Of a stretch of 64,000 bases of DNA, positions 1 to 64,000 are shown one piece after another (within the stretch, counting starts at the first letter, position 1; each line of letters opens with the position of its first letter). The notes below the pieces were generated by a model, which saw only the letters and a program-made list of their open reading frames with translations, was not told where the DNA came from and made no database searches. Location: the NCBI RefSeq assembly GCF_019977735.1, contig NZ_AP025018.1, forward strand, positions 558,001-622,000, written 5' to 3'. Made by a program: the position numbers and the translations under genes. This stretch comes from Calothrix sp. PCC 7716. Its GTDB lineage: Bacteria; Cyanobacteriota; Cyanobacteriia; Cyanobacteriales; Nostocaceae.

Positions 1-761
1 GCATCATTTAATTCCCCCATCGTCAAGCTATCATAGCTATTTATCAAAATTCTACCATGTATAGTACCTTGGTTATGAGTTCGGGAATGTCCAGAGAAAA
101 AGAGAATATCCCAACCGATGTTATCTTGTAAGTGGTGACTTAATTCTTCACGCGAAGGTTGTTTGAGCAAGACAATTTCTGCCTCACCGCAATACTGTTC
201 CAACTCAATTTTATCAACATCTACATTGATTCCGGTAGTGTCACCCAGAATAATCAAAATTCTAATTTTTTCGCGCAAAGGTCGTTCACCCCGTTTAGCA
301 TTAGGCGAACTCAAAGCCACTTCTGCCCGTGTATACTTATTTATGGCGCCGCACAAATGCCAAGGTAGTTGACGTAGTTCGTGACAAGAGCTACAAATAA
401 TAACTCTAATTTCATCTTGATGGTGCTTTAACTCCTTGAGACAGTTAATAACAGGACTAAAATCATCTGAATTTAACCAGGAATTAAAATTACTTAACAA
501 ACTCTGCGACTTACGTTTAAAATCTTTACTTAGCGTATCAATATTTACGCTTCTACTATTAATCGCTTTAATCCTGAAATCACCAAACTGACCACGGTAA
601 CTATTTTGCCAATCATTCAATAAAGAAAAGAGAGCAGTATTTGCAGGTAACTTCGCTGTCACCATGCGATAAGCTCGTTCTCCTTCATTGGCAATTTCTA
701 AGCTTACATTAAAGTCAGTCCCCGAATCACCATCAAACTTGAGAATTATCATTTTTTTCAT
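1..761 (-). CDS. CHAT-domain protein, partial (runs off the left edge)
   Basis: An uninterrupted minus-strand frame starts at the ATG at 761 (alternative ATG at 752) and is still open at base 1, so only the N-terminal ~253 residues are visible. The product begins MKKMIILKFDGDSG and near its visible end carries DILFFSGHS, which resembles the His-containing motif of CHAT (caspase-HetF-associated) peptidase-like domains. The catalytic Cys would lie beyond the window. Cyanobacterial CHAT proteins often continue into TPR or CHASE2 modules; that part cannot be seen. Identification rests on the motif and overall style, so the domain call is likely but the target is unknown. Confidence 0.7.
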   Translation of the reverse strand, partial: MKKMIILKFDGDSGTDFNVSLEIANEGERAYRMVTAKLPANTALFSLLNDWQNSYRGQFGDFRIKAINSRSVNIDTLSKDFKRKSQSLLSNFNSWLNSDDFSPVINCLKELKHHQDEIRVIICSSCHELRQLPWHLCGAINKYTRAEVALSSPNAKRGERPLREKIRILIILGDTTGINVDVDKIELEQYCGEAEIVLLKQPSREELSHHLQDNIGWDILFFSGHSRTHNQGTIHGRILINSYDSLTMGELND

Positions 762-900
762 AGGCAATGCTTTTTATCATCCTAAAGATAGATTGACATA
801 ATATCTTTATTGGTATGGGCGCCGGATTAACATAACAACCCTAAACAGTAATACAAATTTAATCGCAGTTTTTATGCAAGGACTTCCAAAAAATAATATA

Positions 901-963
901 TTGTGGAATGGGCATCCCTGCCTGTTCTATACATGAGGCGGGCAAGGATGCCCACCCCACAAG
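901..963. repeat. Interspersed hairpin repeat, family R1
   Basis: Two inverted arms of the type GGCATCCCTGCC separated by a short spacer, ending in a CCACAAG-type edge. The same unit recurs in many intergenic gaps of this window, always outside genes. Here it lies between the CHAT gene and the methyltransferase 3' end and could act as a bidirectional terminator (inference). Confidence 0.8.
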
Positions 964-978
964 AAATAATAGAAATAA

Positions 979-1746
979 TCAAGAATGCTTTCTGCCAACA
1001 CGCAGGTAAATAGGCCATTGAACAGTTCGTCTAGAATTTTCAGAAATTTCCCAAAGCTCAGAAATTCGTCCAAACAGTCTCAAAATATACTCTTCCCCCT
1101 CCGAAGCAATGCATCTTTGAGTTGCAGACCAAGTTCTGAGATAACCTATTAACTCATTAACCTCCCACTCAGCAGTCATTGAAAAAATAGGAGTCTCTAT
1201 TTCGACCAAGGGAAAAGGAACAGTTAAGTATCGGTCATCTACCAATTGCCTTTCTGGAGGCCAAAAAGATTTTATCCTGTCGTAAAACACAAGAAAGCTA
1301 TCTTGCAATTCCTCCGAAGCATCTAATATATTAAAAAACCCATAGCACCAAATCGCTAGAACTCCTTCTGCTTTCAGAACTCGGTTTGCTTCATTATAAA
1401 AGCGGTTAAAATCAAACCAGTGAAAAGCTTGTCCAACAGTAATGAGGTCAATTGAACTACTAGGAAGCGAAGTTGACTCAGCACGAGTAACAAAGTACTT
1501 AATACGCTTGTTTTTCAAAGCATTGGCAATCTGTTCTGAACTAGCATCAGAAGCATAGACAGATGAAAAATATTTTACCAGTCCTTGTGCAACCTGACCA
1601 TTACCAGTTCCACAGTCCCAGGCTAATTCATGAGATTGAACTAATCCACTTAGATACTTAAAGAGTTCTTCTGGATACAAGGGACGATAGCGAACATACT
1701 CGCGCGCGTGCTTAGAAAAGTAATCTTTGAAGCTCATTACTGACAT
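979..1746 (-). CDS. Class I SAM-dependent methyltransferase
   Basis: A 255-aa protein of the TAM/Tmt1-like methyltransferase type. Motif I is seen as WDCGTGNGQVA near residue 43, an acidic residue follows in YASDAS, and the post-motif region ITVGQAFHWFDF is typical of this subfamily, which methylates small carboxylates or other small molecules. The start at 1746 is supported by an AGGAAAGGA-like ribosome binding site directly upstream. It follows the TIM-barrel gene by 18 bases on the same strand, so the two are probably co-transcribed and may act on related small molecules. The substrate cannot be told from sequence. Confidence 0.85.
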   Translation of the reverse strand: MSVMSFKDYFSKHAREYVRYRPLYPEELFKYLSGLVQSHELAWDCGTGNGQVAQGLVKYFSSVYASDASSEQIANALKNKRIKYFVTRAESTSLPSSSIDLITVGQAFHWFDFNRFYNEANRVLKAEGVLAIWCYGFFNILDASEELQDSFLVFYDRIKSFWPPERQLVDDRYLTVPFPLVEIETPIFSMTAEWEVNELIGYLRTWSATQRCIASEGEEYILRLFGRISELWEISENSRRTVQWPIYLRVGRKHS

Positions 1747-1764
1747 CCTTTCCTGCCTGTTGAC

Positions 1765-2691
1765 TTAATTATCTCTAAAGGCAGCAGCACAAGCAATATA
1801 CTCTTCTGCTCTGTAACCTCTGTCAAGAGCATCTACAATTAACTTCCCTCGATAAGAATGCTTATCAAGTGCAGCAAGAATTTGATGAACTGGAAGATTT
1901 CCTTTGCCTAAAGGAAGATGAAGATGCTGATTATCATATGTATCTGCCAAGTGGCAGTTCCTTGTAAAAGGAAGTAACTTTTCTAGAGTTGCAAAGGGGT
2001 CTGACGTTAGAGAAAAAACATGTACAAAATCCGTAGTCAGCGCACAACCTGTTGTATAACAGGCGGTTATGCACTCCTCATCAGTTAAGAGTAGCCATCC
2101 CGGACGATCTGCTCCTGTATTTTCTAAACAAATACAAATTCCATACTTTTGAGTTTGAGAAACAAGTAGTTCTAATGAACGTAACAACTGCTCTAAACTA
2201 TGCGCTCCTCGTCCACTCGTGTGAACCGTCAAGTATCTCACTCCTAGTTCAGCACAGAAAGGAATAAGAGTTGCGACTTGCAAACAAGAGTAGCTACGCA
2301 AATCTTCATCATTGGCGCCTAAATTTATCTTTAAATAAGGTGCATGAACAGTGAAATCCATGCCAAAATTCAACTTGCAACCTTCAAGGAATCGTTCCAC
2401 TTCAGGTAATGCGTAATCATACCTAGCTCTAAACTCTAACTGCAACTCAATATGCTTGAATTTATATTGATGAAAACAGTAAACAGCTTCCACTAAAGAC
2501 AACTTCGGCAAAATGTTAGTGGAAATACCAAGAGGAGTACCATATAATTGCGTTGGGTCTCCAAGCGGAAATGCCCGTTCCCAAACTTGCCCAAAATATC
2601 GAACAGATGGAAAGTCAGTACTTGTGTTCTGAAAATAACGTGATTGATGTAATGAGAGACTACTTTCCCGAAAGCATTTGATTTGCGACAT
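1765..2691 (-). CDS. Xylose isomerase-like TIM-barrel protein (AP endonuclease family 2)
   Basis: A TIM-barrel protein of the sugar-phosphate isomerase/epimerase superfamily. Metal-ligand motifs appear in the family's order: HTSGRG, then CLENTG, then CHLADTYDNQHLHLPLGKG, the last being the usual divalent-metal His/Asp/His cluster. I place the start at the ATG at 2691 (MSQIKCF), which gives 308 aa; an in-frame ATG at 2778 would add a 29-residue leader with no family likeness. It is first in a two-gene operon with the downstream methyltransferase. Family members isomerise or epimerise sugars and inositols or cleave abasic DNA; the metal-site layout favours a sugar-like substrate (inference). 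Confidence 0.8.
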   Translation of the reverse strand: MSQIKCFRESSLSLHQSRYFQNTSTDFPSVRYFGQVWERAFPLGDPTQLYGTPLGISTNILPKLSLVEAVYCFHQYKFKHIELQLEFRARYDYALPEVERFLEGCKLNFGMDFTVHAPYLKINLGANDEDLRSYSCLQVATLIPFCAELGVRYLTVHTSGRGAHSLEQLLRSLELLVSQTQKYGICICLENTGADRPGWLLLTDEECITACYTTGCALTTDFVHVFSLTSDPFATLEKLLPFTRNCHLADTYDNQHLHLPLGKGNLPVHQILAALDKHSYRGKLIVDALDRGYRAEEYIACAAAFRDN

Positions 2692-2796
2692 ATGTATTAC
2701 CAACAAAACAGAATTCTTAAGAGTTGCTTTACTTTTATCGTGAAGCAATTTGGCTGTCAACAATTGACATAATGTCAAATAAAAAAATAAATTCTT

Positions 2797-2862
2797 CTTG
2801 TGTAACAGGCATCCTGCCTGTCCTATAATATAGAAGAACAGGCAAGATGCCTATTCCACAAG
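2797..2862. repeat. Interspersed hairpin repeat, family R1
   Basis: A copy of the AACAGGCATCCTGCCTG type followed by its inverted partner ending in CCACAAG. It fills the gap between the divergently transcribed TIM-barrel gene and the 1051-aa gene. Confidence 0.8.
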
Positions 2863-2951
2863 ATTCAAAACAGATATTTTTTGACAAAACGTCAATAAAT
2901 ATGTAAGATTTAGAAACAAAAATATTTTCTACAACTTAATAGATATATAAT

Positions 2952-5900
2952 ATGTCAAAAAAGACACGGCGAGACACAGAAGACATTACGCGCGATGCAA
3001 AGATATATACTTATCTTCTACATATAAGTGGTATTAAAAACAATCCGCAAAATCTGAATATCAATACACTTGAAGCGGATATAGCTAAAATATGGGATCA
3101 AACAGCCAATAGAACATTTGTTCGGAGAGTAATTAACAACCTCTACCCAGGTTTAGCTAAAAACAAAATGAGCGAACAAGATGCTTTACCAGCTCTTAGC
3201 TTGAATAAACTAGTAAAAATATTAACGGCAATAGAAGAATATTGGAAAAAAGACGCTAAAAACTTCAGAGCTAATGATAGTCAGTCAATACCAGAGTTTT
3301 TAAAAGATGCAGATAAGCTTCGAGCTATTCGCAAGTATTGTGAGTTATCGCGCGCAGAAAGGAAAGAACTAAAACTTCCCGTTGATTTTGATACCTATGT
3401 CAAAGATAACTTTATTAGTGATGTCATTACTGAAAACAAATCAAACACCTCTAACATTCCATCTAACATTCCAAAATATATTGAAAAAGAAGACAATAAT
3501 GGCAAAACTAAGATTATCAACGAAGCTTACATTGATAATTTAATTCAAAGTGTGATTGAGCAAGAATTACAACTTGAATGGAAAAATAGAAATAATACAA
3601 TTTTAGAAATAAAAGAAAAGGTCAAGAATGAGATTAAAGCAATAGAAATGCAATCTGGTTTGCAAGCTGTTAAATATATGCGTCCAATTATAGGAAATAG
3701 TAACGCAAACCTTTTTGACGAAGCATTTATAAAAAAATGGGAAAACTGCTTACCTGATGAATTGATTCAAAGATTAACTAAATTTTTTGTTGATAATGTC
3801 AGGCTTTCTAATGAGTTTCCTATTTACTTTAAGTACATTGAAGTCGAAAAAGTAAGGACATTACCACTATACGTGAAAACTGAATATAATAGTGTTGGTT
3901 TACTCAATAAAGAATTGTGGAAACTAGACGAACGAAACAGTAAAGTAGTCGGTGAGGGAATTAATGAATTTATAAATGCATTAGGTGGAAGACATGCATG
4001 TCGTGTCAGAGTACATTTTTGTTTAAAGTTCGATGAACATAAACATAAAGATTTACTAAACAAATATAAACATAAGTTAGATAAAAATTTCGTTAAAGAA
4101 CTACATTTTTTTGAAGAGGTGAGTGGCGCCTCTAGTATAATTTCTTTAGTAAGAAAAGCTTTAAATAGAGCAGTTTTATGGGATTTACCAAGTCTTAAGC
4201 AATATTTTCCTGTTGCCCAAGAAGTATACATCGCACCCGAAGGAAAACTTTATGGTAATGATACGTTAGCAACTGTTTGGTCTGCATCTAGAGTCAGATT
4301 AGTAGAATTAGAAGATGTCAAAAGTCTTTTGAATTTAGAGAAAAGCAATGATAATAAAAACGGGTCTAGTCTTATTGATTTTGATTCATATATTAATGGT
4401 TCAGATATTTTTCAAGGAGATTATATTTGTTTTGATATGGTCGAAGCAATTGCTGTTTCGGGATTTTACGCGCGCTTGAAAACAGTGAGGGAAATTGGAG
4501 TTGATGCACAAATTTATCTAGAAGAACTTTGTGATAGAGTTATTGCTCAAAAAAGTTTAATCAAAGGGAAAAAACGTTTATGGTCTTATCCATTTTCGCT
4601 GAGAGTAATGGAAAGTTATCTTCAAAATACAATACTTTCAAAAAAACCTAAAAATAGCAATGAACCTTGGAGTAATCTTGCTTACGAAGCTCAACTACAT
4701 ATAACTCAAGGATATATTGAAGAAGGTTTGACGAAAGCAGCGAATACTTTGCTTGAAGAATTAGAACCACATATTAAATATTTTAGCCATTTAACGCGCT
4801 CAAATTATTACTTATGCAAAGCTACGTGCGAATTTCTTTCAGAAGATGAAAGAGAACGTGCTATTTCAAAATGTGAAAGTTTTTTAGACGAAGCGAGTAA
4901 AGAACTAGAAGAACGCTCACTCAAGTTTTTTAGAATAGGTGAGTTTTCTCAAGCAAATCTTTCTCCTTCTTTTTCTTATTGGGCACGTATTTATGCTCTC
5001 AAAGCACGTATTTCTGTCTTTTTCCCATTATTTATCCAAGAAAGCGTTAATGATTTAATTTACCCCATATCTTTATTAGAAAAAGCAAGAATATCTGCTG
5101 CTAGAGATGGAAATTCTGATTACTATGCGAAAGCAACGCTGTCTCAAAGCTGGTGCTACTTAATGCAAGCATATATTGGCAAAATAAGAGAAGGAGAATT
5201 TGAGCAATCTAATTGTATAGAATGGGCAAGAAGGTTAATTGACCATGCGCTTCTTTGCTACTCAGAAACCAGTCAAAAAGCATATCAAGATTATTTAAAA
5301 GATGTGGTGTTTTATAACAATGAACAAGACATCGATAGAATGGAAAGATTTGGCGATATCATAGTTCCATCACCTCCATTACTTCATCCAGTTTTTAACA
5401 TGACTTCGGGTCACGAACATAATGAACGAACTAATCATGAAGAGACAGCTTTCAATAAATCGAATATGGTCATTAATATAGACTCATTTCTCATCAAAAT
5501 ACATTGCAGTTCAACTGGTAAAGTCGTTGACTTATTTGGTCAACATTCTTCAAGCTATTTTTTTTCTTGTGGAATGTTGAAGCTCTGTGATAATTACTTT
5601 AATGCTTCAGACGATGAAATTATAGAAAGAATAAAAGAAGCAAATAAATTTTTTGTTTGTTGCTGGGCAATTGCCGAAGGAGGTGCTTATCTTAACGAAG
5701 AGACTAATACAATTGAAAGAAATTTTAAAAAGTTACCATCCGACAATTATGGTGTATCGACAATTCGCGGTTTATATTTACATCGTATAAGTGAGATTGC
5801 GGATTTAGGAAAAGTTTTTACTGTTGTTTGCAAGTGTATAATTTCTAAATTTCAACCGTTTCACAATCAAAATTGGGATGATATTATTGGAGAAATTTTT

Positions 5901-6107
5901 CCACATGAAAAAGGTGTAATCAGCAAAATTAGAGATGAACAGTTAGAATATGCTAAAAAGCAAAAGCATTATAATACTCATTTAAAGAGACACTTTGAAA
6001 ATATTCTTGAATATCTCAGAAGCTGCGAATCAAAAACTTTTGAGTCCGTCCAAAGTTGTAGAAAGGAGATTTTAATTGGTACTTTCAGGCGCCTGCGAGG
6101 AGAGTAG
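2952..6107 (+). CDS. Large protein of unknown function (1051 aa)
   Basis: I do not recognise a family. The N-terminal ~330 residues are charged and helical, rich in Lys/Glu/Asn, with KIKEKVKNEIK-like coiled stretches. A middle region around residues 560-800 has repeated helical pairs suggestive of TPR-like repeats (HITQGYIEEGLTKAANTLLEEL is one such pair, split by a turn). The C-terminal ~150 residues include a CCW/FGQHSSSYFFSCG region with clustered cysteines. There is no signal peptide or membrane segment. Codon use is strongly AT-rich compared with hisS or tkt, as in transferred accessory genes. It stands alone, with divergent repeats upstream and a toxin-antitoxin pair downstream, so a defence or stress role is possible but unproven. 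Confidence 0.75.
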   Translation: MSKKTRRDTEDITRDAKIYTYLLHISGIKNNPQNLNINTLEADIAKIWDQTANRTFVRRVINNLYPGLAKNKMSEQDALPALSLNKLVKILTAIEEYWKKDAKNFRANDSQSIPEFLKDADKLRAIRKYCELSRAERKELKLPVDFDTYVKDNFISDVITENKSNTSNIPSNIPKYIEKEDNNGKTKIINEAYIDNLIQSVIEQELQLEWKNRNNTILEIKEKVKNEIKAIEMQSGLQAVKYMRPIIGNSNANLFDEAFIKKWENCLPDELIQRLTKFFVDNVRLSNEFPIYFKYIEVEKVRTLPLYVKTEYNSVGLLNKELWKLDERNSKVVGEGINEFINALGGRHACRVRVHFCLKFDEHKHKDLLNKYKHKLDKNFVKELHFFEEVSGASSIISLVRKALNRAVLWDLPSLKQYFPVAQEVYIAPEGKLYGNDTLATVWSASRVRLVELEDVKSLLNLEKSNDNKNGSSLIDFDSYINGSDIFQGDYICFDMVEAIAVSGFYARLKTVREIGVDAQIYLEELCDRVIAQKSLIKGKKRLWSYPFSLRVMESYLQNTILSKKPKNSNEPWSNLAYEAQLHITQGYIEEGLTKAANTLLEELEPHIKYFSHLTRSNYYLCKATCEFLSEDERERAISKCESFLDEASKELEERSLKFFRIGEFSQANLSPSFSYWARIYALKARISVFFPLFIQESVNDLIYPISLLEKARISAARDGNSDYYAKATLSQSWCYLMQAYIGKIREGEFEQSNCIEWARRLIDHALLCYSETSQKAYQDYLKDVVFYNNEQDIDRMERFGDIIVPSPPLLHPVFNMTSGHEHNERTNHEETAFNKSNMVINIDSFLIKIHCSSTGKVVDLFGQHSSSYFFSCGMLKLCDNYFNASDDEIIERIKEANKFFVCCWAIAEGGAYLNEETNTIERNFKKLPSDNYGVSTIRGLYLHRISEIADLGKVFTVVCKCIISKFQPFHNQNWDDIIGEIFPHEKGVISKIRDEQLEYAKKQKHYNTHLKRHFENILEYLRSCESKTFESVQSCRKEILIGTFRRLRGE

Positions 6108-6406
6108 CATATTTGTGGCTCTGCAAATGTACATCTTTATGGTGCGTAGTAATAATGATAAGTCAAAACCATAATGCTCTATGTATATTTAATTACAGAC
6201 CTTGAAATAATGATGTTGAAAAATAATAATTTGCTTAGTTTCTCTCGAAGCATATGTTAGCTTTTAGGCTATAATAGTACTTGCATTGGGTTTTGCTCTC
6301 TGTAATAACCTATGCTCTAAAACAATAATAAAGCTAATTTATTAACCTTTGAACAGTTTAATGATGAACTTGGAAAAATCAGAGCAATAAAACAGGAGTA
6401 GAGTAA
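6108..6406. other. AT-rich intergenic gap
   Basis: No convincing gene or repeat seen. A GGAG-like ribosome binding site precedes the gene at 6407. Confidence 0.6.
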
Positions 6407-6778
6407 ATGACTGACTACCCAAAATTAACTTTTAAATATGGATGGGACGAGAGAGACGAAGAGGAAACTTTAATGAAAGGGTACAGAAGTGATGGAATAG
6501 TTCAAAGTTCAGAGGGAAAAACATATCCTGTTTATTTCATCGATCCTATTCGCTTACAACAAGATTTGGAAGCAGAAAGCGAATTAGGAACTGCTTTTTT
6601 AGCTGAACCTGGATTGATTATCTTACCAGAAGTTAGTCGTGAAGCAATGGAAAATGCGGTTATAAAATTATGGAAACAAGGTTACTTCAAGTTTTTTAAC
6701 TCTTTAAAAGCAGATGTGGAGGAAGAAAAACTAGAGGAGGAGACAGAAGAAACAAAAATGCTGAGAATGCTTAGATAA
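6407..6778 (+). CDS. Small acidic protein of unknown function (123 aa)
   Basis: A complete frame with an AGGAG ribosome binding site about ten bases before the ATG. The product has a mixed alpha/beta N-terminal half (KTYPVYFIDPIRLQQDLE, LIILPEVSREAMENAV) and a strongly acidic, probably disordered tail (EEEKLEEETEETK). No known motif is recognised. Its position just upstream of a toxin-antitoxin pair in an AT-rich region suggests accessory DNA. Confidence 0.7.
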   Translation: MTDYPKLTFKYGWDERDEEETLMKGYRSDGIVQSSEGKTYPVYFIDPIRLQQDLEAESELGTAFLAEPGLIILPEVSREAMENAVIKLWKQGYFKFFNSLKADVEEEKLEEETEETKMLRMLR

Positions 6779-6877
6779 ATATTTATCGCAAAACCGTTAA
6801 TGATTAGACGCTCATCAGCTAAACGGCACTGTAAAGCATTTTAAGGGTAAACTTTATTTTAATCGCAAGGTGTAAAA

Positions 6878-7102
6878 ATGGAAACTACAACCAAAACACA
6901 ATTGTTAATCAAAGCAATTCACGTAGAGTTAGAAAACGCTTATGAAGATACTTTGCAAGAGGTTTTAGAATTGCTTAAAATCCGTAAACAGGAAGATGAG
7001 GAAGATGAAAGAGATTTTGAAGAGGGATTAAAAGATATTGCGGAAAACGGCACTATATCTTGGGAGGAAATAAAAAAAGAAATGAAAAAGGATGTTGCGT
7101 GA
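6878..7102 (+). CDS. Type II antitoxin, partner of a RelE/ParE-type toxin
   Basis: A 74-aa, very acidic helical protein (RKQEDEEDERDFEEGLKDI) of the size and character of RelB/ParD-like antitoxins. The stop codon overlaps the GTG start of the toxin gene (GTGA), indicating translational coupling. Its charge suits neutralising the basic toxin and possibly binding the operon's own promoter, although no obvious DNA-binding motif can be read at the N terminus. The functional call depends mainly on the adjacent toxin. Confidence 0.8.
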   Translation: METTTKTQLLIKAIHVELENAYEDTLQEVLELLKIRKQEDEEDERDFEEGLKDIAENGTISWEEIKKEMKKDVA

Positions 7103-7362
7103 GTTACGACGTTAAATTCTCAAAGGGCGCATCAAAACAGTTTAAAAAACTGTCTCCCGAACTTCAAGAACGTATACAAATCAAAATTGATGAACTCGCC
7201 GATAACCCTCGCCCGAATGGAGTTGTAAAACTAGTTAATGGCGAAAATCGCTATCGCATTCGAGTCGGAGATTATCGTGTCTTATACATTATTTTCGATG
7301 ATGTCCTATTAGTAACTGTTGTAAAGGTTGGGCATCGTAGAGAAGTTTATCGTGACGAGTGA
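7099..7362 (+). CDS. RelE/ParE-family toxin
   Basis: A basic 87-aa protein of the RelE/ParE fold. Visible features are an N-terminal strand (YDVKFSKGASKQFKKL), the RIRVGDYRVLYI strand with conserved Arg/Tyr residues, and a C-terminal V-GHRREVY motif typical of RelE mRNA interferases. I choose the GTG at 7099, which overlaps the antitoxin stop; the longer frame from the ATG at 7060 would overlap the antitoxin by 43 bases and add a non-homologous leader. RelE toxins cleave mRNA at the ribosomal A site. Confidence 0.88.
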   Translation: MSYDVKFSKGASKQFKKLSPELQERIQIKIDELADNPRPNGVVKLVNGENRYRIRVGDYRVLYIIFDDVLLVTVVKVGHRREVYRDE

Positions 7363-7400
7363 GTTTTATACCCATATAAACTGGTAAAAATTATAACATT

Positions 7401-7424
7401 ACACAGGCAAGATGCCTGTGCTAC
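7401..7424. repeat. Short R1 hairpin (CACAGGCAAGATGCCTGTG)
   Basis: A single inverted repeat of the R1 family, directly downstream of the toxin gene. It may serve as a terminator. Confidence 0.7.
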
Positions 7425-7520
7425 ATGAAATGCTCAGGATATTTACTGTATTAGGTTGAGGGAACCTTAATTGAATGCTACCTTCTTTGTTGTGAGTGAG
7501 AAGCAACAACTAGGGGTTAT

Positions 7521-9554
7521 ATGAATTGTATCAAAACTGTATCACAGTTATCACTTGTTTGTTTAACGCTAATTTCTAATATACTGGCGCCATTCTCAAG
7601 TATAGCGGCGCCGTCGCGTAATCCAGATAGAACAGTAAACTGTGATATTTTGGTTGCTGGTGGGGGACTTTCGGGAGCAGCAACAGCATATGAGGGGTTG
7701 CTTTTAGGAAAAACAGTATGTTTAACCGAAATAACCGACTGGTTAGGAGGACAAATTTCTTCGCAGGGTACCTCAGCACTCGATGAACGTCCTACGCAAC
7801 GAGCTAAACAATTTTACTCGCGTGGTTATTTAGATTTACGTAATCGAATCGAGAAACGTTACAAAGGAGACATCAACCCTGGTGACTGCTGGGTAAGTGA
7901 TTCGTGTTTTTTACCCAAAGACGGACATGAACTTTTGACGGCAATGCTTAAAGATGCCGCATCGCGAGGTAGAGGTAAGCTGGAATGGTTTCCCAATACG
8001 GTAATTAAAGAATTAGAAAAAAGTGCAGATGGCAAAATTATTGATAGTGTTTATGCTATTCAACACCAACCTGTCAAAGGCGCCCCACCTATAAATACAT
8101 TACGACTATCGCAAGTAATTGAAGACGCATATAGGTACGAAACAAGTGCGAACTTTACCAAAACGATTATTCGCTTCAACCCCAAACAAACTAAAATAGC
8201 GAATAATGTTCCTAAATGGTACGTTGTAGACACCACCGAAACTGGAGAATTAATTGGTCTTGCTGATGTTCCGTACCGTTTAGGTATTGACCCCCTATCT
8301 TATTTAGAACCTTCCTCTTCGAGTACCACCAACGACCAATACTGTACTCAAGGGTTTACTTATACCTTTGCGATGGAGTCAACTAAAGATGCACAACCGC
8401 AAACTAAACCAAGCTACTACGACCAATATGCACCATACTTTAGCTACGAATTAAAGCGACTAGCTGATTTTGACTTGGTGTTTACATATCGTCGTATTTG
8501 GAGTCCTGGTGAAGGAAAAGAAAAAACTTTTGGTGGTGTTAAATTTACAGTTCCTACACCCAACGATATTTCGATGCAAAACTGGACTTGGGGTAATGAC
8601 TACCGTCCAGGTACCGCAAAAGATAATTTAATTTATACAAAGTCACAGCTACAAGCAACCGGACAGCTTAACCCAGGTGGTTGGATGGGTGGACTGCGTA
8701 CTGAAGCTTTGAGCAAAGCTGAGGAAAACGCTTTTTCTTATTATTACTGGTTAGTAGCGGGTACTACTGACTCTCAACTTGGTGATGGAGTCAAAGTCCC
8801 AGTACCTAATAATCGCTTTTTATCAGGGTTAAATTCCCCAATGGGAACCGCGCACGGTTTATCGAAATATCCTTACATGCGAGAAGGACGGCGAATAATT
8901 GGGCGCCCTTCTTGGGGACAACCCGAAGGTTTTACAATTGCGGAAATAGATATATCGCGTCGCGACTATAGTGAAGAGTACTATCGTAAAACATTACCTG
9001 CTGATATGTACCGCAGGTTACGCGCGGCACTTGCTGGTTTAGAAGCAGCATCGGTACTATCTGGAAAAGTTGACCCTAATAAAGCCATGCGAAGAACTCG
9101 TTCTACGGTATTCCCTGACTCTATAGGTATAGGACATTACGCCATAGACTTTCACCCATGTATGGAAAAAAGTCCACCAGAAGCTCCAGGCAACCGCGAA
9201 CGTCCTGGAGAAAGACGAGGCGCCGGACAGGCATATCCATTCCAAATAGCACTGCGGGCAATGATACCTCAAAAAATCGATAACTTAATAGTCGGTGGTA
9301 AAAGTATAGCCACAAGCCATATAGCTGCAGCAGCATATAGAGTACACTCATTTGAATGGTCAGCAGGCGCCGCAGCCGGAACAGTTGCAGCATTTTCGTT
9401 GAAAAACGGAATTGCACCATACCAAATGGTTGATGACTTACCAAGAGCAGAACCGCAACTACAAGAACTGCGAGCAACTTTAAAACGAAACGGCAACCCC
9501 ACCGCTTTCCCCGACACATCAATATTTAACCAAAACTGGCAAGACTGGAAGTAA
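7521..9554 (+). CDS. Secreted/periplasmic FAD-dependent oxidoreductase
   Basis: A 677-aa protein with an N-terminal signal peptide (hydrophobic segment LSLVCLTLISNILAPFSS, then Ala-rich cleavage region near residue 29). Then comes a dinucleotide-binding motif ILVAGGGLSGAATAYE, where the GxGxxG-type loop reads GGGLSG. The Rossmann fold belongs to the FAD_oxidored (pfam12831-like) family. A second FAD-contact region near the C terminus reads NLIVGGKSIATSHIAAAAYR, with a conserved HS-x-W that follows. Substrate unknown. Export of an FAD protein would probably need the Tat route or periplasmic FAD loading, but no twin arginine is visible. It is followed by a strong STRR hairpin. Confidence 0.85.
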   Translation: MNCIKTVSQLSLVCLTLISNILAPFSSIAAPSRNPDRTVNCDILVAGGGLSGAATAYEGLLLGKTVCLTEITDWLGGQISSQGTSALDERPTQRAKQFYSRGYLDLRNRIEKRYKGDINPGDCWVSDSCFLPKDGHELLTAMLKDAASRGRGKLEWFPNTVIKELEKSADGKIIDSVYAIQHQPVKGAPPINTLRLSQVIEDAYRYETSANFTKTIIRFNPKQTKIANNVPKWYVVDTTETGELIGLADVPYRLGIDPLSYLEPSSSSTTNDQYCTQGFTYTFAMESTKDAQPQTKPSYYDQYAPYFSYELKRLADFDLVFTYRRIWSPGEGKEKTFGGVKFTVPTPNDISMQNWTWGNDYRPGTAKDNLIYTKSQLQATGQLNPGGWMGGLRTEALSKAEENAFSYYYWLVAGTTDSQLGDGVKVPVPNNRFLSGLNSPMGTAHGLSKYPYMREGRRIIGRPSWGQPEGFTIAEIDISRRDYSEEYYRKTLPADMYRRLRAALAGLEAASVLSGKVDPNKAMRRTRSTVFPDSIGIGHYAIDFHPCMEKSPPEAPGNRERPGERRGAGQAYPFQIALRAMIPQKIDNLIVGGKSIATSHIAAAAYRVHSFEWSAGAAAGTVAAFSLKNGIAPYQMVDDLPRAEPQLQELRATLKRNGNPTAFPDTSIFNQNWQDWK

Positions 9555-9564
9555 ATTAGTAGAA

Positions 9565-9630
9565 AGTGCTGAGTGCTGAGTGCTGAGTAAAAGCTCCCTA
9601 CTCAGCACTCAGCACTCAGAACTCATCACT
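9565..9630. repeat. Heptamer STRR hairpin (GAGTGCT/AGCACTC)
   Basis: Three tandem copies of the heptamer GTGCTGA, a short spacer, then the complementary array (CTCAGCA repeated). This matches the short tandemly repeated repetitive (STRR) sequences known from heterocystous cyanobacteria. It forms a long stem-loop at the 3' end of the oxidoreductase gene. Confidence 0.85.
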
Positions 9631-9732
9631 TTATCGGTAATGAACTAAACTAGTTATTTGTAGTTGTAAATTTGGAAAACACCAAAAGGCTAAATATTAC
9701 TTATGGTTACAAGACTCTTCTCGGTTTACGGC

Positions 9733-10026
9733 ATGGCGCCTGCACCTACTGTAACTCCTGAAAGGTCTAGTCAAGTCGTTAGCAAACCTTATCCGAACTA
9801 TAAAGTGATTGTTTTAAACGATGACTTTAACACCTTTCAGCATGTGGCTGAATGTTTGATGAAATACATTCCTGGTATGACTGGTGATCTTGCTTGGGAC
9901 TTAACGAACCAAGTACATTACGAAGGTCTTGCCACAGTTTGGACTGGACCGTTAGAACAAGCAGAACTATACCACCAGCAATTACGTCGTGCTGGTTTAA
10001 CAATGGCGCCCTTAGAAGCAGCTTAA
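9733..10026 (+). CDS. clpS: ATP-dependent Clp protease adaptor ClpS
   Basis: ClpS brings N-end-rule substrates to the Clp protease. The 97-aa product has the family core YKVIVLNDDFNTFQHV, in which the NDD/TF residues line the N-degron pocket, and the C-terminal LYHQQLRRAGLTMAPLE typical of cyanobacterial ClpS. I take the ATG at 9733 (MAPAPTV), which matches the usual length; an in-frame ATG at 9703 would add ten residues. The next gene starts eight bases after the stop, forming a clpS-DUF2103 operon common in cyanobacteria. Confidence 0.93.
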   Translation: MAPAPTVTPERSSQVVSKPYPNYKVIVLNDDFNTFQHVAECLMKYIPGMTGDLAWDLTNQVHYEGLATVWTGPLEQAELYHQQLRRAGLTMAPLEAA

Positions 10027-10034
10027 ATAAAACA

Positions 10035-10328
10035 ATGGAAAAACCCTCCCCTGGCAGACTAGTCTGGAACCACTCTACCCATATACCGGGACTAATACCA
10101 ATATTAGAACGTCTATGTAAACAAGACGGTATTGTTACCGTTACTCCGGGTGTCATTGGACGTTCTAAAGGTCACTGCCCTAGTCTGCAAATACGTATCT
10201 CAGTGCCGATACGGGGAGGTTTTAAAACCATTGCCCGTCAAGGAAAAACCGTACAGGAAGTATTTATTTTAACTGAGCTAGAAAAAGAACAGTTAGAGAG
10301 CGCAATCGCTATAGCAATGAGAAAGTAG
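10035..10328 (+). CDS. DUF2103 family protein (putative metal-binding)
   Basis: A 97-aa protein beginning MEKPSPGRLVWNHSTHIPGL, with the conserved blocks VTVTPGVIGRSKGHCPSLQ and GGFKTIARQGKTVQEVF, matching the cyanobacterial DUF2103 family. The ATG at 10035 is chosen; the frame is open further upstream only because it overlaps clpS. The single Cys and His in SKGHCP are candidate metal ligands (inference). It is almost certainly translated with clpS. Function is unknown. Confidence 0.85.
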   Translation: MEKPSPGRLVWNHSTHIPGLIPILERLCKQDGIVTVTPGVIGRSKGHCPSLQIRISVPIRGGFKTIARQGKTVQEVFILTELEKEQLESAIAIAMRK

Positions 10329-10341
10329 TAATTACTATTGA

Positions 10342-10665
10342 TTACTCTTCAACTTCTTCGTGGACTGCAAATTTGTGTAGCGGTAAACTAACAATGCACG
10401 AGAATGTTAAGAAATATGACAAAGCTGTTGTAATTTTTAGTGTCGTAGTTACATTTTCCCAGTCAGGAAGAACAAGCTTTTGAATACCGAAAGCTATGCA
10501 GTATACTAGCCAATAAGTAAAGCTCATTCTAAATAAGATTCGCTCGGTTTCTACTGCTTCGTTCTCTTCTGGCTTCACGTTCCAAAGTAGCGCTAATCCG
10601 GCGACACAAGCTAGAAAAGACAGTGCAACAACAAACTCATGGCAAAGTAAACTTGATAAACACAT
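10342..10665 (-). CDS. Small membrane protein (107 aa)
   Basis: At least three hydrophobic helices are visible: residues 10-28 (FVVALSFLACVAGLALLW), about 50-66 (YWLVYCIAFGIQKLV) and about 80-97 (ALSYFLTFSCIVSLPL). No motif is recognised. It converges with the DUF2103 gene with only 13 bases between the stops. Confidence 0.65.
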   Translation of the reverse strand: MCLSSLLCHEFVVALSFLACVAGLALLWNVKPEENEAVETERILFRMSFTYWLVYCIAFGIQKLVLPDWENVTTTLKITTALSYFLTFSCIVSLPLHKFAVHEEVEE

Positions 10666-10995
10666 TTTTACTTATCCTAATTTTTCTGATTTTTTATCAG
10701 TCTATAGGATGATAGTTTCAAACACCAAAAAATAGTTACAAACTGCAATATTTAGTTAAATAACTATAAATATCCCTAATAAAAGAATTCACCATTCGTC
10801 AAGCGTATAAAAAAGACCTTCACATTAATTAATAAATTCAAGAAACCTGGTTTCTACTCAAAATCGTCGTTTTCATTACAGAAACCTGGTTTCTACTCAA
10901 AATCGTCGTTTTCATTACAATTTTTCATAAAGAAACCAGGTTTCTACGGTTTCTGTTACAATCCTTAACATTCTAATTCTGAACACAACGTAATC
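10666..10995. other. Intergenic gap holding an R2 repeat cluster
   Basis: Contains the repeat at 10841-10948 and otherwise AT-rich sequence; no gene seen. The promoter of the peroxiredoxin gene should lie here. Confidence 0.6.
10841..10948. repeat. R2 repeat (AGAAACCTGGTTTCT) with a tandem 39-bp duplication
   Basis: The 39-base unit starting AGAAACCTGGTTTCTACTCA and ending TTTCATTAC is present twice head to tail (10841-10879 and 10880-10918), followed by the inverse-arm copy AGAAACCAGGTTTCTAC. Related copies with the same internal CAAAATCGTCGTTTT segment occur at 31199-31266, and a more diverged one at 63450-63515. Confidence 0.85.
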
Positions 10996-11487
10996 ATGAC
11001 CGATATTGTTCAACCTAATACAGCAGCACCCTCATTTTCGGCGCCAAATCAAAATGGCGAAACAGTGAGTCTCAGTGATTTTGAGGGTAAATGGCTGGTA
11101 ATATACTTTTATCCAAAGGACGACACACCTGGTTGCACTACCGAAGCCAAAGATTTTAGTGCTTGCGTTGACGACTTTAGTAAGTTGGGAGCATCGATAA
11201 TAGGGGTCAGTACCGACTCACAAAAGTCACACTGTAAGTTCATCGATAAGCATAATTTGACTATTACGCTACTAAGCGACCCAGAACATCAAGTTGCCGA
11301 TGCTTTTGGTGTATGGCGCCTGAAAAAGTTTATGGGTAAAGAATATATGGGCATCGAGCGGTCTACGTTCATAATATCTCCCGACCAGAAAATTGCTTAT
11401 ACTTGGACAAAAGTCAAAACTAAAGACCATGCACAAGCTGTTTTAAAGCAATTGCAGGTTTTAGAAACCGGGTTTCTTGGTCGATAG
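10996..11487 (+). CDS. Peroxiredoxin of the BCP/PrxQ type
   Basis: A thioredoxin-fold thiol peroxidase that reduces peroxides. The active-site motif YFYPKDDTPGCTTEAKDF places the peroxidatic Cys at residue 47. The usual PrxQ resolving Cys five residues later is Lys here; the next Cys is at 57, so this may be a 1-Cys or variant enzyme. The last residues (LETGFLGR) are encoded by the left arm of an R2 hairpin repeat, so the C terminus seems to have been extended or replaced by repeat insertion. Confidence 0.92.
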   Translation: MTDIVQPNTAAPSFSAPNQNGETVSLSDFEGKWLVIYFYPKDDTPGCTTEAKDFSACVDDFSKLGASIIGVSTDSQKSHCKFIDKHNLTITLLSDPEHQVADAFGVWRLKKFMGKEYMGIERSTFIISPDQKIAYTWTKVKTKDHAQAVLKQLQVLETGFLGR

Positions 11488-11531
11488 TCTGTAATAAAAA
11501 CAACAATTCTGCTTAGAAACCCGGTTTCTTA
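11463..11531. repeat. R2 repeat (AGAAACCGGGTTTCTT) overlapping the peroxiredoxin 3' end
   Basis: Two palindromic arms, AGAAACCGGGTTTCTT and AGAAACCCGGTTTCTT, are separated by about 36 bases. The left arm is inside the coding sequence and the right arm ends eight bases before the aldehyde dehydrogenase start. Confidence 0.85.
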
Positions 11532-11538
11532 GTTTTTA

Positions 11539-12963
11539 ATGGAAAAATCAATCGAAGTTCGTAACCCTAGAACGGGAAAATTTGACTACGTAATAATACC
11601 GCCTCCACAAAAACTTTTGGCACAACAATGTCAACGAATGCGGAGGGCACAAGCGCGTTGGTTTACTCTGGGAATAGAAGGACGAATAGAAGCGTTACAA
11701 AGCTGGAAACAATATATTATCAAAGCACGTGAGAAGTTAATCGATGCTTTAATTGTTGATACTGGGCGATTATCTATGTCAGTGTTTGAGGTTGACTGGT
11801 TAATTGCTAGCATCGACCGTTGGTGTATGAAGGCGCCAAGGTTACTACGTGTGAACGAGTATGATACTTCAGTTAGCTACATTAACTTACAGCAAACAGC
11901 AGAACCATACCCTTTAGTAGGGGTTATTAGTCCGTGGAGTTTTCCATTACTGTTATCTACAGTTGATACTGTTCCTGCATTGCTTGCTGGATGTGCGGTT
12001 ATTGTCAAACCCAGTGAAATCGCACCCAGATTTATGGCGCCTCTGCAAGCTACACTCAATAACATTCCTCAATTACGCGATGTTCTTAGTTTTGTGGAAG
12101 GTGGTGAAGAAACAGGAGCTTTTTTGCTCGAATGCGTCGATGTGATATGTTTCACAGGTAATATAGAAACAGGGCGAAGCGTATTTGAAACAGCAGCAGA
12201 ACAATTTATTCCAGCTTATTTAGAGTTAGGTGGCAAAGACCCAGCAATAGTTTTAGAATCAGCCGACCTAGACTTAGCAACATCCGCGATACTATGGGGA
12301 GCAGTAGTTAACAGTGGACAATCGTGTAACTCGATAGAACGAATTTATGTAGCATCCTCAATCTTCGAGAAATTTTACCATCAACTCATAACCAAAGCGC
12401 ATCAACTGCAATTTGCATACCCAACCATTGAAAGTGGCGAACTTGGGCCAATCATCGCCGCCAAACAAGCTATAATTATCTCCGAACATTTACAAGATGC
12501 AAAAGTTGCGGGAGCAGTAATTCATTGTGGTGGAATAGAAAACATCAATGGTGGTTGGTGGTGTCGTCCGACAGTATTAACAGAAGTTGACCACACAATG
12601 AAAGTAATGACCGAAGAAACTTTTGGACCAATCATGCCCGTAATGGCATTTAAAACTGTCTCTGAAGCGATAAACTTAGCAAACGACTCTATATATGGTA
12701 ACGGCGCCGCAGTATTTGCACAAGAAGAACACGAAGCTGCTTCAGTGGCACAGCATATACACACCAGTACAGTCAGTATAAACGATGCCAGCCTAGCCAT
12801 AGCTATCCCCGAAGGAGAAACAAATGCATTTAAATTTTCAGGAATAGGAGAAAAACGTTTCGGCGCCGCCGGTTTAACCAGATTTTTATGTAAAAAAAAC
12901 CTATTCATCAAAACCAAACCCATCCACAACCCCTGGTGGTTTAATAATCCAAATAACCCGTAA
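11539..12963 (+). CDS. Aldehyde dehydrogenase family protein
   Basis: A 474-aa NAD(P)-dependent aldehyde dehydrogenase. Visible motifs in order are GVISPWSFPLLL (the usual PWN is PWS), the cofactor-loop Lys in AVIVKPSE, the general-base Glu in LELGGKDPAI, the catalytic Cys in NSGQSCNSIER, and EETFGPIMPV. The substrate cannot be inferred. It follows the peroxiredoxin by 51 bases and could be co-transcribed, although an R2 hairpin lies between them. Confidence 0.92.
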   Translation: MEKSIEVRNPRTGKFDYVIIPPPQKLLAQQCQRMRRAQARWFTLGIEGRIEALQSWKQYIIKAREKLIDALIVDTGRLSMSVFEVDWLIASIDRWCMKAPRLLRVNEYDTSVSYINLQQTAEPYPLVGVISPWSFPLLLSTVDTVPALLAGCAVIVKPSEIAPRFMAPLQATLNNIPQLRDVLSFVEGGEETGAFLLECVDVICFTGNIETGRSVFETAAEQFIPAYLELGGKDPAIVLESADLDLATSAILWGAVVNSGQSCNSIERIYVASSIFEKFYHQLITKAHQLQFAYPTIESGELGPIIAAKQAIIISEHLQDAKVAGAVIHCGGIENINGGWWCRPTVLTEVDHTMKVMTEETFGPIMPVMAFKTVSEAINLANDSIYGNGAAVFAQEEHEAASVAQHIHTSTVSINDASLAIAIPEGETNAFKFSGIGEKRFGAAGLTRFLCKKNLFIKTKPIHNPWWFNNPNNP

Positions 12964-12993
12964 CTCAAACTAATGCTCGTTATTGTCAAATCT

Positions 12994-13077
12994 GATCCCC
13001 CCCAACCCCCCCTTAATAAGGGGGGGCTAAGAATGCCTCTCTTATTCCCCCCTTATTAAGGGGGGCTAGGGGGGATC
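12994..13077. repeat. R4 inverted repeat (CCCCCCTTATTAAGGGGGG type)
   Basis: GATCCCCCC-AACCCCCCCTTAATAAGGGGGG followed by an inverted copy that ends GGGGGATC; total ~84 bases. It contains two of the few GATC sites in the window. The same unit is found at 21042-21125 and in shortened form at 24884-24912. Confidence 0.85.
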
Positions 13078-13230
13078 AGAATCTGCGACAACACTTTAAA
13101 ATTAATGCCACACTCCACTAATACTCTGTCTCATAAAATTTGGCGAGTTGAATAAACGAACCGCAAAGTACGCTGCATAGCGCAAAGGAAGAATTAAGAG
13201 GCAAATAACACACTAATAACATCACTCACC

Positions 13231-14625
13231 ATGTCCAAACAAGAAAAAGTCAACTTTACCACGCCAAGTGGCTTCCCCGAATTCCTTCCCACAGAAAAAC
13301 GCCTAGAAGTACACCTACTAGATACAATTCGTCGAGTATACGAAAGCTACGGCTTTACACCAATTGAAACACCTGCTGTAGAACGGTTAGAAGTTTTACA
13401 AGCCAAAGGTAATCAAGGCGATAACATCATCTACGGAATTTCCCCCATCTTACCTCCCAACCGTCAAGAAGAAAAAGACAAAGCTGAAAAAGGTAGCGAA
13501 ACAGGCGCCGAAGCACGTGCATTAAAATTTGACCAAACAGTACCCTTAGCTGCATACATCGCGCGTCACCTCAATGATTTAACTTTTCCTTTTGCACGCT
13601 ACCAAATGGACTTAGTATTTCGCGGTGAACGTGCCAAAGACGGACGCTTTCGGTCATTTCGTCAATGCGATATCGATGTAGTTGGGCGCCGGGAATTAAG
13701 TTTATTGTATGATGCCCAAATGCCAGCAATTATCACAGAGATATTTGAGGCAATAAATATTGGTGACTTTCTAATTCGTATCAACAACCGTAAAATACTC
13801 ACAGGGTTTTTTCAATCAGTTGGGGTAGAAGCAAGTAAAATAAAAGCTTGTATCGGTATAATTGATAACTTAGAGAAAATAGGCGAAGCAAAAGTAAAGC
13901 AAGAATTAGATAAAGAAGGTATTCCAACCGAAGGTATCGATAAAATTATTGAATTTATTAAAATAAAAGGTTCCGTCACAGAAATGCTTGATAAATTGAA
14001 GCATCTAAGTGACTCAATACCCGAAGCAGAACAATTTAAATTAGGCGTCACTGAACTTGAAACAGTTATTAATGGAGTTCGTAATTTAGGTGTCGCAGAA
14101 ACCAGATACTGTATAGATTTATCAATCGCGCGGGGATTAGATTACTATACAGGAACAGTTTACGAAACTACTTTAATTGGACACGAAGCACTAGGCAGTA
14201 TTTGTTCTGGTGGTAGATACGAAGAACTAGTAGGGGTATTTTTAGGTGAGAAAATGCCCGGTGTTGGTATTTCTATTGGTTTAACTCGCTTAATAAGTCG
14301 TTTACTCAAAGCAGGTATTCTTTCACCACTACCTGCAACACCTGCTCAAGTTATGGTAGTCAATATGCAGGATGATTTAATGCCTGTATATTTAGACGTG
14401 TCGCAGAAACTACGCAAAGCAGGACTTAATGTCATAACCAGCTTTGACCAGCAAAAGCTAGGTAAACAATTTCAATTAGCAGAAAAACAAGGAATTCAAT
14501 TTTGCGTAATTATCGGTTCCGAAGAAGCGCAACAGCAAAAAGCAGCTTTGAAGAACTTGAAGACGCGCGAGCAGGTTGATGTGAAGATTGATGATTTGGG
14601 TAGTGAGATTTTAAAACAACTATAA
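13231..14625 (+). CDS. hisS: Histidine--tRNA ligase
   Basis: Class II aminoacyl-tRNA synthetase that charges tRNA-His. The 464-aa product shows motif 2 around FRGERAKDGRFRSFRQCDID, the His-specific block LDYYTGTVYE, and GGRYEELVG, followed by motif 3 GVGISIGLTRL. The C-terminal anticodon-binding domain begins around residue 370 (VMVVNMQDDL). Length and domain order are normal. The gene stands alone between repeat-filled gaps. Confidence 0.97.
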   Translation: MSKQEKVNFTTPSGFPEFLPTEKRLEVHLLDTIRRVYESYGFTPIETPAVERLEVLQAKGNQGDNIIYGISPILPPNRQEEKDKAEKGSETGAEARALKFDQTVPLAAYIARHLNDLTFPFARYQMDLVFRGERAKDGRFRSFRQCDIDVVGRRELSLLYDAQMPAIITEIFEAINIGDFLIRINNRKILTGFFQSVGVEASKIKACIGIIDNLEKIGEAKVKQELDKEGIPTEGIDKIIEFIKIKGSVTEMLDKLKHLSDSIPEAEQFKLGVTELETVINGVRNLGVAETRYCIDLSIARGLDYYTGTVYETTLIGHEALGSICSGGRYEELVGVFLGEKMPGVGISIGLTRLISRLLKAGILSPLPATPAQVMVVNMQDDLMPVYLDVSQKLRKAGLNVITSFDQQKLGKQFQLAEKQGIQFCVIIGSEEAQQQKAALKNLKTREQVDVKIDDLGSEILKQL

Positions 14626-14987
14626 CTCTTGTGGAACAGGCATCCCTGCCTGTTCCAGTAATTCTATATTGTTAAATATGATGGGGTAAACCTCTACCAT
14701 ATCCAATGGATGAAGAATGTTAGAATTTACCCAGTTAATGAGGGTATCTCGCTTATTTCTAGCAATTAATATTAATAATGTGATTGGTGTATATTTTTAC
14801 CACAGAGGCACAGAGTACACAGAGGGGCTTTGAGACAGGCGCCAATCTTCTAAAATTAATTACATAAACCACTAAATACAGGACGGGCAAGGATGCCCAT
14901 TCCACAAGATGTTAATTTTATTTTGTGATATTACACTTATTGGACGGTATAAGATATATTGCTCATGCAGACAAATTCTAACTTGAT
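14626..14987. other. Gap with R1 and R3 repeats
   Basis: R1 copies lie at 14628-14656 and 14881-14908, and an R3 copy (CACAGAGGCACAGAG) at 14797-14825. No gene seen. The promoter of hsdM is presumably in the last ~80 bases. Confidence 0.7.
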
Positions 14988-16535
14988 ATGTCCCGAAAAG
15001 TGTTAAACGAAGAAATACTAACTTTAAATCTGACTTACACAGGCAAAATAACGCAACAGCAACTAGAGAGACACCTTTGGGATGCTGCGGATATTTTGCG
15101 AGGAAAAATTGATTCGGGAGACTTCAAGCACTACATTTTCGGGCTATTGTTCTTTAAGCGGTTATGTGATGTTTGGCAAGAGGAGTACGACGAGCGTCTC
15201 AAACTCTACCAAGATGAAGAGCTAGCAAAAGACCCAGAAGAACATCGCTTTCATATACCACCAGGCGCCTTTTGGGATGATATCCGTAAATCATCTACAA
15301 ATATAGGTGAGAGACTTAATATTGCTTTTCGGGCTATTGAAGATGCGAACACTCGCTTGCGGGGTGTATTTCAAGATGTAGATTTTAACAATAAAGAGCG
15401 GTTCCCAGATGCGGCATTAGAATTATTATTACAGCACTTTAGTAAATATCGCTTGCGGAATTGTGATGTTGAAGCGGATGTGTTAGGCGCCGCATATGAA
15501 TATCTCATTGCTAAATTCGCCGATGATGCCGGAAAGAAGGGAGGTGAATTTTATACACCAAAAATGGTAACGCGCTTAATCGTTACATGCCTACAGCCAG
15601 ATGAAGGAATGACTACCTATGACCCGACATGCGGAAGTGGAGGTATGTTATTAGAAGTTATAAATTATATCAAACGCCTAGGTAAAAACCCTAAGTCATT
15701 ACAACTGTATGGGCAGGAAATGAATCTCAACACCTGGGCAATATGTGAGATGAACCTATTCTTACATGATATTGACGATGCTTTTATAGTACGAGGTGAC
15801 ACCTTACGCGAACCCAAGCATTTAGTAGCAGAAGGAAGTAAAGTATTAAAAACATTCGATATAGTATTAGCCAATCCTCCCTTTTCTTTAAAGAACTGGG
15901 GAGATGAAACTTGGAGCAAAGGAGATAAATTTAGTCGTGATACTTATGGATGTCCCCCAAAGTCCTATGGTGACTTAGCGTTTGTGCAACACATGATTGC
16001 TAGTTTAAACCCAACTGGCAAATTAGGCGTAGTGTTACCTCACGGGATATTATTTAGAGGTGGCGCCGAAGCTAAAATCCGCCAAGGTATATTAAAAGAT
16101 GATTTAATAGAAGCAGTAATTGGACTGGCGCCAAACTTATTTTATGGCACAGGTATTCCCGCTTGCATATTGATTATAAATAAAAACAAAGAAGCCGCGC
16201 GTCAAGGTAAAGTATTATTTGTGAACGGCGCCGAAGAGATGGTAGAAGGTAAAAATCAAAATACCCTCTCCGAAGCAAACGTCACACGACTAGCAAAAGC
16301 GTTTTTAGCATTTAACGATGAAGAACGCTTTGCGCGCGTAGTAGAGTTAGACGAAATAGCAAAGAATGATTATAACCTTAATATTGCCAGGTATGTACAA
16401 ACTAACGAAGAAGAAGAATTAATTGACGTAGCAGAAGAAGTAAGAGTTTTGAAGGACTTAATGGAAGCGCGCGATAAAGCCGAAGCAAAAATGTTAGAAT
16501 TTGTAGACGAACTTGGTTATACTCCAAACCGATAA
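14988..16535 (+). CDS. hsdM: Type I restriction-modification DNA methyltransferase subunit
   Basis: A 515-aa N6-adenine methyltransferase subunit (HsdM). The N-terminal helical domain (LERHLWDAADILRGKID) is followed by the SAM motif YDPTCGSGGMLLE near residue 208 and the catalytic NPPF (FDIVLANPPFSL) near residue 295. It works with HsdS to methylate the recognition site and with HsdR as the restriction complex. The operon is broken up: hsdS starts 271 bases downstream and hsdR ~4.7 kb downstream. Confidence 0.96.
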   Translation: MSRKVLNEEILTLNLTYTGKITQQQLERHLWDAADILRGKIDSGDFKHYIFGLLFFKRLCDVWQEEYDERLKLYQDEELAKDPEEHRFHIPPGAFWDDIRKSSTNIGERLNIAFRAIEDANTRLRGVFQDVDFNNKERFPDAALELLLQHFSKYRLRNCDVEADVLGAAYEYLIAKFADDAGKKGGEFYTPKMVTRLIVTCLQPDEGMTTYDPTCGSGGMLLEVINYIKRLGKNPKSLQLYGQEMNLNTWAICEMNLFLHDIDDAFIVRGDTLREPKHLVAEGSKVLKTFDIVLANPPFSLKNWGDETWSKGDKFSRDTYGCPPKSYGDLAFVQHMIASLNPTGKLGVVLPHGILFRGGAEAKIRQGILKDDLIEAVIGLAPNLFYGTGIPACILIINKNKEAARQGKVLFVNGAEEMVEGKNQNTLSEANVTRLAKAFLAFNDEERFARVVELDEIAKNDYNLNIARYVQTNEEEELIDVAEEVRVLKDLMEARDKAEAKMLEFVDELGYTPNR

Positions 16536-16806
16536 AATCTGCACTTATGTCATGCTGAGGAACGAAGCATCTGACAGATTTTCACATTGACTAAAAGCAA
16601 AGTTATAACCAGTTTTTAGTATATAGCAAAGATTGAAAATCGAACATCCGCCTATTACTTCACGTCAATAATATAAATAGCTTGTAGCACAGGCGTCCCG
16701 CCTGTGCAGTGATTAAGTAATTATCTTTACCACAGAGACACAGAGCGCACAGAGGTGCATAGTAAGAGAATTTAGTAATTGGCGCCAACCCATCATAAAT
16801 GTTGAC
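16536..16806. other. Gap between hsdM and hsdS filled with interspersed repeats
   Basis: An R5 copy (TCATGCTGAGGAACGAAGCATCT, 16549-16571), an R1 copy (16681-16707) and an R3 copy (16727-16755) are stacked here. The insertion of repeats between two normally adjacent genes suggests erosion of the operon. Confidence 0.7.
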
Positions 16807-18048
16807 ATGAAATACTGTAAGATACCCCAAGAATGGAAAGTAGTAAAAACTGGTGATGTTTGTACCAGTATCGTGCCTGGAAGAAACAAACCTAAGATAT
16901 TTGATGGTGACATTCCTTGGATTACTATTCCTGATGTAGATGGTTTAACGCTTTCAGCCTCTAAAATTGGTCTTGCGGTAAGTCGCGAAGAATTAAAAAA
17001 AGCTAAAGGTAAAACGATTCCTCCAAATACTGTAGTTATGACTTGTGTAGGAACGTTTGGTATTGCGGCTGTAACTACACGAGAAATTGTAATTAATCAA
17101 CAGTTACATGGATTTATATGTAAAGAAGATGTTTTACCTTTATATCTATGTTGGGTTCTTCGGGCAAAAGAAGCAGAAATGATTGCGCTTGCAGGTAAAA
17201 CAACAATTCCCTACTTAAATAGAGAAAAGTGTGAATCTATTTCTTTTGCTCTCCCCCCCCTACGTGAACAAAAGAAAATCGCTGCTATTTTAAGCAGTGT
17301 GGATGAAGCTATCGCCAAGACCCAGGCAGTCATTGACCAAACCCGCAAAGTTAAGCAGGGACTACTCCAGCAACTCCTCACGCGCGGTGTTGGTCATACT
17401 AAATTTAAAGATAGTGCAATTGGGAAAATTCCGGAAAGTTGGAAAGTTGTTGAGTTAGGTGATATTACAAAAGAAAGTGCTTTTGGTCCTCGCTTTTCTG
17501 GCGAACTTTATGACCCAAATGGAAATTATGGTAGTGTTAGAACTACTGACATTGATGAAAACTGGGAAATTAACTACACAACTGTTCCTAGAGCAATGCT
17601 TCCCGAAGAGCAATGTCAAAATCATCGCCTAATTGATGGAGATTTATTGGTAACTCGTTCTGGCTCATGTGGAATTATTTGTATATTTAGAGAACAAACA
17701 TTTCCTATGATTCCTGGGGCATTTTTAATTCGTTTTAGACTAATAAATTCGGCTAATTCGGAGTTTATAAGATTGGCAATGATCATACCTTCTACTCAAT
17801 CCATAATTGCAACAATGGCTGCTGGTGGAGTACAAAAAAATTTATCAGGCACTAATCTAAAAAAGCTACTACTTCCTTTGCCATCACTTGAAGAGCAGAA
17901 CAAGATAGTTTTGCTTTATAACAATGTTTTACAATCAGAAAAAACTTCACAGACAAATTTGCAGCAGTTGGAACAGCTAAAACGCGGATTAATGCAAGAC
18001 CTTCTAACAGGTCGTGTTCGTGTTCAAGGCGCCTCACCTTCCATCTAA
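16807..18048 (+). CDS. hsdS: Type I restriction-modification specificity subunit
   Basis: A 413-aa specificity subunit with the classic two-half layout. Target recognition domain 1 spans about residues 1-150. The conserved helix LPPLREQKKIAAILSSVDEA follows at 154-175. A second half starts at about 205 (IGKIPESWKVVELGD) and ends with a parallel helix (LPSLEEQNKIV ... LKRGLMQDLLTGRVRV). It decides the DNA site recognised by HsdM/HsdR. Eight consecutive C bases at 17253-17260 encode the LPPL of the first conserved helix; slippage there would truncate or change the protein. Confidence 0.94.
   Translation: MKYCKIPQEWKVVKTGDVCTSIVPGRNKPKIFDGDIPWITIPDVDGLTLSASKIGLAVSREELKKAKGKTIPPNTVVMTCVGTFGIAAVTTREIVINQQLHGFICKEDVLPLYLCWVLRAKEAEMIALAGKTTIPYLNREKCESISFALPPLREQKKIAAILSSVDEAIAKTQAVIDQTRKVKQGLLQQLLTRGVGHTKFKDSAIGKIPESWKVVELGDITKESAFGPRFSGELYDPNGNYGSVRTTDIDENWEINYTTVPRAMLPEEQCQNHRLIDGDLLVTRSGSCGIICIFREQTFPMIPGAFLIRFRLINSANSEFIRLAMIIPSTQSIIATMAAGGVQKNLSGTNLKKLLLPLPSLEEQNKIVLLYNNVLQSEKTSQTNLQQLEQLKRGLMQDLLTGRVRVQGASPSI
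17253..17260 (+). repeat. C8 homopolymer tract inside hsdS
   Basis: Eight C bases in an AT-rich gene, between target-recognition domain 1 and the first conserved helix. It is a candidate slippage site. Confidence 0.75.
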
Positions 18049-18102
18049 ACAGCTACAATTGAATTTAAAGACCTTAAAACCAATCTAAAATTTATCAGAT
18101 AT

Positions 18103-18516
18103 ATGAATGCCGAATTAGTAGAATCTTTGGCACAAGCTATTTTAGCTCTTTCTGTAGATGAGCGTTCTCTTTTGTCAGAAAAATTGGATACAGAAAATAA
18201 ATTAACTTCTAGTTCAAAGCAAATACAGCTAGAAGCTACTTTTGCAAAACTTGTTAAGCAATGGCGTGAGGAAAATCATGGAGTATCTTCTACTAATCAA
18301 ATGTCAATGCACCCTGCGTACCAACAAATTATAGGTATGGGTGAAGCTGCAATACCCTTGTTACTTAGAGAACTTGAGAAAAAATCCGGACAATGGTTTT
18401 GGGCACTTAAGTCTATTACAAGAGAAGACCCTGTTCCACCTGAACATAGAGGAAAAACTTCGGAGATGATTAAAGCTTGGTTGAAATGGGGAAGGGACAA
18501 AGGTTATATATGTTAG
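18103..18516 (+). CDS. Protein of unknown function, partner of the downstream Cys/His protein
   Basis: A 137-aa protein. The N-terminal ~40 residues look like a small helical domain (LAQAILALSVDERSLLSEKL), of the sort found in addiction-module proteins (DUF2281/antitoxin-like). The C-terminal half carries HPAYQQIIGMGEAAIPLLL and WFWALKSITREDPVPP, a block I recall from other cyanobacteria next to a gene like the next one. Its stop overlaps the ATG of the following gene by seven bases, which implies coupled translation and a joint function, possibly an immunity or antitoxin role (inference). Confidence 0.75.
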   Translation: MNAELVESLAQAILALSVDERSLLSEKLDTENKLTSSSKQIQLEATFAKLVKQWREENHGVSSTNQMSMHPAYQQIIGMGEAAIPLLLRELEKKSGQWFWALKSITREDPVPPEHRGKTSEMIKAWLKWGRDKGYIC

Positions 18517-18983
18517 GTAATAATGCTTGGGTTAGTTATGTAACAGGATTTATTGAACGCGATTTTCCCAATTTATCTGCCTGCGGATATCAACTTACAA
18601 GTCCAGATACTATTGATTATAATTGTGTTGCTTGGGCAGCAGAGGATAACGAAAACTGGTGGTGGCCTGACGCCCAATACATACACTACTGGCCTCCAAA
18701 TGTTTTGCGAGAAGAGACTCTTGAAGCATTTAAGGCAATGTTCCAAACACTTGGCTATGAAGTTACTCAAGACGATAACTTAGAAGAAGGGTATCAAAAA
18801 ATAGCTATATATACGGATTCAAATAAAATGCCAAAGCATGTTGCAAGGCAAATGCCCAATGGTAAATGGACAAGTAAACTGGGTCAAGATGAAGACATAG
18901 AACATAATAATTTACAGGGATTAGCAGGAAACCCAGGTTATGGTGAGGTTGCCTACATTATGAAAATAACCGTATCGTTTTGA
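18510..18983 (+). CDS. Putative Cys/His hydrolase-like protein (DUF7689-like)
   Basis: A 157-aa protein read from the ATG at 18510; an upstream ATG at 18477 would overlap the previous gene more deeply. Conserved-looking blocks are SPDTIDYNCVAWAAED, WWWPD, LGYEVTQDD and HVARQMPNGKWTSKLGQDED. The order Cys (DYNC), then His (KHVARQ), then an acidic residue in EDIEH resembles the NlpC/P60 or transglutaminase-like arrangement, so a cysteine hydrolase is plausible but not proven. It sits inside the type I restriction island with a coupled upstream partner. I recall the DUF7689 label for such proteins but cannot check it. Confidence 0.7.
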   Translation: MLGNNAWVSYVTGFIERDFPNLSACGYQLTSPDTIDYNCVAWAAEDNENWWWPDAQYIHYWPPNVLREETLEAFKAMFQTLGYEVTQDDNLEEGYQKIAIYTDSNKMPKHVARQMPNGKWTSKLGQDEDIEHNNLQGLAGNPGYGEVAYIMKITVSF

Positions 18984-19095
18984 TTATTCTACTTAAGTAA
19001 GCGATATTACAATGAAAGCATTTTAAGGAAGGCAAAAATGGACACGCTAAGATGTGATGTTACTCTCATCTCTATAAGCGTTGATAAAATGGCGC

Positions 19096-19377
19096 CTATA
19101 ACTTATTTTCTTTTCTACGTTTTCTCCGCTCCATTGCTTCAATTAATATTTCTTCATATTCTTCAACCGATGCAACTTTTTCCAAAAGCTTCTCTTTGTA
19201 AGCACGCATTTCCTCAAGTCTCTTTTGAAAAAAGTTTGGGTCAAGCAGTTCTTTAACATTTTTCCATTGTTGCTCTTCTGTCAAAATACCTGCAAACGCA
19301 GTTGAATCAAGCTCTTGTATTTCTCTCCATTTTGCGATTTGCTCAGGTGTTGGTTGATATTTTTTTGATTCTGACAT
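19096..19377 (-). CDS. Small charged helical protein, copy A of a tandem duplication
   Basis: A 93-aa protein, highly charged and helical, beginning MSESKKYQPTPEQIAKW and ending in a basic KRRKENKL tail. It matches copy B (19515-19796) at about 76 of 93 positions, with the first 33 residues identical. The downstream flank TGGCGCCTATAACTTATTTTC is shared too, so a block of ~0.4 kb was duplicated. No family recognised. Both copies run opposite to the surrounding hsd genes. Confidence 0.75.
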   Translation of the reverse strand: MSESKKYQPTPEQIAKWREIQELDSTAFAGILTEEQQWKNVKELLDPNFFQKRLEEMRAYKEKLLEKVASVEEYEEILIEAMERRKRRKENKL

Positions 19378-19514
19378 ATTTATATAATCCTTGATTAATC
19401 AAAATGTTTTAATTCTCTGTAAATAGCTATATATACTTGATTTTGATGAAGGCAAAAACGGACAGTAGAGATTCGACGTACAACGAATCTCTAAAATGTT
19501 TGACAAACTGGCGC

Positions 19515-19796
19515 CTATAACTTATTTTCCATTCTACGTTTTTTGCGCTCTATTGCTTCAATTAATACTTGTTCATATTCTTCAGCCGATGCAAGCTTTT
19601 TCAAGAGCTTTTTTTTGTGCGTGCGTACTTCCTCAAGTCTATAATGAAAATAGTTTGGGTCAAGCAGTTCTTTGACATTTTTCATTTGTTGCTCATCTGT
19701 CAAAATACCTGCAAACGCAGTTGAATCAAGCTCTTGTATTTCTCTCCATTTTGCGATTTGCTCAGGTGTTGGTTGATATTTTTTTGATTCTGACAT
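19515..19796 (-). CDS. Small charged helical protein, copy B of a tandem duplication
   Basis: Paralog of the protein at 19096-19377. Differences cluster in the central and C-terminal helices (for example FFQKRLEEMRAY versus YFHYRLEEVRTH), while the N-terminal third is identical, so divergence or gene conversion has been uneven. Function unknown; the heptad-like pattern in LLKKLASAEEYEQVLIEAIE suggests a coiled coil. Confidence 0.75.
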   Translation of the reverse strand: MSESKKYQPTPEQIAKWREIQELDSTAFAGILTDEQQMKNVKELLDPNYFHYRLEEVRTHKKKLLKKLASAEEYEQVLIEAIERKKRRMENKL

Positions 19797-19970
19797 ATAT
19801 TTATACTAGTAACAGGCACCACAAATACAAGTACTAACCAGACAGAAAGTAACTCAAAGGTTGTTTTATCAATTTTTAAATCGTCATCTTTCTGCTCTGC
19901 TATTTAATTATTTTTGCAGAAAGCCTAGTATTGTTTCTTTCTTTAAAATTTCTTTACACAAGATAACATT

Positions 19971-20285
19971 ATGTCAAATAGTACAATAGTATATCCTGTT
20001 TACTATCGGTTAGTTGTCCGGCGCCATAAGACTTGGCATTTTACCAAAGGTGAACCGTTTATAAATTTGTTTAATGCACCTTGGCTTGAGCAGGAAGATT
20101 TATTTGCTGCATTTGATACTTCGATGAAGCAGGTAGCCAACCAACTGCGGTTAATTAATAATGGCAAGCAAGGCTTTTATATAGCTGATATTAAAGACAA
20201 AAAATATTATTATTGTGGCACTGAGTGGAAAGATGTAAAAAATAAGCTCAGAGAATTGGGCATTGGTAGAGATGACCCAATGTAG
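19971..20285 (+). CDS. Conserved small protein of unknown function (104 aa)
   Basis: A compact alpha/beta protein, MSNSTIVYPVYYRLVV at the start, with aromatic-rich strands (KKYYYCGTEWKDV). No known motif; the style resembles small cyanobacterial conserved hypotheticals. It stands alone inside the restriction island. A weak possibility is an accessory or antirestriction-like role, based only on location. Confidence 0.6.
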   Translation: MSNSTIVYPVYYRLVVRRHKTWHFTKGEPFINLFNAPWLEQEDLFAAFDTSMKQVANQLRLINNGKQGFYIADIKDKKYYYCGTEWKDVKNKLRELGIGRDDPM

Positions 20286-20315
20286 GGGCAGTTCTACAAT
20301 AATTTAACTAAATCT

Positions 20316-20345
20316 CTTGTGGGATAGGCATCCCTGCCCGTCCCA
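20316..20345. repeat. R1 hairpin repeat
   Basis: CTTGTGGGATAGGCATCCCTGCCCGTCCC-type copy between two convergent genes. A probable bidirectional terminator. Confidence 0.7.
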
Positions 20346-20356
20346 TACATAGCAAC

Positions 20357-21004
20357 TTACCCAGCAATATTATTTAACTGTGATTCGCATTCTTTGAAAA
20401 TGTAATTAACGGCAGCAAATAAGCGCTCTAATTCCTGAATTGTGTAAAAAGTTTTATTTTGGGTGAACAGGTTTGAGTTTAGTTTACCAAATTGCCAGAT
20501 GGCGCCATTAGAAACGATACCAAATATATTTGGAATTACGTCTGGTTCGGTATTTAGTCTTTGTGCTGCTATCATTTCTGCTAAACATTGCCCCCAACCT
20601 TCTGTAAAGTCGCTTTCTTTCTTGGCTTCAACTAAGACAATGTACGGTTTGTCAAAAACTACTGTTCCAAGGGGTGAGCGTTTTGCCAATATATAATCTG
20701 GGACACCACATAGTTTTTCGTCATACACTAATGTTTGGTGACTCCATAAAAGGAATTTACTGCGGTATTGTTTCCAGACCTCTCTTAGTACTGGGTAAAT
20801 TATATTCTCACAAATCGCTATTTCTGAATTATCAAATACGCTTTCGTTAAATGTTAATTCTAGTTCGTCTCTGAAAGTTTGACTGATTGTAAACTCTGTT
20901 TCAATAATGAAGTTTTCTCGTACATATTTAATGATAAATTCTTTGGCGACAGCGCTGATACTTTTATAACTACTAAAAGGCATTTCTAACTTATCCTGAT
21001 TCAA
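20357..21004 (-). CDS. PD-(D/E)XK nuclease-like protein in the restriction island
   Basis: A 215-aa protein with a readable PD-(D/E)XK core. Asp103 sits in GVPDYILAKR and Glu126 and Lys128 in IVLVEAKKESD. A following GWGQCLAEM supplies the Gln (Q139) often seen in the HsdR-N-like branch. It has no helicase domain. It lies on the strand opposite to hsdR, 213 bases away and divergently transcribed. It might be a separate restriction or repair nuclease, or a remnant of an older type I/III system. The motif is clear; the biological role is inferred. Confidence 0.8.
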   Translation of the reverse strand: MNQDKLEMPFSSYKSISAVAKEFIIKYVRENFIIETEFTISQTFRDELELTFNESVFDNSEIAICENIIYPVLREVWKQYRSKFLLWSHQTLVYDEKLCGVPDYILAKRSPLGTVVFDKPYIVLVEAKKESDFTEGWGQCLAEMIAAQRLNTEPDVIPNIFGIVSNGAIWQFGKLNSNLFTQNKTFYTIQELERLFAAVNYIFKECESQLNNIAG

Positions 21005-21041
21005 AGAGAAGTATCGATAATTATTGTAACTTATAAAATTT

Positions 21042-21125
21042 GATCCCCCCTAGCCCCCCTTAATAAGGGGGGGACAAGAGAGGGTTCTTAAAGCCCCCCC
21101 TTATTAAGGGGGGGTTGGGGGGGAT
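21042..21125. repeat. R4 inverted repeat
   Basis: GATCCCCCC-type inverted repeat, nearly the same unit as 12994-13077. It lies between the divergent nuclease gene and hsdR. An R1-like hairpin (CACAGGCAAAATGCCCGTG) follows at 21151-21174. Confidence 0.8.
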
Positions 21126-21217
21126 TTACTCTGTAGTAAAATTTATGACTGCACAGGCAAAATGCCCGTGCTACAATTGCTACATTATGATGTGTTGTAA
21201 AAGATACCGCAGTTTCC

Positions 21218-24200
21218 ATGACTTATGCGAACGAATATACTTTAGTAGAGAAGCCCTGTATCGGCGCCTTAACATCTTTTGGTTACACTTATCTACCTCC
21301 GCAACAAAACCAAGTAGTACGCGATACCCTTAATGAAGTTATTCTCCCCGATATTTTTATTACATCTATTCAACGCATTAACCAAATACCCGAAGAAGCT
21401 GCGCGCGCTACTTATCAAGATATGCTCCGAGTTACTGATAATGAGCAATGGACAAATTTACTGCGTGGTAACTATAGTCGTAATGTCCCTGGTGAGAGTA
21501 CAAAGAAAACTATTCGTATTATTGACTTTCTCAACCCTGAAAATAATACTTTCACTGTTACTAATCAGTTTTACGTCAAATCTCAAAACGCGCGCAGACC
21601 GGATATAGTTATTTTCGTTAATGGTATTCCCATTGTTGTCATCGAAGCTAAAAAGCCATTTACTGCCAAAGATAAGACTGGGGAAGCGTTTGAACAAATT
21701 AAACAGTATGAGCGTGATATTCCTCGCTTGTTCTATTCCAATGCTTTCAATATTATTACTGACGGCGCCAATGTTCTTTATGGTGCTACAAATGCCTCTT
21801 CTGCATACTGGGGTAGTTGGAACGATGACGAAAACACAGCAAATATAAGCTTTAACAACGAGTTAGAGAAACAGCTTTGGTATTTATTAGAACCTTCTCG
21901 ACTTTTAGATATATTGGCGCACTTCATTGTTTTTGAGAAGCGGGAGCAAAAGGTTACTAAAAAGATATGTCGTTACCAGCAGTATCGCGCGGTTAACAAG
22001 ATTGTACAGAGAGTACTGGCGCCTCTTCAACCAGACTCAACTGGACGCAAATATCGTAAAGGTTTAATTTGGCATACCCAAGGTTCGGGTAAAAGTCTGA
22101 CGATGGTGTTTGCTACTCTCAAGCTGAAAACGCATCGCACTATTAATTCTCCGACATTAGAAAATCCGAATATTTTAATTCTGACTGACCGCGTTGACTT
22201 GGATGAGCAAATTAGTAAAACTTTCCTTGCTTGCGGACTGCCTAACCCAACTAATATAAATTCTGGAAATGCGTTACAAGAAGCTATACATAGTAACCCT
22301 GTTGGCTTAACTTTGCTTTCGACTATATTTAAATTTGATGGTTCTGCACGAGAAGCAGCTAATAGCCATAATTGGATTATTTTAGTAGATGAATGTCACC
22401 GTACTCAAGAAAAAGATTTAGGCGCCTATTTAGAAAAGACTTTACCTCATGCTTGTTTTATCGGTTTTACTGGTACACCTATTCAAACCACCGATAAAGA
22501 TACTTACCAAAACTTCAGCCTTCCCAATGAAGGATATCTTGACCGTTATAGTATAGATGATGCCGTTACCGATGGCGCCACTGTGCCCATACGATATACC
22601 AGTCGTAAAGCTGAGTGGCAAGTTGATGAGAAAAAACTTGATATTTTATTTGATAACTGGTTTGCTCAGGAACCAAAAGAAGTTGTTAATAAAATTAAAG
22701 CGCGTGGTGTTAAAGTCGATGATTTAGTCAAACACCGCGAACGTATCGAACTCTTAGCATACGATATTTGGGCGCATTTCTCTGCTCATGGGGCGCCGCA
22801 AGGGTTTAAAGCACAAATCGTTGCTATCGATAGAGAAGCGATTATTTTATACAAGCGTGAGTTAAATAAAATTATTACCAAAAGCCTTCAAAAACAAGGT
22901 TTAGATAAAGAAACAGCTATTATTTGGGCGGATGCCATGAGTATCCCAGTTTACTCATCTAACCAAGAAGACGGTAAACCTAGCGAAGATATATATATAG
23001 ATAAGCTTCGCCAAGACTTGGTAAAATATGCTCTTGATAAAAATGGGGAAATTGCTGCAATTAGAAAGTTTACTGGGGATGATACAGAATATGAAGCCAA
23101 AGTTCTAAACGGTGAGGCGCCTTCTGTACATTTTCTCATCGTCTGCAATAAACTACTTACTGGGTTTGACGCACCAAGAGAAAGCGTCATGTATCTCGAT
23201 AACCCTTTAAAAGAGCATAACCTATTACAAGCAATCGCGCGTACTAACCGCGTTTATGGTACACACAAAGAATTTGGTTTAATTGTAGATTATATTGGTG
23301 TCACCAAAAATCTTAGCTCTGCCCTTGCCACTTATCGAGCCGCTGATATTAGAAACGCTTTGGTAGACTTGGAAGTAGAGCGCAACCAATTTAAAAACAT
23401 TCATACTCAATTAACAAAATTTCTGAAAACAGCAGAAATATCACTTCCTACTTCTTTTGCTGTAGGTGAGAAAAAAGGAACTTATCAAACCAAACGTACA
23501 CCCGACATCCGCGTTTCATATGACACCCTTATTCAAAATTTAGGCAATGAGGAAAAATGGTATACCCTCCGGCGCCTATCCAAAGATTTTATAAAAGCTT
23601 ACGATGCTCTAAGTCCCGACCCATTCATTCTTGACTACAAAGATGATTTAAAATGGATTGCAGGATTTTTACCTTTAGCAACGCTGACATTCGAGAAACG
23701 TGAGTCAACACTCAGACGTGATGTTAGTGCCAAAATCAGAGAAATGCTCTCAGAACATCTAACCATCACGGGAATAACGACATTATGTCAGCTACACGAC
23801 ATCAACGACCCAGAATTTTGGCAAGATTTTAGTAGTAGTGATAAAGATATTCAAATTGCTGTAGTACGTAAAAGCGCTGAACTACTTCAAATTATGCAGA
23901 AAAAGCTTGATGAGAATGAATTATATTATGCTACATTCTCTGAGCGAGTCAAAGAAGTATTAAACCAGTTTGAACAAAAACAAATTCAAGGCGCCGAAAC
24001 TCTCAGAAAATACGAACAAATTATTCGTGATATGCAAGCATCTGAAGGCGCCCATACCAATACAAGCTTAAATCAAAATGCTTACGGCATTCTCAAAATA
24101 TTAGAAGCGTTTCAAAACGAAGATAATATTCAACTCGAAGCTACCGCACAAGCTATTGATGTACTTTATACCAGTGAGGCGCCGTCTGGGTGGCAGTTAA

Positions 24201-24319
24201 AAGAGCAACTACGTAAACAGCTACGGCAACAAGTACGCGCTTTGGTATTCAAATTAGGTTTAAATAACTGGAAGGATATTCCAGGGAAAGTTGAAGAGTA
24301 CGCAATTAAACATTATTAA
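21218..24319 (+). CDS. hsdR: Type I restriction endonuclease subunit R
   Basis: A 1033-aa motor/nuclease subunit. N-terminal PD-(D/E)XK nuclease: Asp129 in RRPDIVIF, then Glu143 and Lys145 in VVIEAKKP. Translocase: Walker A in HTQGSGKSLTM near residue 290, DEAD-type box DECHRTQ near 390, GFTGTPIQ, and the SF2 motif VI region QAIARTNRVYG near 675. The C-terminal helical region binds the methylase complex. The gene is full length with no frameshift visible. It is separated from hsdS by about 3.2 kb of accessory genes. Confidence 0.95.
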   Translation: MTYANEYTLVEKPCIGALTSFGYTYLPPQQNQVVRDTLNEVILPDIFITSIQRINQIPEEAARATYQDMLRVTDNEQWTNLLRGNYSRNVPGESTKKTIRIIDFLNPENNTFTVTNQFYVKSQNARRPDIVIFVNGIPIVVIEAKKPFTAKDKTGEAFEQIKQYERDIPRLFYSNAFNIITDGANVLYGATNASSAYWGSWNDDENTANISFNNELEKQLWYLLEPSRLLDILAHFIVFEKREQKVTKKICRYQQYRAVNKIVQRVLAPLQPDSTGRKYRKGLIWHTQGSGKSLTMVFATLKLKTHRTINSPTLENPNILILTDRVDLDEQISKTFLACGLPNPTNINSGNALQEAIHSNPVGLTLLSTIFKFDGSAREAANSHNWIILVDECHRTQEKDLGAYLEKTLPHACFIGFTGTPIQTTDKDTYQNFSLPNEGYLDRYSIDDAVTDGATVPIRYTSRKAEWQVDEKKLDILFDNWFAQEPKEVVNKIKARGVKVDDLVKHRERIELLAYDIWAHFSAHGAPQGFKAQIVAIDREAIILYKRELNKIITKSLQKQGLDKETAIIWADAMSIPVYSSNQEDGKPSEDIYIDKLRQDLVKYALDKNGEIAAIRKFTGDDTEYEAKVLNGEAPSVHFLIVCNKLLTGFDAPRESVMYLDNPLKEHNLLQAIARTNRVYGTHKEFGLIVDYIGVTKNLSSALATYRAADIRNALVDLEVERNQFKNIHTQLTKFLKTAEISLPTSFAVGEKKGTYQTKRTPDIRVSYDTLIQNLGNEEKWYTLRRLSKDFIKAYDALSPDPFILDYKDDLKWIAGFLPLATLTFEKRESTLRRDVSAKIREMLSEHLTITGITTLCQLHDINDPEFWQDFSSSDKDIQIAVVRKSAELLQIMQKKLDENELYYATFSERVKEVLNQFEQKQIQGAETLRKYEQIIRDMQASEGAHTNTSLNQNAYGILKILEAFQNEDNIQLEATAQAIDVLYTSEAPSGWQLKEQLRKQLRQQVRALVFKLGLNNWKDIPGKVEEYAIKHY

Positions 24320-24326
24320 GATGCCA

Positions 24327-24358
24327 AGAAACCGGGTTTCTTCAGAAACCCGGTTTCT
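24327..24358. repeat. R2 hairpin, likely hsdR terminator
   Basis: AGAAACCGGGTTTCTT and AGAAACCCGGTTTCT nearly abut, eight bases after the hsdR stop. Confidence 0.8.
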
Positions 24359-24473
24359 AACTAAACTGCATAAAGTATCCTCACCAGACATATGAAGGTT
24401 TAGAAAGCAATGAGGGTTGGCGCCAAGATATGGCTTATACCTTCATTATCAACATAAACAAACCTTAAATATT

Positions 24474-24875
24474 ATGAAAATTCAATTGTCTCACTTTAAA
24501 GGTCAATTTCTTTTCCTTTTGGGTCTAACTATTCCTGCTGTTTTAGTGGCTAATGTACACCCTGTAAAAGCAGAAGTTCCTAGTCGAGTAATGAAGCATA
24601 ATGCTCCATTTATAGATATAAATCAGCGTTACGATTCATTAGGTGGATTACAGCAAGTTAATCCTATCAAAATTAATGGACAAGATGGCGGTACTGGAAA
24701 AGAAGCCAGCGACGACAAGAAAAAAGAATCAAAAGACGGTAAAGAATCTTGTGAAAGCGGTAACTGTGGAGGTATTTACAGACCTGGAGATGAAAGGATT
24801 AATCCAGTTATTAGAGGAAATATTCGCAATCAACTTCCTGGTCAACTTTTAAAGAGCAAACAACCAATTTTCTAA
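24474..24875 (+). CDS. Small exported protein of unknown function
   Basis: A 133-aa product starting MKIQLSHFKGQ with a clear Sec signal peptide (FLFLLGLTIPAVLVANV, cleavage probably after VKAE or HPVKA). The mature part is hydrophilic: a Gly-rich patch, a Lys/Asp/Glu-rich linker (SDDKKKESKDGKES) and a two-Cys motif CESGNC followed by GGIYRPGDE. The ATG at 24474 is chosen over one at 24417 because the signal peptide starts there. It ends 119 bases before the ATP-grasp-like pair on the same strand. It could be a substrate of that pair, but a repeat hairpin lies between them, so this is speculative. Confidence 0.65.
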   Translation: MKIQLSHFKGQFLFLLGLTIPAVLVANVHPVKAEVPSRVMKHNAPFIDINQRYDSLGGLQQVNPIKINGQDGGTGKEASDDKKKESKDGKESCESGNCGGIYRPGDERINPVIRGNIRNQLPGQLLKSKQPIF

Positions 24876-24883
24876 CAATCTTA

Positions 24884-24912
24884 GCCCCCCGAATTCGCGG
24901 GGGGTTGGGGGG
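24884..24912. repeat. Short R4-type hairpin
   Basis: AGCCCCCCGAATTCGCGGGGGGTT stem-loop, then an R5 copy at 24938-24965 (AGATGCTTCACTACG...). It could terminate the small exported protein gene. Confidence 0.7.
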
Positions 24913-24993
24913 ATTTTAATAAATTGAGAATACACACAGATGCTTCACTACGTTCAGCATGACATAGAGAATATTATATTAAAGAGGTAAGAA

Positions 24994-25791
24994 ATGGATT
25001 TATTAATTATTGGTGAAGTGGAAGATAAATTAGCGCAAGCTATCGTTGATTTTTTTACTGCTTTGAATAAAAATGTAGTTATTTTAGATGTTTTATCAGC
25101 ATCTCAATTATTCACATTAGAAATAATCAATGGAAAAGTCAGCGTTAGTCCCGATTTACCGATGATTATTCGTACTGTTTCCCCGTCTTTAATACGGAAG
25201 AATTTTGATGATACTTTTCAGTACGAGGAAGCTCTATCAACTCTTTGGGCTGTTGCAACTGCTAGTCAGGCGCCGATGTTAAATCGTCCTACACCTCGCA
25301 ATATGTGGGGACAAATTGCAAGTTCTAGTGTGTTGACTCAAGTTCGTGCTGATTTAATTCCCGATACTCAAGAGATATTTACTTGTCATCAAAAACAATC
25401 TTTTTCATTTGTACCCGAACAACAATGGTACGTTCAAGATTTAGGAACTTATGAAAGTGCTGTAGCTGGTGAAGTTCTTTCTGGAAGTGGCCCCTATCGT
25501 TATCGTTCAACTATAGCAGGCGCCGACTATGAGATTGTTGTTGTCTTGGCAAACAAAGCTTGGCGTTCTACTCAAGTACCTTTAGAACATTTAAATTTAG
25601 AAGACCGAAGTATTAGTTTATTGCGAAAGTTAAATTTAAATTTTGGTGTGGTGATTTGGAGTATTGAGCCAAATTTACAAAAAGCAGCGATAGCACGGGT
25701 AGAAAGTTTCCCCACTTGGGAACAAGTCGAATTAGTTTGGTCAGAGCTTGCAGATAGCTTATACGAGGTACTATGCCAAAAATCTATGTAA
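24994..25791 (+). CDS. Degenerate ATP-grasp-like protein, partner of the next gene
   Basis: A 265-aa protein starting MDLLIIGEVEDKL, with an AAGAGGTAAGAA ribosome binding site just upstream. The N-terminal ~120 residues resemble the pre-ATP-grasp domain of MvdC/RimK-like peptide ligases (IIRTVSPSLIRKNFDD, then NRPTPRNMWGQ). The C-terminal part keeps the fold outline (LLRKLNLNFGVVIWSI) but lacks the metal-binding Glu-x-Asn pair, so it is probably a non-catalytic subunit. It overlaps the following gene by 19 bases, implying a tight functional pair. Confidence 0.65.
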   Translation: MDLLIIGEVEDKLAQAIVDFFTALNKNVVILDVLSASQLFTLEIINGKVSVSPDLPMIIRTVSPSLIRKNFDDTFQYEEALSTLWAVATASQAPMLNRPTPRNMWGQIASSSVLTQVRADLIPDTQEIFTCHQKQSFSFVPEQQWYVQDLGTYESAVAGEVLSGSGPYRYRSTIAGADYEIVVVLANKAWRSTQVPLEHLNLEDRSISLLRKLNLNFGVVIWSIEPNLQKAAIARVESFPTWEQVELVWSELADSLYEVLCQKSM

Positions 25792-27407
25792 TTGGTCTAG
25801 ATAGTGACCGCACTTTTTGTTATTTCGTTAAACTAGCTACTAGTAAAGGAATTGAGCTAGAAGTAATTAACTTACGCGAAGTGATTACTGAGGGGGATTG
25901 GTCGATACAATTACCTGTAGATGGTAATAGTTGGATTAGAAGCGGCGCCACTACCTACCACCTTGACCCAAATGCAGGATATTATTGTCGAATCATCAAC
26001 CTTGCTTCTGTACAGTCAGATATAGTGCTTGCCCACCGATGGCAGGGTTTAGTTGTAGCTCTAACAGCTTGGTTAGAACAAATTCCTGGAAAAGTTATTA
26101 ATCGTCCTAACTGTCGTGGTGATAATAGCAGCAAGCCGCTACACGAATTATCATTACAATATTATGGACTTAAGGTAGCTCCGAGTATAACTAGCTCTAA
26201 TCCAATTAAATTAGCAGAATTTGTAAGTTCGCAACAAGCAATAGTAAAACCAATTTCTGGAATACGCGCGAATAGTCGCATTGTTAAACAAGAGGAATTT
26301 AAAGATTTTCATCCGACTCAAGGGCCTGTTCACCTACAAAAATTTATTCTTGGTTCGGATGTGCGAGTTCATGTAGTGGGCGATAATTATCAAGCCGAAC
26401 TTATTCAATGTCCTACCGTTGATTATCGTCTCGATTACCAATTAGCCGAACATTTTCCTAATCATCAAATTCCTTCAGATTTAGCAAGAAAAATTATTAA
26501 AGCAACAAAAGCTTTTGGTTTAGTTTTTGCTGGTTGGGATTTTAAACTCACTCCCGAAGGTGAATATTGGTGCTTAGAAGCTAACCCAATGCCAGGTTAT
26601 GATGGTTATGACCGCCGTTGTGAAGGTCAAATTACTGATTTAATTATAGATTATCTCACTCCAAAAACTAAATTAATACCAACAACTTCTATATCAAATC
26701 CTAATCAATTAATTACCGCACAACAAGGCGCCAGTATATATTCAGATATTAAAGCTCTACAAAAACATTGGCTCGTGCGCGGTAGTAGTGATAATATATT
26801 TGCTACCTTGGGTGCTGCTAGTTATTTAGACTGCGGTGAGTTTAAAGACACTCAAGATACTTATTTTCAAAAAGCTAGTCGTTATAATCTTATCTTGCGT
26901 AAACATTTCGGTTGTCTGTATAATTTAGTTAAAGAATATCTCCAAACTACACTCGGCGCCGAAGTTAAATATCGAGAAGATGCAGCATACCCAGGATTTC
27001 ATATTTGGTTATCTACTGCTATTCCCACCTTACCTGTAGCTTCAATGCACTTTGATTTACAGTATCAATATTTAACTTGGAATAAACCAGAAAATATAGA
27101 TTTTAGCCAAAGTTTATCTTTTACCCTACCAATTCAACTACCAGCTAGTGGTAGAGGCTTAAATCTTTGCGATATTAATTATATAGAGTATCTAGATATT
27201 CGACAATATAACCAACTCGATTGGGATTTAATTCCTCGATTTCGTAGTCAAAACTATCATCCTTACAAAGTTGGAGAAATGGTAATGCATTCTGGACATA
27301 CAATGCACCAAATCGCACCAACTAGCACTGTACAACAAAGCGATGCACGAGTCACCCTTCAAGGTCATGGGGTTTGCGTGGATGGTGTGTGGTGGATTTA
27401 TTGGTAA
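25773..27407 (+). CDS. ATP-grasp ligase fused to a 2-oxoglutarate/Fe(II) dioxygenase-like domain
   Basis: A 544-aa two-domain protein. Residues 1-295 are RimK/MvdD-type ATP-grasp: NRPNCRGDNSSK, phosphate-binding Lys159 in AIVKP, Arg198 in DVRVHVVG, and the Mg site Asp256...Glu269-Ala-Asn271 in WCLEANPMPG. Residues ~315-544 contain a jelly-roll-like domain with H426-x-D428 (SMHFDLQ), distal His512 in SGHTMHQIAP and Arg526 in ARVTLQGHG, the facial triad plus 2OG-binding Arg of the prolyl-hydroxylase type. A ligase and a hydroxylase on one chain suggest amide-bond formation and hydroxylation of the same peptide or small molecule. The substrate is unknown. Confidence 0.75.
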   Translation: MPKIYVIGLDSDRTFCYFVKLATSKGIELEVINLREVITEGDWSIQLPVDGNSWIRSGATTYHLDPNAGYYCRIINLASVQSDIVLAHRWQGLVVALTAWLEQIPGKVINRPNCRGDNSSKPLHELSLQYYGLKVAPSITSSNPIKLAEFVSSQQAIVKPISGIRANSRIVKQEEFKDFHPTQGPVHLQKFILGSDVRVHVVGDNYQAELIQCPTVDYRLDYQLAEHFPNHQIPSDLARKIIKATKAFGLVFAGWDFKLTPEGEYWCLEANPMPGYDGYDRRCEGQITDLIIDYLTPKTKLIPTTSISNPNQLITAQQGASIYSDIKALQKHWLVRGSSDNIFATLGAASYLDCGEFKDTQDTYFQKASRYNLILRKHFGCLYNLVKEYLQTTLGAEVKYREDAAYPGFHIWLSTAIPTLPVASMHFDLQYQYLTWNKPENIDFSQSLSFTLPIQLPASGRGLNLCDINYIEYLDIRQYNQLDWDLIPRFRSQNYHPYKVGEMVMHSGHTMHQIAPTSTVQQSDARVTLQGHGVCVDGVWWIYW

Positions 27408-27512
27408 CGAATTTAAACAGCCATGATTTGTAGGGATGTTTTTGTGTAACCTGTTATCTATAGGATATGTGGCTCATGTACGAGCGAATTAACAAAGGCA
27501 GGTTACGATTCA

Positions 27513-28097
27513 ATGGCTTATTCCTGGTTTAAAGCATTTCACATTATTGGTGTCGTCGTTTGGTTCGCTGGGTTATTTTACTTAGTACGTTTGTTCATTT
27601 ACCATATTGAGGCTGAACAAGAACCAGAACCAGCAAAAACGATACTTCAAAAACAGTATCAAATCATGGAGAAGCGTCTCTACAATATCATCACGACTCC
27701 TGGAATGTTGGTGACTGTCGCTTGTGCAGTTGGGTTGCTGGTTTCTCAACCTGACTGGCTACACCAAACTTGGTTACACGTCAAACTTGGTTTTGTTGTT
27801 TTGTTATTAGGCTATCACCATTACTGCAAACGCTTAATGAAGCAACTCGAAGCGGGTACCTGTAAGTGGACGAGTAAACAAATGCGCGCGCTAAATGAGG
27901 CGCCTACGCTTTTACTAGTTGCTATTGTATTACTTGCAGTGTTCAAAAACAGCCTACCTACAGATACAACCGTCTGGGTAATTTTTGGACTAGTTGTTCT
28001 CATGGCTGTTACTATCCAACTTTACGCTCGTAAACGGCGCCTTGATAAAGAAAAAGAATTAGCTCAAGTCGCTAGTACCCAACAACTACAAACCTAG
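27513..28097 (+). CDS. hemJ: Protoporphyrinogen IX oxidase HemJ
   Basis: A 194-aa inner-membrane protein that oxidises protoporphyrinogen IX to protoporphyrin IX in heme and chlorophyll synthesis. It has the family start YSWFKAFHIIGVVVWFAGL with the conserved His in helix 1, then YHIEAE, MEKRLYNIITTPGML, and HVKLGFVVLLLGYHHYC. Four or five membrane helices are visible. Cyanobacteria often use HemJ instead of HemY/HemG. Length is normal. Confidence 0.93.
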   Translation: MAYSWFKAFHIIGVVVWFAGLFYLVRLFIYHIEAEQEPEPAKTILQKQYQIMEKRLYNIITTPGMLVTVACAVGLLVSQPDWLHQTWLHVKLGFVVLLLGYHHYCKRLMKQLEAGTCKWTSKQMRALNEAPTLLLVAIVLLAVFKNSLPTDTTVWVIFGLVVLMAVTIQLYARKRRLDKEKELAQVASTQQLQT

Positions 28098-28114
28098 ACA
28101 AAGTTAAAAGTTAT

Positions 28115-28175
28115 GAGTGCTGAGTGCTGAGTAATAATTTATAGTTCTTAACTCAGCACTCAGCACTCAGCACTC
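28115..28175. repeat. Heptamer STRR hairpin
   Basis: GAGTGCT repeats, spacer, then AGCACTC repeats; the same unit as at 9565-9630. It sits downstream of hemJ. Confidence 0.8.
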
Positions 28176-28239
28176 TTTACTCTCAAAATGTCATACATTA
28201 AGAAATGTAAACCTTAATTTTGACATCTCTGGCGTAAGT

Positions 28240-28719
28240 ATGTCCGATAAACCTTTGGGGACACCTCGTCCTTTGTGGAAAGTAATATCATTATCTGTAG
28301 TTACGTTGATGTTGTACTACGGTTGGTACAAATGGATTATTCAAGAAGAACTGCGTAATTATAAGGGTAGCGGTTGGTCGGGTACGCTTTGTATGGCGCC
28401 GTTTGTTTTAGGTGTAGCAGTGCCGCAATTGTTACGTATATTTGACCCAGATGTACCAGGATGGTTTGGTTGGTTTTCTTTTCTGGGCATTGCTTGGATA
28501 TATATTGTGCAGTTTCGTTTGTATCGAGATGTAAATGAGTTATACCGCGAAGCTGGCATGAAAGAACCGTTAGTTGTTTGGTGGATATTTATACCAGGTT
28601 TGAATTTAGTTGTGGGTTTACGACAAATTCACTTTTTAAGTCAATATTGGGCGGAACAACAAGGTATTATTGTTAATGATACAGTTGCTAATAATATCCC
28701 TTTTCTTTCTACTATCTAA
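28240..28719 (+). CDS. Membrane protein of unknown function (DUF4234-like style)
   Basis: A 159-aa protein with three to four hydrophobic segments: LWKVISLSVVTLMLYYGWY, MAPFVLGVAVPQLL, WFGWFSFLGIAWIYIVQF and VVWWIFIPGLNLVVGL. The YGWYKWIIQEELRNY stretch resembles the family of small integral proteins with an N-terminal YxxYW-like element, but the assignment is weak. No catalytic motif. It stands alone between hairpin repeats. Confidence 0.7.
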   Translation: MSDKPLGTPRPLWKVISLSVVTLMLYYGWYKWIIQEELRNYKGSGWSGTLCMAPFVLGVAVPQLLRIFDPDVPGWFGWFSFLGIAWIYIVQFRLYRDVNELYREAGMKEPLVVWWIFIPGLNLVVGLRQIHFLSQYWAEQQGIIVNDTVANNIPFLSTI

Positions 28720-28721
28720 TT

Positions 28722-28797
28722 CTTACCTCTGTGTCCTCTGCGTCTCTGTGGTAAGATAAAAATTTTTTACCACAGAGGCACAGAGAGCGCAGAGAGA
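28722..28797. repeat. R3 inverted repeat (CCTCTGTGTCCTCTGCG / CACAGAGGCACAGAG)
   Basis: Two inverted arms flank a T-rich centre, forming a long hairpin between the membrane protein and the DUF6671-type gene. Related copies lie at 14797, 16727, 43848, 59034 and 60907. Confidence 0.8.
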
Positions 28798-28808
28798 TAC
28801 AAGTAAAA

Positions 28809-29663
28809 ATGCTAATACAATCATTATTTACCAACCGCATAGCTGTACTAGCAACCATGCATCAAAAAGAGCAAGTCATGGCGCCTATTTTAGAGGAATT
28901 AGGCTTAAAAGTCATAGTGCCAGCTAATTTTAATACCGATACATTCGGTACTTTTACTCGTGAAGTTAAACGACCAGGCACGCAAATAGAAGCTGCTCGT
29001 ATTAAAGCTCTTGAAGTATTAGAAATTACAGGTGAAACAATTGCTGTAGCAAGTGAAGGAAGTTTTGCGCCGCATCCTAGCTTACCTTATATTTCTAGCA
29101 ATCGCGAAATAGTTATTTTTATTGATAAAACTCATGATTTAGAAATTATTGGCGAAGAGTTCTCAATCGATACTAATCATAGTTGTAAAATTATTCGTAG
29201 TGTTGATGAAGCTTTTGAATTTGCCAGTAAAGTTGGTTTTCCTGAGCATGGCTTAATTGTGATGTTTGATGAAAATCCTAAGAATAGTAGTGAAGTGTTT
29301 AAAGGTATTAATACCAAAGATAAACTAACCGAAGCTGTAAATTTTGTACTAACTACTACCGGCAAAGCACATATTGAAACAGATATGCGCGCAATGTACA
29401 ACCCGACGCGAATGAAGAATATTGAAAAAGCTACTCGTAATTTAATTAGTAAAATAAATAGCTGTTGTCCTCAATGTTCGGCGCCTGGTTTTGATGTTAC
29501 TCAACGAATTCAGGGTTTACCTTGTGAATTATGCTATGCACCAACACTTTTAACCAAATCTGTTGTTTACCAATGTAAAAAGTGTGGGTATAAGGAAAAT
29601 AAGTTGTATCCGGATGGCGCCGAGTTTGCTGACCCAGGTCAATGTATGTATTGTAATCCTTAA
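28809..29663 (+). CDS. DUF6671-type protein with C-terminal zinc ribbons
   Basis: A 284-aa cytoplasmic protein. The N-terminal 200 residues contain IAVLATMHQKEQVMAPIL, TFGTFTREVKRPGTQIEAA and IAVASEGSFAPHP, the pattern I associate with DUF6671. The C terminus carries cysteine pairs CCPQCS, CELCY, CKKCGY and CMYCNP, which look like two zinc ribbons. Function unknown. It begins right after the R3 hairpin. Confidence 0.75.
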   Translation: MLIQSLFTNRIAVLATMHQKEQVMAPILEELGLKVIVPANFNTDTFGTFTREVKRPGTQIEAARIKALEVLEITGETIAVASEGSFAPHPSLPYISSNREIVIFIDKTHDLEIIGEEFSIDTNHSCKIIRSVDEAFEFASKVGFPEHGLIVMFDENPKNSSEVFKGINTKDKLTEAVNFVLTTTGKAHIETDMRAMYNPTRMKNIEKATRNLISKINSCCPQCSAPGFDVTQRIQGLPCELCYAPTLLTKSVVYQCKKCGYKENKLYPDGAEFADPGQCMYCNP

Positions 29664-29670
29664 TGAAATT

Positions 29671-29705
29671 TAGAAACCTGGTTTCTTAAAGAAACCAGGT
29701 TTCTT
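29671..29705. repeat. R2 hairpin between convergent genes
   Basis: TAGAAACCTGGTTTCTTAA followed by AGAAACCAGGTTTCTT; a likely bidirectional terminator for the flanking genes. Confidence 0.8.
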
Positions 29706-29714
29706 GGGTTGATG

Positions 29715-30680
29715 TTACCAAAATAAATGATTTAGGAAGTTGCGTCCAAGTTTGGCGCCATCCGGTTCTTGGTAATTTTTAGGTAGTAAGTTTTGCATGT
29801 TGTGTTGTAATTCGTCGATGACTGTTTGTATTTGCTGTGATTTGGGACGGGTACATTGAGGTAATATGATAGGTTCGCCAATTCTGATTGTTAACTGTTT
29901 GCGGAAAAATAGGTCTTTTGTTCCTATTAATGCTATAGGTAAAATTGGTACACCTGAACGTAGTGCATAAATTACGGCGCCTCTTTTTAAGGGTAATAAT
30001 TGACCTTCGACGGCGCCTAGTTTACCTTCAGGAAATAGCATTACACTTTCATTACGTGCAAAAATACCGCAAACAATACGGTCTAGTCTTCGCATTGACT
30101 CGATAGAATTACCCTTGGGAACGTATTTTTCAATGTCCGCAGCGAGAGCAGCTAAGTCTTCACGTCCGTTTTTTGCTGCTTCGATTACCGCTATTTCTTC
30201 TTTCCATAATCTATCTAATGGAATTACTCCCTTGGCAAAGTGCAATAATAATCTTTTCCATACACTATTATATAGTGTGCGTGCGTCACCTAAGATATGA
30301 AAGTATGGCTTTGCTGGTAATTCCGATAGCAACAGAAACGGGTCGATGTGGTTGAGGTGATTAGCTGCAAACAGTACTGGGGTGTCGGGTATTCTTTCGG
30401 GGTTTTCAACTTTGACCTTAAATAATGTATGGATTAGCCCACGTAACACCGCACGGCGAATTTTTCCACTGATACGATTTTCACAGGCCGAGAAGAGCGC
30501 ATTTTCTTGTGATGACAGCGCTTGTTCTATCATCTTGTTGCTTTTTGCACAACGCGCATATGCTACACCCTCACCTGCACGCTTTATTGTCGCTTCTGTT
30601 AATTCAGGTAAAGGTTGTTGATATTCGCTTGTTTGAGAGGGCTTCGACTGCAACATTGATACCATAGCGCTGTTTCTCAC
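29715..30680 (-). CDS. Lysophospholipid acyltransferase (PlsC-like)
   Basis: A 321-aa 1-acylglycerol-3-phosphate acyltransferase family protein that would transfer acyl chains to lysophospholipid or a related acceptor. The HX4D catalytic motif is in ANHLNHIDPF near residue 108 and the acceptor-binding FPEGKLG near residue 217. VPILPIALIGT follows, as usual for the fold. The ~75-residue N-terminal extension lacks a recognised domain. Start at 30680; an internal Met at residue 6 is possible. Confidence 0.88.
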   Translation of the reverse strand: MRNSAMVSMLQSKPSQTSEYQQPLPELTEATIKRAGEGVAYARCAKSNKMIEQALSSQENALFSACENRISGKIRRAVLRGLIHTLFKVKVENPERIPDTPVLFAANHLNHIDPFLLLSELPAKPYFHILGDARTLYNSVWKRLLLHFAKGVIPLDRLWKEEIAVIEAAKNGREDLAALAADIEKYVPKGNSIESMRRLDRIVCGIFARNESVMLFPEGKLGAVEGQLLPLKRGAVIYALRSGVPILPIALIGTKDLFFRKQLTIRIGEPIILPQCTRPKSQQIQTVIDELQHNMQNLLPKNYQEPDGAKLGRNFLNHLFW

Positions 30681-31490
30681 TCACTAATTTTTTATTCTTA
30701 TATATCAAAGCTACGCTATCTAATACCCTCTGGTATATTCATACAGGCAGTTTCTTCAAATGTCCCTAATACTCTTCTGTATATCCAAGAAAACTGCACA
30801 ATTACCGCTCCTCCAACCACTTGTATCAATGGACAGATGCACAACTGCCATATAGTATTATGCAGGCGCCTGTCGGTCAAATAAAAAAGCTCCCTCATCT
30901 AAAGACAAGGAAGCAGGGCGTGTGGTGTGAGGAGCAAACTCAATGTTTGCATTACTGTAATTATACTAAATTTTACATGAAGTAGTTACGACATCAATGT
31001 GAATTTTAAGTAATTTCTCTAAAAACGTGCTTGGCACGACTTTACAAATTACACATACATCTAGCTGTATAATTAGTAGGAGCATAAACTGTAGTATCTC
31101 TAACTACTTTTGATAGATGCCAATATCTAAAAAAAATCTTAAAACTAAAGTATGAATTGCGGATTTAATGCGATTCTGATTGTAATAGAACTTAGCACAG
31201 AAACCTGGTTTCTACCCAAAATCGTCGTTTTTATTATAAATTATCGACCAAGAAACCAGGTTTCTAGGATTTTTGCGTAAGTCCTGTGTAAGTATAGATT
31301 ACTTAATATATTGGAGACAAGTATATAAAGTCTCTAAATTTAAAAAAACACAACTCTAGATACAAGCATCAGCGATAATGCAACAAAGATTTGGAAAAAT
31401 GATGTAACATATTGTTAAGTGTTTATTCTGAATCTTGAAAGCGGATATTGGAATGCTAATACTTGAGGTCAGCTAGGAGATGCTGAGGCA
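30681..31490. other. Long gap without a convincing gene
   Basis: AT-rich. It holds an R2 repeat pair at 31199-31266 with the internal AAAATCGTCGTTTTTATTA segment. A 60-codon minus-strand frame at 30716-30898 encodes a hydrophobic peptide but has no supporting evidence. Confidence 0.6.
31199..31266. repeat. R2 repeat pair
   Basis: AGAAACCTGGTTTCTACCC, a CAAAATCGTCGTTTT spacer, and AGAAACCAGGTTTCTA; the same layout as the repeat at 10841-10948. Confidence 0.85.
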
Positions 31491-31733
31491 ATGAGTCCGT
31501 TATTAATAATTTCTCAATTCCTTACTCACAAATTTCCGTGGTGGGGAATTTGTCAACTTAAATTTGACCCAAAGTATAACACTTTGTACATGCGTTGTGT
31601 CAACCCAGATACTAGAAGAGCCATATTCAAGGAAGCTTCGGCACTGTCAAACTTGGATATCGGTATCGAACGGTTTATTGTTGTGTATCCTGGTTATCCT
31701 GATATTATTATTCCTTATGCTCATAGCCAATAA
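31491..31733 (+). CDS. Small protein of unknown function (80 aa)
   Basis: The frame starts with an ATG preceded at a suitable distance by AGGAGATGC, a fair ribosome binding site. The product, MSPLLIISQFLTHKFPWWGI onwards, has an alpha/beta look (LKFDPKYNTLYMRCVNPDTR). It ends just before a good intrinsic terminator, which supports it being a real transcribed gene. No family recognised. Confidence 0.6.
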   Translation: MSPLLIISQFLTHKFPWWGICQLKFDPKYNTLYMRCVNPDTRRAIFKEASALSNLDIGIERFIVVYPGYPDIIIPYAHSQ

Positions 31734-31754
31734 GGTTAAGAATACTAATAGAAC

Positions 31755-31787
31755 AAGGTTCCCCGAAATATATCGGGAACCTTCTTT
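31755..31787 (+). terminator. Intrinsic terminator
   Basis: AAGGTTCCCCGA / TCGGGAACCTT stem with a 6-base loop followed by CTTT, placed 22 bases after the small gene's stop. Confidence 0.8.
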
Positions 31788-31835
31788 AGTAAGCCCATGA
31801 CGGGGATTCAACTCGTGACCTCACCCTTACCAAGG
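31785..31835 (-). pseudogene. Truncated tRNA-Thr copy (3' half)
   Basis: A 51-base segment identical but for one base to the 3' part of the intact tRNA-Thr and its flank at 32105-32155. It stops inside the anticodon stem-loop (just after the anticodon on the tRNA's 5' side), so it cannot make a functional tRNA. This pattern is typical of an attachment-site duplicate left by an element integrated into a tRNA gene. Confidence 0.8.
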
Positions 31836-32104
31836 TGACGAACGAATGTTATGCTCAGGTACCAATGTCATGCTGAGGAACGAAGCATCTTTAAGATTTC
31901 CAAGCTTATTAAAAGTAAAGCTGTAGCCAGTTTTTAGTATAAAATCATCCTAAAGCCAGAAAATCAGAGAATTGTTTAGATAGGCACCTGACCTATACTT
32001 TTACAATACCTACTCAGTTAGTATTTACAAAACAAACTATCTTAGAGATTCTTCACTTCGTTCAGAATGACATATCCAAGCTTTTTTTAGCACATAATTA
32101 TAAA
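31836..32104. other. Segment between the two tRNA-Thr copies
   Basis: About 270 bases without an open frame. It holds two R5 copies in opposite orientation (31865-31890 and 32047-32072, the latter TTCACTTCGTTCAGAATGACAT-like). It may be the shrunken remnant of an integrated element. Confidence 0.5.
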
Positions 32105-32111
32105 TTTAGTA

Positions 32112-32183
32112 AGCCCATGACGGGGATTGAACTCGTGACCTCACCCTTACCAAGGGTGTGCTCTACCACTGAGCTACATGGGC
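32112..32183 (-). tRNA. tRNA-Thr(GGT)
   Basis: 72-base cloverleaf on the minus strand. Acceptor GCCCATG/CATGGGC, D arm GCTCAGTGGTAGAGC, anticodon loop TTGGTAA giving anticodon GGT, T loop TTCAATC. The T stem has one A-C mismatch. Discriminator base T. CCA is not encoded. Confidence 0.95.
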
Positions 32184-32268
32184 GTATATTTAGTGATGAG
32201 TTAAAAGTTCTGAGTGCTGAGTAGTAAACTTTCGATTTCAAACATCAACACTCAAACTTGGTAGAACA

Positions 32269-32349
32269 TGGGCCGAGCTGGATTTGAACCAGCGTAGCTT
32301 TCGCAACGGATTTACAGTCCGTCTCCATTAACCACTCGGACATCGACCC
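32269..32349 (-). tRNA. tRNA-Tyr(GTA)
   Basis: A class II tRNA on the minus strand with a long variable arm. Acceptor GGGTCGA/TCGGCCC, anticodon loop CTGTAAA giving GTA, T loop TTCAAAT, discriminator A. It is 85 bases upstream of tRNA-Thr in the same orientation, so the two may be co-transcribed. Confidence 0.95.
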
Positions 32350-32412
32350 AAGTCATCTACGACAATTTATATTAGCACAGTGGACAGAAATTACAAGGGG
32401 TTTACAAAAAAA

Positions 32413-32459
32413 AGTTAGGAATTAGGCAAACTCCTAACTCCTAACTCCTAACTCCTAAC
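32413..32459. repeat. STRR heptamer array (CTCCTAA)
   Basis: Four tandem copies of ACTCCTA preceded by TTAGGAATTAGG, forming a short hairpin immediately after the DUF937-type gene's stop (which is on the minus strand). Confidence 0.8.
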
Positions 32460-32461
32460 AT

Positions 32462-32995
32462 TTACGCCGCGTTTGGATTGAGGAAACGATTTGCGAATTT
32501 CACGACATCACCCAAATCAGTGTCCCCATCTCCATCGCTGTCGAGGAATGAGTTTAGTAGGGGGTTTGAGTTACCCCAGGCGCCTGTTTGTGGGGCGCCC
32601 ATTTGCAATATTCCCAATACTGTAGAAACGACTGTTGGTAAAGCTGACTGTACAAGGTTGGGACTCATACCTGTTTGCTTTGTAACAGTTTCGCTAATTT
32701 GCTGCATTAACTGCGGTGATAGTAGCGAAGTTAATGAACTACCAGAGGCGCCACTGGCCACTACTTGACTAATTAAGTTTTCTAAGCGACCAGTACCAAT
32801 TGTTGTTTGTTGCTGTTTAAGAACCGGACGAATCATGTTACCAACTATTGATACCATGCTTTGCACTTGGTTCGGCTGCATTCCACGGTTGGTTGTCAAA
32901 CTTTGAACTGAGTTCATTATTGAAGCAAGTTGCGGCACGTTTGCCGAGGAGTCTGGATTATTAATTGCGCTTAATACATCAAAAAACATACTCAT
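32462..32995 (-). CDS. DUF937-like protein with a dockerin-type calcium motif
   Basis: A 177-aa protein starting MSMFFDVLSAINNP after a strong AGGAG ribosome binding site; this ATG (32995) is preferred over one at 33067, which would overlap the upstream gene. The body is helical and rich in Gln/Ser/Asn, as in DUF937/YidB-like proteins. The C terminus has DSDGDGDTDLGDVVKFANRF, a single EF-hand/dockerin-like calcium loop. It is 23 bases downstream of the DUF4912 gene and likely in the same operon. Function unknown. Confidence 0.7.
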   Translation of the reverse strand: MSMFFDVLSAINNPDSSANVPQLASIMNSVQSLTTNRGMQPNQVQSMVSIVGNMIRPVLKQQQTTIGTGRLENLISQVVASGASGSSLTSLLSPQLMQQISETVTKQTGMSPNLVQSALPTVVSTVLGILQMGAPQTGAWGNSNPLLNSFLDSDGDGDTDLGDVVKFANRFLNPNAA

Positions 32996-33018
32996 GGTTA
33001 TCTCCTGATTAAAACTAT

Positions 33019-35808
33019 TTAATTTGCTGGCACACGAACGTGGAAAGACCGGATAATACGTATCCAACGGTTTTCTGGGGTGTAGTAGCCAACTTCGGCA
33101 ATATAGTCGCGGTTACTAACAGGAATGTTGACGTGCTTATCAAAATCGTTTTCGTCGCAAGCGTATTCCTGAGTTGCGTGCGGTTGTTGATAGTCGATAT
33201 CTAAGTTTGTTGAGTCGTGGACTCGTAATATAAATCTATGCCCACCTTGGTCACGCGCGGCTTGTTTATAATCGGGTGACACTTCCCAATATGCATAAGC
33301 ATTTTGAGAGTTACGTGGCACAAGTATTATTTGACATGTTTTGGCTGCTAATGTTAGGCGCCTGTTACCATTACCAAGCGTGTACGAATTTTCGTTGGTG
33401 TCTTTTTTTTCTTTGGTTTCTTTGTTCCCATTAGGGTCGAAAGCTTTAGTGACGCTTCCTACGGCAACTGCACCCACACCCGCAACAGCACTACCTATTT
33501 GTGCTGCTCTATCGAACCAACTAACAGTAGTCTTAGTACCATTCGTGCCATTTTCTACTATGTTTGCTCTCGGTAATATTTCAACAACGGCGCCTTCACT
33601 TATATCGCTTGTATCATTAGTATCCGACTCGAAAACTGGCGGCAAAGATGATATTCTCACAGGCTCCGATGTTTTAACTTTTAGCCAGCTACCATCGTCT
33701 CGAATATAACCAAGCTGTGCGACATAATCACGGTTGGTTTGTGGAATTGGAATGTGCAAATCGTTGTTTACACTACATTCGTACTGCGTTACTGGCTCAA
33801 TTCCATTTAAATTAATATCGGCTACATCTGTATTATTTACTACGTCTGTAACATCGTAAAGGCGAAGTCCAAGTTTACGTCCACCAAGTTTGATAAAATC
33901 TGCTTTGCGCTCGGCTGGTATTTCCCAGTAAGCATAAGCTTCGTCTTTGGTGCGCTGTACAAGAATTACTTGCCCGTTGTCCACATTTGTGGAATTTGTT
34001 ATGGAATTTGTATCCTCTACAGTATTCACTGTATCTAGAATATCTACAGCACTTGCAGCATTACTTGGCTTTTGAATTTCGGTTTGCGACTGACGATTTA
34101 TATTGAGTAGAGTTAATAATCCCGCTCCTGATGCGGCGGCGGTGCCAGCTAAACCCATTACCGCATTATCAGCTTTTTCTGGTATACTATCGTTTTGATT
34201 ATCATTACCCCATAGCGATGCTGCTTGTAACTGTTCTGCCGTTGGCGCCACTGGAGCTTCCATATCTGCTGCGACACGAACTTGCGGAGAACTAGCGACT
34301 TTATACCAGCCATCATCAGTTGTAGGATAACCAATTTCAGCATAATAGTCACGGTTTGCTGCTGGAATGGGAACGTGTAAATCTGGTTCGCGTTCTACAC
34401 AATTCAATTCATGGACGAGTGTGGCAGGATGTAAATCAGTATCGGTATTAGTAACATCATATAAACGCATTTTTAAACCACGTCTACCTTGTCGTCGCAA
34501 ATCTTCTTGGACATCATGAGGAATTTCCCAATATGCATATGCGCTTTGAGTATTACGCGGTGTTAAAATCATCCGACTTTCACCTAGTTTAGCCACAGGC
34601 ACCACAGGTGTAACAGGTGTAACAGGTGCAACAGGCGTAACAGGTGTACTATCAGGTTTTCTCGTTAACCACCAAAGTCCACCTCCAAGTATTCCTATAA
34701 GTGGTAATAACCAAAGGAAATCTTTATCTGATGATACGGGTGTTGGTTCTGTAACGGCGCCGGGTGCATTAGCGACAGTGGTATCTTGATTTGTATTTGC
34801 TTGGTTGGGAGTTGCCGCAGTCTCTTTTGGTGCTGGTGCATTTTGGGGAGCAACTACAGTAGCTACTCTTGCTTGCTCGACAACTTTTTGATTTTGACTA
34901 GAAGAAGCAAAACCTAAAAACGCTTGTACTGCGGGCGTTGGTTTTTCACCTTTGTATACGTATGCTAAAGGTTGTGAGAAAGGATAGCGTGGGTCTGTTG
35001 GTAAAACATTGTGCATTGGCACGACTCGCACGTTGGAATTTTTCACAACTTGGTCGGCAATTGCATAACCAATACCATCTTTACCCAATGCTTTAATTAC
35101 AGCAGCAGTACTATCTTCTTTTACTGTTACCGCATTGGCGCCAGCTTTGAGGGGTGCGTTCTTAAATACTGGATAATTTTGAAATGCTTTTCGAGTATCG
35201 CTAGTTTCCGGACGGTCAACCAAGCGAATTTTTCCTTTACCTAATTTGAGTTGCGACAAGTCAGTTGCTTGCCCCCGAAAAATTTGAGCAAACTGATTAA
35301 TTGTAATACTCGCTTTCAGCGGATTATCTTTGCTGACAAATGTGGCTATTTTATTACGTGCCACAGGTACAGCAACCAAACCCTTCGCTTTTTCCGCATC
35401 AGTTAGCGGACGACCAATAGACGCTAAGTCAGCTTTACCATCTAAAACTGCTTTCAAAGCTGCATCAGTTCCATTGTAGGCAGTCTTGACATCGGTCTTA
35501 GGAAACTGAGTTTTAAAGTTCTTGGCTAAAGCATCATTAATTTTCGCCATGCTGCTCGAACCGTTAATGCGTACCACTGTTCCGTCTTTAACTGTTTTCG
35601 GCAATGGGAAAGTTCCCTGTGTCGAAGATTGAGCCACAGTAGGAGAAATTTGAGTAGTAGTAGCTACTGGTACACTAGCACTCAATATTAGCAATACCGC
35701 CAACGCGGATAAAGAACCCTTTTTATCAGCCACCCTTACAGTCGCTCCTCTTTCACTTTCAAACGTTAATTTTGAACTAATAGCCGATATGGAACTTAAT
35801 ACAACCAC
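33019..35808 (-). CDS. PstS-like binding domain fused to three DUF4912 domains
   Basis: A 929-aa membrane-anchored protein. A signal/TM segment lies near residues 32-52. A PstS-like phosphate/anion-binding domain spans ~65-310 (INGSSSMAKINDALAKNF carries the phosphate-loop Ser cluster). A TM helix FLWLLPLIGILGGGLWWL follows near 365-385. Three DUF4912 domains of ~100 residues come next, each with an AYAYWE motif (SAYAYWEIP, EAYAYWEIP, NAYAYWEVS) and a DLHVPIP/NRDY motif. Low-complexity Pro/Val/Thr repeats precede domain 1. The topology would put the PstS part in the periplasm and DUF4912 in the cytoplasm, or the reverse. Known from cyanobacteria, function unsettled. Confidence 0.8.
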   Translation of the reverse strand: MVVLSSISAISSKLTFESERGATVRVADKKGSLSALAVLLILSASVPVATTTQISPTVAQSSTQGTFPLPKTVKDGTVVRINGSSSMAKINDALAKNFKTQFPKTDVKTAYNGTDAALKAVLDGKADLASIGRPLTDAEKAKGLVAVPVARNKIATFVSKDNPLKASITINQFAQIFRGQATDLSQLKLGKGKIRLVDRPETSDTRKAFQNYPVFKNAPLKAGANAVTVKEDSTAAVIKALGKDGIGYAIADQVVKNSNVRVVPMHNVLPTDPRYPFSQPLAYVYKGEKPTPAVQAFLGFASSSQNQKVVEQARVATVVAPQNAPAPKETAATPNQANTNQDTTVANAPGAVTEPTPVSSDKDFLWLLPLIGILGGGLWWLTRKPDSTPVTPVAPVTPVTPVVPVAKLGESRMILTPRNTQSAYAYWEIPHDVQEDLRRQGRRGLKMRLYDVTNTDTDLHPATLVHELNCVEREPDLHVPIPAANRDYYAEIGYPTTDDGWYKVASSPQVRVAADMEAPVAPTAEQLQAASLWGNDNQNDSIPEKADNAVMGLAGTAAASGAGLLTLLNINRQSQTEIQKPSNAASAVDILDTVNTVEDTNSITNSTNVDNGQVILVQRTKDEAYAYWEIPAERKADFIKLGGRKLGLRLYDVTDVVNNTDVADINLNGIEPVTQYECSVNNDLHIPIPQTNRDYVAQLGYIRDDGSWLKVKTSEPVRISSLPPVFESDTNDTSDISEGAVVEILPRANIVENGTNGTKTTVSWFDRAAQIGSAVAGVGAVAVGSVTKAFDPNGNKETKEKKDTNENSYTLGNGNRRLTLAAKTCQIILVPRNSQNAYAYWEVSPDYKQAARDQGGHRFILRVHDSTNLDIDYQQPHATQEYACDENDFDKHVNIPVSNRDYIAEVGYYTPENRWIRIIRSFHVRVPAN

Positions 35809-36076
35809 GTATTAAAAAAACTTTATTGCTGATTTAACCAAAAAACATCAAAGTTACGCAAGTCACATTAAAAGTAGTGCGCCCATCTCGTGAATGCCCA
35901 ATTGAGTCACCAATTGAGTCACCCATTATACATTTCACAAGATTCTTTTAATACATCAGGCTATAAATTACCGCTATATTTTTATTTATTTACATTTGGT
36001 ATAAAAAGTTTACCTATCTGTAAAAATCTTTACCGTAGGTTGGGTGACAACCCAACCCCAAATTATCTATCAATTA
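35809..36076. other. Intergenic gap
   Basis: AT-rich, with a short direct repeat CAATTGAGTCACC/CCAATTGAGTCACCC around 35898-35925 and GTTGGGTGACAACCCAAC, a perfect inverted repeat around 36037-36054. No gene is convincing. No obvious phosphate (Pho) box found by eye. Confidence 0.5.
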
Positions 36077-36823
36077 TCAATGCTGATGGTGATAGCGAGT
36101 GAAAGACGGGCCATATGTAGCCAGAAGGTTTTCTTGTGACAGCGCAAATTCAGGCGTACCACTACAAACAACTGTCTGGTTAAGACAAATAACACGGTCA
36201 CAATTTTGGTTCACCATATCAATATCGTGAGAAACTTGTAAAATCGTCCAACCCTGTTCTTGTTTGATTTGATTGAGTAAAGTATAAAATTCTGCTGTTC
36301 CCTGTGCATCAACTCCAGCAAAAGCTTCATCTAAAACCAATAGCTGACGCGGCGCCACCAAACAGTAAGCTAGTAATACCCGCTTAAACTGTCCTCCGCT
36401 TAGTGTCCCAATGGCTTGATTTCGTAAATGTAGTGCATCAGTTCGCACTAAAGCTTGTTCAACAGCAGCAAGTTTATTTGCTCTTTCCCCCTTTTTTGTC
36501 CACCCCAAAGCAACCAACTCAAACACCGAAATTGGAAAACTGCGGTCAAATATAAAATTTTGTGGCATGTATCCAATTTGTTGCCGTAAATGCCCTAAGC
36601 GTGTAATTGGGCGCCCAAAAATTTGAACATTACCGCTACTACGAGGAATTAAATCTAAAACTGCTTGTACTAATGTACTTTTTCCGGCGCCGTTTGGCCC
36701 AACTATTGCGGTATTAGTTCCTGGTTCAAGTTGAAACGAAACATCGCGAAGCGCAAGATATTTTCCTAAATAAACAGTTAAACCTTCGACTTGAAGAATA
36801 GGGATATTACTTATCATTACCAA
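36077..36823 (-). CDS. znuC: Zinc/manganese ABC transporter ATP-binding protein
   Basis: A 248-aa ABC ATPase. Walker A GPNGAGKSTLV near residue 41, Q-loop YMPQNFIFD, signature LSGGQFKRVLLAY, Walker B LLVLDEAFAG and H-loop VSHD. It clusters with ZnuC/SitB-type metal transporters by its neighbour, znuA. It would power zinc import with ZnuA and a permease. No permease gene (znuB) follows on this strand within the window, so the transporter would have to borrow one from elsewhere. Confidence 0.88.
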   Translation of the reverse strand: MVMISNIPILQVEGLTVYLGKYLALRDVSFQLEPGTNTAIVGPNGAGKSTLVQAVLDLIPRSSGNVQIFGRPITRLGHLRQQIGYMPQNFIFDRSFPISVFELVALGWTKKGERANKLAAVEQALVRTDALHLRNQAIGTLSGGQFKRVLLAYCLVAPRQLLVLDEAFAGVDAQGTAEFYTLLNQIKQEQGWTILQVSHDIDMVNQNCDRVICLNQTVVCSGTPEFALSQENLLATYGPSFTRYHHQH

Positions 36824-36849
36824 TAAATACTATAACTAAAAGAACACAG

Positions 36850-36873
36850 TAAGGTGGGCATTGCCCACCCTAC
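36850..36873. repeat. Short hairpin repeat
   Basis: GTAAGGTGGGCATTGCCCACC hairpin in the znuA-znuC gap; the same unit recurs at 59062-59086. Confidence 0.7.
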
Positions 36874-37017
36874 TACTACTTGAAAGTAGACAAAAATAAA
36901 TTTGATGAAGCGAAATATTTATGGTTGCTTCTAGTCATGTCAAAAAACTTCGGAGCGAACCATAAATAAAGAAAATGGCTGTTCCTGTCAATTTATGGTT
37001 GTGTACGTATATATAAG

Positions 37018-38094
37018 TTACTTACAACCCAACTGTAAATTTTCTAAATTTGCTCTCATCGATTTGAAATAATTCTGAGGGTCTTTGTCACCCGTCTCTA
37101 AAGAATTAATTTCACGAAGCGTTAAATTCAAATCTTTAGATAAGCTCGCAAGTAATTTATTATCAACTCCCGGTTCATTAAACAACGCTCTCACATTATA
37201 CTTTTTCACTGTGTTCACTACCTTTTGTACATCAGCAGGCGCCAGTTGGTCTTCTGGTACTTCTACTACGGCCACTTGCTTTAAGTCATACCGTTGTGCT
37301 AAATACGGGAAAGCATCATGGAAAGTTATAAAAGTACAGTTAGGAGTTTTTTGTAATGTCTGTTGAAACTCATTGTGTAAATCATCAAGTTGCTTTATAT
37401 AAGCTGCTGCATTCGCTTCATACGTTGCTTTATTATTAGGGTCAGCAACAATTAATGCATCACGAATATTGGTAACTTGCTGTTTTGCTAATACTGGGTC
37501 TAACCAAACATGGGGGTTTCCTGCTGAGTGGTCATGGTCGTGGTCGTGTCCTTTTCCTTTAACAGGTTCCACAACTGGAGAAATTTCACCCAATGCTTTA
37601 ATACCCTTGCTTGCGTCAACTTGCTTTAAATTGGCATTTTGAGCATTTTTGACTGTATCTTCCAAAAACTCTTCTAACCCCAATCCATTTTTTATCAAAA
37701 CGTTTGCCGTTGCAATAGCTTTAACGTTTTCTGGTGTTGCCTGGTAATCATGTACTTCTGTACCAGGTGGAATTAAAATTTCCACTTCTGCTACATCCCC
37801 AGCAACTGCTCTTGTAAACCAGTACATCGGTAAAAATGTTGCTACTGCCTTTATTTTGGGTTTTCCTGGGTCTGGTGTTGGTGTTGCAGTCGTTGGAGGT
37901 GATGTCTCTGTAGTTACTTGGTTATTATTGGTTTGACCACAAGCTGCTGTAGTCAGCAGTACCAATAACGCTAACAGCGACGCGCCCCCTTTAACCTTGC
38001 TACTGCTTTTGCTACTTATCTTGTACAATTTTCTTGGCGCCTTATTACATTCCATAAAACACAAACTACCCTCAAGCCACATTTTTCTTGACAA
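37018..38094 (-). CDS. znuA: Zinc ABC transporter substrate-binding lipoprotein
   Basis: A 358-aa periplasmic metal-binding protein. Lipobox LTTAACG gives a lipidated Cys near residue 52. A His/Asp-rich loop (HDHDHDHSAGNPH) sits near residue 183 with the usual metal ligands nearby: His in VHDYQATP, His in PHVWLDP, His in FHDAFPY and an acidic residue near the end. The start is uncertain: Mets at residues 1, 5 and 14 (38094, 38082, 38055) are all possible. A Fur/Zur-like box lies just upstream, so zinc repression is likely. Confidence 0.92.
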   Translation of the reverse strand: MSRKMWLEGSLCFMECNKAPRKLYKISSKSSSKVKGGASLLALLVLLTTAACGQTNNNQVTTETSPPTTATPTPDPGKPKIKAVATFLPMYWFTRAVAGDVAEVEILIPPGTEVHDYQATPENVKAIATANVLIKNGLGLEEFLEDTVKNAQNANLKQVDASKGIKALGEISPVVEPVKGKGHDHDHDHSAGNPHVWLDPVLAKQQVTNIRDALIVADPNNKATYEANAAAYIKQLDDLHNEFQQTLQKTPNCTFITFHDAFPYLAQRYDLKQVAVVEVPEDQLAPADVQKVVNTVKKYNVRALFNEPGVDNKLLASLSKDLNLTLREINSLETGDKDPQNYFKSMRANLENLQLGCK

Positions 38095-38453
38095 TTAAGT
38101 TACTATAGTATGATAATGATTCTCGTTATTTGTTCATATTGTAACTAAAAGTCGGTACTAATGTCAATTGCAATTAGTCACAATTGCATTAAGTTGACAC
38201 AGTTATGACATTGTTGAGGTTAAGAATCTAGATTTTTTATTAAGTAAACCAATAAGTATTGGTTAAAACTTGATAATGCCTATGCAAATAAGTGCTTGTG
38301 CAAAATAAATTATATACTCCTGAATTCTGTGTTCAGTAGTGCTTATAGTAAAAAAGATATATATTTAATTTTGCGTAACTACTTATTCTTGTATTTAATT
38401 CAACAACTTAATAGTAGTATTAGTAGTAATTAGCAATTGTGTGAGGAGTAAAC
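38095..38453. other. Divergent promoter region between znuA and the porin
   Basis: Carries the Fur/Zur-like box at 38111-38130 near znuA and otherwise AT-rich sequence. The ribosome binding site GTGAGGAGTAAACGTG precedes the porin's start. No gene seen. Confidence 0.6.
38111..38130. promoter_or_regulatory. Fur/Zur-type operator
   Basis: TGATAATGATTCTCGTTATT matches the Fur-family inverted repeat (GATAATGATWATCATTATC) at about 15-16 of 19 positions. Given its place at the znuA start, Zur is the likely binder; it overlaps the predicted -10 element of znuA. Confidence 0.75.
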
Positions 38454-40088
38454 GTGAAAAATATCTGGTTTCGAGCAGCTAGCCCTGTTGCTTTGGCTAC
38501 AGTCTTAGCCATGAACTCCACTGCGTTTGGGGAAGAAGTCAAGCAGTTGCAGCAAGTCGAAGTATCTCAAATAGCAACTCCAGTAGAACTAACTGGAAGT
38601 ATTCCAACGCAAGATATGTCGCAAGTAACATCGGTATCGCAGTTCTCGGATGTACAGCCAACAGACTGGGCATTCCAAGCGTTACAGTCGTTAGTAGAAC
38701 GTTACGGTTGTATAGCGGGTTATCCGAATGGGACTTATCGTGGGAACCGCGCGTTAACACGATATGAATTTGCGGCAGGTTTAAATGCCTGTTTGGATAG
38801 AGTTAATGAACTGATTGCAACTGCTACGGCAGATTTGGTCAGAAAAGAAGATTTAGATGTAATAGTTAGACTGCAAGAAGAATTCAAAGCAGAACTTGCG
38901 ACGTTACGGGGACGTGTTGATACGCTTGAAGCAAAAACAGCTGAATTAGAGGCAAATCAATTCTCAACTACAACTAAACTACAAGGGTCAGTAGTTGCAG
39001 TGTTCAGCGATGTTTTTAGTGGTGATAATGTCAATGGTGTTCGTCCCACAGATAACAACACTACTTTTGGCGCCCGTACTCGTGTTGAATTCGTCACTAG
39101 TTTTACGGGTAAAGATGAGTTGCTGACACGACTCCAAGCAAACAATATTTTAGGTCCCGACATTGGTACTCCCGAAGGTAATTTATTCTTTGTCGGAGAA
39201 GACGGTAATAATAATGTTTCTCTCGATGCGCTCGTATACGCATTTAATCCTGGTGAAAATACAGAGATAAAATTAATAGCCAATGCAGGCGCCGCTGACG
39301 ATGTGACGAACACGCTCAATATATTTGATGGAGATGGAAGCTATGGCGCCTTATCGAGCTTCGGTACTCGTAACCCAATTTATTACCAAGTAAACGGCGC
39401 CGGAGCAGCATTTAATCAAAACTTTGGTGACTTTTTAACACTATCGTTGGGTTATTTGGCAGGGGCAAACAACGACCCCACACCCAAAAATGGATTATTT
39501 GACGGTTCGTATGCAGCTCTTGCACAGCTAGTTGTAAAACCAAGTGAACGTATTAGTGTTGGTTTTACTTACATAAATGCTTATAGGCAACCGTTTCTTG
39601 CAGGTAGTAATGCTGCGACTTTAAATGTCGCCTCGCCATTAGATGGAACAACAGTACTTGGTGACGAAGTGCCATTTAATACAAGTTCTTATGGTGTACA
39701 AGCATCAATAGGTATCAGCGACAAAATTGTCTTAGGCGGTTGGGCAGGTTACAGTAATGCGCGTAACATGGCAACTACAGCAGCTTTTCCAGACCGTGGA
39801 AGCGCTGAGATTTGGAACTGGGCTGTTACACTAGGCTTACCCGATTTTGGTAAAAAAGGTAACTTAGCAGGCATTATATTCGGTATGGAACCGAGAGTTA
39901 CACGTTCAACGATTGATGGACTAACCAGAGACCAAGATACCTCTTACCACATCGAGGCTTTTTATCAATATCAAGTTTCCGAAAACATCACCATTACTCC
40001 TGGTGTCATTTGGTTAACGGCGCCCGACCACAACAGTAATAACGATTCCACTGTTATAGGCGCCCTGCGAACCACCTTCAGCTTCTAG
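38454..40088 (+). CDS. Outer-membrane porin with SLH domain (iron-uptake porin type)
   Basis: A 544-aa porin starting at GTG after GAGGAGTAAAC. A signal peptide (SPVALATVLAMNSTAFGE) is followed by one SLH domain (DVQPTDWAFQALQSLVERY ... NRALTRYEFAAGLNACLDRV), which anchors it to the cell wall. A short coiled coil (EEFKAELATLRGRVDTLEAK) and an OprB-type beta-barrel follow, ending in the typical terminal Phe (RTTFSF). It faces znuA across a Fur/Zur-like box, so it may serve metal entry under the same control (inference). Confidence 0.92.
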   Translation: MKNIWFRAASPVALATVLAMNSTAFGEEVKQLQQVEVSQIATPVELTGSIPTQDMSQVTSVSQFSDVQPTDWAFQALQSLVERYGCIAGYPNGTYRGNRALTRYEFAAGLNACLDRVNELIATATADLVRKEDLDVIVRLQEEFKAELATLRGRVDTLEAKTAELEANQFSTTTKLQGSVVAVFSDVFSGDNVNGVRPTDNNTTFGARTRVEFVTSFTGKDELLTRLQANNILGPDIGTPEGNLFFVGEDGNNNVSLDALVYAFNPGENTEIKLIANAGAADDVTNTLNIFDGDGSYGALSSFGTRNPIYYQVNGAGAAFNQNFGDFLTLSLGYLAGANNDPTPKNGLFDGSYAALAQLVVKPSERISVGFTYINAYRQPFLAGSNAATLNVASPLDGTTVLGDEVPFNTSSYGVQASIGISDKIVLGGWAGYSNARNMATTAAFPDRGSAEIWNWAVTLGLPDFGKKGNLAGIIFGMEPRVTRSTIDGLTRDQDTSYHIEAFYQYQVSENITITPGVIWLTAPDHNSNNDSTVIGALRTTFSF

Positions 40089-40488
40089 CAACCCACTCTT
40101 GTAGCACAGGCATCCCTGCCTGTGTATCCCTGCCTGTGCATTCTCATGTTATTCTTTCTTTACAAAAATTTACTTTTATTAATAAACCTAAATAAATATA
40201 CTTAGGTAATATAACTGAATATGTATTACAAGTTTACAAAATCCTATCTAAAATTCAGTAGTAATTGTGATAAGATGATGACTATATACAAATAAAAAAA
40301 GATGACCAGTCTACCACAACTGGTCACATATATGTTTCGTCATCTTCTCGAAAGAGTTTATCCGGTTGCACGTTCCCAAAACGCAACAGGATGTTTTTCA
40401 ATTAAATATTGTAACAGGCAGCACAGATTTTTAGTTGACTTTTGAGAAAAAAAGTTAGACGTACTGGAAATTGTGCTGTTTTGTTGTT
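40089..40488. other. Gap between porin and the NFACT gene
   Basis: An R1 copy at 40098-40140 includes a duplicated ATCCCTGCCTGTG. A hairpin GACCAGTCTACCACAACTGGTC at about 40302-40323 may terminate the porin transcript. No gene seen. Confidence 0.6.
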
Positions 40489-42210
40489 TTACCTGATTTT
40501 TTGAGGTTGTCCCCAGATAATACGCTCGTTCTTGTAAATGGCAATTCCCGGTTTGGCGCCTTTAGGTTTGTAGACGTGCTTTGGTTGAGTATACACTACA
40601 GGTACTTGTTCACTTTGACGCGCACGGCTATAGTAAGCTGCGAGGTTAGCGGTGTGTTGTAAATCAACTTCATCTGGCATATTACCAGCTTGGAGACGTA
40701 AAAGCACGTGACTGCCAGGAATTTCTTGAGTGTGGAACCATAAATCGTAATCATTTGCAAAGCGAAAAGTCAGTTGGTCGTTTTGACGGTTGTTACGACC
40801 GATTAAAACTTCAAGTCCACCCGGAGTCTGAAAACGTCTAAAGTTAATATCTTTACTTTTATCGTTGCTGCGACTGCGGTAGCCTGTATCTTCGAGGTAT
40901 TTTTGAGAGACAAGTTCATCACGAATTTCTTCGAGAGTTTCTAAATCTTCTGCTGTAGAGTAACTTTCAATTTGCGAAACAGCAGCTTCAACTTGTTCCA
41001 AATACTCAATTTCTGCTTCGACATCGGTAAGTAACGGTTCTACGGCGCCACGCGCACGCTTCAGCTTTTGATGCTGTTTATAAAGCAACTGCGCGTTAAT
41101 CACAGCATTTTTATCTGGTTCCAGGGGAATAGTAACAGGTTTACCCGTCTCAAAATCAGCCAACGTTATTTTATCCATCCCAGGCGCCCACTCATGTAGA
41201 TACGCCATTAATAAATCAGCATAGTACCGATATTCATCTGCGCGTTCGCTTTGTGCCAATCTTTCTTTAAACGTGTTTGCCTTCTGCCGCAACTTCTCTA
41301 AAAGATTATTGAGCTTTTGCATCAACTGATGCCGTAGCTGTGAAAACACTAATTGATTAAACTCAGTTGTATAGTAATCATTTAATAGTTCTTGAGTACT
41401 ATTTGCTTTTTTAATTCCACCCCAACCTAATACTGTGTAACCAGACTCTAAATAAACTGGTTCAAACTGGTTAGCTTCGACTCGATGTAACCATTCTTGC
41501 CAACGTTGAAAGAATTTTTCCCACTCAAGAGTATTTAGCTTATCAGTAGTCGCATCCAAATCAATATTTGCCGCAACTAACATCGACTGTATTAACATCG
41601 GTGAAAGACCGCGATAATTTTTGAGCAACTGTTTTTTCAAGGCGCCAGGTACTAAACTGACCCGTTCATGCCAACGTTCAAAAGACTCACTCAAACTGGG
41701 GATAGTATTTGTCATGCTGGGAGGCGCCTCATACATCTGCCCAGTCAATACTGTACGAACGCTCGATTGCTGTTGATTTACTTGATGTGCAGTAGTAATA
41801 ATCTCATTTTTAGCATTAGTAAGCACAACATTACTGTACTTACCCATGATTTCTATATATATATGATATACAGCATCTTCACCAGGGCGCCGAGCGAACT
41901 GTAAATCAACAACTCGTTCCCACGCGGCAATAGTCTCAACTTTAACAAGTGCCAAACCATTAAGCTGACTAAATAACTGCTGACTAAAAGTAAAAGTATC
42001 AGGAACTCTGGGAGGTGGGGAACCAATATGCAAACGCGCAGCTTGAGGATGCCAAGAAACCTCCAGCCACCCACGTCCCTTTAAAGTACGCAAAGCAATA
42101 GAAATAGTATTGCGGTCACGCTGGTAAACTTGTTCAACGCGCGAGGGTATCCAAGTTTCGCGCAGTTCGTTACAAACCGCAGTGAGAGTAGTAAAGTCAA
42201 AAGATTGCAC
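40489..42210 (-). CDS. RqcH/NFACT family protein (Rqc2 homolog, fibronectin-binding-like)
   Basis: A 573-aa protein of the NEMF/Tae2/RqcH family, which binds obstructed large ribosomal subunits and adds Ala tails in bacterial ribosome quality control. Visible domains are NFACT-N from residue 1 (MQSFDFTTLTAVCNELRETW, with IPSRVEQVYQ and RLHIGSPPPRVP), a central coiled coil (KLNNLLEKLRQKANTFKERL) and the C-terminal NFACT-R domain (GGLEVLIGRNN and LWFHTQEIPGSHVLLR). Length fits bacterial members. The neighbouring IS element has not disrupted it. Confidence 0.92.
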   Translation of the reverse strand: MQSFDFTTLTAVCNELRETWIPSRVEQVYQRDRNTISIALRTLKGRGWLEVSWHPQAARLHIGSPPPRVPDTFTFSQQLFSQLNGLALVKVETIAAWERVVDLQFARRPGEDAVYHIYIEIMGKYSNVVLTNAKNEIITTAHQVNQQQSSVRTVLTGQMYEAPPSMTNTIPSLSESFERWHERVSLVPGALKKQLLKNYRGLSPMLIQSMLVAANIDLDATTDKLNTLEWEKFFQRWQEWLHRVEANQFEPVYLESGYTVLGWGGIKKANSTQELLNDYYTTEFNQLVFSQLRHQLMQKLNNLLEKLRQKANTFKERLAQSERADEYRYYADLLMAYLHEWAPGMDKITLADFETGKPVTIPLEPDKNAVINAQLLYKQHQKLKRARGAVEPLLTDVEAEIEYLEQVEAAVSQIESYSTAEDLETLEEIRDELVSQKYLEDTGYRSRSNDKSKDINFRRFQTPGGLEVLIGRNNRQNDQLTFRFANDYDLWFHTQEIPGSHVLLRLQAGNMPDEVDLQHTANLAAYYSRARQSEQVPVVYTQPKHVYKPKGAKPGIAIYKNERIIWGQPQKIR

Positions 42211-42269
42211 AGCGATTTGTCCGTTTACATCAACCTACAAACCCCAGTATAACAATCATTCTTACTATT

Positions 42270-42297
42270 CTTGTGGAACAGGCATCCCTGCCTGTTT
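42270..42297. repeat. R1 hairpin repeat
   Basis: TTGTGGAACAGGCATCCCTGCCTGTT copy between the NFACT gene and the IS element. A diverged R5 copy follows at 42308-42330. Confidence 0.75.
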
Positions 42298-42363
42298 ATT
42301 CCCTGATGTCATGCACAAGGTAGAAGCATCTTAAAGATTCGCTTGTAATACTATATTTAAATT

Positions 42364-43825
42364 CAATACCTTCGCCAAATTTAAGAACTGGTGGAGCAAG
42401 TACTAGCAGGGTGTATGCGCCCTAAATTGGTAACTCTGTGGAAAATATTTGCCATTAAAACTGGGTCTGGTTTTTCGGGAAGGAGTTTTATAGTTTCCTC
42501 AACATATTTATAACCTCGGAACAGTGCCTTCAAGTCCGTAACACTAAAATCCGGATTAAATTTCCGAAAATGAACAAGCAAAACTTGTGAAACACTAACC
42601 ATAAAAAATGCAAGATTAGCAGCGTTTGTAACTGCTGTTTTTCCAACATTCATAAAATCTTCTAGCCCCCAAAATTGTTTAGCATCTCGGTAATTGAACT
42701 CAATTTGAAATCTGAGACTGTAATAATCAATTAACTTGTCATAGCTTAAATTTAAGTCAGTGGAAAATAACACAGCATGAGTTCTATGACAAGTTTTAAT
42801 ATCTGTTCGTACTATGATGACGACATTTAATGCTTGACAATACTCCTTGTGTAGAAGTTGTGCTTGGTAAATATCTGTACGAATGTCATCTTCAATGTTA
42901 GATTTTTTTAAAAAACGCTCTGGTATAAATGAATAGTTTATTTTCTCCCCGTACTTACGACGAGACTTACGGGTAGGGTCTGGATTTTCGTAAGGTATGT
43001 ATAATGCTGAGTCATGGCGCATTTTACAAATTAGGTGTAAACCTAGCTGCCGAGCCATTACTACAGCTTTATTATTTCCAAAATAACCATCAAGTACTAA
43101 GTAGGTTAATGGTAAAAAATTACTGATTTTTTTAAGTAAATCCTGAACTAGACGACGAATACGTAAAAAGTCGGGAGTTAAATTTACTTCTTTCTTATCC
43201 CTTGTCTTACTACCCTTTGGGCGCCCACCTTTCTTTTTTACAGCTTCTTTATTCGACTCATCTTTAGTCGCTTTAGGCTTTTCTATTATTTTTTTTGCTT
43301 TATCTTCTTTAGGCTTTATAACTTGCTCTATGCTAATAGGAAATGCTCTTCTTTGCTCCACACTTACAAGCGATAAAGTAAAAAAAGATAAACCGAGTAT
43401 TGGTTTTTGATATAAGGATGAGAAAAATCTATCGATTCCGTAGCTTTTTTCTCCTGCTTTACTAATTACTACTTCATCACCAGCTAGTATATATGTTTCT
43501 TTGCTTCTAAATATATGTTCTTTAAAAAATACCCAAAACAACACTGCCCAAGGTAGCGATGAAGCAAAAAAACGTTGTATTGTTCGATAACTCCCCCCTT
43601 TTCCACACCACCGTGATATGCCCAGCATAGTTATTCTTCCACTCATAGCTAGTATTGCTGGTATGATTCGACCCCACCGTCTCAAAGTTGTTCTTGTCGT
43701 ATGTCGCTGTAGGCATTCCAATAGTGCTAATATATTTGGCATGGGCTTTCTGTATATGTTTGAGTTGTAGTCTAGTAAACATAACTCTACTACAGAAGGC
43801 CCTCTTTATTTTGGCGAAGGTATTG
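42364..43825. mobile_element. IS4-like insertion sequence, intact
   Basis: A 1462-bp element bounded by perfect 16-bp inverted repeats CAATACCTTCGCCAAA (42364-42379) and its complement (43810-43825). It is flanked by the 6-bp direct repeat TAAATT (42358-42363 and 43826-43831), a target duplication. It carries one full-length transposase on the minus strand. Intact ends and target duplication point to a fairly recent insertion. Confidence 0.93.
42381..43742 (-). CDS. IS4-family (DDE) transposase
   Basis: A 453-aa DDE transposase. Candidate catalytic residues: Asp in LAGDEVVISK, Asp in YLVLDGYFGN, and the Glu in RFQIEFNYRDAKQFWG, the last matching the Y-R-E-K-type signature of IS4-related enzymes. 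A Lys-rich, low-complexity insert (KPKEDKAKKIIEKPKATKDE) followed by GGRPKGSKTR lies between the first and second Asp. The frame is intact and fills the IS element. Confidence 0.93.
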   Translation of the reverse strand: MPNILALLECLQRHTTRTTLRRWGRIIPAILAMSGRITMLGISRWCGKGGSYRTIQRFFASSLPWAVLFWVFFKEHIFRSKETYILAGDEVVISKAGEKSYGIDRFFSSLYQKPILGLSFFTLSLVSVEQRRAFPISIEQVIKPKEDKAKKIIEKPKATKDESNKEAVKKKGGRPKGSKTRDKKEVNLTPDFLRIRRLVQDLLKKISNFLPLTYLVLDGYFGNNKAVVMARQLGLHLICKMRHDSALYIPYENPDPTRKSRRKYGEKINYSFIPERFLKKSNIEDDIRTDIYQAQLLHKEYCQALNVVIIVRTDIKTCHRTHAVLFSTDLNLSYDKLIDYYSLRFQIEFNYRDAKQFWGLEDFMNVGKTAVTNAANLAFFMVSVSQVLLVHFRKFNPDFSVTDLKALFRGYKYVEETIKLLPEKPDPVLMANIFHRVTNLGRIHPASTCSTSS

Positions 43826-43847
43826 TAAATTACAATCTCCTTATTTT

Positions 43848-43875
43848 ACCACAGAGACTCGACGGGCACAGAGAG
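43848..43875. repeat. R3 repeat copy
   Basis: TTACCACAGAGACTCGACGGGCACAGAG, a diverged R3 unit right next to the IS right end. Confidence 0.6.
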
Positions 43876-43919
43876 AGAATAATTGGCGCCCACAATTAGG
43901 AGGAATGAACCACATTCCT

Positions 43920-43965
43920 GAGCGAGGATTTCCCGCTTTCTTAGACACGCTCGTACACAAAGAAA
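43920..43965. repeat. Left arm of a 46-bp perfect inverted repeat
   Basis: Starts GAGCGAGGATTTCCCGCTTT. It is the exact reverse complement of 45606-45651 over 46 bases. The pair encloses the first three genes of the paralog array. Confidence 0.9.
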
Positions 43966-43993
43966 GAATTATTAAGATATAATCTACCAAAAT

Positions 43994-44397
43994 ATGGCAT
44001 CAAATGAATTTGATATTAGCAATATATTTAAAAAAGATGGTGTCCATTTATTCATATGGGCGCCAAATGTTATTGTATTACCCATCCCAGATAATTGCTC
44101 AGGGTCTAGTACTTCAGTAGAAATTAGGGTTGACTTTATAAACAATACACCAAACTCATTTTACCTTAGTTCCGATAATACATTAACTTTAGAGCTATTG
44201 GCGCATACTGGGTTCAGTTTACTTATGAAAATCAATACCCTGCATGGGAACAGAGAAGCAGTTACAGCGACCCTATAGATATGAAACCAGTGTGGGAAAA
44301 CCAAATTTACAATAATCCTAGAACTGACATATATAAAATAGAAGATGTCTGGGTAGGGGAGATGCATACACATCCTACTAAGTTTAATCTCATATAG
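43994..44397 (+). pseudogene. Frameshifted/deleted member of a paralog family
   Basis: The first frame (43994-44278) begins MASNEFDISN and contains the family block IRVDFINNTPNSFYL, then goes out of frame after LTLELL. In the +2 frame the sequence continues sensibly as GAYWVQFTYENQYPAWEQRS and runs to a stop at 44397 (VGEMHTHPTKFNLI). The C-terminal part matches the PGKYQIRFNYLNS position of the next paralog. So an internal deletion with a frameshift has joined the two ends of a once longer gene. Confidence 0.75.
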
Positions 44398-44417
44398 AAA
44401 TCGCGATAGTAACAAAT

Positions 44418-45080
44418 ATGACATGTAATAGCAAAGACTTGGAAGTAAATGATATTCCTATAGAAATATGGTTGCCAGACCTGATAGTAGTACCTGTCCC
44501 TGAAAATAAACCTGGCACTAACACTTATATGCAAATTGATTTACATCTTACCAACAATGCAAGAACTTCCTTTCGCTTCAACCCTAAAAAATTAATACTA
44601 GAACTTATTACATCGGACGGTCAAATATTGCCACAGCTACCCGATACAAATGAACCTTCAGCAAGTTTTTTATATAGATTAACTCATTTAATATCAAACT
44701 TAAGCAGTTCATTTAAACTAGGTAATTATTTAATAGTTCAGCCCAGAAAAACTGCGACTATTTCCATAAACATAAGGCTCTTTTGGCAGAATAACTTGCT
44801 AACTCTCGAATTTCACGCTTGCGACTTCAATTTACTTCAGTATAGACACTATTGGTTTTTTGATAAACTCCACCCAGGAAAATATCAAATTCGGTTTAAT
44901 TATTTAAATTCTTATAAAAATATAGTTGACTCAGACGGGACAAAAGTAAAAATAGCAACAGAATTAAAAAATATTTACTTAGTTCAACCCCTATTAACTG
45001 AACGCAATATAATAGAAGTTGACGGTATACAATTTGAAACTATTGTACCAGAAAAAATAATAACAATACCAAAACAATAA
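44418..45080 (+). CDS. Paralog-family protein of unknown function (220 aa)
   Basis: The longest member of the local family and probably the only complete one. It has an N-terminal strand region with VPVPENKPGTNTYMQID, the block LTNNARTSFRFNPKKLILEL, a SDGQ motif, a middle VQPRKTATISINIRLFW and the C-terminal HPGKYQIRFNYLNSYKN. The pattern suggests an immunoglobulin-like beta-sandwich of cytoplasmic or cell-surface type, with no signal peptide. Function unknown. Confidence 0.7.
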   Translation: MTCNSKDLEVNDIPIEIWLPDLIVVPVPENKPGTNTYMQIDLHLTNNARTSFRFNPKKLILELITSDGQILPQLPDTNEPSASFLYRLTHLISNLSSSFKLGNYLIVQPRKTATISINIRLFWQNNLLTLEFHACDFNLLQYRHYWFFDKLHPGKYQIRFNYLNSYKNIVDSDGTKVKIATELKNIYLVQPLLTERNIIEVDGIQFETIVPEKIITIPKQ

Positions 45081-45110
45081 CGGGGAGCAGAAACTTTAGT
45101 AAAGTTAGGG

Positions 45111-45536
45111 ATGAGTATTACAAATAATACCCAAACCCCCTTTCGCTTCGATTTATTTGCCACTTTGATTCCCCAAATAGTAGGAGCAGATGGTTTAGCA
45201 TTACAAAAAAGTTACAGTACTACATTTCTTCAAGCACCTAGAAAATTTGATTTTCCTTTTGCTATGCCAAGAGAAAGTGTGACTCTTTTTCCTTCTGCAA
45301 AACTCATGTGGCTCAAGCGTGGGCGCCTAGGGTTAAAAATTACTGCTGGAGATGGAGGCGACTGGCATTTTTGTAACCTTGAACCAGGTATATATCGAGT
45401 AAGATTTATATATAGTAAACGAAACGAGCGGGCGCCAGCAAACCCAAAAAGCACAGGTAAAAAATCATTAGAATGGATTTGTAAGAATACAGTACCCACA
45501 CCCTTTGTAGAAATTTGTTTAAGCATAAACAGTTAA
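45111..45536 (+). CDS. Paralog-family protein, N-terminally short (141 aa)
   Basis: Starts directly at the family block ITNNTQTPFRFDLFATLIP, so the ~40 residues seen before it in the neighbour are missing. The rest follows the family order (PQIVGADGLALQ, FPSAKLMWLKRG, LEPGIYRVRFIYSK). It is either a truncated copy or a domain variant. The start codon at 45111 has a weak ribosome binding site. Confidence 0.6.
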   Translation: MSITNNTQTPFRFDLFATLIPQIVGADGLALQKSYSTTFLQAPRKFDFPFAMPRESVTLFPSAKLMWLKRGRLGLKITAGDGGDWHFCNLEPGIYRVRFIYSKRNERAPANPKSTGKKSLEWICKNTVPTPFVEICLSINS

Positions 45537-45605
45537 AATTACAAGTTTAATAGTCATAAAAACTGAAATACAGGGGTTAACTAGCAAGTTATATTTTAAA
45601 AATTT

Positions 45606-45651
45606 TTTCTTTGTGTACGAGCGTGTCTAAGAAAGCGGGAAATCCTCGCTC
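45606..45651. repeat. Right arm of a 46-bp perfect inverted repeat
   Basis: Ends ...GCGGGAAATCCTCGCTC; reverse complement of 43920-43965. Confidence 0.9.
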
Positions 45652-45695
45652 CTTATGTGCTTCATTATAAAATAATAATGATGAGGATAAAAAAT

Positions 45696-46025
45696 ATGAC
45701 ATTTGATGAACTAAATAGCACACAGGTAGAACTCGTCAGTCCCAATACAATACTATATCCTACCAGAGTATATCCTAGTCCAAAGAACAAAATAGGGGTT
45801 AATGTTCCAATCAAATACTATGTAAGTATCAACCACACTAATCAAGAATATTTTAATGTTAACTCCTTACAGGCATTTGTTCCAGAGTTTTTAACATCAG
45901 ACGGTCAAATAGTACAGGGACGTTTAGTTACCAATGAGATTATCAGTAATAATTTGGAAAACAATCATAATACACAATCAAATTGGTGGAAAGTTAGACC
46001 TAATTGTCAGCTATGCCATTCGTAG
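45696..46025 (+). pseudogene. C-terminally truncated member of the paralog family
   Basis: Begins MTFDELNSTQVELVSPN after GAGGATAAAAAAT. It shares VPIKYYVSINHTNQEYF and LTSDGQIVQG with the family but stops after NWWKVRPNCQLCHS, before the conserved C-terminal PGxYxxRFxY part. It lies outside the 46-bp inverted repeat pair. Other in-frame starts at 45657 and 45678 exist. Confidence 0.6.
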
Positions 46026-46056
46026 AATTTCGTATTATTTAGATTGCCCATTATGT

Positions 46057-46080
46057 AGAGACGTTACATGTAACGTCTCT
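46057..46080. repeat. 24-bp perfect palindrome
   Basis: AGAGACGTTAC plus AT plus GTAACGTCTCT centre-symmetric palindrome, of a type seen as an interspersed repeat in cyanobacteria. It sits after the truncated paralog. Confidence 0.8.
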
Positions 46081-46098
46081 AGCGATATTTTATTACGG

Positions 46099-46275
46099 TC
46101 ACGATGCCAGTCTTTTCTTCAATTCAGCCTCTAGCTGTTCATCACTAGTAACTAGAACCCAGCCTGGTTTTGCTCTAATAATAGCAAGGTAGTGTTGAAA
46201 AGCATCTTCATCATCAGGATGCTGTATTACATATTTCCTTAGTTCAGCTAAGTTAATGAAATTTGTGGAGTTCAA
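46099..46275 (-). CDS. Small protein, TTG start or start-lost (58 aa)
   Basis: A clean minus-strand frame reads NSTNFINLAELRKYVIQHP, then DDEDAFQHYLAIIRAKPGW and a charged end (LEAELKKRLAS). The pattern resembles small cyanobacterial DUF6887-like proteins (ELRKYVxxHxDDEDAF). There is no ATG; the best start is the TTG at 46275, so this may be a real gene with a rare start or one that lost its ATG. Confidence 0.5.
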   Translation of the reverse strand: MNSTNFINLAELRKYVIQHPDDEDAFQHYLAIIRAKPGWVLVTSDEQLEAELKKRLAS

Positions 46276-46790
46276 TATCGTTAGATGATAAGTTGAATAG
46301 CAAATTCAGGTTTGTTTATTTTTGGTGTGTGTATGGGTTTTTGTTAAAGATGAAGTATATAAAGGCGGGCAAGGATGCCCGTTCCACAAGAGATTAAAAT
46401 AATAGACCATTAGAAATCCCCTCTAGCCCACGCGAGTTCGGAGGTACAAGAGTATTTAATGCTCATTCTTGAAGCAAGAGCGCGGTATTTTTAGTTTCTT
46501 CAACTAAATTAAGATTTGGTAATCATTATTAAGTACATTTTAAAAATAGATTTAAAAATATAATATAAGCTACTTTTAAATATTTATAGTATAAAATAAA
46601 ATAAACAAGTCATACCAATCATTCATTAACTCACCGGAATGCACCAGTGCCAAAAGAAAGTTTCATAAAGCTTCTGGCTAGGAGTTTGTCTGGAAATATT
46701 TATGCGTAATTATATTTAAGGATATTCTAAATAAAATCGAATAAAAGTGTTATATATAATACCGTAGAAGCGGATGTGAGGATTCAACCT
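46276..46790. other. AT-rich intergenic gap
   Basis: R1 copy at about 46362-46390. Otherwise very AT-rich, including long runs of A/T around 46540-46610. No gene seen. Confidence 0.6.
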
Positions 46791-47189
46791 ATGTATAAAT
46801 TTCAGGTTTGTGCTTACACGCAAACTGGTGAATCTATTGCTATAGTCGGTTCTACTCCTGAGTTGGGATTGTGGGACATTACTAAATGTGTTCACCTGCG
46901 TACAAGTGGCGATTGCTATCCAAAATGGTGGACAGACAAAAAAATCGACATTCAGTTATCTTTAGAGCTAGGCGCCCCTAAGAGAGTAGAATATAAGTAT
47001 GTACGTCTCGATGCAAAAGGGCGTGGGCAATGGGAAGCTCTAGGTTCAAACCGTTGGTTGCCGCTCAAAGAGCAGGAGCAAAACAGTACTATTGTTGTGG
47101 ATGATGGTGTATTTGGTTATTTGCAGCCTTATCCATTCGGATATATTGAGGAACCTGCTGCTCGTATTTATGGTGCTAAAATCCGGTAA
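46791..47189 (+). CDS. CBM20 starch-binding domain protein
   Basis: A 132-aa protein made almost only of a carbohydrate-binding module family 20 fold: QTGESIAIVGSTPELGLWDI, then YPKWWTDKKIDIQLSLE, VEYKYVRLDAKGRGQWEALGSNR. The Trp pair in the starch-binding sites is visible. It likely binds glycogen or alpha-glucans. The ATG at 46791 (MYKFQV) is chosen; a GTG at 46776 would add five residues. No catalytic domain is attached. Confidence 0.85.
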   Translation: MYKFQVCAYTQTGESIAIVGSTPELGLWDITKCVHLRTSGDCYPKWWTDKKIDIQLSLELGAPKRVEYKYVRLDAKGRGQWEALGSNRWLPLKEQEQNSTIVVDDGVFGYLQPYPFGYIEEPAARIYGAKIR

Positions 47190-47464
47190 AAAGTCTTAAA
47201 ATCTACTAATATTTTTGAAAATACGGAGCATTTATAAAATCTGCATTTATATATTAATTATGTGATAAATATAACAATCAAACACTGGTCTGAAAAGAAT
47301 TATAATTTATCTTTTATCTACAAAACGCGCTTTCATTTATAGACTAACTATTTTGTGTTAATTTAAAAATTAAGAAATATTACAGTTGTAAATATGGGTT
47401 GAAAAATCAATATCATCTGTTAAAATATAAATAATTAAACAACTGTAGGTCGAGCAGTTTTCAG
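47190..47464. other. Gap upstream of the TnpB-like gene
   Basis: AT-rich with a small AACTG...CAGTT hairpin at about 47441-47459; this could be the left end of the IS605-type element, but no tnpA is present. Confidence 0.5.
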
Positions 47465-49141
47465 ATGGTAAAATCTTTATTGAGTGAGTTAACACATCGC
47501 TCTTACTCAAAAACAAAAAATCTTGACGGTACGCGTACTCCACAATTACGAATTGGGGTTGAAGCGAAATTGCCTTATCACTCATTCCTGTCAGATTGGG
47601 GTGATAAATATCAGTCAATAATGCGTACAGCATTAAATGGATTACAAAATGGTCAATCAGAGGATGACATTGAAAAAACTTTTCAAAGAAAGTTTGATAT
47701 TGATTGGGCATGGGCTGATTCAGTAGCAAGTGATGCATCAGGAACATTTGACCAACTAAAAACAGCACGCGATTTAAGAATAAAAGCATTAAATGATGAC
47801 CTAACAGCAGGTTGGAAATCTGTTGCTGCTACAATTGAGTTAATGGAACAACAATTAGCAAACCCCTCACGAAAAAATATGAAAGGGTTTGCAAGACGGT
47901 TAATGGGATTAGAATCAAAAGTTAGCAGACTTGAGCGGAAACAAGTTGAAAAACAAGAATTAGAACTTGCTAAAAGATTACATATATGCTTTGGCAGTTC
48001 CAAGCTGTTTAATGCTCAATATCATTTAGAAGAGAACGGTTACTCATCTCATGCCCAATGGCGTGTAGATTGGGAGAAAAAGCGTGGTGGAAACTTCTAC
48101 AGTGTTGGTAAAGGCTCAGTTTCAGGAAACAATCCTGTAGCCAAAATATTTTATATAAACAACGATATATTTAATGTTATCTTTACTGTACCAAGATTTT
48201 TACGTGAGAAATATGGAGATACAGTTAGTCTTCAGTTTGAGGTATCTGGGCAACGTAAACACAATTTACTTTACGCATTAGAGTCAGGAAAACCAGTTAC
48301 AGTTCAATGTTTTCGACGCGAACATAAAAACGACCCTCCGGGTCAACCAGTTTGCCGGGAACGGTTTCCTTTCCGGCAACGGGTTGACCAGTGGTATATA
48401 CATTTAACTACTTATGTTCAAGACGTTCCGACTATTTCTAATATAAATAATGGTTGTATTGGAATTGACTTAAATGCTGAAACTATTGATGTAATTTATA
48501 TTAAACGTGATGGAAATCCAGAAAGATGTCGTAATGCCATCAGTTTTGCAATTCCAACAGGTACCACCGGACAGAAAGAAGCTAAACTTCGTGATATTGT
48601 ATGTGAAATTGTTAAGCTAGCAGAAATTTATCAATGCCCAATTGCGTGTGAAAACCTTGATTTTTCAACAAAGAAGAATCAATTGAGACATAGCGGCAGT
48701 AAAGAATATAATCGGATGCTGTCAGCTTTCATTTATGATAAATTTCGTTCTTTTCTTGTTGTTAGAGCAGAAAAATATGGAATCTTGATCTTATTTAAAT
48801 CTCCATTCATGACTAGTGTCATAGGAATGGTTAAATATATGCAGAAATACGCATTGAATAGTGGTAGTTCTGCTGCAATGGTAATAGCTAGAAGAGCTAT
48901 GGGTTTTCGAGAGTATATCCCCCAGAAATGGTTAAAAACTCTCACTACGTTTTTTCGACCGGAGGATTGGAAAGACGTAGGTTTTGGGGGAGGTTGGAGA
49001 AGGATTTCAGCATGGCTGAAAAAGTTCTTTGTCCGTAGACCCCGTATGTTTCAACTCGATACCGTACTTCAGTTCTTACTAGATTCCTTAGTAGCTGAAT
49101 CTCAGAAAAAGACCCATAAAAAGCGCTCATCTGGGAGGTAG
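47465..49141 (+). CDS. TnpB-related protein (IS200/IS605 type), lone
   Basis: A 558-aa RuvC-fold protein. RuvC-I Asp335 lies in IGIDLNAETIDV and RuvC-II Glu396 in IACENLDF. The region matching the third motif (SVIGMVKYMQKYALNSGSSA, then AMVIARR) has no acidic residue at the usual position. The zinc-finger Cys pairs of ordinary TnpB are absent too. No tnpA is adjacent. Residues ~289-309 (DPPGQPVCRERFPFRQRV) are encoded by a palindromic insertion. The protein may be a nuclease-dead RNA-guided DNA-binding derivative or an atypical branch with other ligands. Confidence 0.8.
   Translation: MVKSLLSELTHRSYSKTKNLDGTRTPQLRIGVEAKLPYHSFLSDWGDKYQSIMRTALNGLQNGQSEDDIEKTFQRKFDIDWAWADSVASDASGTFDQLKTARDLRIKALNDDLTAGWKSVAATIELMEQQLANPSRKNMKGFARRLMGLESKVSRLERKQVEKQELELAKRLHICFGSSKLFNAQYHLEENGYSSHAQWRVDWEKKRGGNFYSVGKGSVSGNNPVAKIFYINNDIFNVIFTVPRFLREKYGDTVSLQFEVSGQRKHNLLYALESGKPVTVQCFRREHKNDPPGQPVCRERFPFRQRVDQWYIHLTTYVQDVPTISNINNGCIGIDLNAETIDVIYIKRDGNPERCRNAISFAIPTGTTGQKEAKLRDIVCEIVKLAEIYQCPIACENLDFSTKKNQLRHSGSKEYNRMLSAFIYDKFRSFLVVRAEKYGILILFKSPFMTSVIGMVKYMQKYALNSGSSAAMVIARRAMGFREYIPQKWLKTLTTFFRPEDWKDVGFGGGWRRISAWLKKFFVRRPRMFQLDTVLQFLLDSLVAESQKKTHKKRSSGR
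48341..48389. repeat. Palindromic insertion inside the TnpB-like gene
   Basis: GGTCAACC (48341-48348) pairs with GGTTGACC (48382-48389), and TTGCCGG (48352-48358) pairs with CCGGCAA (48373-48379). The insertion keeps the reading frame and adds about 20 residues between REHKN and QWYIHL. Confidence 0.75.
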
Positions 49142-49187
49142 CAACAAGTCTGGGGGGAGGCAAAAGGGAAAGGTTAACCCTACTGAA

Positions 49188-49264
49188 GTTCAAGTTCCAC
49201 TTGAACGAGAAGAAATGAAGGTTACGAATATAGGGGCATTCACCGTGGCTCCATAACTGGTGAA
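49188..49264 (+). other. Hairpins downstream of the TnpB-like gene (possible right end / omega-RNA region)
   Basis: GTTCAAGTTCCACTTGAAC (49188-49206) and TTCACC...GGTGAA (49239-49264) form stem-loops within 125 bases of the stop. IS200/IS605 right ends carry such hairpins and the guide RNA of TnpB is transcribed across this region. No target boundary could be fixed. Confidence 0.45.
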
Positions 49265-49306
49265 GGTAGTGATTTTATAAGTTATTGCCACTTTTTATCA
49301 GGTTTT

Positions 49307-50083
49307 TTAGTAGGTGCTAGGACGATAGCAATTATCTGCATCAACTCCGCGCGGAAGGTAAATACCCTCATTCAAATTGAAAAATTCTGTTTGCTGTGTT
49401 TTTCCGTCAATTATCCAATATTCCATTACTCCTGCAGCGGCATAAAAATCACGCTTGATAACGCGGTCAGCATATTCATGACCAGGACGCACAATTTCTA
49501 TAACTAGTTCTGCTGCTCCAGATAAATACCATGAATGAAGTTGATTTCGAGTACTATTATTAGTAAAAAACATCACATCTGGCGTCAACCCATTATTCCC
49601 CAGACGCATGACAAAATCTCGGCTAAAGCTCCTACCACCAATAAGTTGAGCTATTCGCCACAACCCTGTTGAAAGTTCTTGACGAATTTCATTATGGTTA
49701 TTTTCATCACCTCTATATCCTGCAATTAGGCTTTCAGGCTGGTATAATTCGCGTATCTTAATTACTGATTCTAAATAATCTAAACTTTCAATAATATTAC
49801 TTGGCTGATGATTTACTAAAGCATAAGCAGCAGCAAGTGCTTCAACCCATTTATCTAACGGCGCCAATGCAACTGCTGCACCAGCACCCCAACCCTGTAA
49901 AATATGCCTTAGTAACAACCGACTTCCAACTATACTGTTGCCAACAATTAACTGCGAGTCGATTAGTTCTAACTTACCTTCGGCGCCGTAATCACAGAAA
50001 TCATCGAATAATTCCCTCGTTGTTGGATATCCATCCTCTGGGTTAATATTTTGGTTTTCATGTTCAGCAAAATCATCTGACAT
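49307..50083 (-). CDS. Uma2 family endonuclease
   Basis: A 258-aa PD-(D/E)XK protein of the cyanobacteria-rich Uma2/DUF820 family. Core residues: Asp in LTPDVMFF, Glu in ELVIEIVRPG, then YADRVIKRDFYAAAGVMEYWIID, the family's hallmark block. The N-terminal ~100 residues are atypical (usual Uma2 proteins are ~190 aa). The biological role of the family is unknown. It follows the HigA-like gene by 12 bases, so the two are probably co-transcribed. Confidence 0.85.
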   Translation of the reverse strand: MSDDFAEHENQNINPEDGYPTTRELFDDFCDYGAEGKLELIDSQLIVGNSIVGSRLLLRHILQGWGAGAAVALAPLDKWVEALAAAYALVNHQPSNIIESLDYLESVIKIRELYQPESLIAGYRGDENNHNEIRQELSTGLWRIAQLIGGRSFSRDFVMRLGNNGLTPDVMFFTNNSTRNQLHSWYLSGAAELVIEIVRPGHEYADRVIKRDFYAAAGVMEYWIIDGKTQQTEFFNLNEGIYLPRGVDADNCYRPSTY

Positions 50084-50095
50084 AATATTTACTGG

Positions 50096-50479
50096 CTATG
50101 AAGCACTGTACATTTCTAATGTATAAGGTTGTATCAAAACCTCAGCAGGAATACCAAATTGGTTATGTAAACGTTGAATCATTTCTAATGTTAAAGCCTG
50201 CTGACGATTTAGTACTTCGGCGACCTTTGACTCACTTCCAATAGCTGGTTCTAAATCACGCTCAGATAATCCTCGACTTTCAATGTAATATTTAATCGCC
50301 TCAATTGGGTCTGGCGCCTCAATGGGATAATGGCGTTGTTCATAAGCTTCTACCAATGTAGCAAGAATGTCCAAGCGGTCACACTCAGGTGTACCTGGTT
50401 GTGCATCAAAAAGTGCTTCAATTTCAGACAGCGCCGCACGATAATCAGCTTCTGTTTTGATAGGACGCAGTTCAATCAT
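50096..50479 (-). CDS. HigA-like antitoxin (HTH)
   Basis: A 127-aa protein with the HigA family N terminus (MIELRPIKTEADYRAALSEIE) and a helix-turn-helix near residues 75-110 (LSERDLEPAIGSESKVAEVL followed by NRQQALTLEMIQRL). HigA binds DNA and neutralises the HigB mRNA interferase. No HigB gene is adjacent, so it is an orphan antitoxin or regulates the Uma2 gene that follows. Confidence 0.88.
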   Translation of the reverse strand: MIELRPIKTEADYRAALSEIEALFDAQPGTPECDRLDILATLVEAYEQRHYPIEAPDPIEAIKYYIESRGLSERDLEPAIGSESKVAEVLNRQQALTLEMIQRLHNQFGIPAEVLIQPYTLEMYSAS

Positions 50480-50649
50480 CGTAATATCAACATTTTGGCA
50501 GACTATAGTTACATATTCAATATCAGTACATACGCTCTTGTCAATTATGCTTTACAAAAATAATTATGAAGATATGATTAGAGAATTTGTTTCGTACTGG
50601 TACTTATTACAAGGTCTGTATAAATAACTCAATACTAAACGTTGAGATT

Positions 50650-52866
50650 ATGCGTAAATTACCTGTAGTATCTGCTTTTGCGCTACTGCTAGTTAACCCT
50701 TGCCTTTCCATTGCCGCTACAAAACCAACTCAAATATCTACTTTTTGCCGTAATGAGCTACAAAAAACTAGTTACGATAAAATTTCTTTGCTGACCAATG
50801 ATTTATATTCGATGATATCCAATGGTCAAGTTGAGTCCAGTATTACTCAAATTAATAAAATTATAGATATTGCTCTTACCTCTAAAAGTAAAAGTTTATC
50901 TGATGACCTTGGGCGCCTGTTAGGAGATGATTTTACTTGGCGCCAGAATTCTCACATTGAGCGTTTAATAAAAATAACTCCTGTAGCAAAGAGAAGTGTG
51001 ATTTTGCCGATGCTGGATAATATATCAGGACGGATACAAAGTCTTGATGCTGGCTATAGCAGTATTAAAATTCAAGCTTTTGCACAATTAGCTACCATTT
51101 ATCATAGTTTAGGCGCCAAAGATAAAGCCAGCATATTATTAAACCAAGCGGTACAAATATCATCAGGAGTTCGGCTAACTGAAATGCGGGCAAATTTGTT
51201 AACTAGAATCGCGGGAACTTATATAGATATAGGTCAACCTAAACTGGGACAAAATACGTTAGCACAATCATATCAAGTTGCACTACAGTTTGATAAAGAG
51301 ACAAAAGATAAAAAGCGTGAGTTTCATCCTTCTCTTCCTATCGCTTATACATATGCCAAATTAGGTAATTTTGAGCGTGCGCTAGATGTTGCCAAGTCCA
51401 TATCTAACAGGCTTAAACAAGATGAAGCTTTAGGCGCCATAGCCAATCAGTATATAAAAATCAATCAGTTAGAACAAGCGCAAAAACTTGTACCAGCTAT
51501 TATTAGTGAAAGAGAAAAAGCCAAATTACTTGGACAGCTTGCTATAGCTTATAGTCGTAGCAAAAATTTAAATCTAGCAGACCAATTATTTAACCAAGCA
51601 GTAAAATTTGCTAGTGCGAACATTGAGAATGACTTTATTTTATCAGGAATTATAGTTTCCTACGCGCAAGCTGGGCAAATAGATACTGCATCGCGAGCAT
51701 TGGAATTAGTTCACGATAATTACACAAAAGGAAATTTACATCTTGTAATTGCAAACGAATATCGAAAGCAAAATCAACAAGCTGCTTCCGCACGCAGTCT
51801 GGAAGCAATGGTTGCTTTAGCGCAACAACAAGATGTAACGCGGATTGAATCGTCTATACAAACAGCAATAGAGATTAGTAATATTAATGATTATCATTCT
51901 TTATTTAACTCTTTACTCATTAAGTTAAAAGCTAGACCAGAATCATTAGATTATTTGGTTCAAGTTGCTTTAAGGCATAATCAGATAGATTTTGCTTATT
52001 TAATTGCCCAAACTATCGATAATCCACAAAGCCATCAAATAAATCGACTACTGCCTCGTATCGCAGTTGGTTATGAAGCAGCCAAGCAACCAGAGAAAGC
52101 TATACAAGCAGCACTTAAAGCCAATAATGTAAGTATTATGCCATATCAAGTATATGGATTAGCCCAAACCGCTACTGCTTTTCAAAAAACAGGACAAACA
52201 GTTCTTGCTGAGACAACTTTTAACCAAGCAATACAAAATGCCAATGCTTTATCGGATACAAAACTTCGTGCTGTCGCATTAACAATAATTGCGCGTGAGT
52301 ATAATTCAGTAGGACAAAAGCAATTAGGACAGCAATTTCTTACGCAAGCAATTCAAACAGCAAAATCTTATGTGGCGCCGGATAAAAAAGAAAAAACTGA
52401 GTTGGTAGACTTAATATTATATATGTTACACGAAGCAAAACAATTTGAGCAAGAACTACAAGTAGCAATTGAAATTAATAATCCTGAATTGAATCTGAAT
52501 TTTTCTGGTATTGCAATTGGCGCCTTGCGAGATGGGCAGGATGATTTAGCATTGAAAGCTGCACAATTTGAAACAAATAAAAAATTAAAAACTCGTAGTT
52601 TAATTGATATTGCAAAATTCCAAATGTGGCGCCAGCATAAATCTATAGGCATTGGGACTTTAGCTCAAGCCTTACTTGTAGCACAAACAATACCACAGGA
52701 TAACCCTACAACTCACAATCCATACACCGATAGTAGAGCTAGCTTGCTTGAAGAGATTGCGCTGCTATATGCTCAAATTGGACAAAATAAGCAAGCTTTA
52801 CAGGTGGCAATGGCTCAAAATGCTTCTGAGATTAATCGCGTTAAACAACGTATTAGTTGCTATTAA
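50650..52866 (+). CDS. Exported TPR-like repeat protein
   Basis: A 738-aa protein with a signal peptide (MRKLPVVSAFALLLVNPCLS). The rest is helical repeats. Units of the style LGNFERALDVAKSISN, INQLEQAQKLVPAI and LNLADQLFNQAVKFA recur throughout, with ~34-residue spacing in places, so a TPR or related solenoid. The ATG at 50650 is chosen because the signal peptide begins there; an upstream in-frame ATG at 50587 exists. The partner proteins are unknown. Confidence 0.8.
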   Translation: MRKLPVVSAFALLLVNPCLSIAATKPTQISTFCRNELQKTSYDKISLLTNDLYSMISNGQVESSITQINKIIDIALTSKSKSLSDDLGRLLGDDFTWRQNSHIERLIKITPVAKRSVILPMLDNISGRIQSLDAGYSSIKIQAFAQLATIYHSLGAKDKASILLNQAVQISSGVRLTEMRANLLTRIAGTYIDIGQPKLGQNTLAQSYQVALQFDKETKDKKREFHPSLPIAYTYAKLGNFERALDVAKSISNRLKQDEALGAIANQYIKINQLEQAQKLVPAIISEREKAKLLGQLAIAYSRSKNLNLADQLFNQAVKFASANIENDFILSGIIVSYAQAGQIDTASRALELVHDNYTKGNLHLVIANEYRKQNQQAASARSLEAMVALAQQQDVTRIESSIQTAIEISNINDYHSLFNSLLIKLKARPESLDYLVQVALRHNQIDFAYLIAQTIDNPQSHQINRLLPRIAVGYEAAKQPEKAIQAALKANNVSIMPYQVYGLAQTATAFQKTGQTVLAETTFNQAIQNANALSDTKLRAVALTIIAREYNSVGQKQLGQQFLTQAIQTAKSYVAPDKKEKTELVDLILYMLHEAKQFEQELQVAIEINNPELNLNFSGIAIGALRDGQDDLALKAAQFETNKKLKTRSLIDIAKFQMWRQHKSIGIGTLAQALLVAQTIPQDNPTTHNPYTDSRASLLEEIALLYAQIGQNKQALQVAMAQNASEINRVKQRISCY

Positions 52867-52970
52867 TTTCTGACTTTGCTTTAGGTATGCACTGAAGCCA
52901 ACACATGGGAATGGACTGACATTGTTACAATACTACCATACACCTTACATTATTACGAGCGCAAACGACT

Positions 52971-53210
52971 ATGATGACTCAAGTAATGGTTCAACCCTCA
53001 TCCTGGGTAGAGTCGGGAATTACAATTAGTCAGGTTAGGAATTTAAAGTTGTTCAAATTCACTAACGAACTACAATTACGCTTGGAAGAACTTAATTCTA
53101 GAAGAAAAGCTGGTATGCTTAACTTAGAGGAAGAAGCTGAACTAACGGGAATTTTAGAGCTTGATAGAATTTTTACTTTGCTTAACGCTAAAATCATTGC
53201 TGATTCATGA
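52971..53210 (+). CDS. Small helical protein, partner of the HNH gene
   Basis: A 79-aa protein with a charged helical core (LQLRLEELNSRRKAGMLNLE). Its TGA stop overlaps the ATG of the HNH endonuclease (ATGA), so the two are translationally coupled. The arrangement is frequent beside cyanobacterial HNH genes. Function is unknown; an antitoxin or adaptor role is only a possibility. Confidence 0.75.
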   Translation: MMTQVMVQPSSWVESGITISQVRNLKLFKFTNELQLRLEELNSRRKAGMLNLEEEAELTGILELDRIFTLLNAKIIADS

Positions 53211-53662
53211 CCATTAATAACGCAACTAGAAAATTAGTTAGAAAAAGAGCAAAGTATCTTTGTGAATACTGCCATTCATCAGAAGAGGCAGGTGCAGCTT
53301 TATTTGAAATTGACCATATAACTCCCCAGTCTCTTCCCAATTCAACTGACGAACTGAATAATTTAGCTTTGGCTTGCCAACGTTGTAATGCATATCGCTA
53401 CAATTTTACAACAGGTGTTGACCCAGAAACAGGAAGCACAATCCCACTATTTAATCCTCGTGAACAAAATTGGGCAGATCATTTTGTTTGGGCGCCAGAT
53501 GGTTTAACAATTATTGGAACTACTCCAACAGGGCGAGCTACTTGTAATCGTTTAGACTTAAATGATGAACGTAACAATGAAGGTTCTATTATAAAAGCGC
53601 GTCGTCTTTGGATAAAAGGTGGTTGGCATCCACCTTCAGAAGACCTACGGCAAGAAAGTTAA
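53207..53662 (+). CDS. HNH endonuclease
   Basis: A 151-aa HNH nuclease. The zinc-binding pair CEYC (residue ~19) is followed by the catalytic FEIDHITPQSLPN and a second pair CQRCN, the standard HNH-McrA-type core. The C-terminal extension (NPREQNWADHFVWAPDGLTI) is characteristic of a common cyanobacterial subfamily. It could act on mobile or foreign DNA. It is coupled to the small gene upstream. Confidence 0.92.
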   Translation: MTINNATRKLVRKRAKYLCEYCHSSEEAGAALFEIDHITPQSLPNSTDELNNLALACQRCNAYRYNFTTGVDPETGSTIPLFNPREQNWADHFVWAPDGLTIIGTTPTGRATCNRLDLNDERNNEGSIIKARRLWIKGGWHPPSEDLRQES

Positions 53663-53723
53663 AGCGCACATGGTTTGGTAGTGCTATTTAGAATTTTGGT
53701 CTAAGGATAAGTTTATGTAAGGG

Positions 53724-53761
53724 GGCAGGCAAGGTGGCAGGCAAGGATGCCTGCTCCACAA
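53724..53761. repeat. R1 repeat with a duplicated half-unit
   Basis: GGCAGGCAAGGTGGCAGGCAAGGATGCCTGC shows a partial internal duplication of an R1 arm, between convergent genes. Confidence 0.7.
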
Positions 53762-53764
53762 GGT

Positions 53765-54676
53765 TTATGCTACTAAGGCGCCTAGCTTTTCTAGAACTGG
53801 TTTTGTTGATACGATGTGTCTTTCTAAGCCTAGTTGTTTTGGACTAATGCCTAGTGCTAGGGCTATTAGTTGGGGTAGGTGTAATATTGGTAGACCTAGT
53901 TTTTTTCCAATTACTTTTTCGACTTCGGGTTGACGTGAGTCTAGGTTGAGGTGACATAGTGGGCAGGGTGTGACTATACAGTCGGCGCCTGATTCGATAG
54001 CATCCTGTATGTGATTACCTGCCATTTTAAATGACTCGGTGGTGGCATAACTGGAAAGCGGCCAGCCACAGCATTGTGTACGACCTCGGTAGTATATTGG
54101 TGTTGCTCCGACTGCTCGAAACATATTTTCCATTGCTTCGGGTCGGAAGGGGTTATCGTAACTGTTTTTAGAAGCGCGCAGTAAGTAACAACCGTAGAAC
54201 GCAGCGCATTTTAACCCGCTTAATTTACGAGTTACGCGGTTTTGAATTTCTTCTATACCATAGTCTGCGACTAAAGCATATAAAAGGTGTTTGACTTCGC
54301 TGCTACCGCGATATGGCAAACAGCCTTCTTTTTGCAATAAGCCATTGACTTTATTGATATAGCTGGGGTCGTTTTGCTGGCATTCTTTTAAGCGTTCATC
54401 AACATGCCCTATCACACCTTGGCATGTACTGCAATGGGTTAATAAAGGTAAATTTAACTCTTCTGCTAAAGCTATGTTGCGCGCGTTTACTGTATCTTCG
54501 AGTAATTGCGAGTCTTCTTTGAAAGTGCCAGAACCACAGCAAGAAGCTTTTTTAAGTTCTACTAGCTCAATATCAAGCGCACGTGCGAGAGCAGTTGTAG
54601 ATAAATGAAGCTCTCCACAAGCTCCCTGAGCAACACAACCTGGAAAATAAGCGTACTTTAATCTTTGAGATACCAT
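53765..54676 (-). CDS. HdrB-like CCG-domain iron-sulfur protein
   Basis: A 303-aa protein with two CCG domains. Motifs: FPGCVAQGAC near residue 12, CCGSGTFKED near 47, CAFYGCYLLR near 156 and QCCGWPLSSY near 200. Together they resemble the noncubane [4Fe-4S] sites of CoB-CoM heterodisulfide reductase subunit B. In cyanobacteria such proteins are often annotated as HdrB or succinate dehydrogenase-like subunits and probably shuttle electrons or reduce disulfides. No partner genes lie next to it. Confidence 0.88.
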   Translation of the reverse strand: MVSQRLKYAYFPGCVAQGACGELHLSTTALARALDIELVELKKASCCGSGTFKEDSQLLEDTVNARNIALAEELNLPLLTHCSTCQGVIGHVDERLKECQQNDPSYINKVNGLLQKEGCLPYRGSSEVKHLLYALVADYGIEEIQNRVTRKLSGLKCAAFYGCYLLRASKNSYDNPFRPEAMENMFRAVGATPIYYRGRTQCCGWPLSSYATTESFKMAGNHIQDAIESGADCIVTPCPLCHLNLDSRQPEVEKVIGKKLGLPILHLPQLIALALGISPKQLGLERHIVSTKPVLEKLGALVA

Positions 54677-55086
54677 AGTATTTTACTAAAATAAAGTAAT
54701 TTGCTGAACATTAATACTGTTTTATCACTGTCACAAGTATAACTATCAGGCGCCGGATGTCAGTCCCACATTTGAACCAAAGCAAAATTCTGTGACGCTG
54801 GAAAACACGAAGAAATGTTAAGCGCATTAGAGTCGTGTACAACCGCATGACGTTCAGTTCAACGTAAAACTCATGTAACCATAACAAACAGCGCATCGAA
54901 TGTTATATGCTTGGGTTTGTGTATTTAATCTTTTATTCCTATGTCAAAAAAATAGAAATATAAATTGATTGATATTAACTGGGTAAGCGTGTACGTATTT
55001 CTCGCGCTTTCCGATAAGATGTAATATGCTTTCAAAGCAATTGCCCACGACAAGCGCATTATAGCAACTGGTTGAGGAATTTAACT
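54677..55086. other. Gap upstream of acpP
   Basis: No open frame is convincing. The acpP promoter should lie in the last ~150 bases; GAGGAATTTAACT is the ribosome binding site. Confidence 0.6.
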
Positions 55087-55338
55087 ATGAGCCAAACGGA
55101 AACTTTTGAAAAGGTCAAGAAAATTGTTGCTGACCAACTGAGTGTAGAAGCGTCTACTATCAACCCCCAATCCAACTTTGCCAACGACCTAGGGGCAGAT
55201 TCCCTTGATACTGTTGAACTAGTAATGGCTTTGGAAGAAGAGTTTGATATCGAAATTCCCGATGAAGCCGCTGAAAAGATTACCACCGTTCAAGAAGCTG
55301 TGGACTACATCAATAACAAAGTTACCGCATCCGCGTAA
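55087..55338 (+). CDS. acpP: Acyl carrier protein
   Basis: An 83-aa carrier protein for fatty acid synthesis; the Ser of GADSLD (residue ~40) takes the phosphopantetheine arm. The start at 55087 (MSQTETFEK) is set by a GAGGAA ribosome binding site; an in-frame ATG at 55072 is less likely. It is followed, after an STRR repeat block, by fabF on the same strand, the usual cyanobacterial order. Confidence 0.96.
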
Positions 55339-55349
55339 AACAGTGAAAA

Positions 55350-55506
55350 GTGCTGAGTGCTGAGTGCTGAGTGAATAGTTAGGAGTTAGGAGTTAGGAGT
55401 TAGGAGTTAGGAGTGATGAAACTTTATTTTGCCACTCAGCACTCAATACTCAGCACTCAGCACTCAATACTCAGCACTCAGCACTCAGCACTCATCACTC
55501 AGCACT
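55350..55506. repeat. Compound STRR array between acpP and fabF
   Basis: GTGCTGA heptamers (three or more copies), then GTTAGGA heptamers (five tandem copies at about 55379-55413), then a long CAGCACT/CAATACT array. The two outer arrays are complementary and can form a long hairpin, with the TTAGGAG array in the loop. Confidence 0.88.
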
Positions 55507-55523
55507 GAATTAGAACTATCGTC

Positions 55524-56780
55524 ATGGCAGAAGATTTTAAACGTAAACGTGTTGTTGTAACTGGTGTTGGCGCTATTACACCAATTGGTAATAATCAGAA
55601 GGAATATTGGGACGGACTTACGAGTGGACGCAATGGTATCGGGAACATAACCCTTTTCGATGCCACAAGTCACGACTGCCGTATAGCCGGTGAGGTCAAA
55701 AACTTTGACCCGCAAGATTTTATGGACCGCAAAGAAGCCAAGCGGATGGATCGGTTTTCGCAATTTGGGGTTTCAGCAGCAAAACAGGCACTTCTAGACG
55801 CTCAATTAGTTATCAATGACCTGAACGCTGAACAAATCGGTGTCATGATTGGTTCGGGTATTGGTGGCTTAAAAGTGATGGAAGAACAGCAAACTATTTA
55901 CCTCAACCGAGGTCCCGACCGCTGTAGTCCTTTTATGGTGCCGATGATGATTGCCAATATGGCATCGGGTTTAACCGCGATTCATATTGGCGCCAAGGGA
56001 CCAAATTCCTGTCCAGTAACTGCTTGTGCAGCAGGTTCAAACGCAATTGGTGATGCGTTTCGGTTGGTGCAAGGTGGATATGCCCAAGCGATGATTTGCG
56101 GTGGTGCAGAAGCAGCGATTACGCCTTTATCGATAGCTGGTTTTGCTGCGTGTAGAGCGCTTTCGCTTCGTAATGATGACCCCACAACAGCATCGCGTCC
56201 CTTTGACTTAAACCGCGATGGATTTGTAATGGGCGAAGGTTCGGGTATTTTAGTATTGGAAGAATTACAACATGCTTTAAGCCGAGGCGCCCGCATTTAT
56301 GCGGAAATCGTCGGTTATGGTATGACGTGCGATGCCTTCCACTATACATCCCCACCACCCGGTCATGAAGGCGCCGCAAGAGCAATGCGTATGGCACTTA
56401 AAGATGCGGCAATTTCCACGACCGATGTGAGCTACATTAATGCTCACGGTACAAGTACCCCAGCCAACGATTCCGCAGAAAGTACCGCCGTTAAAACCGT
56501 ATTTTCTGAACATGCTAAAAAATTAGCAGTTAGTTCAACAAAATCGATGACCGGACACCTTTTAGGCGCCTCCGGTGGTATAGAAGCAGTAGCATCTGTA
56601 CTCTCTATAGCCAACGACCGGGTTCCACCCACAATTAACCACAAAACCCCAGACCCAGAATGTGATTTAGACTACGTAGCAAACGTTAGCCGAGAACTAA
56701 AAGTTGATGTTGCATTATCCAACTCATTTGGTTTCGGTGGACACAATGTCACGCTAGTCTTTAAGAAGTACATCCCCTAA
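55524..56780 (+). CDS. fabF: Beta-ketoacyl-ACP synthase II
   Basis: A 418-aa condensing enzyme that elongates acyl-ACP with malonyl-ACP. Active-site Cys in [11 protein letters not shown], then His in [12 protein letters not shown] and His in [11 protein letters not shown]; the Lys of SSTKSMTG is present as well. Length and motifs are normal. It is in a block with acpP and tkt as in many cyanobacteria. Confidence 0.97.
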
Positions 56781-56886
56781 CAATTCGCTTTGGGGATAAT
56801 GAAAAAAGTTGCTTAAAAAAACTTAAAATTTCTTTAGGCAATGTTAAGTCAGAGAGTGCTAACCCGTCGTTAAGAACAATCGTATT

Positions 56887-58911
56887 ATGGCTGTTGCAAC
56901 CCAAACCCCCACCAAGACCCTAGAAGAAATTTGTATTAACTCGATTCGCTTTTTGGCAGTCGATGCCGTAGAAAAAGCAAAGTCTGGACACCCAGGACTG
57001 CCTATGGGCGCCGCTCCAATGGCATTTGTACTCTGGGATAAATTCATGCGGGTTAATCCCAAAAATCCAAAGTGGTTTAACCGCGACCGTTTCGTATTGT
57101 CCGCAGGTCACGGGTGTATGTTGCAGTATGCACTGCTATACCTAAGTGGATTTGATAGCGTGACGATAGAGGATATCAAGCAGTTCCGTCAATGGGGGTC
57201 ACGCACCCCTGGACACCCAGAAAACTTTGAAACAGCAGGTGTAGAAGTTACCACCGGACCATTAGGACAAGGTATTGCTAATGCAGTCGGTTTAGCAATG
57301 GCAGAAGCTCACCTAGCAGCAAAGTTCAATAAACCTGATGCCAAAATCGTTGACCACTACACCTACGTAATACTAGGTGATGGTTGTAACATGGAAGGGG
57401 TTTCTGGTGAAGCGTGTTCTTTTGCAGGACACTTGGGATTAGGCAAACTAATAGCTCTGTACGACGATAACCACATCTCAATTGATGGTTCTACAGATGT
57501 AGCATTCACTGAAGACGTTTCTAAGCGTTTTGAAGCATACGGTTGGCATGTACTACACGTCGAAGACGGTAATACAGATTTAGAAGGAATTGCAAAAGCA
57601 ATTGAAGAAGCAAAATCTGTTACAGATAAGCCTTCAATGATTAAGGTGACAACTCTCATTGGTTATGGTTCACCCAACAAGCAAAATACTGCTGGTGTTC
57701 ACGGCGCCGCATTAGGTGGTGATGAAGTAGCACTTACACGTCAAAATTTAGGATGGGAACATGAGCCTTTCGTAGTGCCTCAAGATGCTCTCGACCACAT
57801 GCAAAAAGCTATTGAGCGTGGCGCCAAAGCCGAAAGCGAATGGAACAAAGCTTTAAGTGACTATAAAGCTAAGTATGCTTCTGAAGCAGCTGAATTTGAA
57901 CGTTACATTAGCGGCAAACTTCCTGATGGTTGGGAAAAAGTATTACCTACCTACACTCCTGAAGACAAAGGTGTTGCAACTCGTAAACATTCCGAAACTT
58001 GTCTTAACAAATTAGCAACAGTACTACCTGAGTTAATTGGCGGTTCGGCTGACTTAACCCACTCCAACTTAACCGAAATTAAAGGTAAAGGCGACTTCCA
58101 AAAAGGACATTACGAAAACCCCAACGTTCACTATGGTGTACGTGAACATGGTATGGGCGCCATTGTTAATGGTATGGCACTACATGGTTCAGGCTTAATA
58201 CCTTACGGCGCCACCTTCTTAATTTTCACCGACTACATGCGTGCTGCTATCCGCTTATCTGCTTTATCCGAAGCTGGGTCAATATGGGTAATGACTCACG
58301 ACTCAATTGGACAAGGTGAAGACGGACCAACACACCAACCAGTCGAAACAATTGCTTCATTACGCGCAATTCCTGAACTCACAGTAATTCGTCCTGCTGA
58401 TGGTACCGAAACTTCAGGCGCCTATAAAGTCGCAATTGAAAAATCAAAAGCTAACGCTCCTACATTACTAGCCTTCACCCGTCAAAACGTACCTAACTTA
58501 GCAGGTTCGTCAATTGAAGGAGTAACAAAAGGCGCCTACACAATTGTAGATAGCCAAGGAACACCTGACATTATCTTAATTGGTACAGGTTCCGAAGTTA
58601 GCCTTTGTGTAACCGCTGCTGAGAAACTCACCGCTGAAGGTAAGAAAGTTCGTGTAGTTTCTATGCCTTCTTGGGAATTATTTGAAGCTCAAGACGCAGC
58701 TTACAAAGAATCAGTTCTTCCCAAGGCAGTCACCAAGCGCGTATCTGTAGAGGCAGGTGTAAGCTTCGGTTGGCACAAATACGTCGGTACCGAAGGCGCC
58801 ACCGTTAGCATCGACACATTCGGTGCATCGGCGCCTGGGCCAGTTTGTATGGAAAAATTCGGCTTCACCGTTGACAACGTACTAGCAACAGCCAAAAAAG
58901 TACTAGGCTAA
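56887..58911 (+). CDS. tkt: Transketolase
   Basis: A 674-aa thiamin-diphosphate enzyme of the Calvin cycle and pentose phosphate pathway. Motifs: [12 protein letters not shown], the TPP motif [13 protein letters not shown] ... DDNHISIDG, the [10 protein letters not shown] segment with the catalytic Glu (REH), and [17 protein letters not shown]. Full length. It follows fabF by 106 bases. Confidence 0.97.
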
Positions 58912-58946
58912 TATCTCCAACATTCGTGTATGTACTAAATACACCT

Positions 58947-59086
58947 CTTGTGGGGTGGGCATCCTTGCCCGCCCCTTTTTTTCATTTGTGCCTTGTGGAA
59001 CAGGCATCCCTGCCTGTGCATTAAATATATTTTTTACCACAGAGGCACAGAGTACACAGAGGTAAGGTGGGCATTGCCCACCATAC
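58947..59086. repeat. Cluster of R1, R3 and short hairpin repeats
   Basis: R1 copies at 58947-58975 and 58992-59020, an R3 copy (ACCACAGAGGCACAGAG) at 59034-59062, and the GTAAGGTGGGCATTGCCCACC hairpin at 59062-59086. Three repeat families are stacked end to end after tkt. Confidence 0.8.
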
Positions 59087-59104
59087 GAAATATAAAAAAC
59101 ACCC

Positions 59105-59551
59105 ATGTCCATCACCAAAATTACCGACAAACTCCGCGACTTCAACTTAATCACAGAAGAAACCTATCAAAAAGTAAAACAATTAATTGAATCATCTGAC
59201 ATAACCCGTTCAACACTAATATATGAAGTACAACAAGATGCAACTAATGCTTCACATGGAATATTTACACCTACAAATATCACCTTTGAGTGGAAAAGTG
59301 AAACAATTGCAGAACTTGCTTTAACTTTCAACGATAAGCGTTATAGCACAAAGCTCAAATTTCGAGGTGAATCTTGGGATGATAACAAATTCTTTGCTTT
59401 TCTTCAACAGATAATAGAGGAAAACAACTCAGAAGGTAAATTTTACCCAGTTTACGAAACATCTTATCCTATCGGGTATATCTTCCTCAATGATTTCCAA
59501 AAAACATTGCTAGAACAAGATAATATTTTCAATTTTAGCAGGTTTGCGTAG
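59105..59551 (+). CDS. Protein of unknown function (148 aa)
   Basis: A soluble alpha/beta protein starting MSITKITDKLRDFNLI, with ITFEWKSETIAELALTF and a C-terminal helix-rich part (YPIGYIFLNDFQKTLLE). No motif recognised. It ends 47 bases before an orphan antitoxin gene that runs the other way. The upstream stacked repeats may isolate it from tkt transcription. Confidence 0.65.
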   Translation: MSITKITDKLRDFNLITEETYQKVKQLIESSDITRSTLIYEVQQDATNASHGIFTPTNITFEWKSETIAELALTFNDKRYSTKLKFRGESWDDNKFFAFLQQIIEENNSEGKFYPVYETSYPIGYIFLNDFQKTLLEQDNIFNFSRFA

Positions 59552-59598
59552 CATATCTGTCTGGTGATGTGCTGCGGTTAGGCGCCTTTGTCACCCCC

Positions 59599-59841
59599 TT
59601 AAGTAAACAAGTTTATATCCTCTAGGAAAAATCGACCATCTTGTTTTTGACTCTCACGAGATTTCTCAATAATATCGCTAAACTTGGAATTTAAAGTCAA
59701 GCTAAAACTTTCAATATCAGCATCTTCAACTGGAAGTAAAACCGCTACAGGTTGACCGTTACGAATTATAACCAACGGTTGTTCATTTGTACTGTAGTTT
59801 TCCAGTAATGCTATAATTTCACTTATTTCAACGGTTTTCAT
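59599..59841 (-). CDS. Phd/YefM-type antitoxin, orphan
   Basis: An 80-aa protein with the Phd/YefM pattern: MKTVEISEIIALLENY, then QPLVIIRNGQPVAVLLPVED, and a helical C terminus (DIIEKSRESQKQDGRFF) that would clamp a toxin. No RelE/Doc toxin gene follows on this strand, because the next minus-strand bases are the 3' end of a convergent gene. It may be an orphan or act with a toxin elsewhere. Confidence 0.8.
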   Translation of the reverse strand: MKTVEISEIIALLENYSTNEQPLVIIRNGQPVAVLLPVEDADIESFSLTLNSKFSDIIEKSRESQKQDGRFFLEDINLFT

Positions 59842-59861
59842 AATTAAATTATTTTTTTTAT

Positions 59862-60026
59862 ATGGTACTATTATCAGGAATTTTTAGTGACACCCCCATC
59901 AATACGCAAGAAATTCCTCAAAAGCTTTTAGACATCCAAGACAAACAGCGCAATAATCCTCTACCCTGGAAAGGACAATTTTCTCCACAATTAATTGAAA
60001 CACTCATCAAAAAATGGTGTGTATAG
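59862..60026 (+). pseudogene. N-terminal remnant of a DNA methyltransferase
   Basis: A 54-aa frame with QKLLDIQDKQRNNPLPWKGQ and FSPQLIETLIKKW, the pattern I know from the N terminus of cyanobacterial DNA modification methylases. It ends at TAG exactly where the SAM motif (DPFVGSGT-type) would begin. The catalytic part is not found downstream in any frame I read. The start codon and the motif order make it a truncated gene, not a chance ORF. Confidence 0.6.
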
Positions 60027-60301
60027 GTATAAATAGGAATAATTCAGACATTTGTGTTCAAAAACTCATGATTATATAATTAACATTTGTTAAAATTTAG
60101 TAGACATATGCCACTCAATATCCGAAACTGTGCAGCGAGACTAGCTTGTTGCTCACGCTTCGCTACTCCACGTAGATTAATTTATCACAATAGTATCGGC
60201 GCCTGTTTTTAGAAAAAATGTATGACAAAGACTTAAATTGCATAAGTTGGCGCCGGACAGGAATAATACTATATATGGTGAATTTGTTAACAATATAACT
60301 T
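60027..60301. other. Intergenic gap
   Basis: Two GGCGCC sites (60198, 60249) and AT-rich sequence. No gene seen. Confidence 0.5.
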
Positions 60302-60844
60302 ATGCGTAAGTATTACCACTTATTGAGTGCTTTATTCGTTAGTATTGGCGTTAGTATTTCTATACCATCGCAAGCACATTCATATCCTCTTCAAAACGCG
60401 GGTCAAAATATACGCAAGAATATAAACTTCAAAAAGTTACAGAACTCAGGGAGATAGTAAAGAACCCTAAATTATCTGAATCTTGGACTCTTCTAAACAT
60501 TACCTTAAAATCACAAGTTTATTCAGGTAGTCAAAATAAATTTCCGCCTCCCTACACTTCTCCCTACGATATACCTGGGTTCGACCCTTTACGAAGCAGA
60601 CCCTAACCATGCACGTAAGCTAACAGGACACAGCAATATATTATTTTATAGTACACAAGAATTATGCTTTAAGGTTTAATAGTAATAGGATTGGGCACTC
60701 ATAATAGCATTCTATCTCAATCATTAGCAGGAAGTAGAAACGTATTTACAGCAACGACAGCAGCAGGCACAAGCAGTTCGGCAAATGAACGAGTCTAAAT
60801 TTGACCCTCAATGGTTTAAATTTGGAAAACTGGCTTTGAATTAA
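60302..60844 (+). pseudogene. Decayed gene for an exported protein
   Basis: Begins with a good signal peptide (MRKYYHLLSALFVSIGVSIS) and stops in frame after about 52 codons. Other frames continue with sensible protein: TELREIVKNPKLSESWTLL up to SPYDIPGFDPL, then near the end a Gln-rich stretch VETYLQQRQQQAQAVRQM ending SKFDPQWFKFGKLALN. At least two frameshifts would be needed to join the pieces, so this is a degraded gene. Confidence 0.6.
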
Positions 60845-60906
60845 CTCTTTCTTCTCTTTCTTCTCTTCCTTTGTGTACGAGTGTGCCTTTGTGGTTTATT
60901 CCTCTT

Positions 60907-60978
60907 CTCTCTGCACTCTGTGTCTCTGTGGTAAAAAAATATATATAGAATTCACAGGCAGGGATGCCTGTTCCACAA
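60907..60978. repeat. R3 and R1 repeats in tandem
   Basis: CTCTGTGTCTCTGTGGTAA (R3) at 60907-60933 followed by an R1 copy at 60952-60978, immediately downstream of the decayed gene. Confidence 0.8.
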
Positions 60979-61109
60979 TATTATATTGTGTTTGTTTTAC
61001 AATGTTATATTTTTTGAAGTCATGACTGCCATATTGAGCAATAACCTTCATAAACTAGACGTTTGTCACATCCTGCATTGGCGCCAGAGCGGTAAGAGGG
61101 CACATAGAA

Positions 61110-63332
61110 CTATAATTTATTTAAATCTTCTAATACTTCAGATGCTGATTGATATCGTTCGTTAAAGTGATAGCAAACCATTTTATCTAATATATTCCCC
61201 AATTTGTCGCTGACTGTAACTAGATGGCGCCACTCTACATTTCCTGTATCAGGGTTAATATCTAAAGCTTGTGGTGCTACACCTGTTAAAGCTTGAATAC
61301 CTATCATTCCCAAAGCGTAAATATCACTGCTCAAACGGGGATGTCCTGCTAGTTGCTCCGGCGCCGCATATCCACGTGTGCCAATTGCTACAGTTGCTAA
61401 CTCAGTCTCATTACTAGGTGGCTGCATTTTCTTAACGGCACCAAAGTCTATTAGCACTAAGTTATTATCTTGAGAGTTACGAATAATATTGTCGGGTTTA
61501 ATATCACGGTGAATAACTCGGTGTTCGTGAACAAATTTCAGAACTTGTAAGACGCTTTTGAGCATTTCGGTTACATATTCTTCGTCTTGAATATCGCGCG
61601 CAGATAATTCTAACTTTAGCGTTTGCCCCCTTACATACTCTTCTACTAAGTAAAATTCGTTGTTCTCTTCAAAATATGCGAGTAAGTCAGGAATTTGTAT
61701 ATGCTTACCCAATATTAATAAAATCTCTGCTTCAGCATCAAACAACCGACGTGCGACTTCCATAAAACGAGCATCGCGACGTGCAGGCATTAATTGTTTA
61801 ACTACACAACTTGGCTCACCCGGACGCTGAGTATCTTTAGCAACATAAGTAGAACCAAAACCTCCAGACCCAAGCACGCGCGTAATTTGATATCTTCCAC
61901 TTAATAAATAATCACCTGTGTTGCGTTGAGGTGGAGTGTCTACAACATCCCCACGCAGTTGTGTATCAGGAAGACGAGTTGGTTCTTTGAGTAATGCACT
62001 CAGTTGAGCTATTGCTTCTTGTTGTTTTTCAACTTGAACGATAATTATTCTTGTTTCTATTTCGGTACGATAAGCTAAATATGCCACTGTACCAATACCT
62101 GTCATTAGTAACGCAATTGCGGGTGGTACTACTGGTACCCATCCTGCTTGTAAAAATAAGAAATAGCATATTCCTAACAAGGCGCCTAAACTAGTCCCAC
62201 CTGCAACTAAAAACATTAACGGGTTACGGAAACGCCAACCTACTGCCCCTCCCACAAGTGCCCAAAGCCACACCCAGCCAATTTCTGCAAAATCTGTAAA
62301 GTACCAAATCAACGGTTTCTTATCGAGTACTGTACTGAGAATATTGCTTACTGTCTGTGCTTGAATAAACACAGGTTGTGTACCAAGTGGCTGTTTTGAT
62401 AAGGCGCCGTATGGTGTTGAAACTCCTCTATCAATACTGGGGGCGATGTTACCAATAATAACTAACTTATCTTTTACTAAATCTGGATTAACTTGATTGG
62501 TAAGAACTTGCGTTAGGGTTACTTGTCGCGCTAAATAATCAGGGTGACGATAGTTTAGCAAGATTTGATAACCGCGTGAGTCCCAATCTTCGTAACTACC
62601 GGGTTTACCTTTTAAGCGGGGTATAACCTTGCCACCTAAAACCCAGTTTTCATCTTTGTTGAACTTGAAGTGAATATTTTGTTTCTCTAAGTAAGCTATT
62701 GAGACTAATGCTGCAAATGAATATTTCGTATTACAGTTCTTATCGCGCGAATCAGCAAATAGTAAAGCGCGACGAACTGTACGGTCGTTTTGGTCGGGTA
62801 CCAGGTCATTAAAACCGATATTGTCTCTAGAAAAATCTAATGGTGGGGCAATCTCAGAGTTTTTATGACTACTTAACTTACAGGCGACTATTAGTTTACT
62901 TTTATCTTTAAGTCCGGCGCCTATACCCAAGTCATTAGGGCGATAAATATTTAAACCAATTACACGCGCTTGATAAGACTCTAAGATAGTAAACAACTTG
63001 TTAAGCGTTGTAACTGGTAACGGATGTCCAAATTTTTGTTTATCTGGTTCGTCTACTGTCACTACTAGCAAACGATTATCAATATCATTTACAGGACGTG
63101 AACGCAACATTTGGTCATATGCCGATATTTCTAACGGTTGCAACCAAGTTAAATGACGGGCACCTGTTATTAAAGCTGTAACTCCTACACTTGTAGCAAT
63201 TACCACCATTAACTTATTGATGGGGTTACTGCCCTGCGCTGCTAAATTTTTCGGCTTTGAGTCAACCGTAATAGCACTATGCTTATCTTTAACAAGCGTT
63301 GCACGGATTTTTCTAAAAAGTCCATTCATCAC
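61110..63332 (-). CDS. CHASE2-domain serine/threonine protein kinase
   Basis: A 740-aa membrane sensor kinase. N-terminal TM (PINKLMVVIATSVGVTALIT), then the CHASE2 extracellular sensor domain (~60-350, with VVTVDEPDKQKFGHPL), three TM helices (~350-420) and a C-terminal Hanks-type kinase. The kinase has a Gly loop VLGSGGFGSTYVA, a Lys in CVVKQL, HRDIKPDN with the catalytic Asp, and DFGAVKK. A short coiled coil joins the TM region to the kinase. Start at 63332 (MMNGLF). Confidence 0.95.
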   Translation of the reverse strand: MMNGLFRKIRATLVKDKHSAITVDSKPKNLAAQGSNPINKLMVVIATSVGVTALITGARHLTWLQPLEISAYDQMLRSRPVNDIDNRLLVVTVDEPDKQKFGHPLPVTTLNKLFTILESYQARVIGLNIYRPNDLGIGAGLKDKSKLIVACKLSSHKNSEIAPPLDFSRDNIGFNDLVPDQNDRTVRRALLFADSRDKNCNTKYSFAALVSIAYLEKQNIHFKFNKDENWVLGGKVIPRLKGKPGSYEDWDSRGYQILLNYRHPDYLARQVTLTQVLTNQVNPDLVKDKLVIIGNIAPSIDRGVSTPYGALSKQPLGTQPVFIQAQTVSNILSTVLDKKPLIWYFTDFAEIGWVWLWALVGGAVGWRFRNPLMFLVAGGTSLGALLGICYFLFLQAGWVPVVPPAIALLMTGIGTVAYLAYRTEIETRIIIVQVEKQQEAIAQLSALLKEPTRLPDTQLRGDVVDTPPQRNTGDYLLSGRYQITRVLGSGGFGSTYVAKDTQRPGEPSCVVKQLMPARRDARFMEVARRLFDAEAEILLILGKHIQIPDLLAYFEENNEFYLVEEYVRGQTLKLELSARDIQDEEYVTEMLKSVLQVLKFVHEHRVIHRDIKPDNIIRNSQDNNLVLIDFGAVKKMQPPSNETELATVAIGTRGYAAPEQLAGHPRLSSDIYALGMIGIQALTGVAPQALDINPDTGNVEWRHLVTVSDKLGNILDKMVCYHFNERYQSASEVLEDLNKL

Positions 63333-63449
63333 GGCGTTGCAATACGTTCCTAAAAGTGGTAGATGTTGCAGACTGGGCAGTTGCAGTTACATAGCCCTAG
63401 ATATTTAATGTAGCAATTTATTTACTGTATTGGAATATTTCTACGCTAA

Positions 63450-63515
63450 AGAAACCGGGTTTCTACGCCACATCATCATTTTTATCACAGATTTCAATGA
63501 AGAAACCCGGTTTCT
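63450..63515. repeat. R2 repeat pair
   Basis: AGAAACCGGGTTTCTACGCC, an ATCATTTTTATCA spacer and AGAAACCCGGTTTCT; same family as 10841 and 31199, with G/C arm variants. Confidence 0.85.
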
Positions 63516-63597
63516 GAGATTTTATTTATTCCTTTAGTTAGTGGTTTAATAAACTCAGACATATAAACTTTATAGAATATATTAATAAAATCTCAAT

Positions 63598-64000
63598 ATG
63601 GAACAAACTTTAAGATGGGTTATATCTAGACCTTGGCTACAACCTTTTTGGGAAAAAACATTAAAGCTTTGCCATGCGGGTATGAATGTTGGAGGTGGCT
63701 ATGCAATCAAAAACAGTGGTGAAAAGCAGGCTCTACACTGGTATTTTACAAAAGTTAATGTTAAAGATAATTATTGCGTGTTTGATGTTGGCGCCAATGA
63801 GGGAAAATTTACAAACGATGTTATAGAAATACTTGGTGATAAGAGCCAAATATATTGCTTTGAGCCGCAAACTAAATGTTATGATGTTTTGCTAAATCAA
63901 TTTTCACATCAAAATAATGTTTCGATTTTAGATTGTGCTTTAAGTAAAGAAAATACAACAGGTAATATTTATTTTTCGAGTGAAGGTGAGGCAATAGCAT
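63598..64000 (+). CDS. FkbM-family methyltransferase, partial (runs off the right edge)
   Basis: An open frame from the ATG at 63598 (MEQTLRWVISRPWLQPF). The SAM motif I reads YCVFDVGANEGKFTNDV, and FEPQ (YCFEPQTKCYD) is the hallmark of FkbM-type sugar/polysaccharide methyltransferases. The visible ~134 residues are in frame to base 64000. The catalytic C-terminal part lies outside the window. Confidence 0.85.
   Translation, partial: MEQTLRWVISRPWLQPFWEKTLKLCHAGMNVGGGYAIKNSGEKQALHWYFTKVNVKDNYCVFDVGANEGKFTNDVIEILGDKSQIYCFEPQTKCYDVLLNQFSHQNNVSILDCALSKENTTGNIYFSSEGEAIA

What the first reader, a model, noticed from the sequence alone, without database searches (positions are those of the whole stretch)
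24994..27407. Paired ATP-grasp proteins, one fused to a 2-oxoglutarate dioxygenase-like domain
The second gene carries a complete ATP-grasp site (Lys159, Asp256, Glu269, Asn271) and a C-terminal H426-x-D428...H512...R526 set typical of Fe(II)/2OG hydroxylases. The first gene keeps the ATP-grasp scaffold but lacks the metal-binding residues and overlaps the second by 19 bases. An active ligase plus a pseudoenzyme partner plus a built-in hydroxylase looks like a compact peptide or small-molecule modification pathway that I cannot match to a named one.
Basis: partly seen in the sequence, partly recalled or inferred. Interest (0 to 1): 0.8.

Follow-up and report, generated by a model that had tools for sequence, protein, structure and literature searches.

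The report
Peptide-stapling cassette with fused hydroxylase

Summary
In detail: both ORFs, the 19-base overlap, every named ATP-grasp and oxygenase residue, and the loss of catalytic residues in the first protein. A, the pseudo-ATP-grasp (B) and the ATP-grasp/oxygenase fusion (C) form a cassette that recurs in cyanobacteria, actinobacteria and a Rhizobium MAG. A is present in 26 of 28 distinct intact loci; the exceptions are a transposase-like insertion and a contig end. Every A found carries a leader motif [FY][IL]x4RxD and 3-36 K[DE]xx[DE] units. Outside cyanobacteria synthetase and oxygenase are separate genes, so the fusion is a natural Rosetta stone. B and the N-half of C fold like graspetide macrocyclases (PsnB first by Foldseek). 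Best reading: a graspetide-type RiPP cassette in which C forms Lys(i)-Asp/Glu(i+4) isopeptides and hydroxylates them, helped by the dead partner B. It works like corallotide (2026: separate CorB and CorC, KxxxD repeats, 5-hydroxylysine isopeptides) but fails corallotide's gene-content test. Linkage chemistry is inferred, not shown. New variant of a known kind; it may overlap a listed but undescribed graspetide group.

The parts
24474..24875 (+). Gene A: 133-aa precursor peptide (ATG 24474; upstream in-frame TTG 24417 also possible)
   Evidence: A of this plan upstream of B in 26 of 28 distinct intact loci; homologues in exactly the 6 of 60 related genomes that have a full-length C
24474..24572 (+). 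Probable Sec signal peptide of A (ends VKA|E)
   Evidence: Hydrophobic stretch (best 12-residue mean 1.84-2.5) plus AxA-like site in 15 of 15 distinct cyanobacterial A proteins; best 12-residue mean 0.57 or less in the 11 others; no signal-peptide program was run
24606..24650 (+). Leader motif PFIDINQRYDSLGGL
   Evidence: [FY][IL]x4RxD in 26 of 26 distinct A proteins; motif plus at least 3 KxxxD/E in 28 of 3652 ORFs tested, each being the A gene of its locus; the motif was drawn up from most of these same proteins
24699..24755 (+). Core of A: KEASD, KESKD, KDGKE, KESCE units (residues 76-94)
   Evidence: Four K[DE]xx[DE] units in the window copy, the last three overlapping; 3-36 units in the 26 distinct A proteins
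24879..24910 (+). Hairpin between A and B, possible attenuator
   Evidence: dG -23.1 kcal/mol, z -3.3; no comparable hairpin in the 3 relatives folded
24994..25791 (+). Gene B: full-length pseudo-ATP-grasp partner
25773..27407 (+). Gene C: graspetide-synthetase-like ATP-grasp fused to Fe(II)/2OG oxygenase-like domain
25773..26672 (+). ATP-grasp part of C (residues about 1-300)
   Evidence: Foldseek PsnB 7drp_A E 7.8e-21, TM 0.75 by target length; a separate gene in the 12 non-cyanobacterial loci
26697..27404 (+). Oxygenase part of C (residues about 309-544)
   Evidence: Profile matches WelO5-type structures, best E 2.4e-5; HxD, H, H, R invariant in 21 of 21 rows

Best explanation
A graspetide-type RiPP cassette. 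A is the precursor: (in cyanobacteria) a Sec signal, then a leader motif bound by the enzymes, then a core of K[DE]xx[DE] units. The ATP-grasp half of C phosphorylates Asp/Glu side chains and joins them to lysines, most likely Lys(i) to Asp/Glu(i+4), giving repeated small lactam rings. The oxygenase half then hydroxylates each cross-linked unit, most likely on the lysine, as CorC does in corallotide. B is a catalytically dead paralogue kept as a partner that binds the leader or completes and activates C. Supported by sequence, fold prediction and gene context: the fold and residue inventory of C's ATP-grasp part and of B, the invariant iron/2OG residue set, the A-B-C association, the leader and core patterns, the fusion versus separate genes. 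Inferred: the i,i+4 linkage (about 0.5), hydroxylation of the linked lysine (about 0.4), B as a leader-binding or activating partner (about 0.6), export by Sec in cyanobacteria (about 0.6).
For: A lies directly upstream of B in 26 of 28 distinct intact loci. A homologues occur in 6 of 60 relatives, exactly the 6 with full-length C. Leader motif in 26 of 26 A proteins while unit number runs from 3 to 36; 5 of these (L095-L097, L099, L100) were fetched after the motif was fixed on the others. K-to-acid spacing +4 exceeds all 2000 within-core shuffles in 8 of 8 non-cyanobacterial cores tested and has p 0.04-0.12 in the 9 cyanobacterial cores tested. C and B fold like PsnB, PruB and MdnC. Synthetase and oxygenase are separate neighbouring genes in 11 of 12 non-cyanobacterial loci (none seen in L038, a contig end) and fused in 15 of 16 distinct cyanobacterial loci (none seen in L030). 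Members of the same oxygenase family sit in a lanthipeptide-like cluster with an NHLP-like precursor and a LanM-like enzyme, names given by eye. Precedent: corallotide KxxxD, synthetase plus 2OG oxygenase, partner dependence (PMC13097080).
Against: No product is known. Spacing +1 is also enriched (0 of 2000 in the 8 non-cyanobacterial cores, p 0.06-0.16 in the 9 others), and +7 in 6 of the 8, so spacing alone does not prove i,i+4. Serines kept in cyanobacterial cores could be ester acceptors. The window core is less regular than its relatives. Two congeners keep only remnants of the cassette, so it is dispensable. L030 lacks the oxygenase. No protease or transporter was recognised: tested by Pfam only for 10 window proteins, elsewhere by eye. 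C scores below the curated cut-off of each NCBIfam graspetide model it matched (TIGR04187 68 bits against 350). pTM of the C model is 0.56, so domain arrangement is uncertain. The B-to-C profile match is modest.
Confidence: 0.7

Rival explanations
1. Graspetide cassette, but with other linkages: Lys or Ser joined to acids at other spacings (for example Ser esters in KDASD or KESSD), so the rings are not i,i+4 lactams.
For: Ser is kept in cyanobacterial cores; +1 and +7 spacings are also enriched; graspetides can hold macrolactones as well as macrolactams (PMC13097080 abstract).
Against: In several non-cyanobacterial arrays many units (KDFKD, KDGKD, KEGKD) hold no Ser or Thr, by reading, while Lys and acid are kept in all 26.
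Confidence: 0.3
2. C is a RimK/LysX-like ligase that adds free amino acids to acidic side chains or to the C-terminus of A, rather than cross-linking it.
For: RimK, ArgX and LysX structures are also matched; profile hits to RimK-family models.
Against: The 30 best-ranked chains (six enzymes) are graspetide synthetases, E down to 7.8e-21; ArgX comes first after them at 1.2e-14.
Confidence: 0.12
3. The oxygenase acts on Asp (beta-hydroxylation) or on another residue, closes a ring, or halogenates, instead of hydroxylating cross-linked lysine.
For: Nearest solved structures are WelO5-type enzymes, known as halogenases (Pfam name); SmaO of graspetide group 18 hydroxylates Asp (PMC13097080); a 2025 paper on 2OG-enzyme ring closure in RiPPs is cited in a reference list (title only).
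Against: HxD is kept in 24 of 24 rows; that WelO5-type halogenases have Gly in place of this Asp is recalled.
Confidence: 0.25
4. A is a structural or metal-binding secreted repeat protein and B-C act on something else.
For: The core is highly charged; no processing protease recognised.
Against: A-B-C linkage in cyanobacteria, actinobacteria and a Rhizobium MAG, and a leader motif conserved although cores differ.
Confidence: 0.06

Closest known systems
Corallotide (graspetide group 15, CorABCD, Corallococcus; PMC13097080)
   Same: Long repeat precursor with KxxxD units, graspetide synthetase plus Fe(II)/2OG oxygenase, partner-dependent synthetase.
   Different: Here synthetase and oxygenase are fused (cyanobacteria) or separate genes of one cassette; the oxygenase is not matched by PF13640; no beta-lactamase-like gene among the 10 window proteins scanned; a pseudo-ATP-grasp partner and, in cyanobacteria, a Sec-like signal are added; three phyla seen instead of one genus.
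PsnB/plesiocin, PruB and MdnC/MdnB microviridin macrocyclases
   Same: Fold of the ATP-grasp half.
   Different: Core pattern, fused oxygenase, dead paralogue; 21-24% identity to PsnB.
ATP-grasp branch 8 loci of PMC8939145 (passages and parts 2-3 of section 6 read)
   Same: An inactive ATP-grasp protein beside an active one.
   Different: There the inactive one is truncated to two N-terminal domains and peptidases are linked; here B aligns over the whole length and no peptidase was recognised.
Graspetide groups 34 and 35 of PMC13097080 (section 7 read; supplement not read)
   Same: Long precursors with repeated motifs; group 34 has companion proteins without Pfam or TIGRFAM match, as B has.
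   Different: No fused oxygenase is described in the sections read; identity with this cassette could not be checked.
WelO5-type Fe/2OG halogenases
   Same: Distant sequence relatives of the oxygenase part (E 2.4e-5).
   Different: The iron-binding Asp is kept here.
Synthetic triple-bridged helix (PMC3609778, passages read)
   Same: A published peptide has Lys-Asp i,i+4 bridges at 3,7; 10,14; 17,21. Six of 15 distinct cyanobacterial cores have three successive KxxxD/E units at this seven-residue spacing, and 11 of 15 have at least one such step.
   Different: Made by chemistry; no biological link.

Membership tests
Graspetides | Synthetase of the graspetide ATP-grasp family | tested here: met
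   Foldseek: the 30 best-ranked PDB chains for C (six enzymes) are graspetide synthetases. NCBIfam TIGR04187 E 5.7e-19 but 68 bits against a cut-off of 350.
Graspetides | Adjacent precursor with conserved leader and core rich in donor/acceptor residues | tested here: met
   26 of 28 distinct intact loci
Graspetides | Leader motif Phhx(1,2)h (PMC8939145) | tested here: inconclusive
   Pro precedes the F/Y-I/L in 24 of 26 A proteins; the last hydrophobic position does not fit in all, by reading
Graspetides | Side-chain ester or amide links in the product | not testable with these tools
   Needs mass spectrometry or NMR
Corallotide (group 15) | KxxxD repeats in a long precursor | tested here: met
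   KxxxD/E units in 26 of 26; in the window only 4, two ending in D and two in E
Corallotide (group 15) | Separate PF13640 oxygenase | tested here: not met
   No PF13640 match up to E 1 for 5 oxygenase-family sequences or for C; homology to CorC itself not tested
Corallotide (group 15) | CorD-like PF00144 gene | tested here: not met
   No PF00144 match among 10 window proteins; other loci not scanned for it
Fe(II)/2OG oxygenases | HxD...H iron triad and 2OG-binding Arg | tested here: met
   24 of 24 rows
Fe(II)/2OG oxygenases | Double-stranded beta-helix fold | tested here: inconclusive
   Strand-rich model and WelO5 profile match; domain not searched alone by fold
WelO5-type halogenases | HxG in place of HxD (recalled) | tested here: not met
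   HxD in 24 of 24
ATP-grasp pseudoenzyme (gene B) | ATP-grasp fold with catalytic residues lost | tested here: met
   Fold; residues
Graspetide group 34 | Membership in the published sequence network | not testable with these tools

The most novel reading that the evidence does not exclude
The cassette is a natural helix-stapling machine: one fused enzyme, docked on a dead copy of itself, lays down Lys(i)-Asp/Glu(i+4) lactams every seven residues (several cyanobacteria) or as an overlapping ladder every three residues (actinobacteria), hydroxylates each bridge, and in cyanobacteria the product leaves through Sec as a rigid, protease-resistant rod.
Probability: 0.28. Interest if true: 0.88.

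Novelty: new variant of a known kind. Interest (0 to 1): 0.68.

Why it matters
It joins in one polypeptide two activities that in corallotide are separate, with CorC activating CorB, and adds a conserved dead synthetase whose role can be tested directly. Loci with separate genes, fused genes and different orders give a ready-made comparison. If the i,i+4 reading is right, bacteria make in arrays the same Lys-Asp bridge that chemists use to hold helices, which would give an enzymatic route to multiply stapled peptides.

Tried and rejected
Pfam and NCBIfam gave no family for B and only sub-threshold hits for C. A plasmid search with C found 26 records, none covering 80% of it, the listed ones distant ATP-grasps such as TgmB; with B nothing. 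Two early tblastn scripts used an oxygenase query in a wrong frame; the oxygenase rows that I use rest on other in-frame queries, and supersede them. In alignment A4 some oxygenase rows start upstream of the likely start codon; A6 and A8 were trimmed. The leader regex had one residue too many and found nothing; corrected, after having been loosened (RxD) once L071 was seen. Literature: searches listed no paper whose title or abstract start names this repeat or this fusion. Opened beyond the listings: PMC13097080, PMC8939145, PMC3609778, PMC2922099 and PMC12710340 (the last two by passages only; PMC2922099 describes other ATP-grasp operons with oxygenases, not this one). The library holds only open-licence PMC papers and supplements were not readable, so absence from print is not shown. 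The hairpin after A was dropped as a family feature. The neighbours HsdR (upstream) and HemJ (downstream) are ordinary genes, and the flanks differ in the divergent relatives whose ORFs I listed.

Full report
Observation. Both ORFs and the 19-base overlap are as described. The second protein (C) keeps Lys159, Asp256, Glu269 and Asn271 in 22 of 22 aligned ATP-grasp rows, and His426, Asp428, His506, His512 and Arg526 in 24 of 24 oxygenase rows. The first (B) has Asp at the position aligned to Lys159 in 20 of 20 rows and no acid at those aligned to Asp256 or Glu269 in 20 of 20, while keeping its own invariant set, such as Asn97-Arg98-Pro99, Gly166-Pro167 and Trp222. dN/dS against three congeners is 0.16-0.20 for B, 0.11-0.16 for the ATP-grasp part and 0.11-0.20 for the oxygenase part of C, and 0.03-0.11 for A.

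Folds. B models at pLDDT 88.1 (20 sequences); its best PDB matches are the graspetide synthetases PsnB, PruB and MdnC, at low identity (10-18% in the first four rows). C models at pLDDT 87.0, pTM 0.56 (28 sequences); its 30 best-ranked chains are of six graspetide synthetases, PsnB first at E 7.8e-21. The oxygenase part, as a profile of 21 sequences, finds WelO5-type enzymes at E 2.4e-5; 3 of 5 members scanned hit Pfam WelO5 below its cut-off, the window's own does not. The 50 Foldseek rows shown for C (of 1489) are ATP-grasp proteins, so the jelly roll is supported by sequence, not by an independent fold match.

The missing part. A 133-aa ORF (A, 24474-24875) lies upstream of B. In the relatives its place is held by a peptide of the same plan: leader motif [FY][IL]x4RxD, a lysine/acid repeat, and a short tail that mostly ends in hydrophobic residues. 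I tested 32 loci; two are remnants (L077, L078). Of the 30 with B and ATP-grasp, 28 have A; after dropping two duplicates (L042 and L098, identical DNA to L024 and L028), 26 of 28. The exceptions are L025, with a transposase-like gene (by eye) just upstream of B, and L038, where the contig begins at B. Among 3652 open frames of at least 40 aa in these loci (of the window only 20001-32000), 35 match the leader motif and 28 match motif plus at least three KxxxD/E; the 28 are the A genes. The motif was drawn up from 17 of these proteins and loosened once, so only L095, L096, L097, L099 and L100 are independent tests; 5 of 5 pass. In 60 related genomes A homologues occur in six, exactly those with full-length C.

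Core. The 26 distinct A proteins contain K[DE]xx[DE] units, 3-4 in the 15 cyanobacterial ones and 9-36 in the 11 others. Units stand mostly 3 residues apart outside cyanobacteria; in cyanobacteria 11 of 15 have at least one seven-residue step and 6 of 15 have two in a row; the window and its three near relatives have steps of 8, 3 and 3. In within-core shuffles the +4 spacing is enriched in 8 of 8 non-cyanobacterial cores (0 of 2000) and has p 0.04-0.12 in the 9 cyanobacterial cores tested; but +1 is enriched too (0 of 2000; p 0.06-0.16), so this does not decide the linkage. The 15 cyanobacterial A proteins have a signal-peptide-like start; the 11 others have no such hydrophobic stretch.

Architecture. 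Synthetase and oxygenase are one protein in 15 of 16 distinct cyanobacterial loci (none seen in L030). They are separate genes in 11 of 12 others (none seen in L038). In L039 and L040 the oxygenase precedes A. So the window's fusion joins two genes that elsewhere are neighbours in one cassette. Of the 12 non-cyanobacterial loci, 6 also hold a luciferase-like oxidoreductase gene and 5 a second, PhyH-like oxygenase gene. The system is rare and patchy: B in 10 of 388 genomes of the window's order, 2 of 246 of the genus of L035, 4 of 200 of the order of L031, 1 of 76 and 1 of 118 for the orders of L037 and L038, centres included; the first look scores only some candidates per genome, so these are lower bounds.

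Interpretation. Leader constant, core variable, synthetase next door: this is RiPP logic. The nearest characterised system I found is corallotide (PMC13097080; abstract, passages and sections 7 and 10-13 read), where CorB links Lys to Asp in KxxxD, CorC hydroxylates the linked lysine, and CorC activates CorB. I propose the same chemistry here, with the two enzymes fused and B as an extra dead partner. It is not filed as corallotide: no PF13640 match and no CorD-like gene among the proteins scanned. The same paper lists groups 34 and 35 with repeat precursors; this cassette may be one of them, and I could not check.

A bolder point. Three successive KxxxD/E units at seven-residue spacing, as in 6 of 15 cyanobacterial cores, match the layout of a synthetic peptide with three Lys-Asp i,i+4 bridges, shown by NMR to be helical (PMC3609778, passages read). 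The product could be a stapled helix. Against this, corallotide's CD spectrum seemed unaffected by its modifications, and the window's own core does not have this layout.

Noticed in passing
L073 (G219:C44), 7815-16969: Lanthipeptide-like cluster (LanM-like 1104 aa, NHLP-like precursor, radical-SAM-like gene) with two oxygenase genes of the same family as C's C-terminal half, each beside a GNAT-like gene; names by eye, except that the oxygenases come.
   Followed up: partly
L031, L032, L035, L036, L099, L100: A luciferase-like oxidoreductase gene (PF00296, E 2.2e-58 in L035) lies before A in 6 of the 12 non-cyanobacterial loci.
   Followed up: partly
L039:3032-3844; also L031, L032, L099, L100: A second, PhyH-type oxygenase gene (PF05721, E 5e-5 in L039) lies beside the cassette in 5 of the 12 non-cyanobacterial loci, downstream of it in four: a further tailoring step?
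   Followed up: partly
L037 and L072 (L071), just upstream of A: A pentapeptide-repeat-like gene (by eye) precedes A in a Rhizobium MAG and in a genome of the genus of L035, suggesting transfer of a sub-type.
   Followed up: no
L007/L077 and L008/L078: Remnants of the cassette in two congeners: the last part of C before HemJ, and a broken B with a truncated ATP-grasp.
   Followed up: partly
L035:2759-3544 (-) and L072:5686-7262: Extra members of the oxygenase family near the cassette.
   Followed up: no
window 33019-35808 (-): A phosphate-binding (PstS-like) domain fused to DUF4912 repeats.
   Followed up: no
window 24879-24910: Strong hairpin between A and B that could lower B-C expression relative to A; not in the three relatives folded.
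   Followed up: partly
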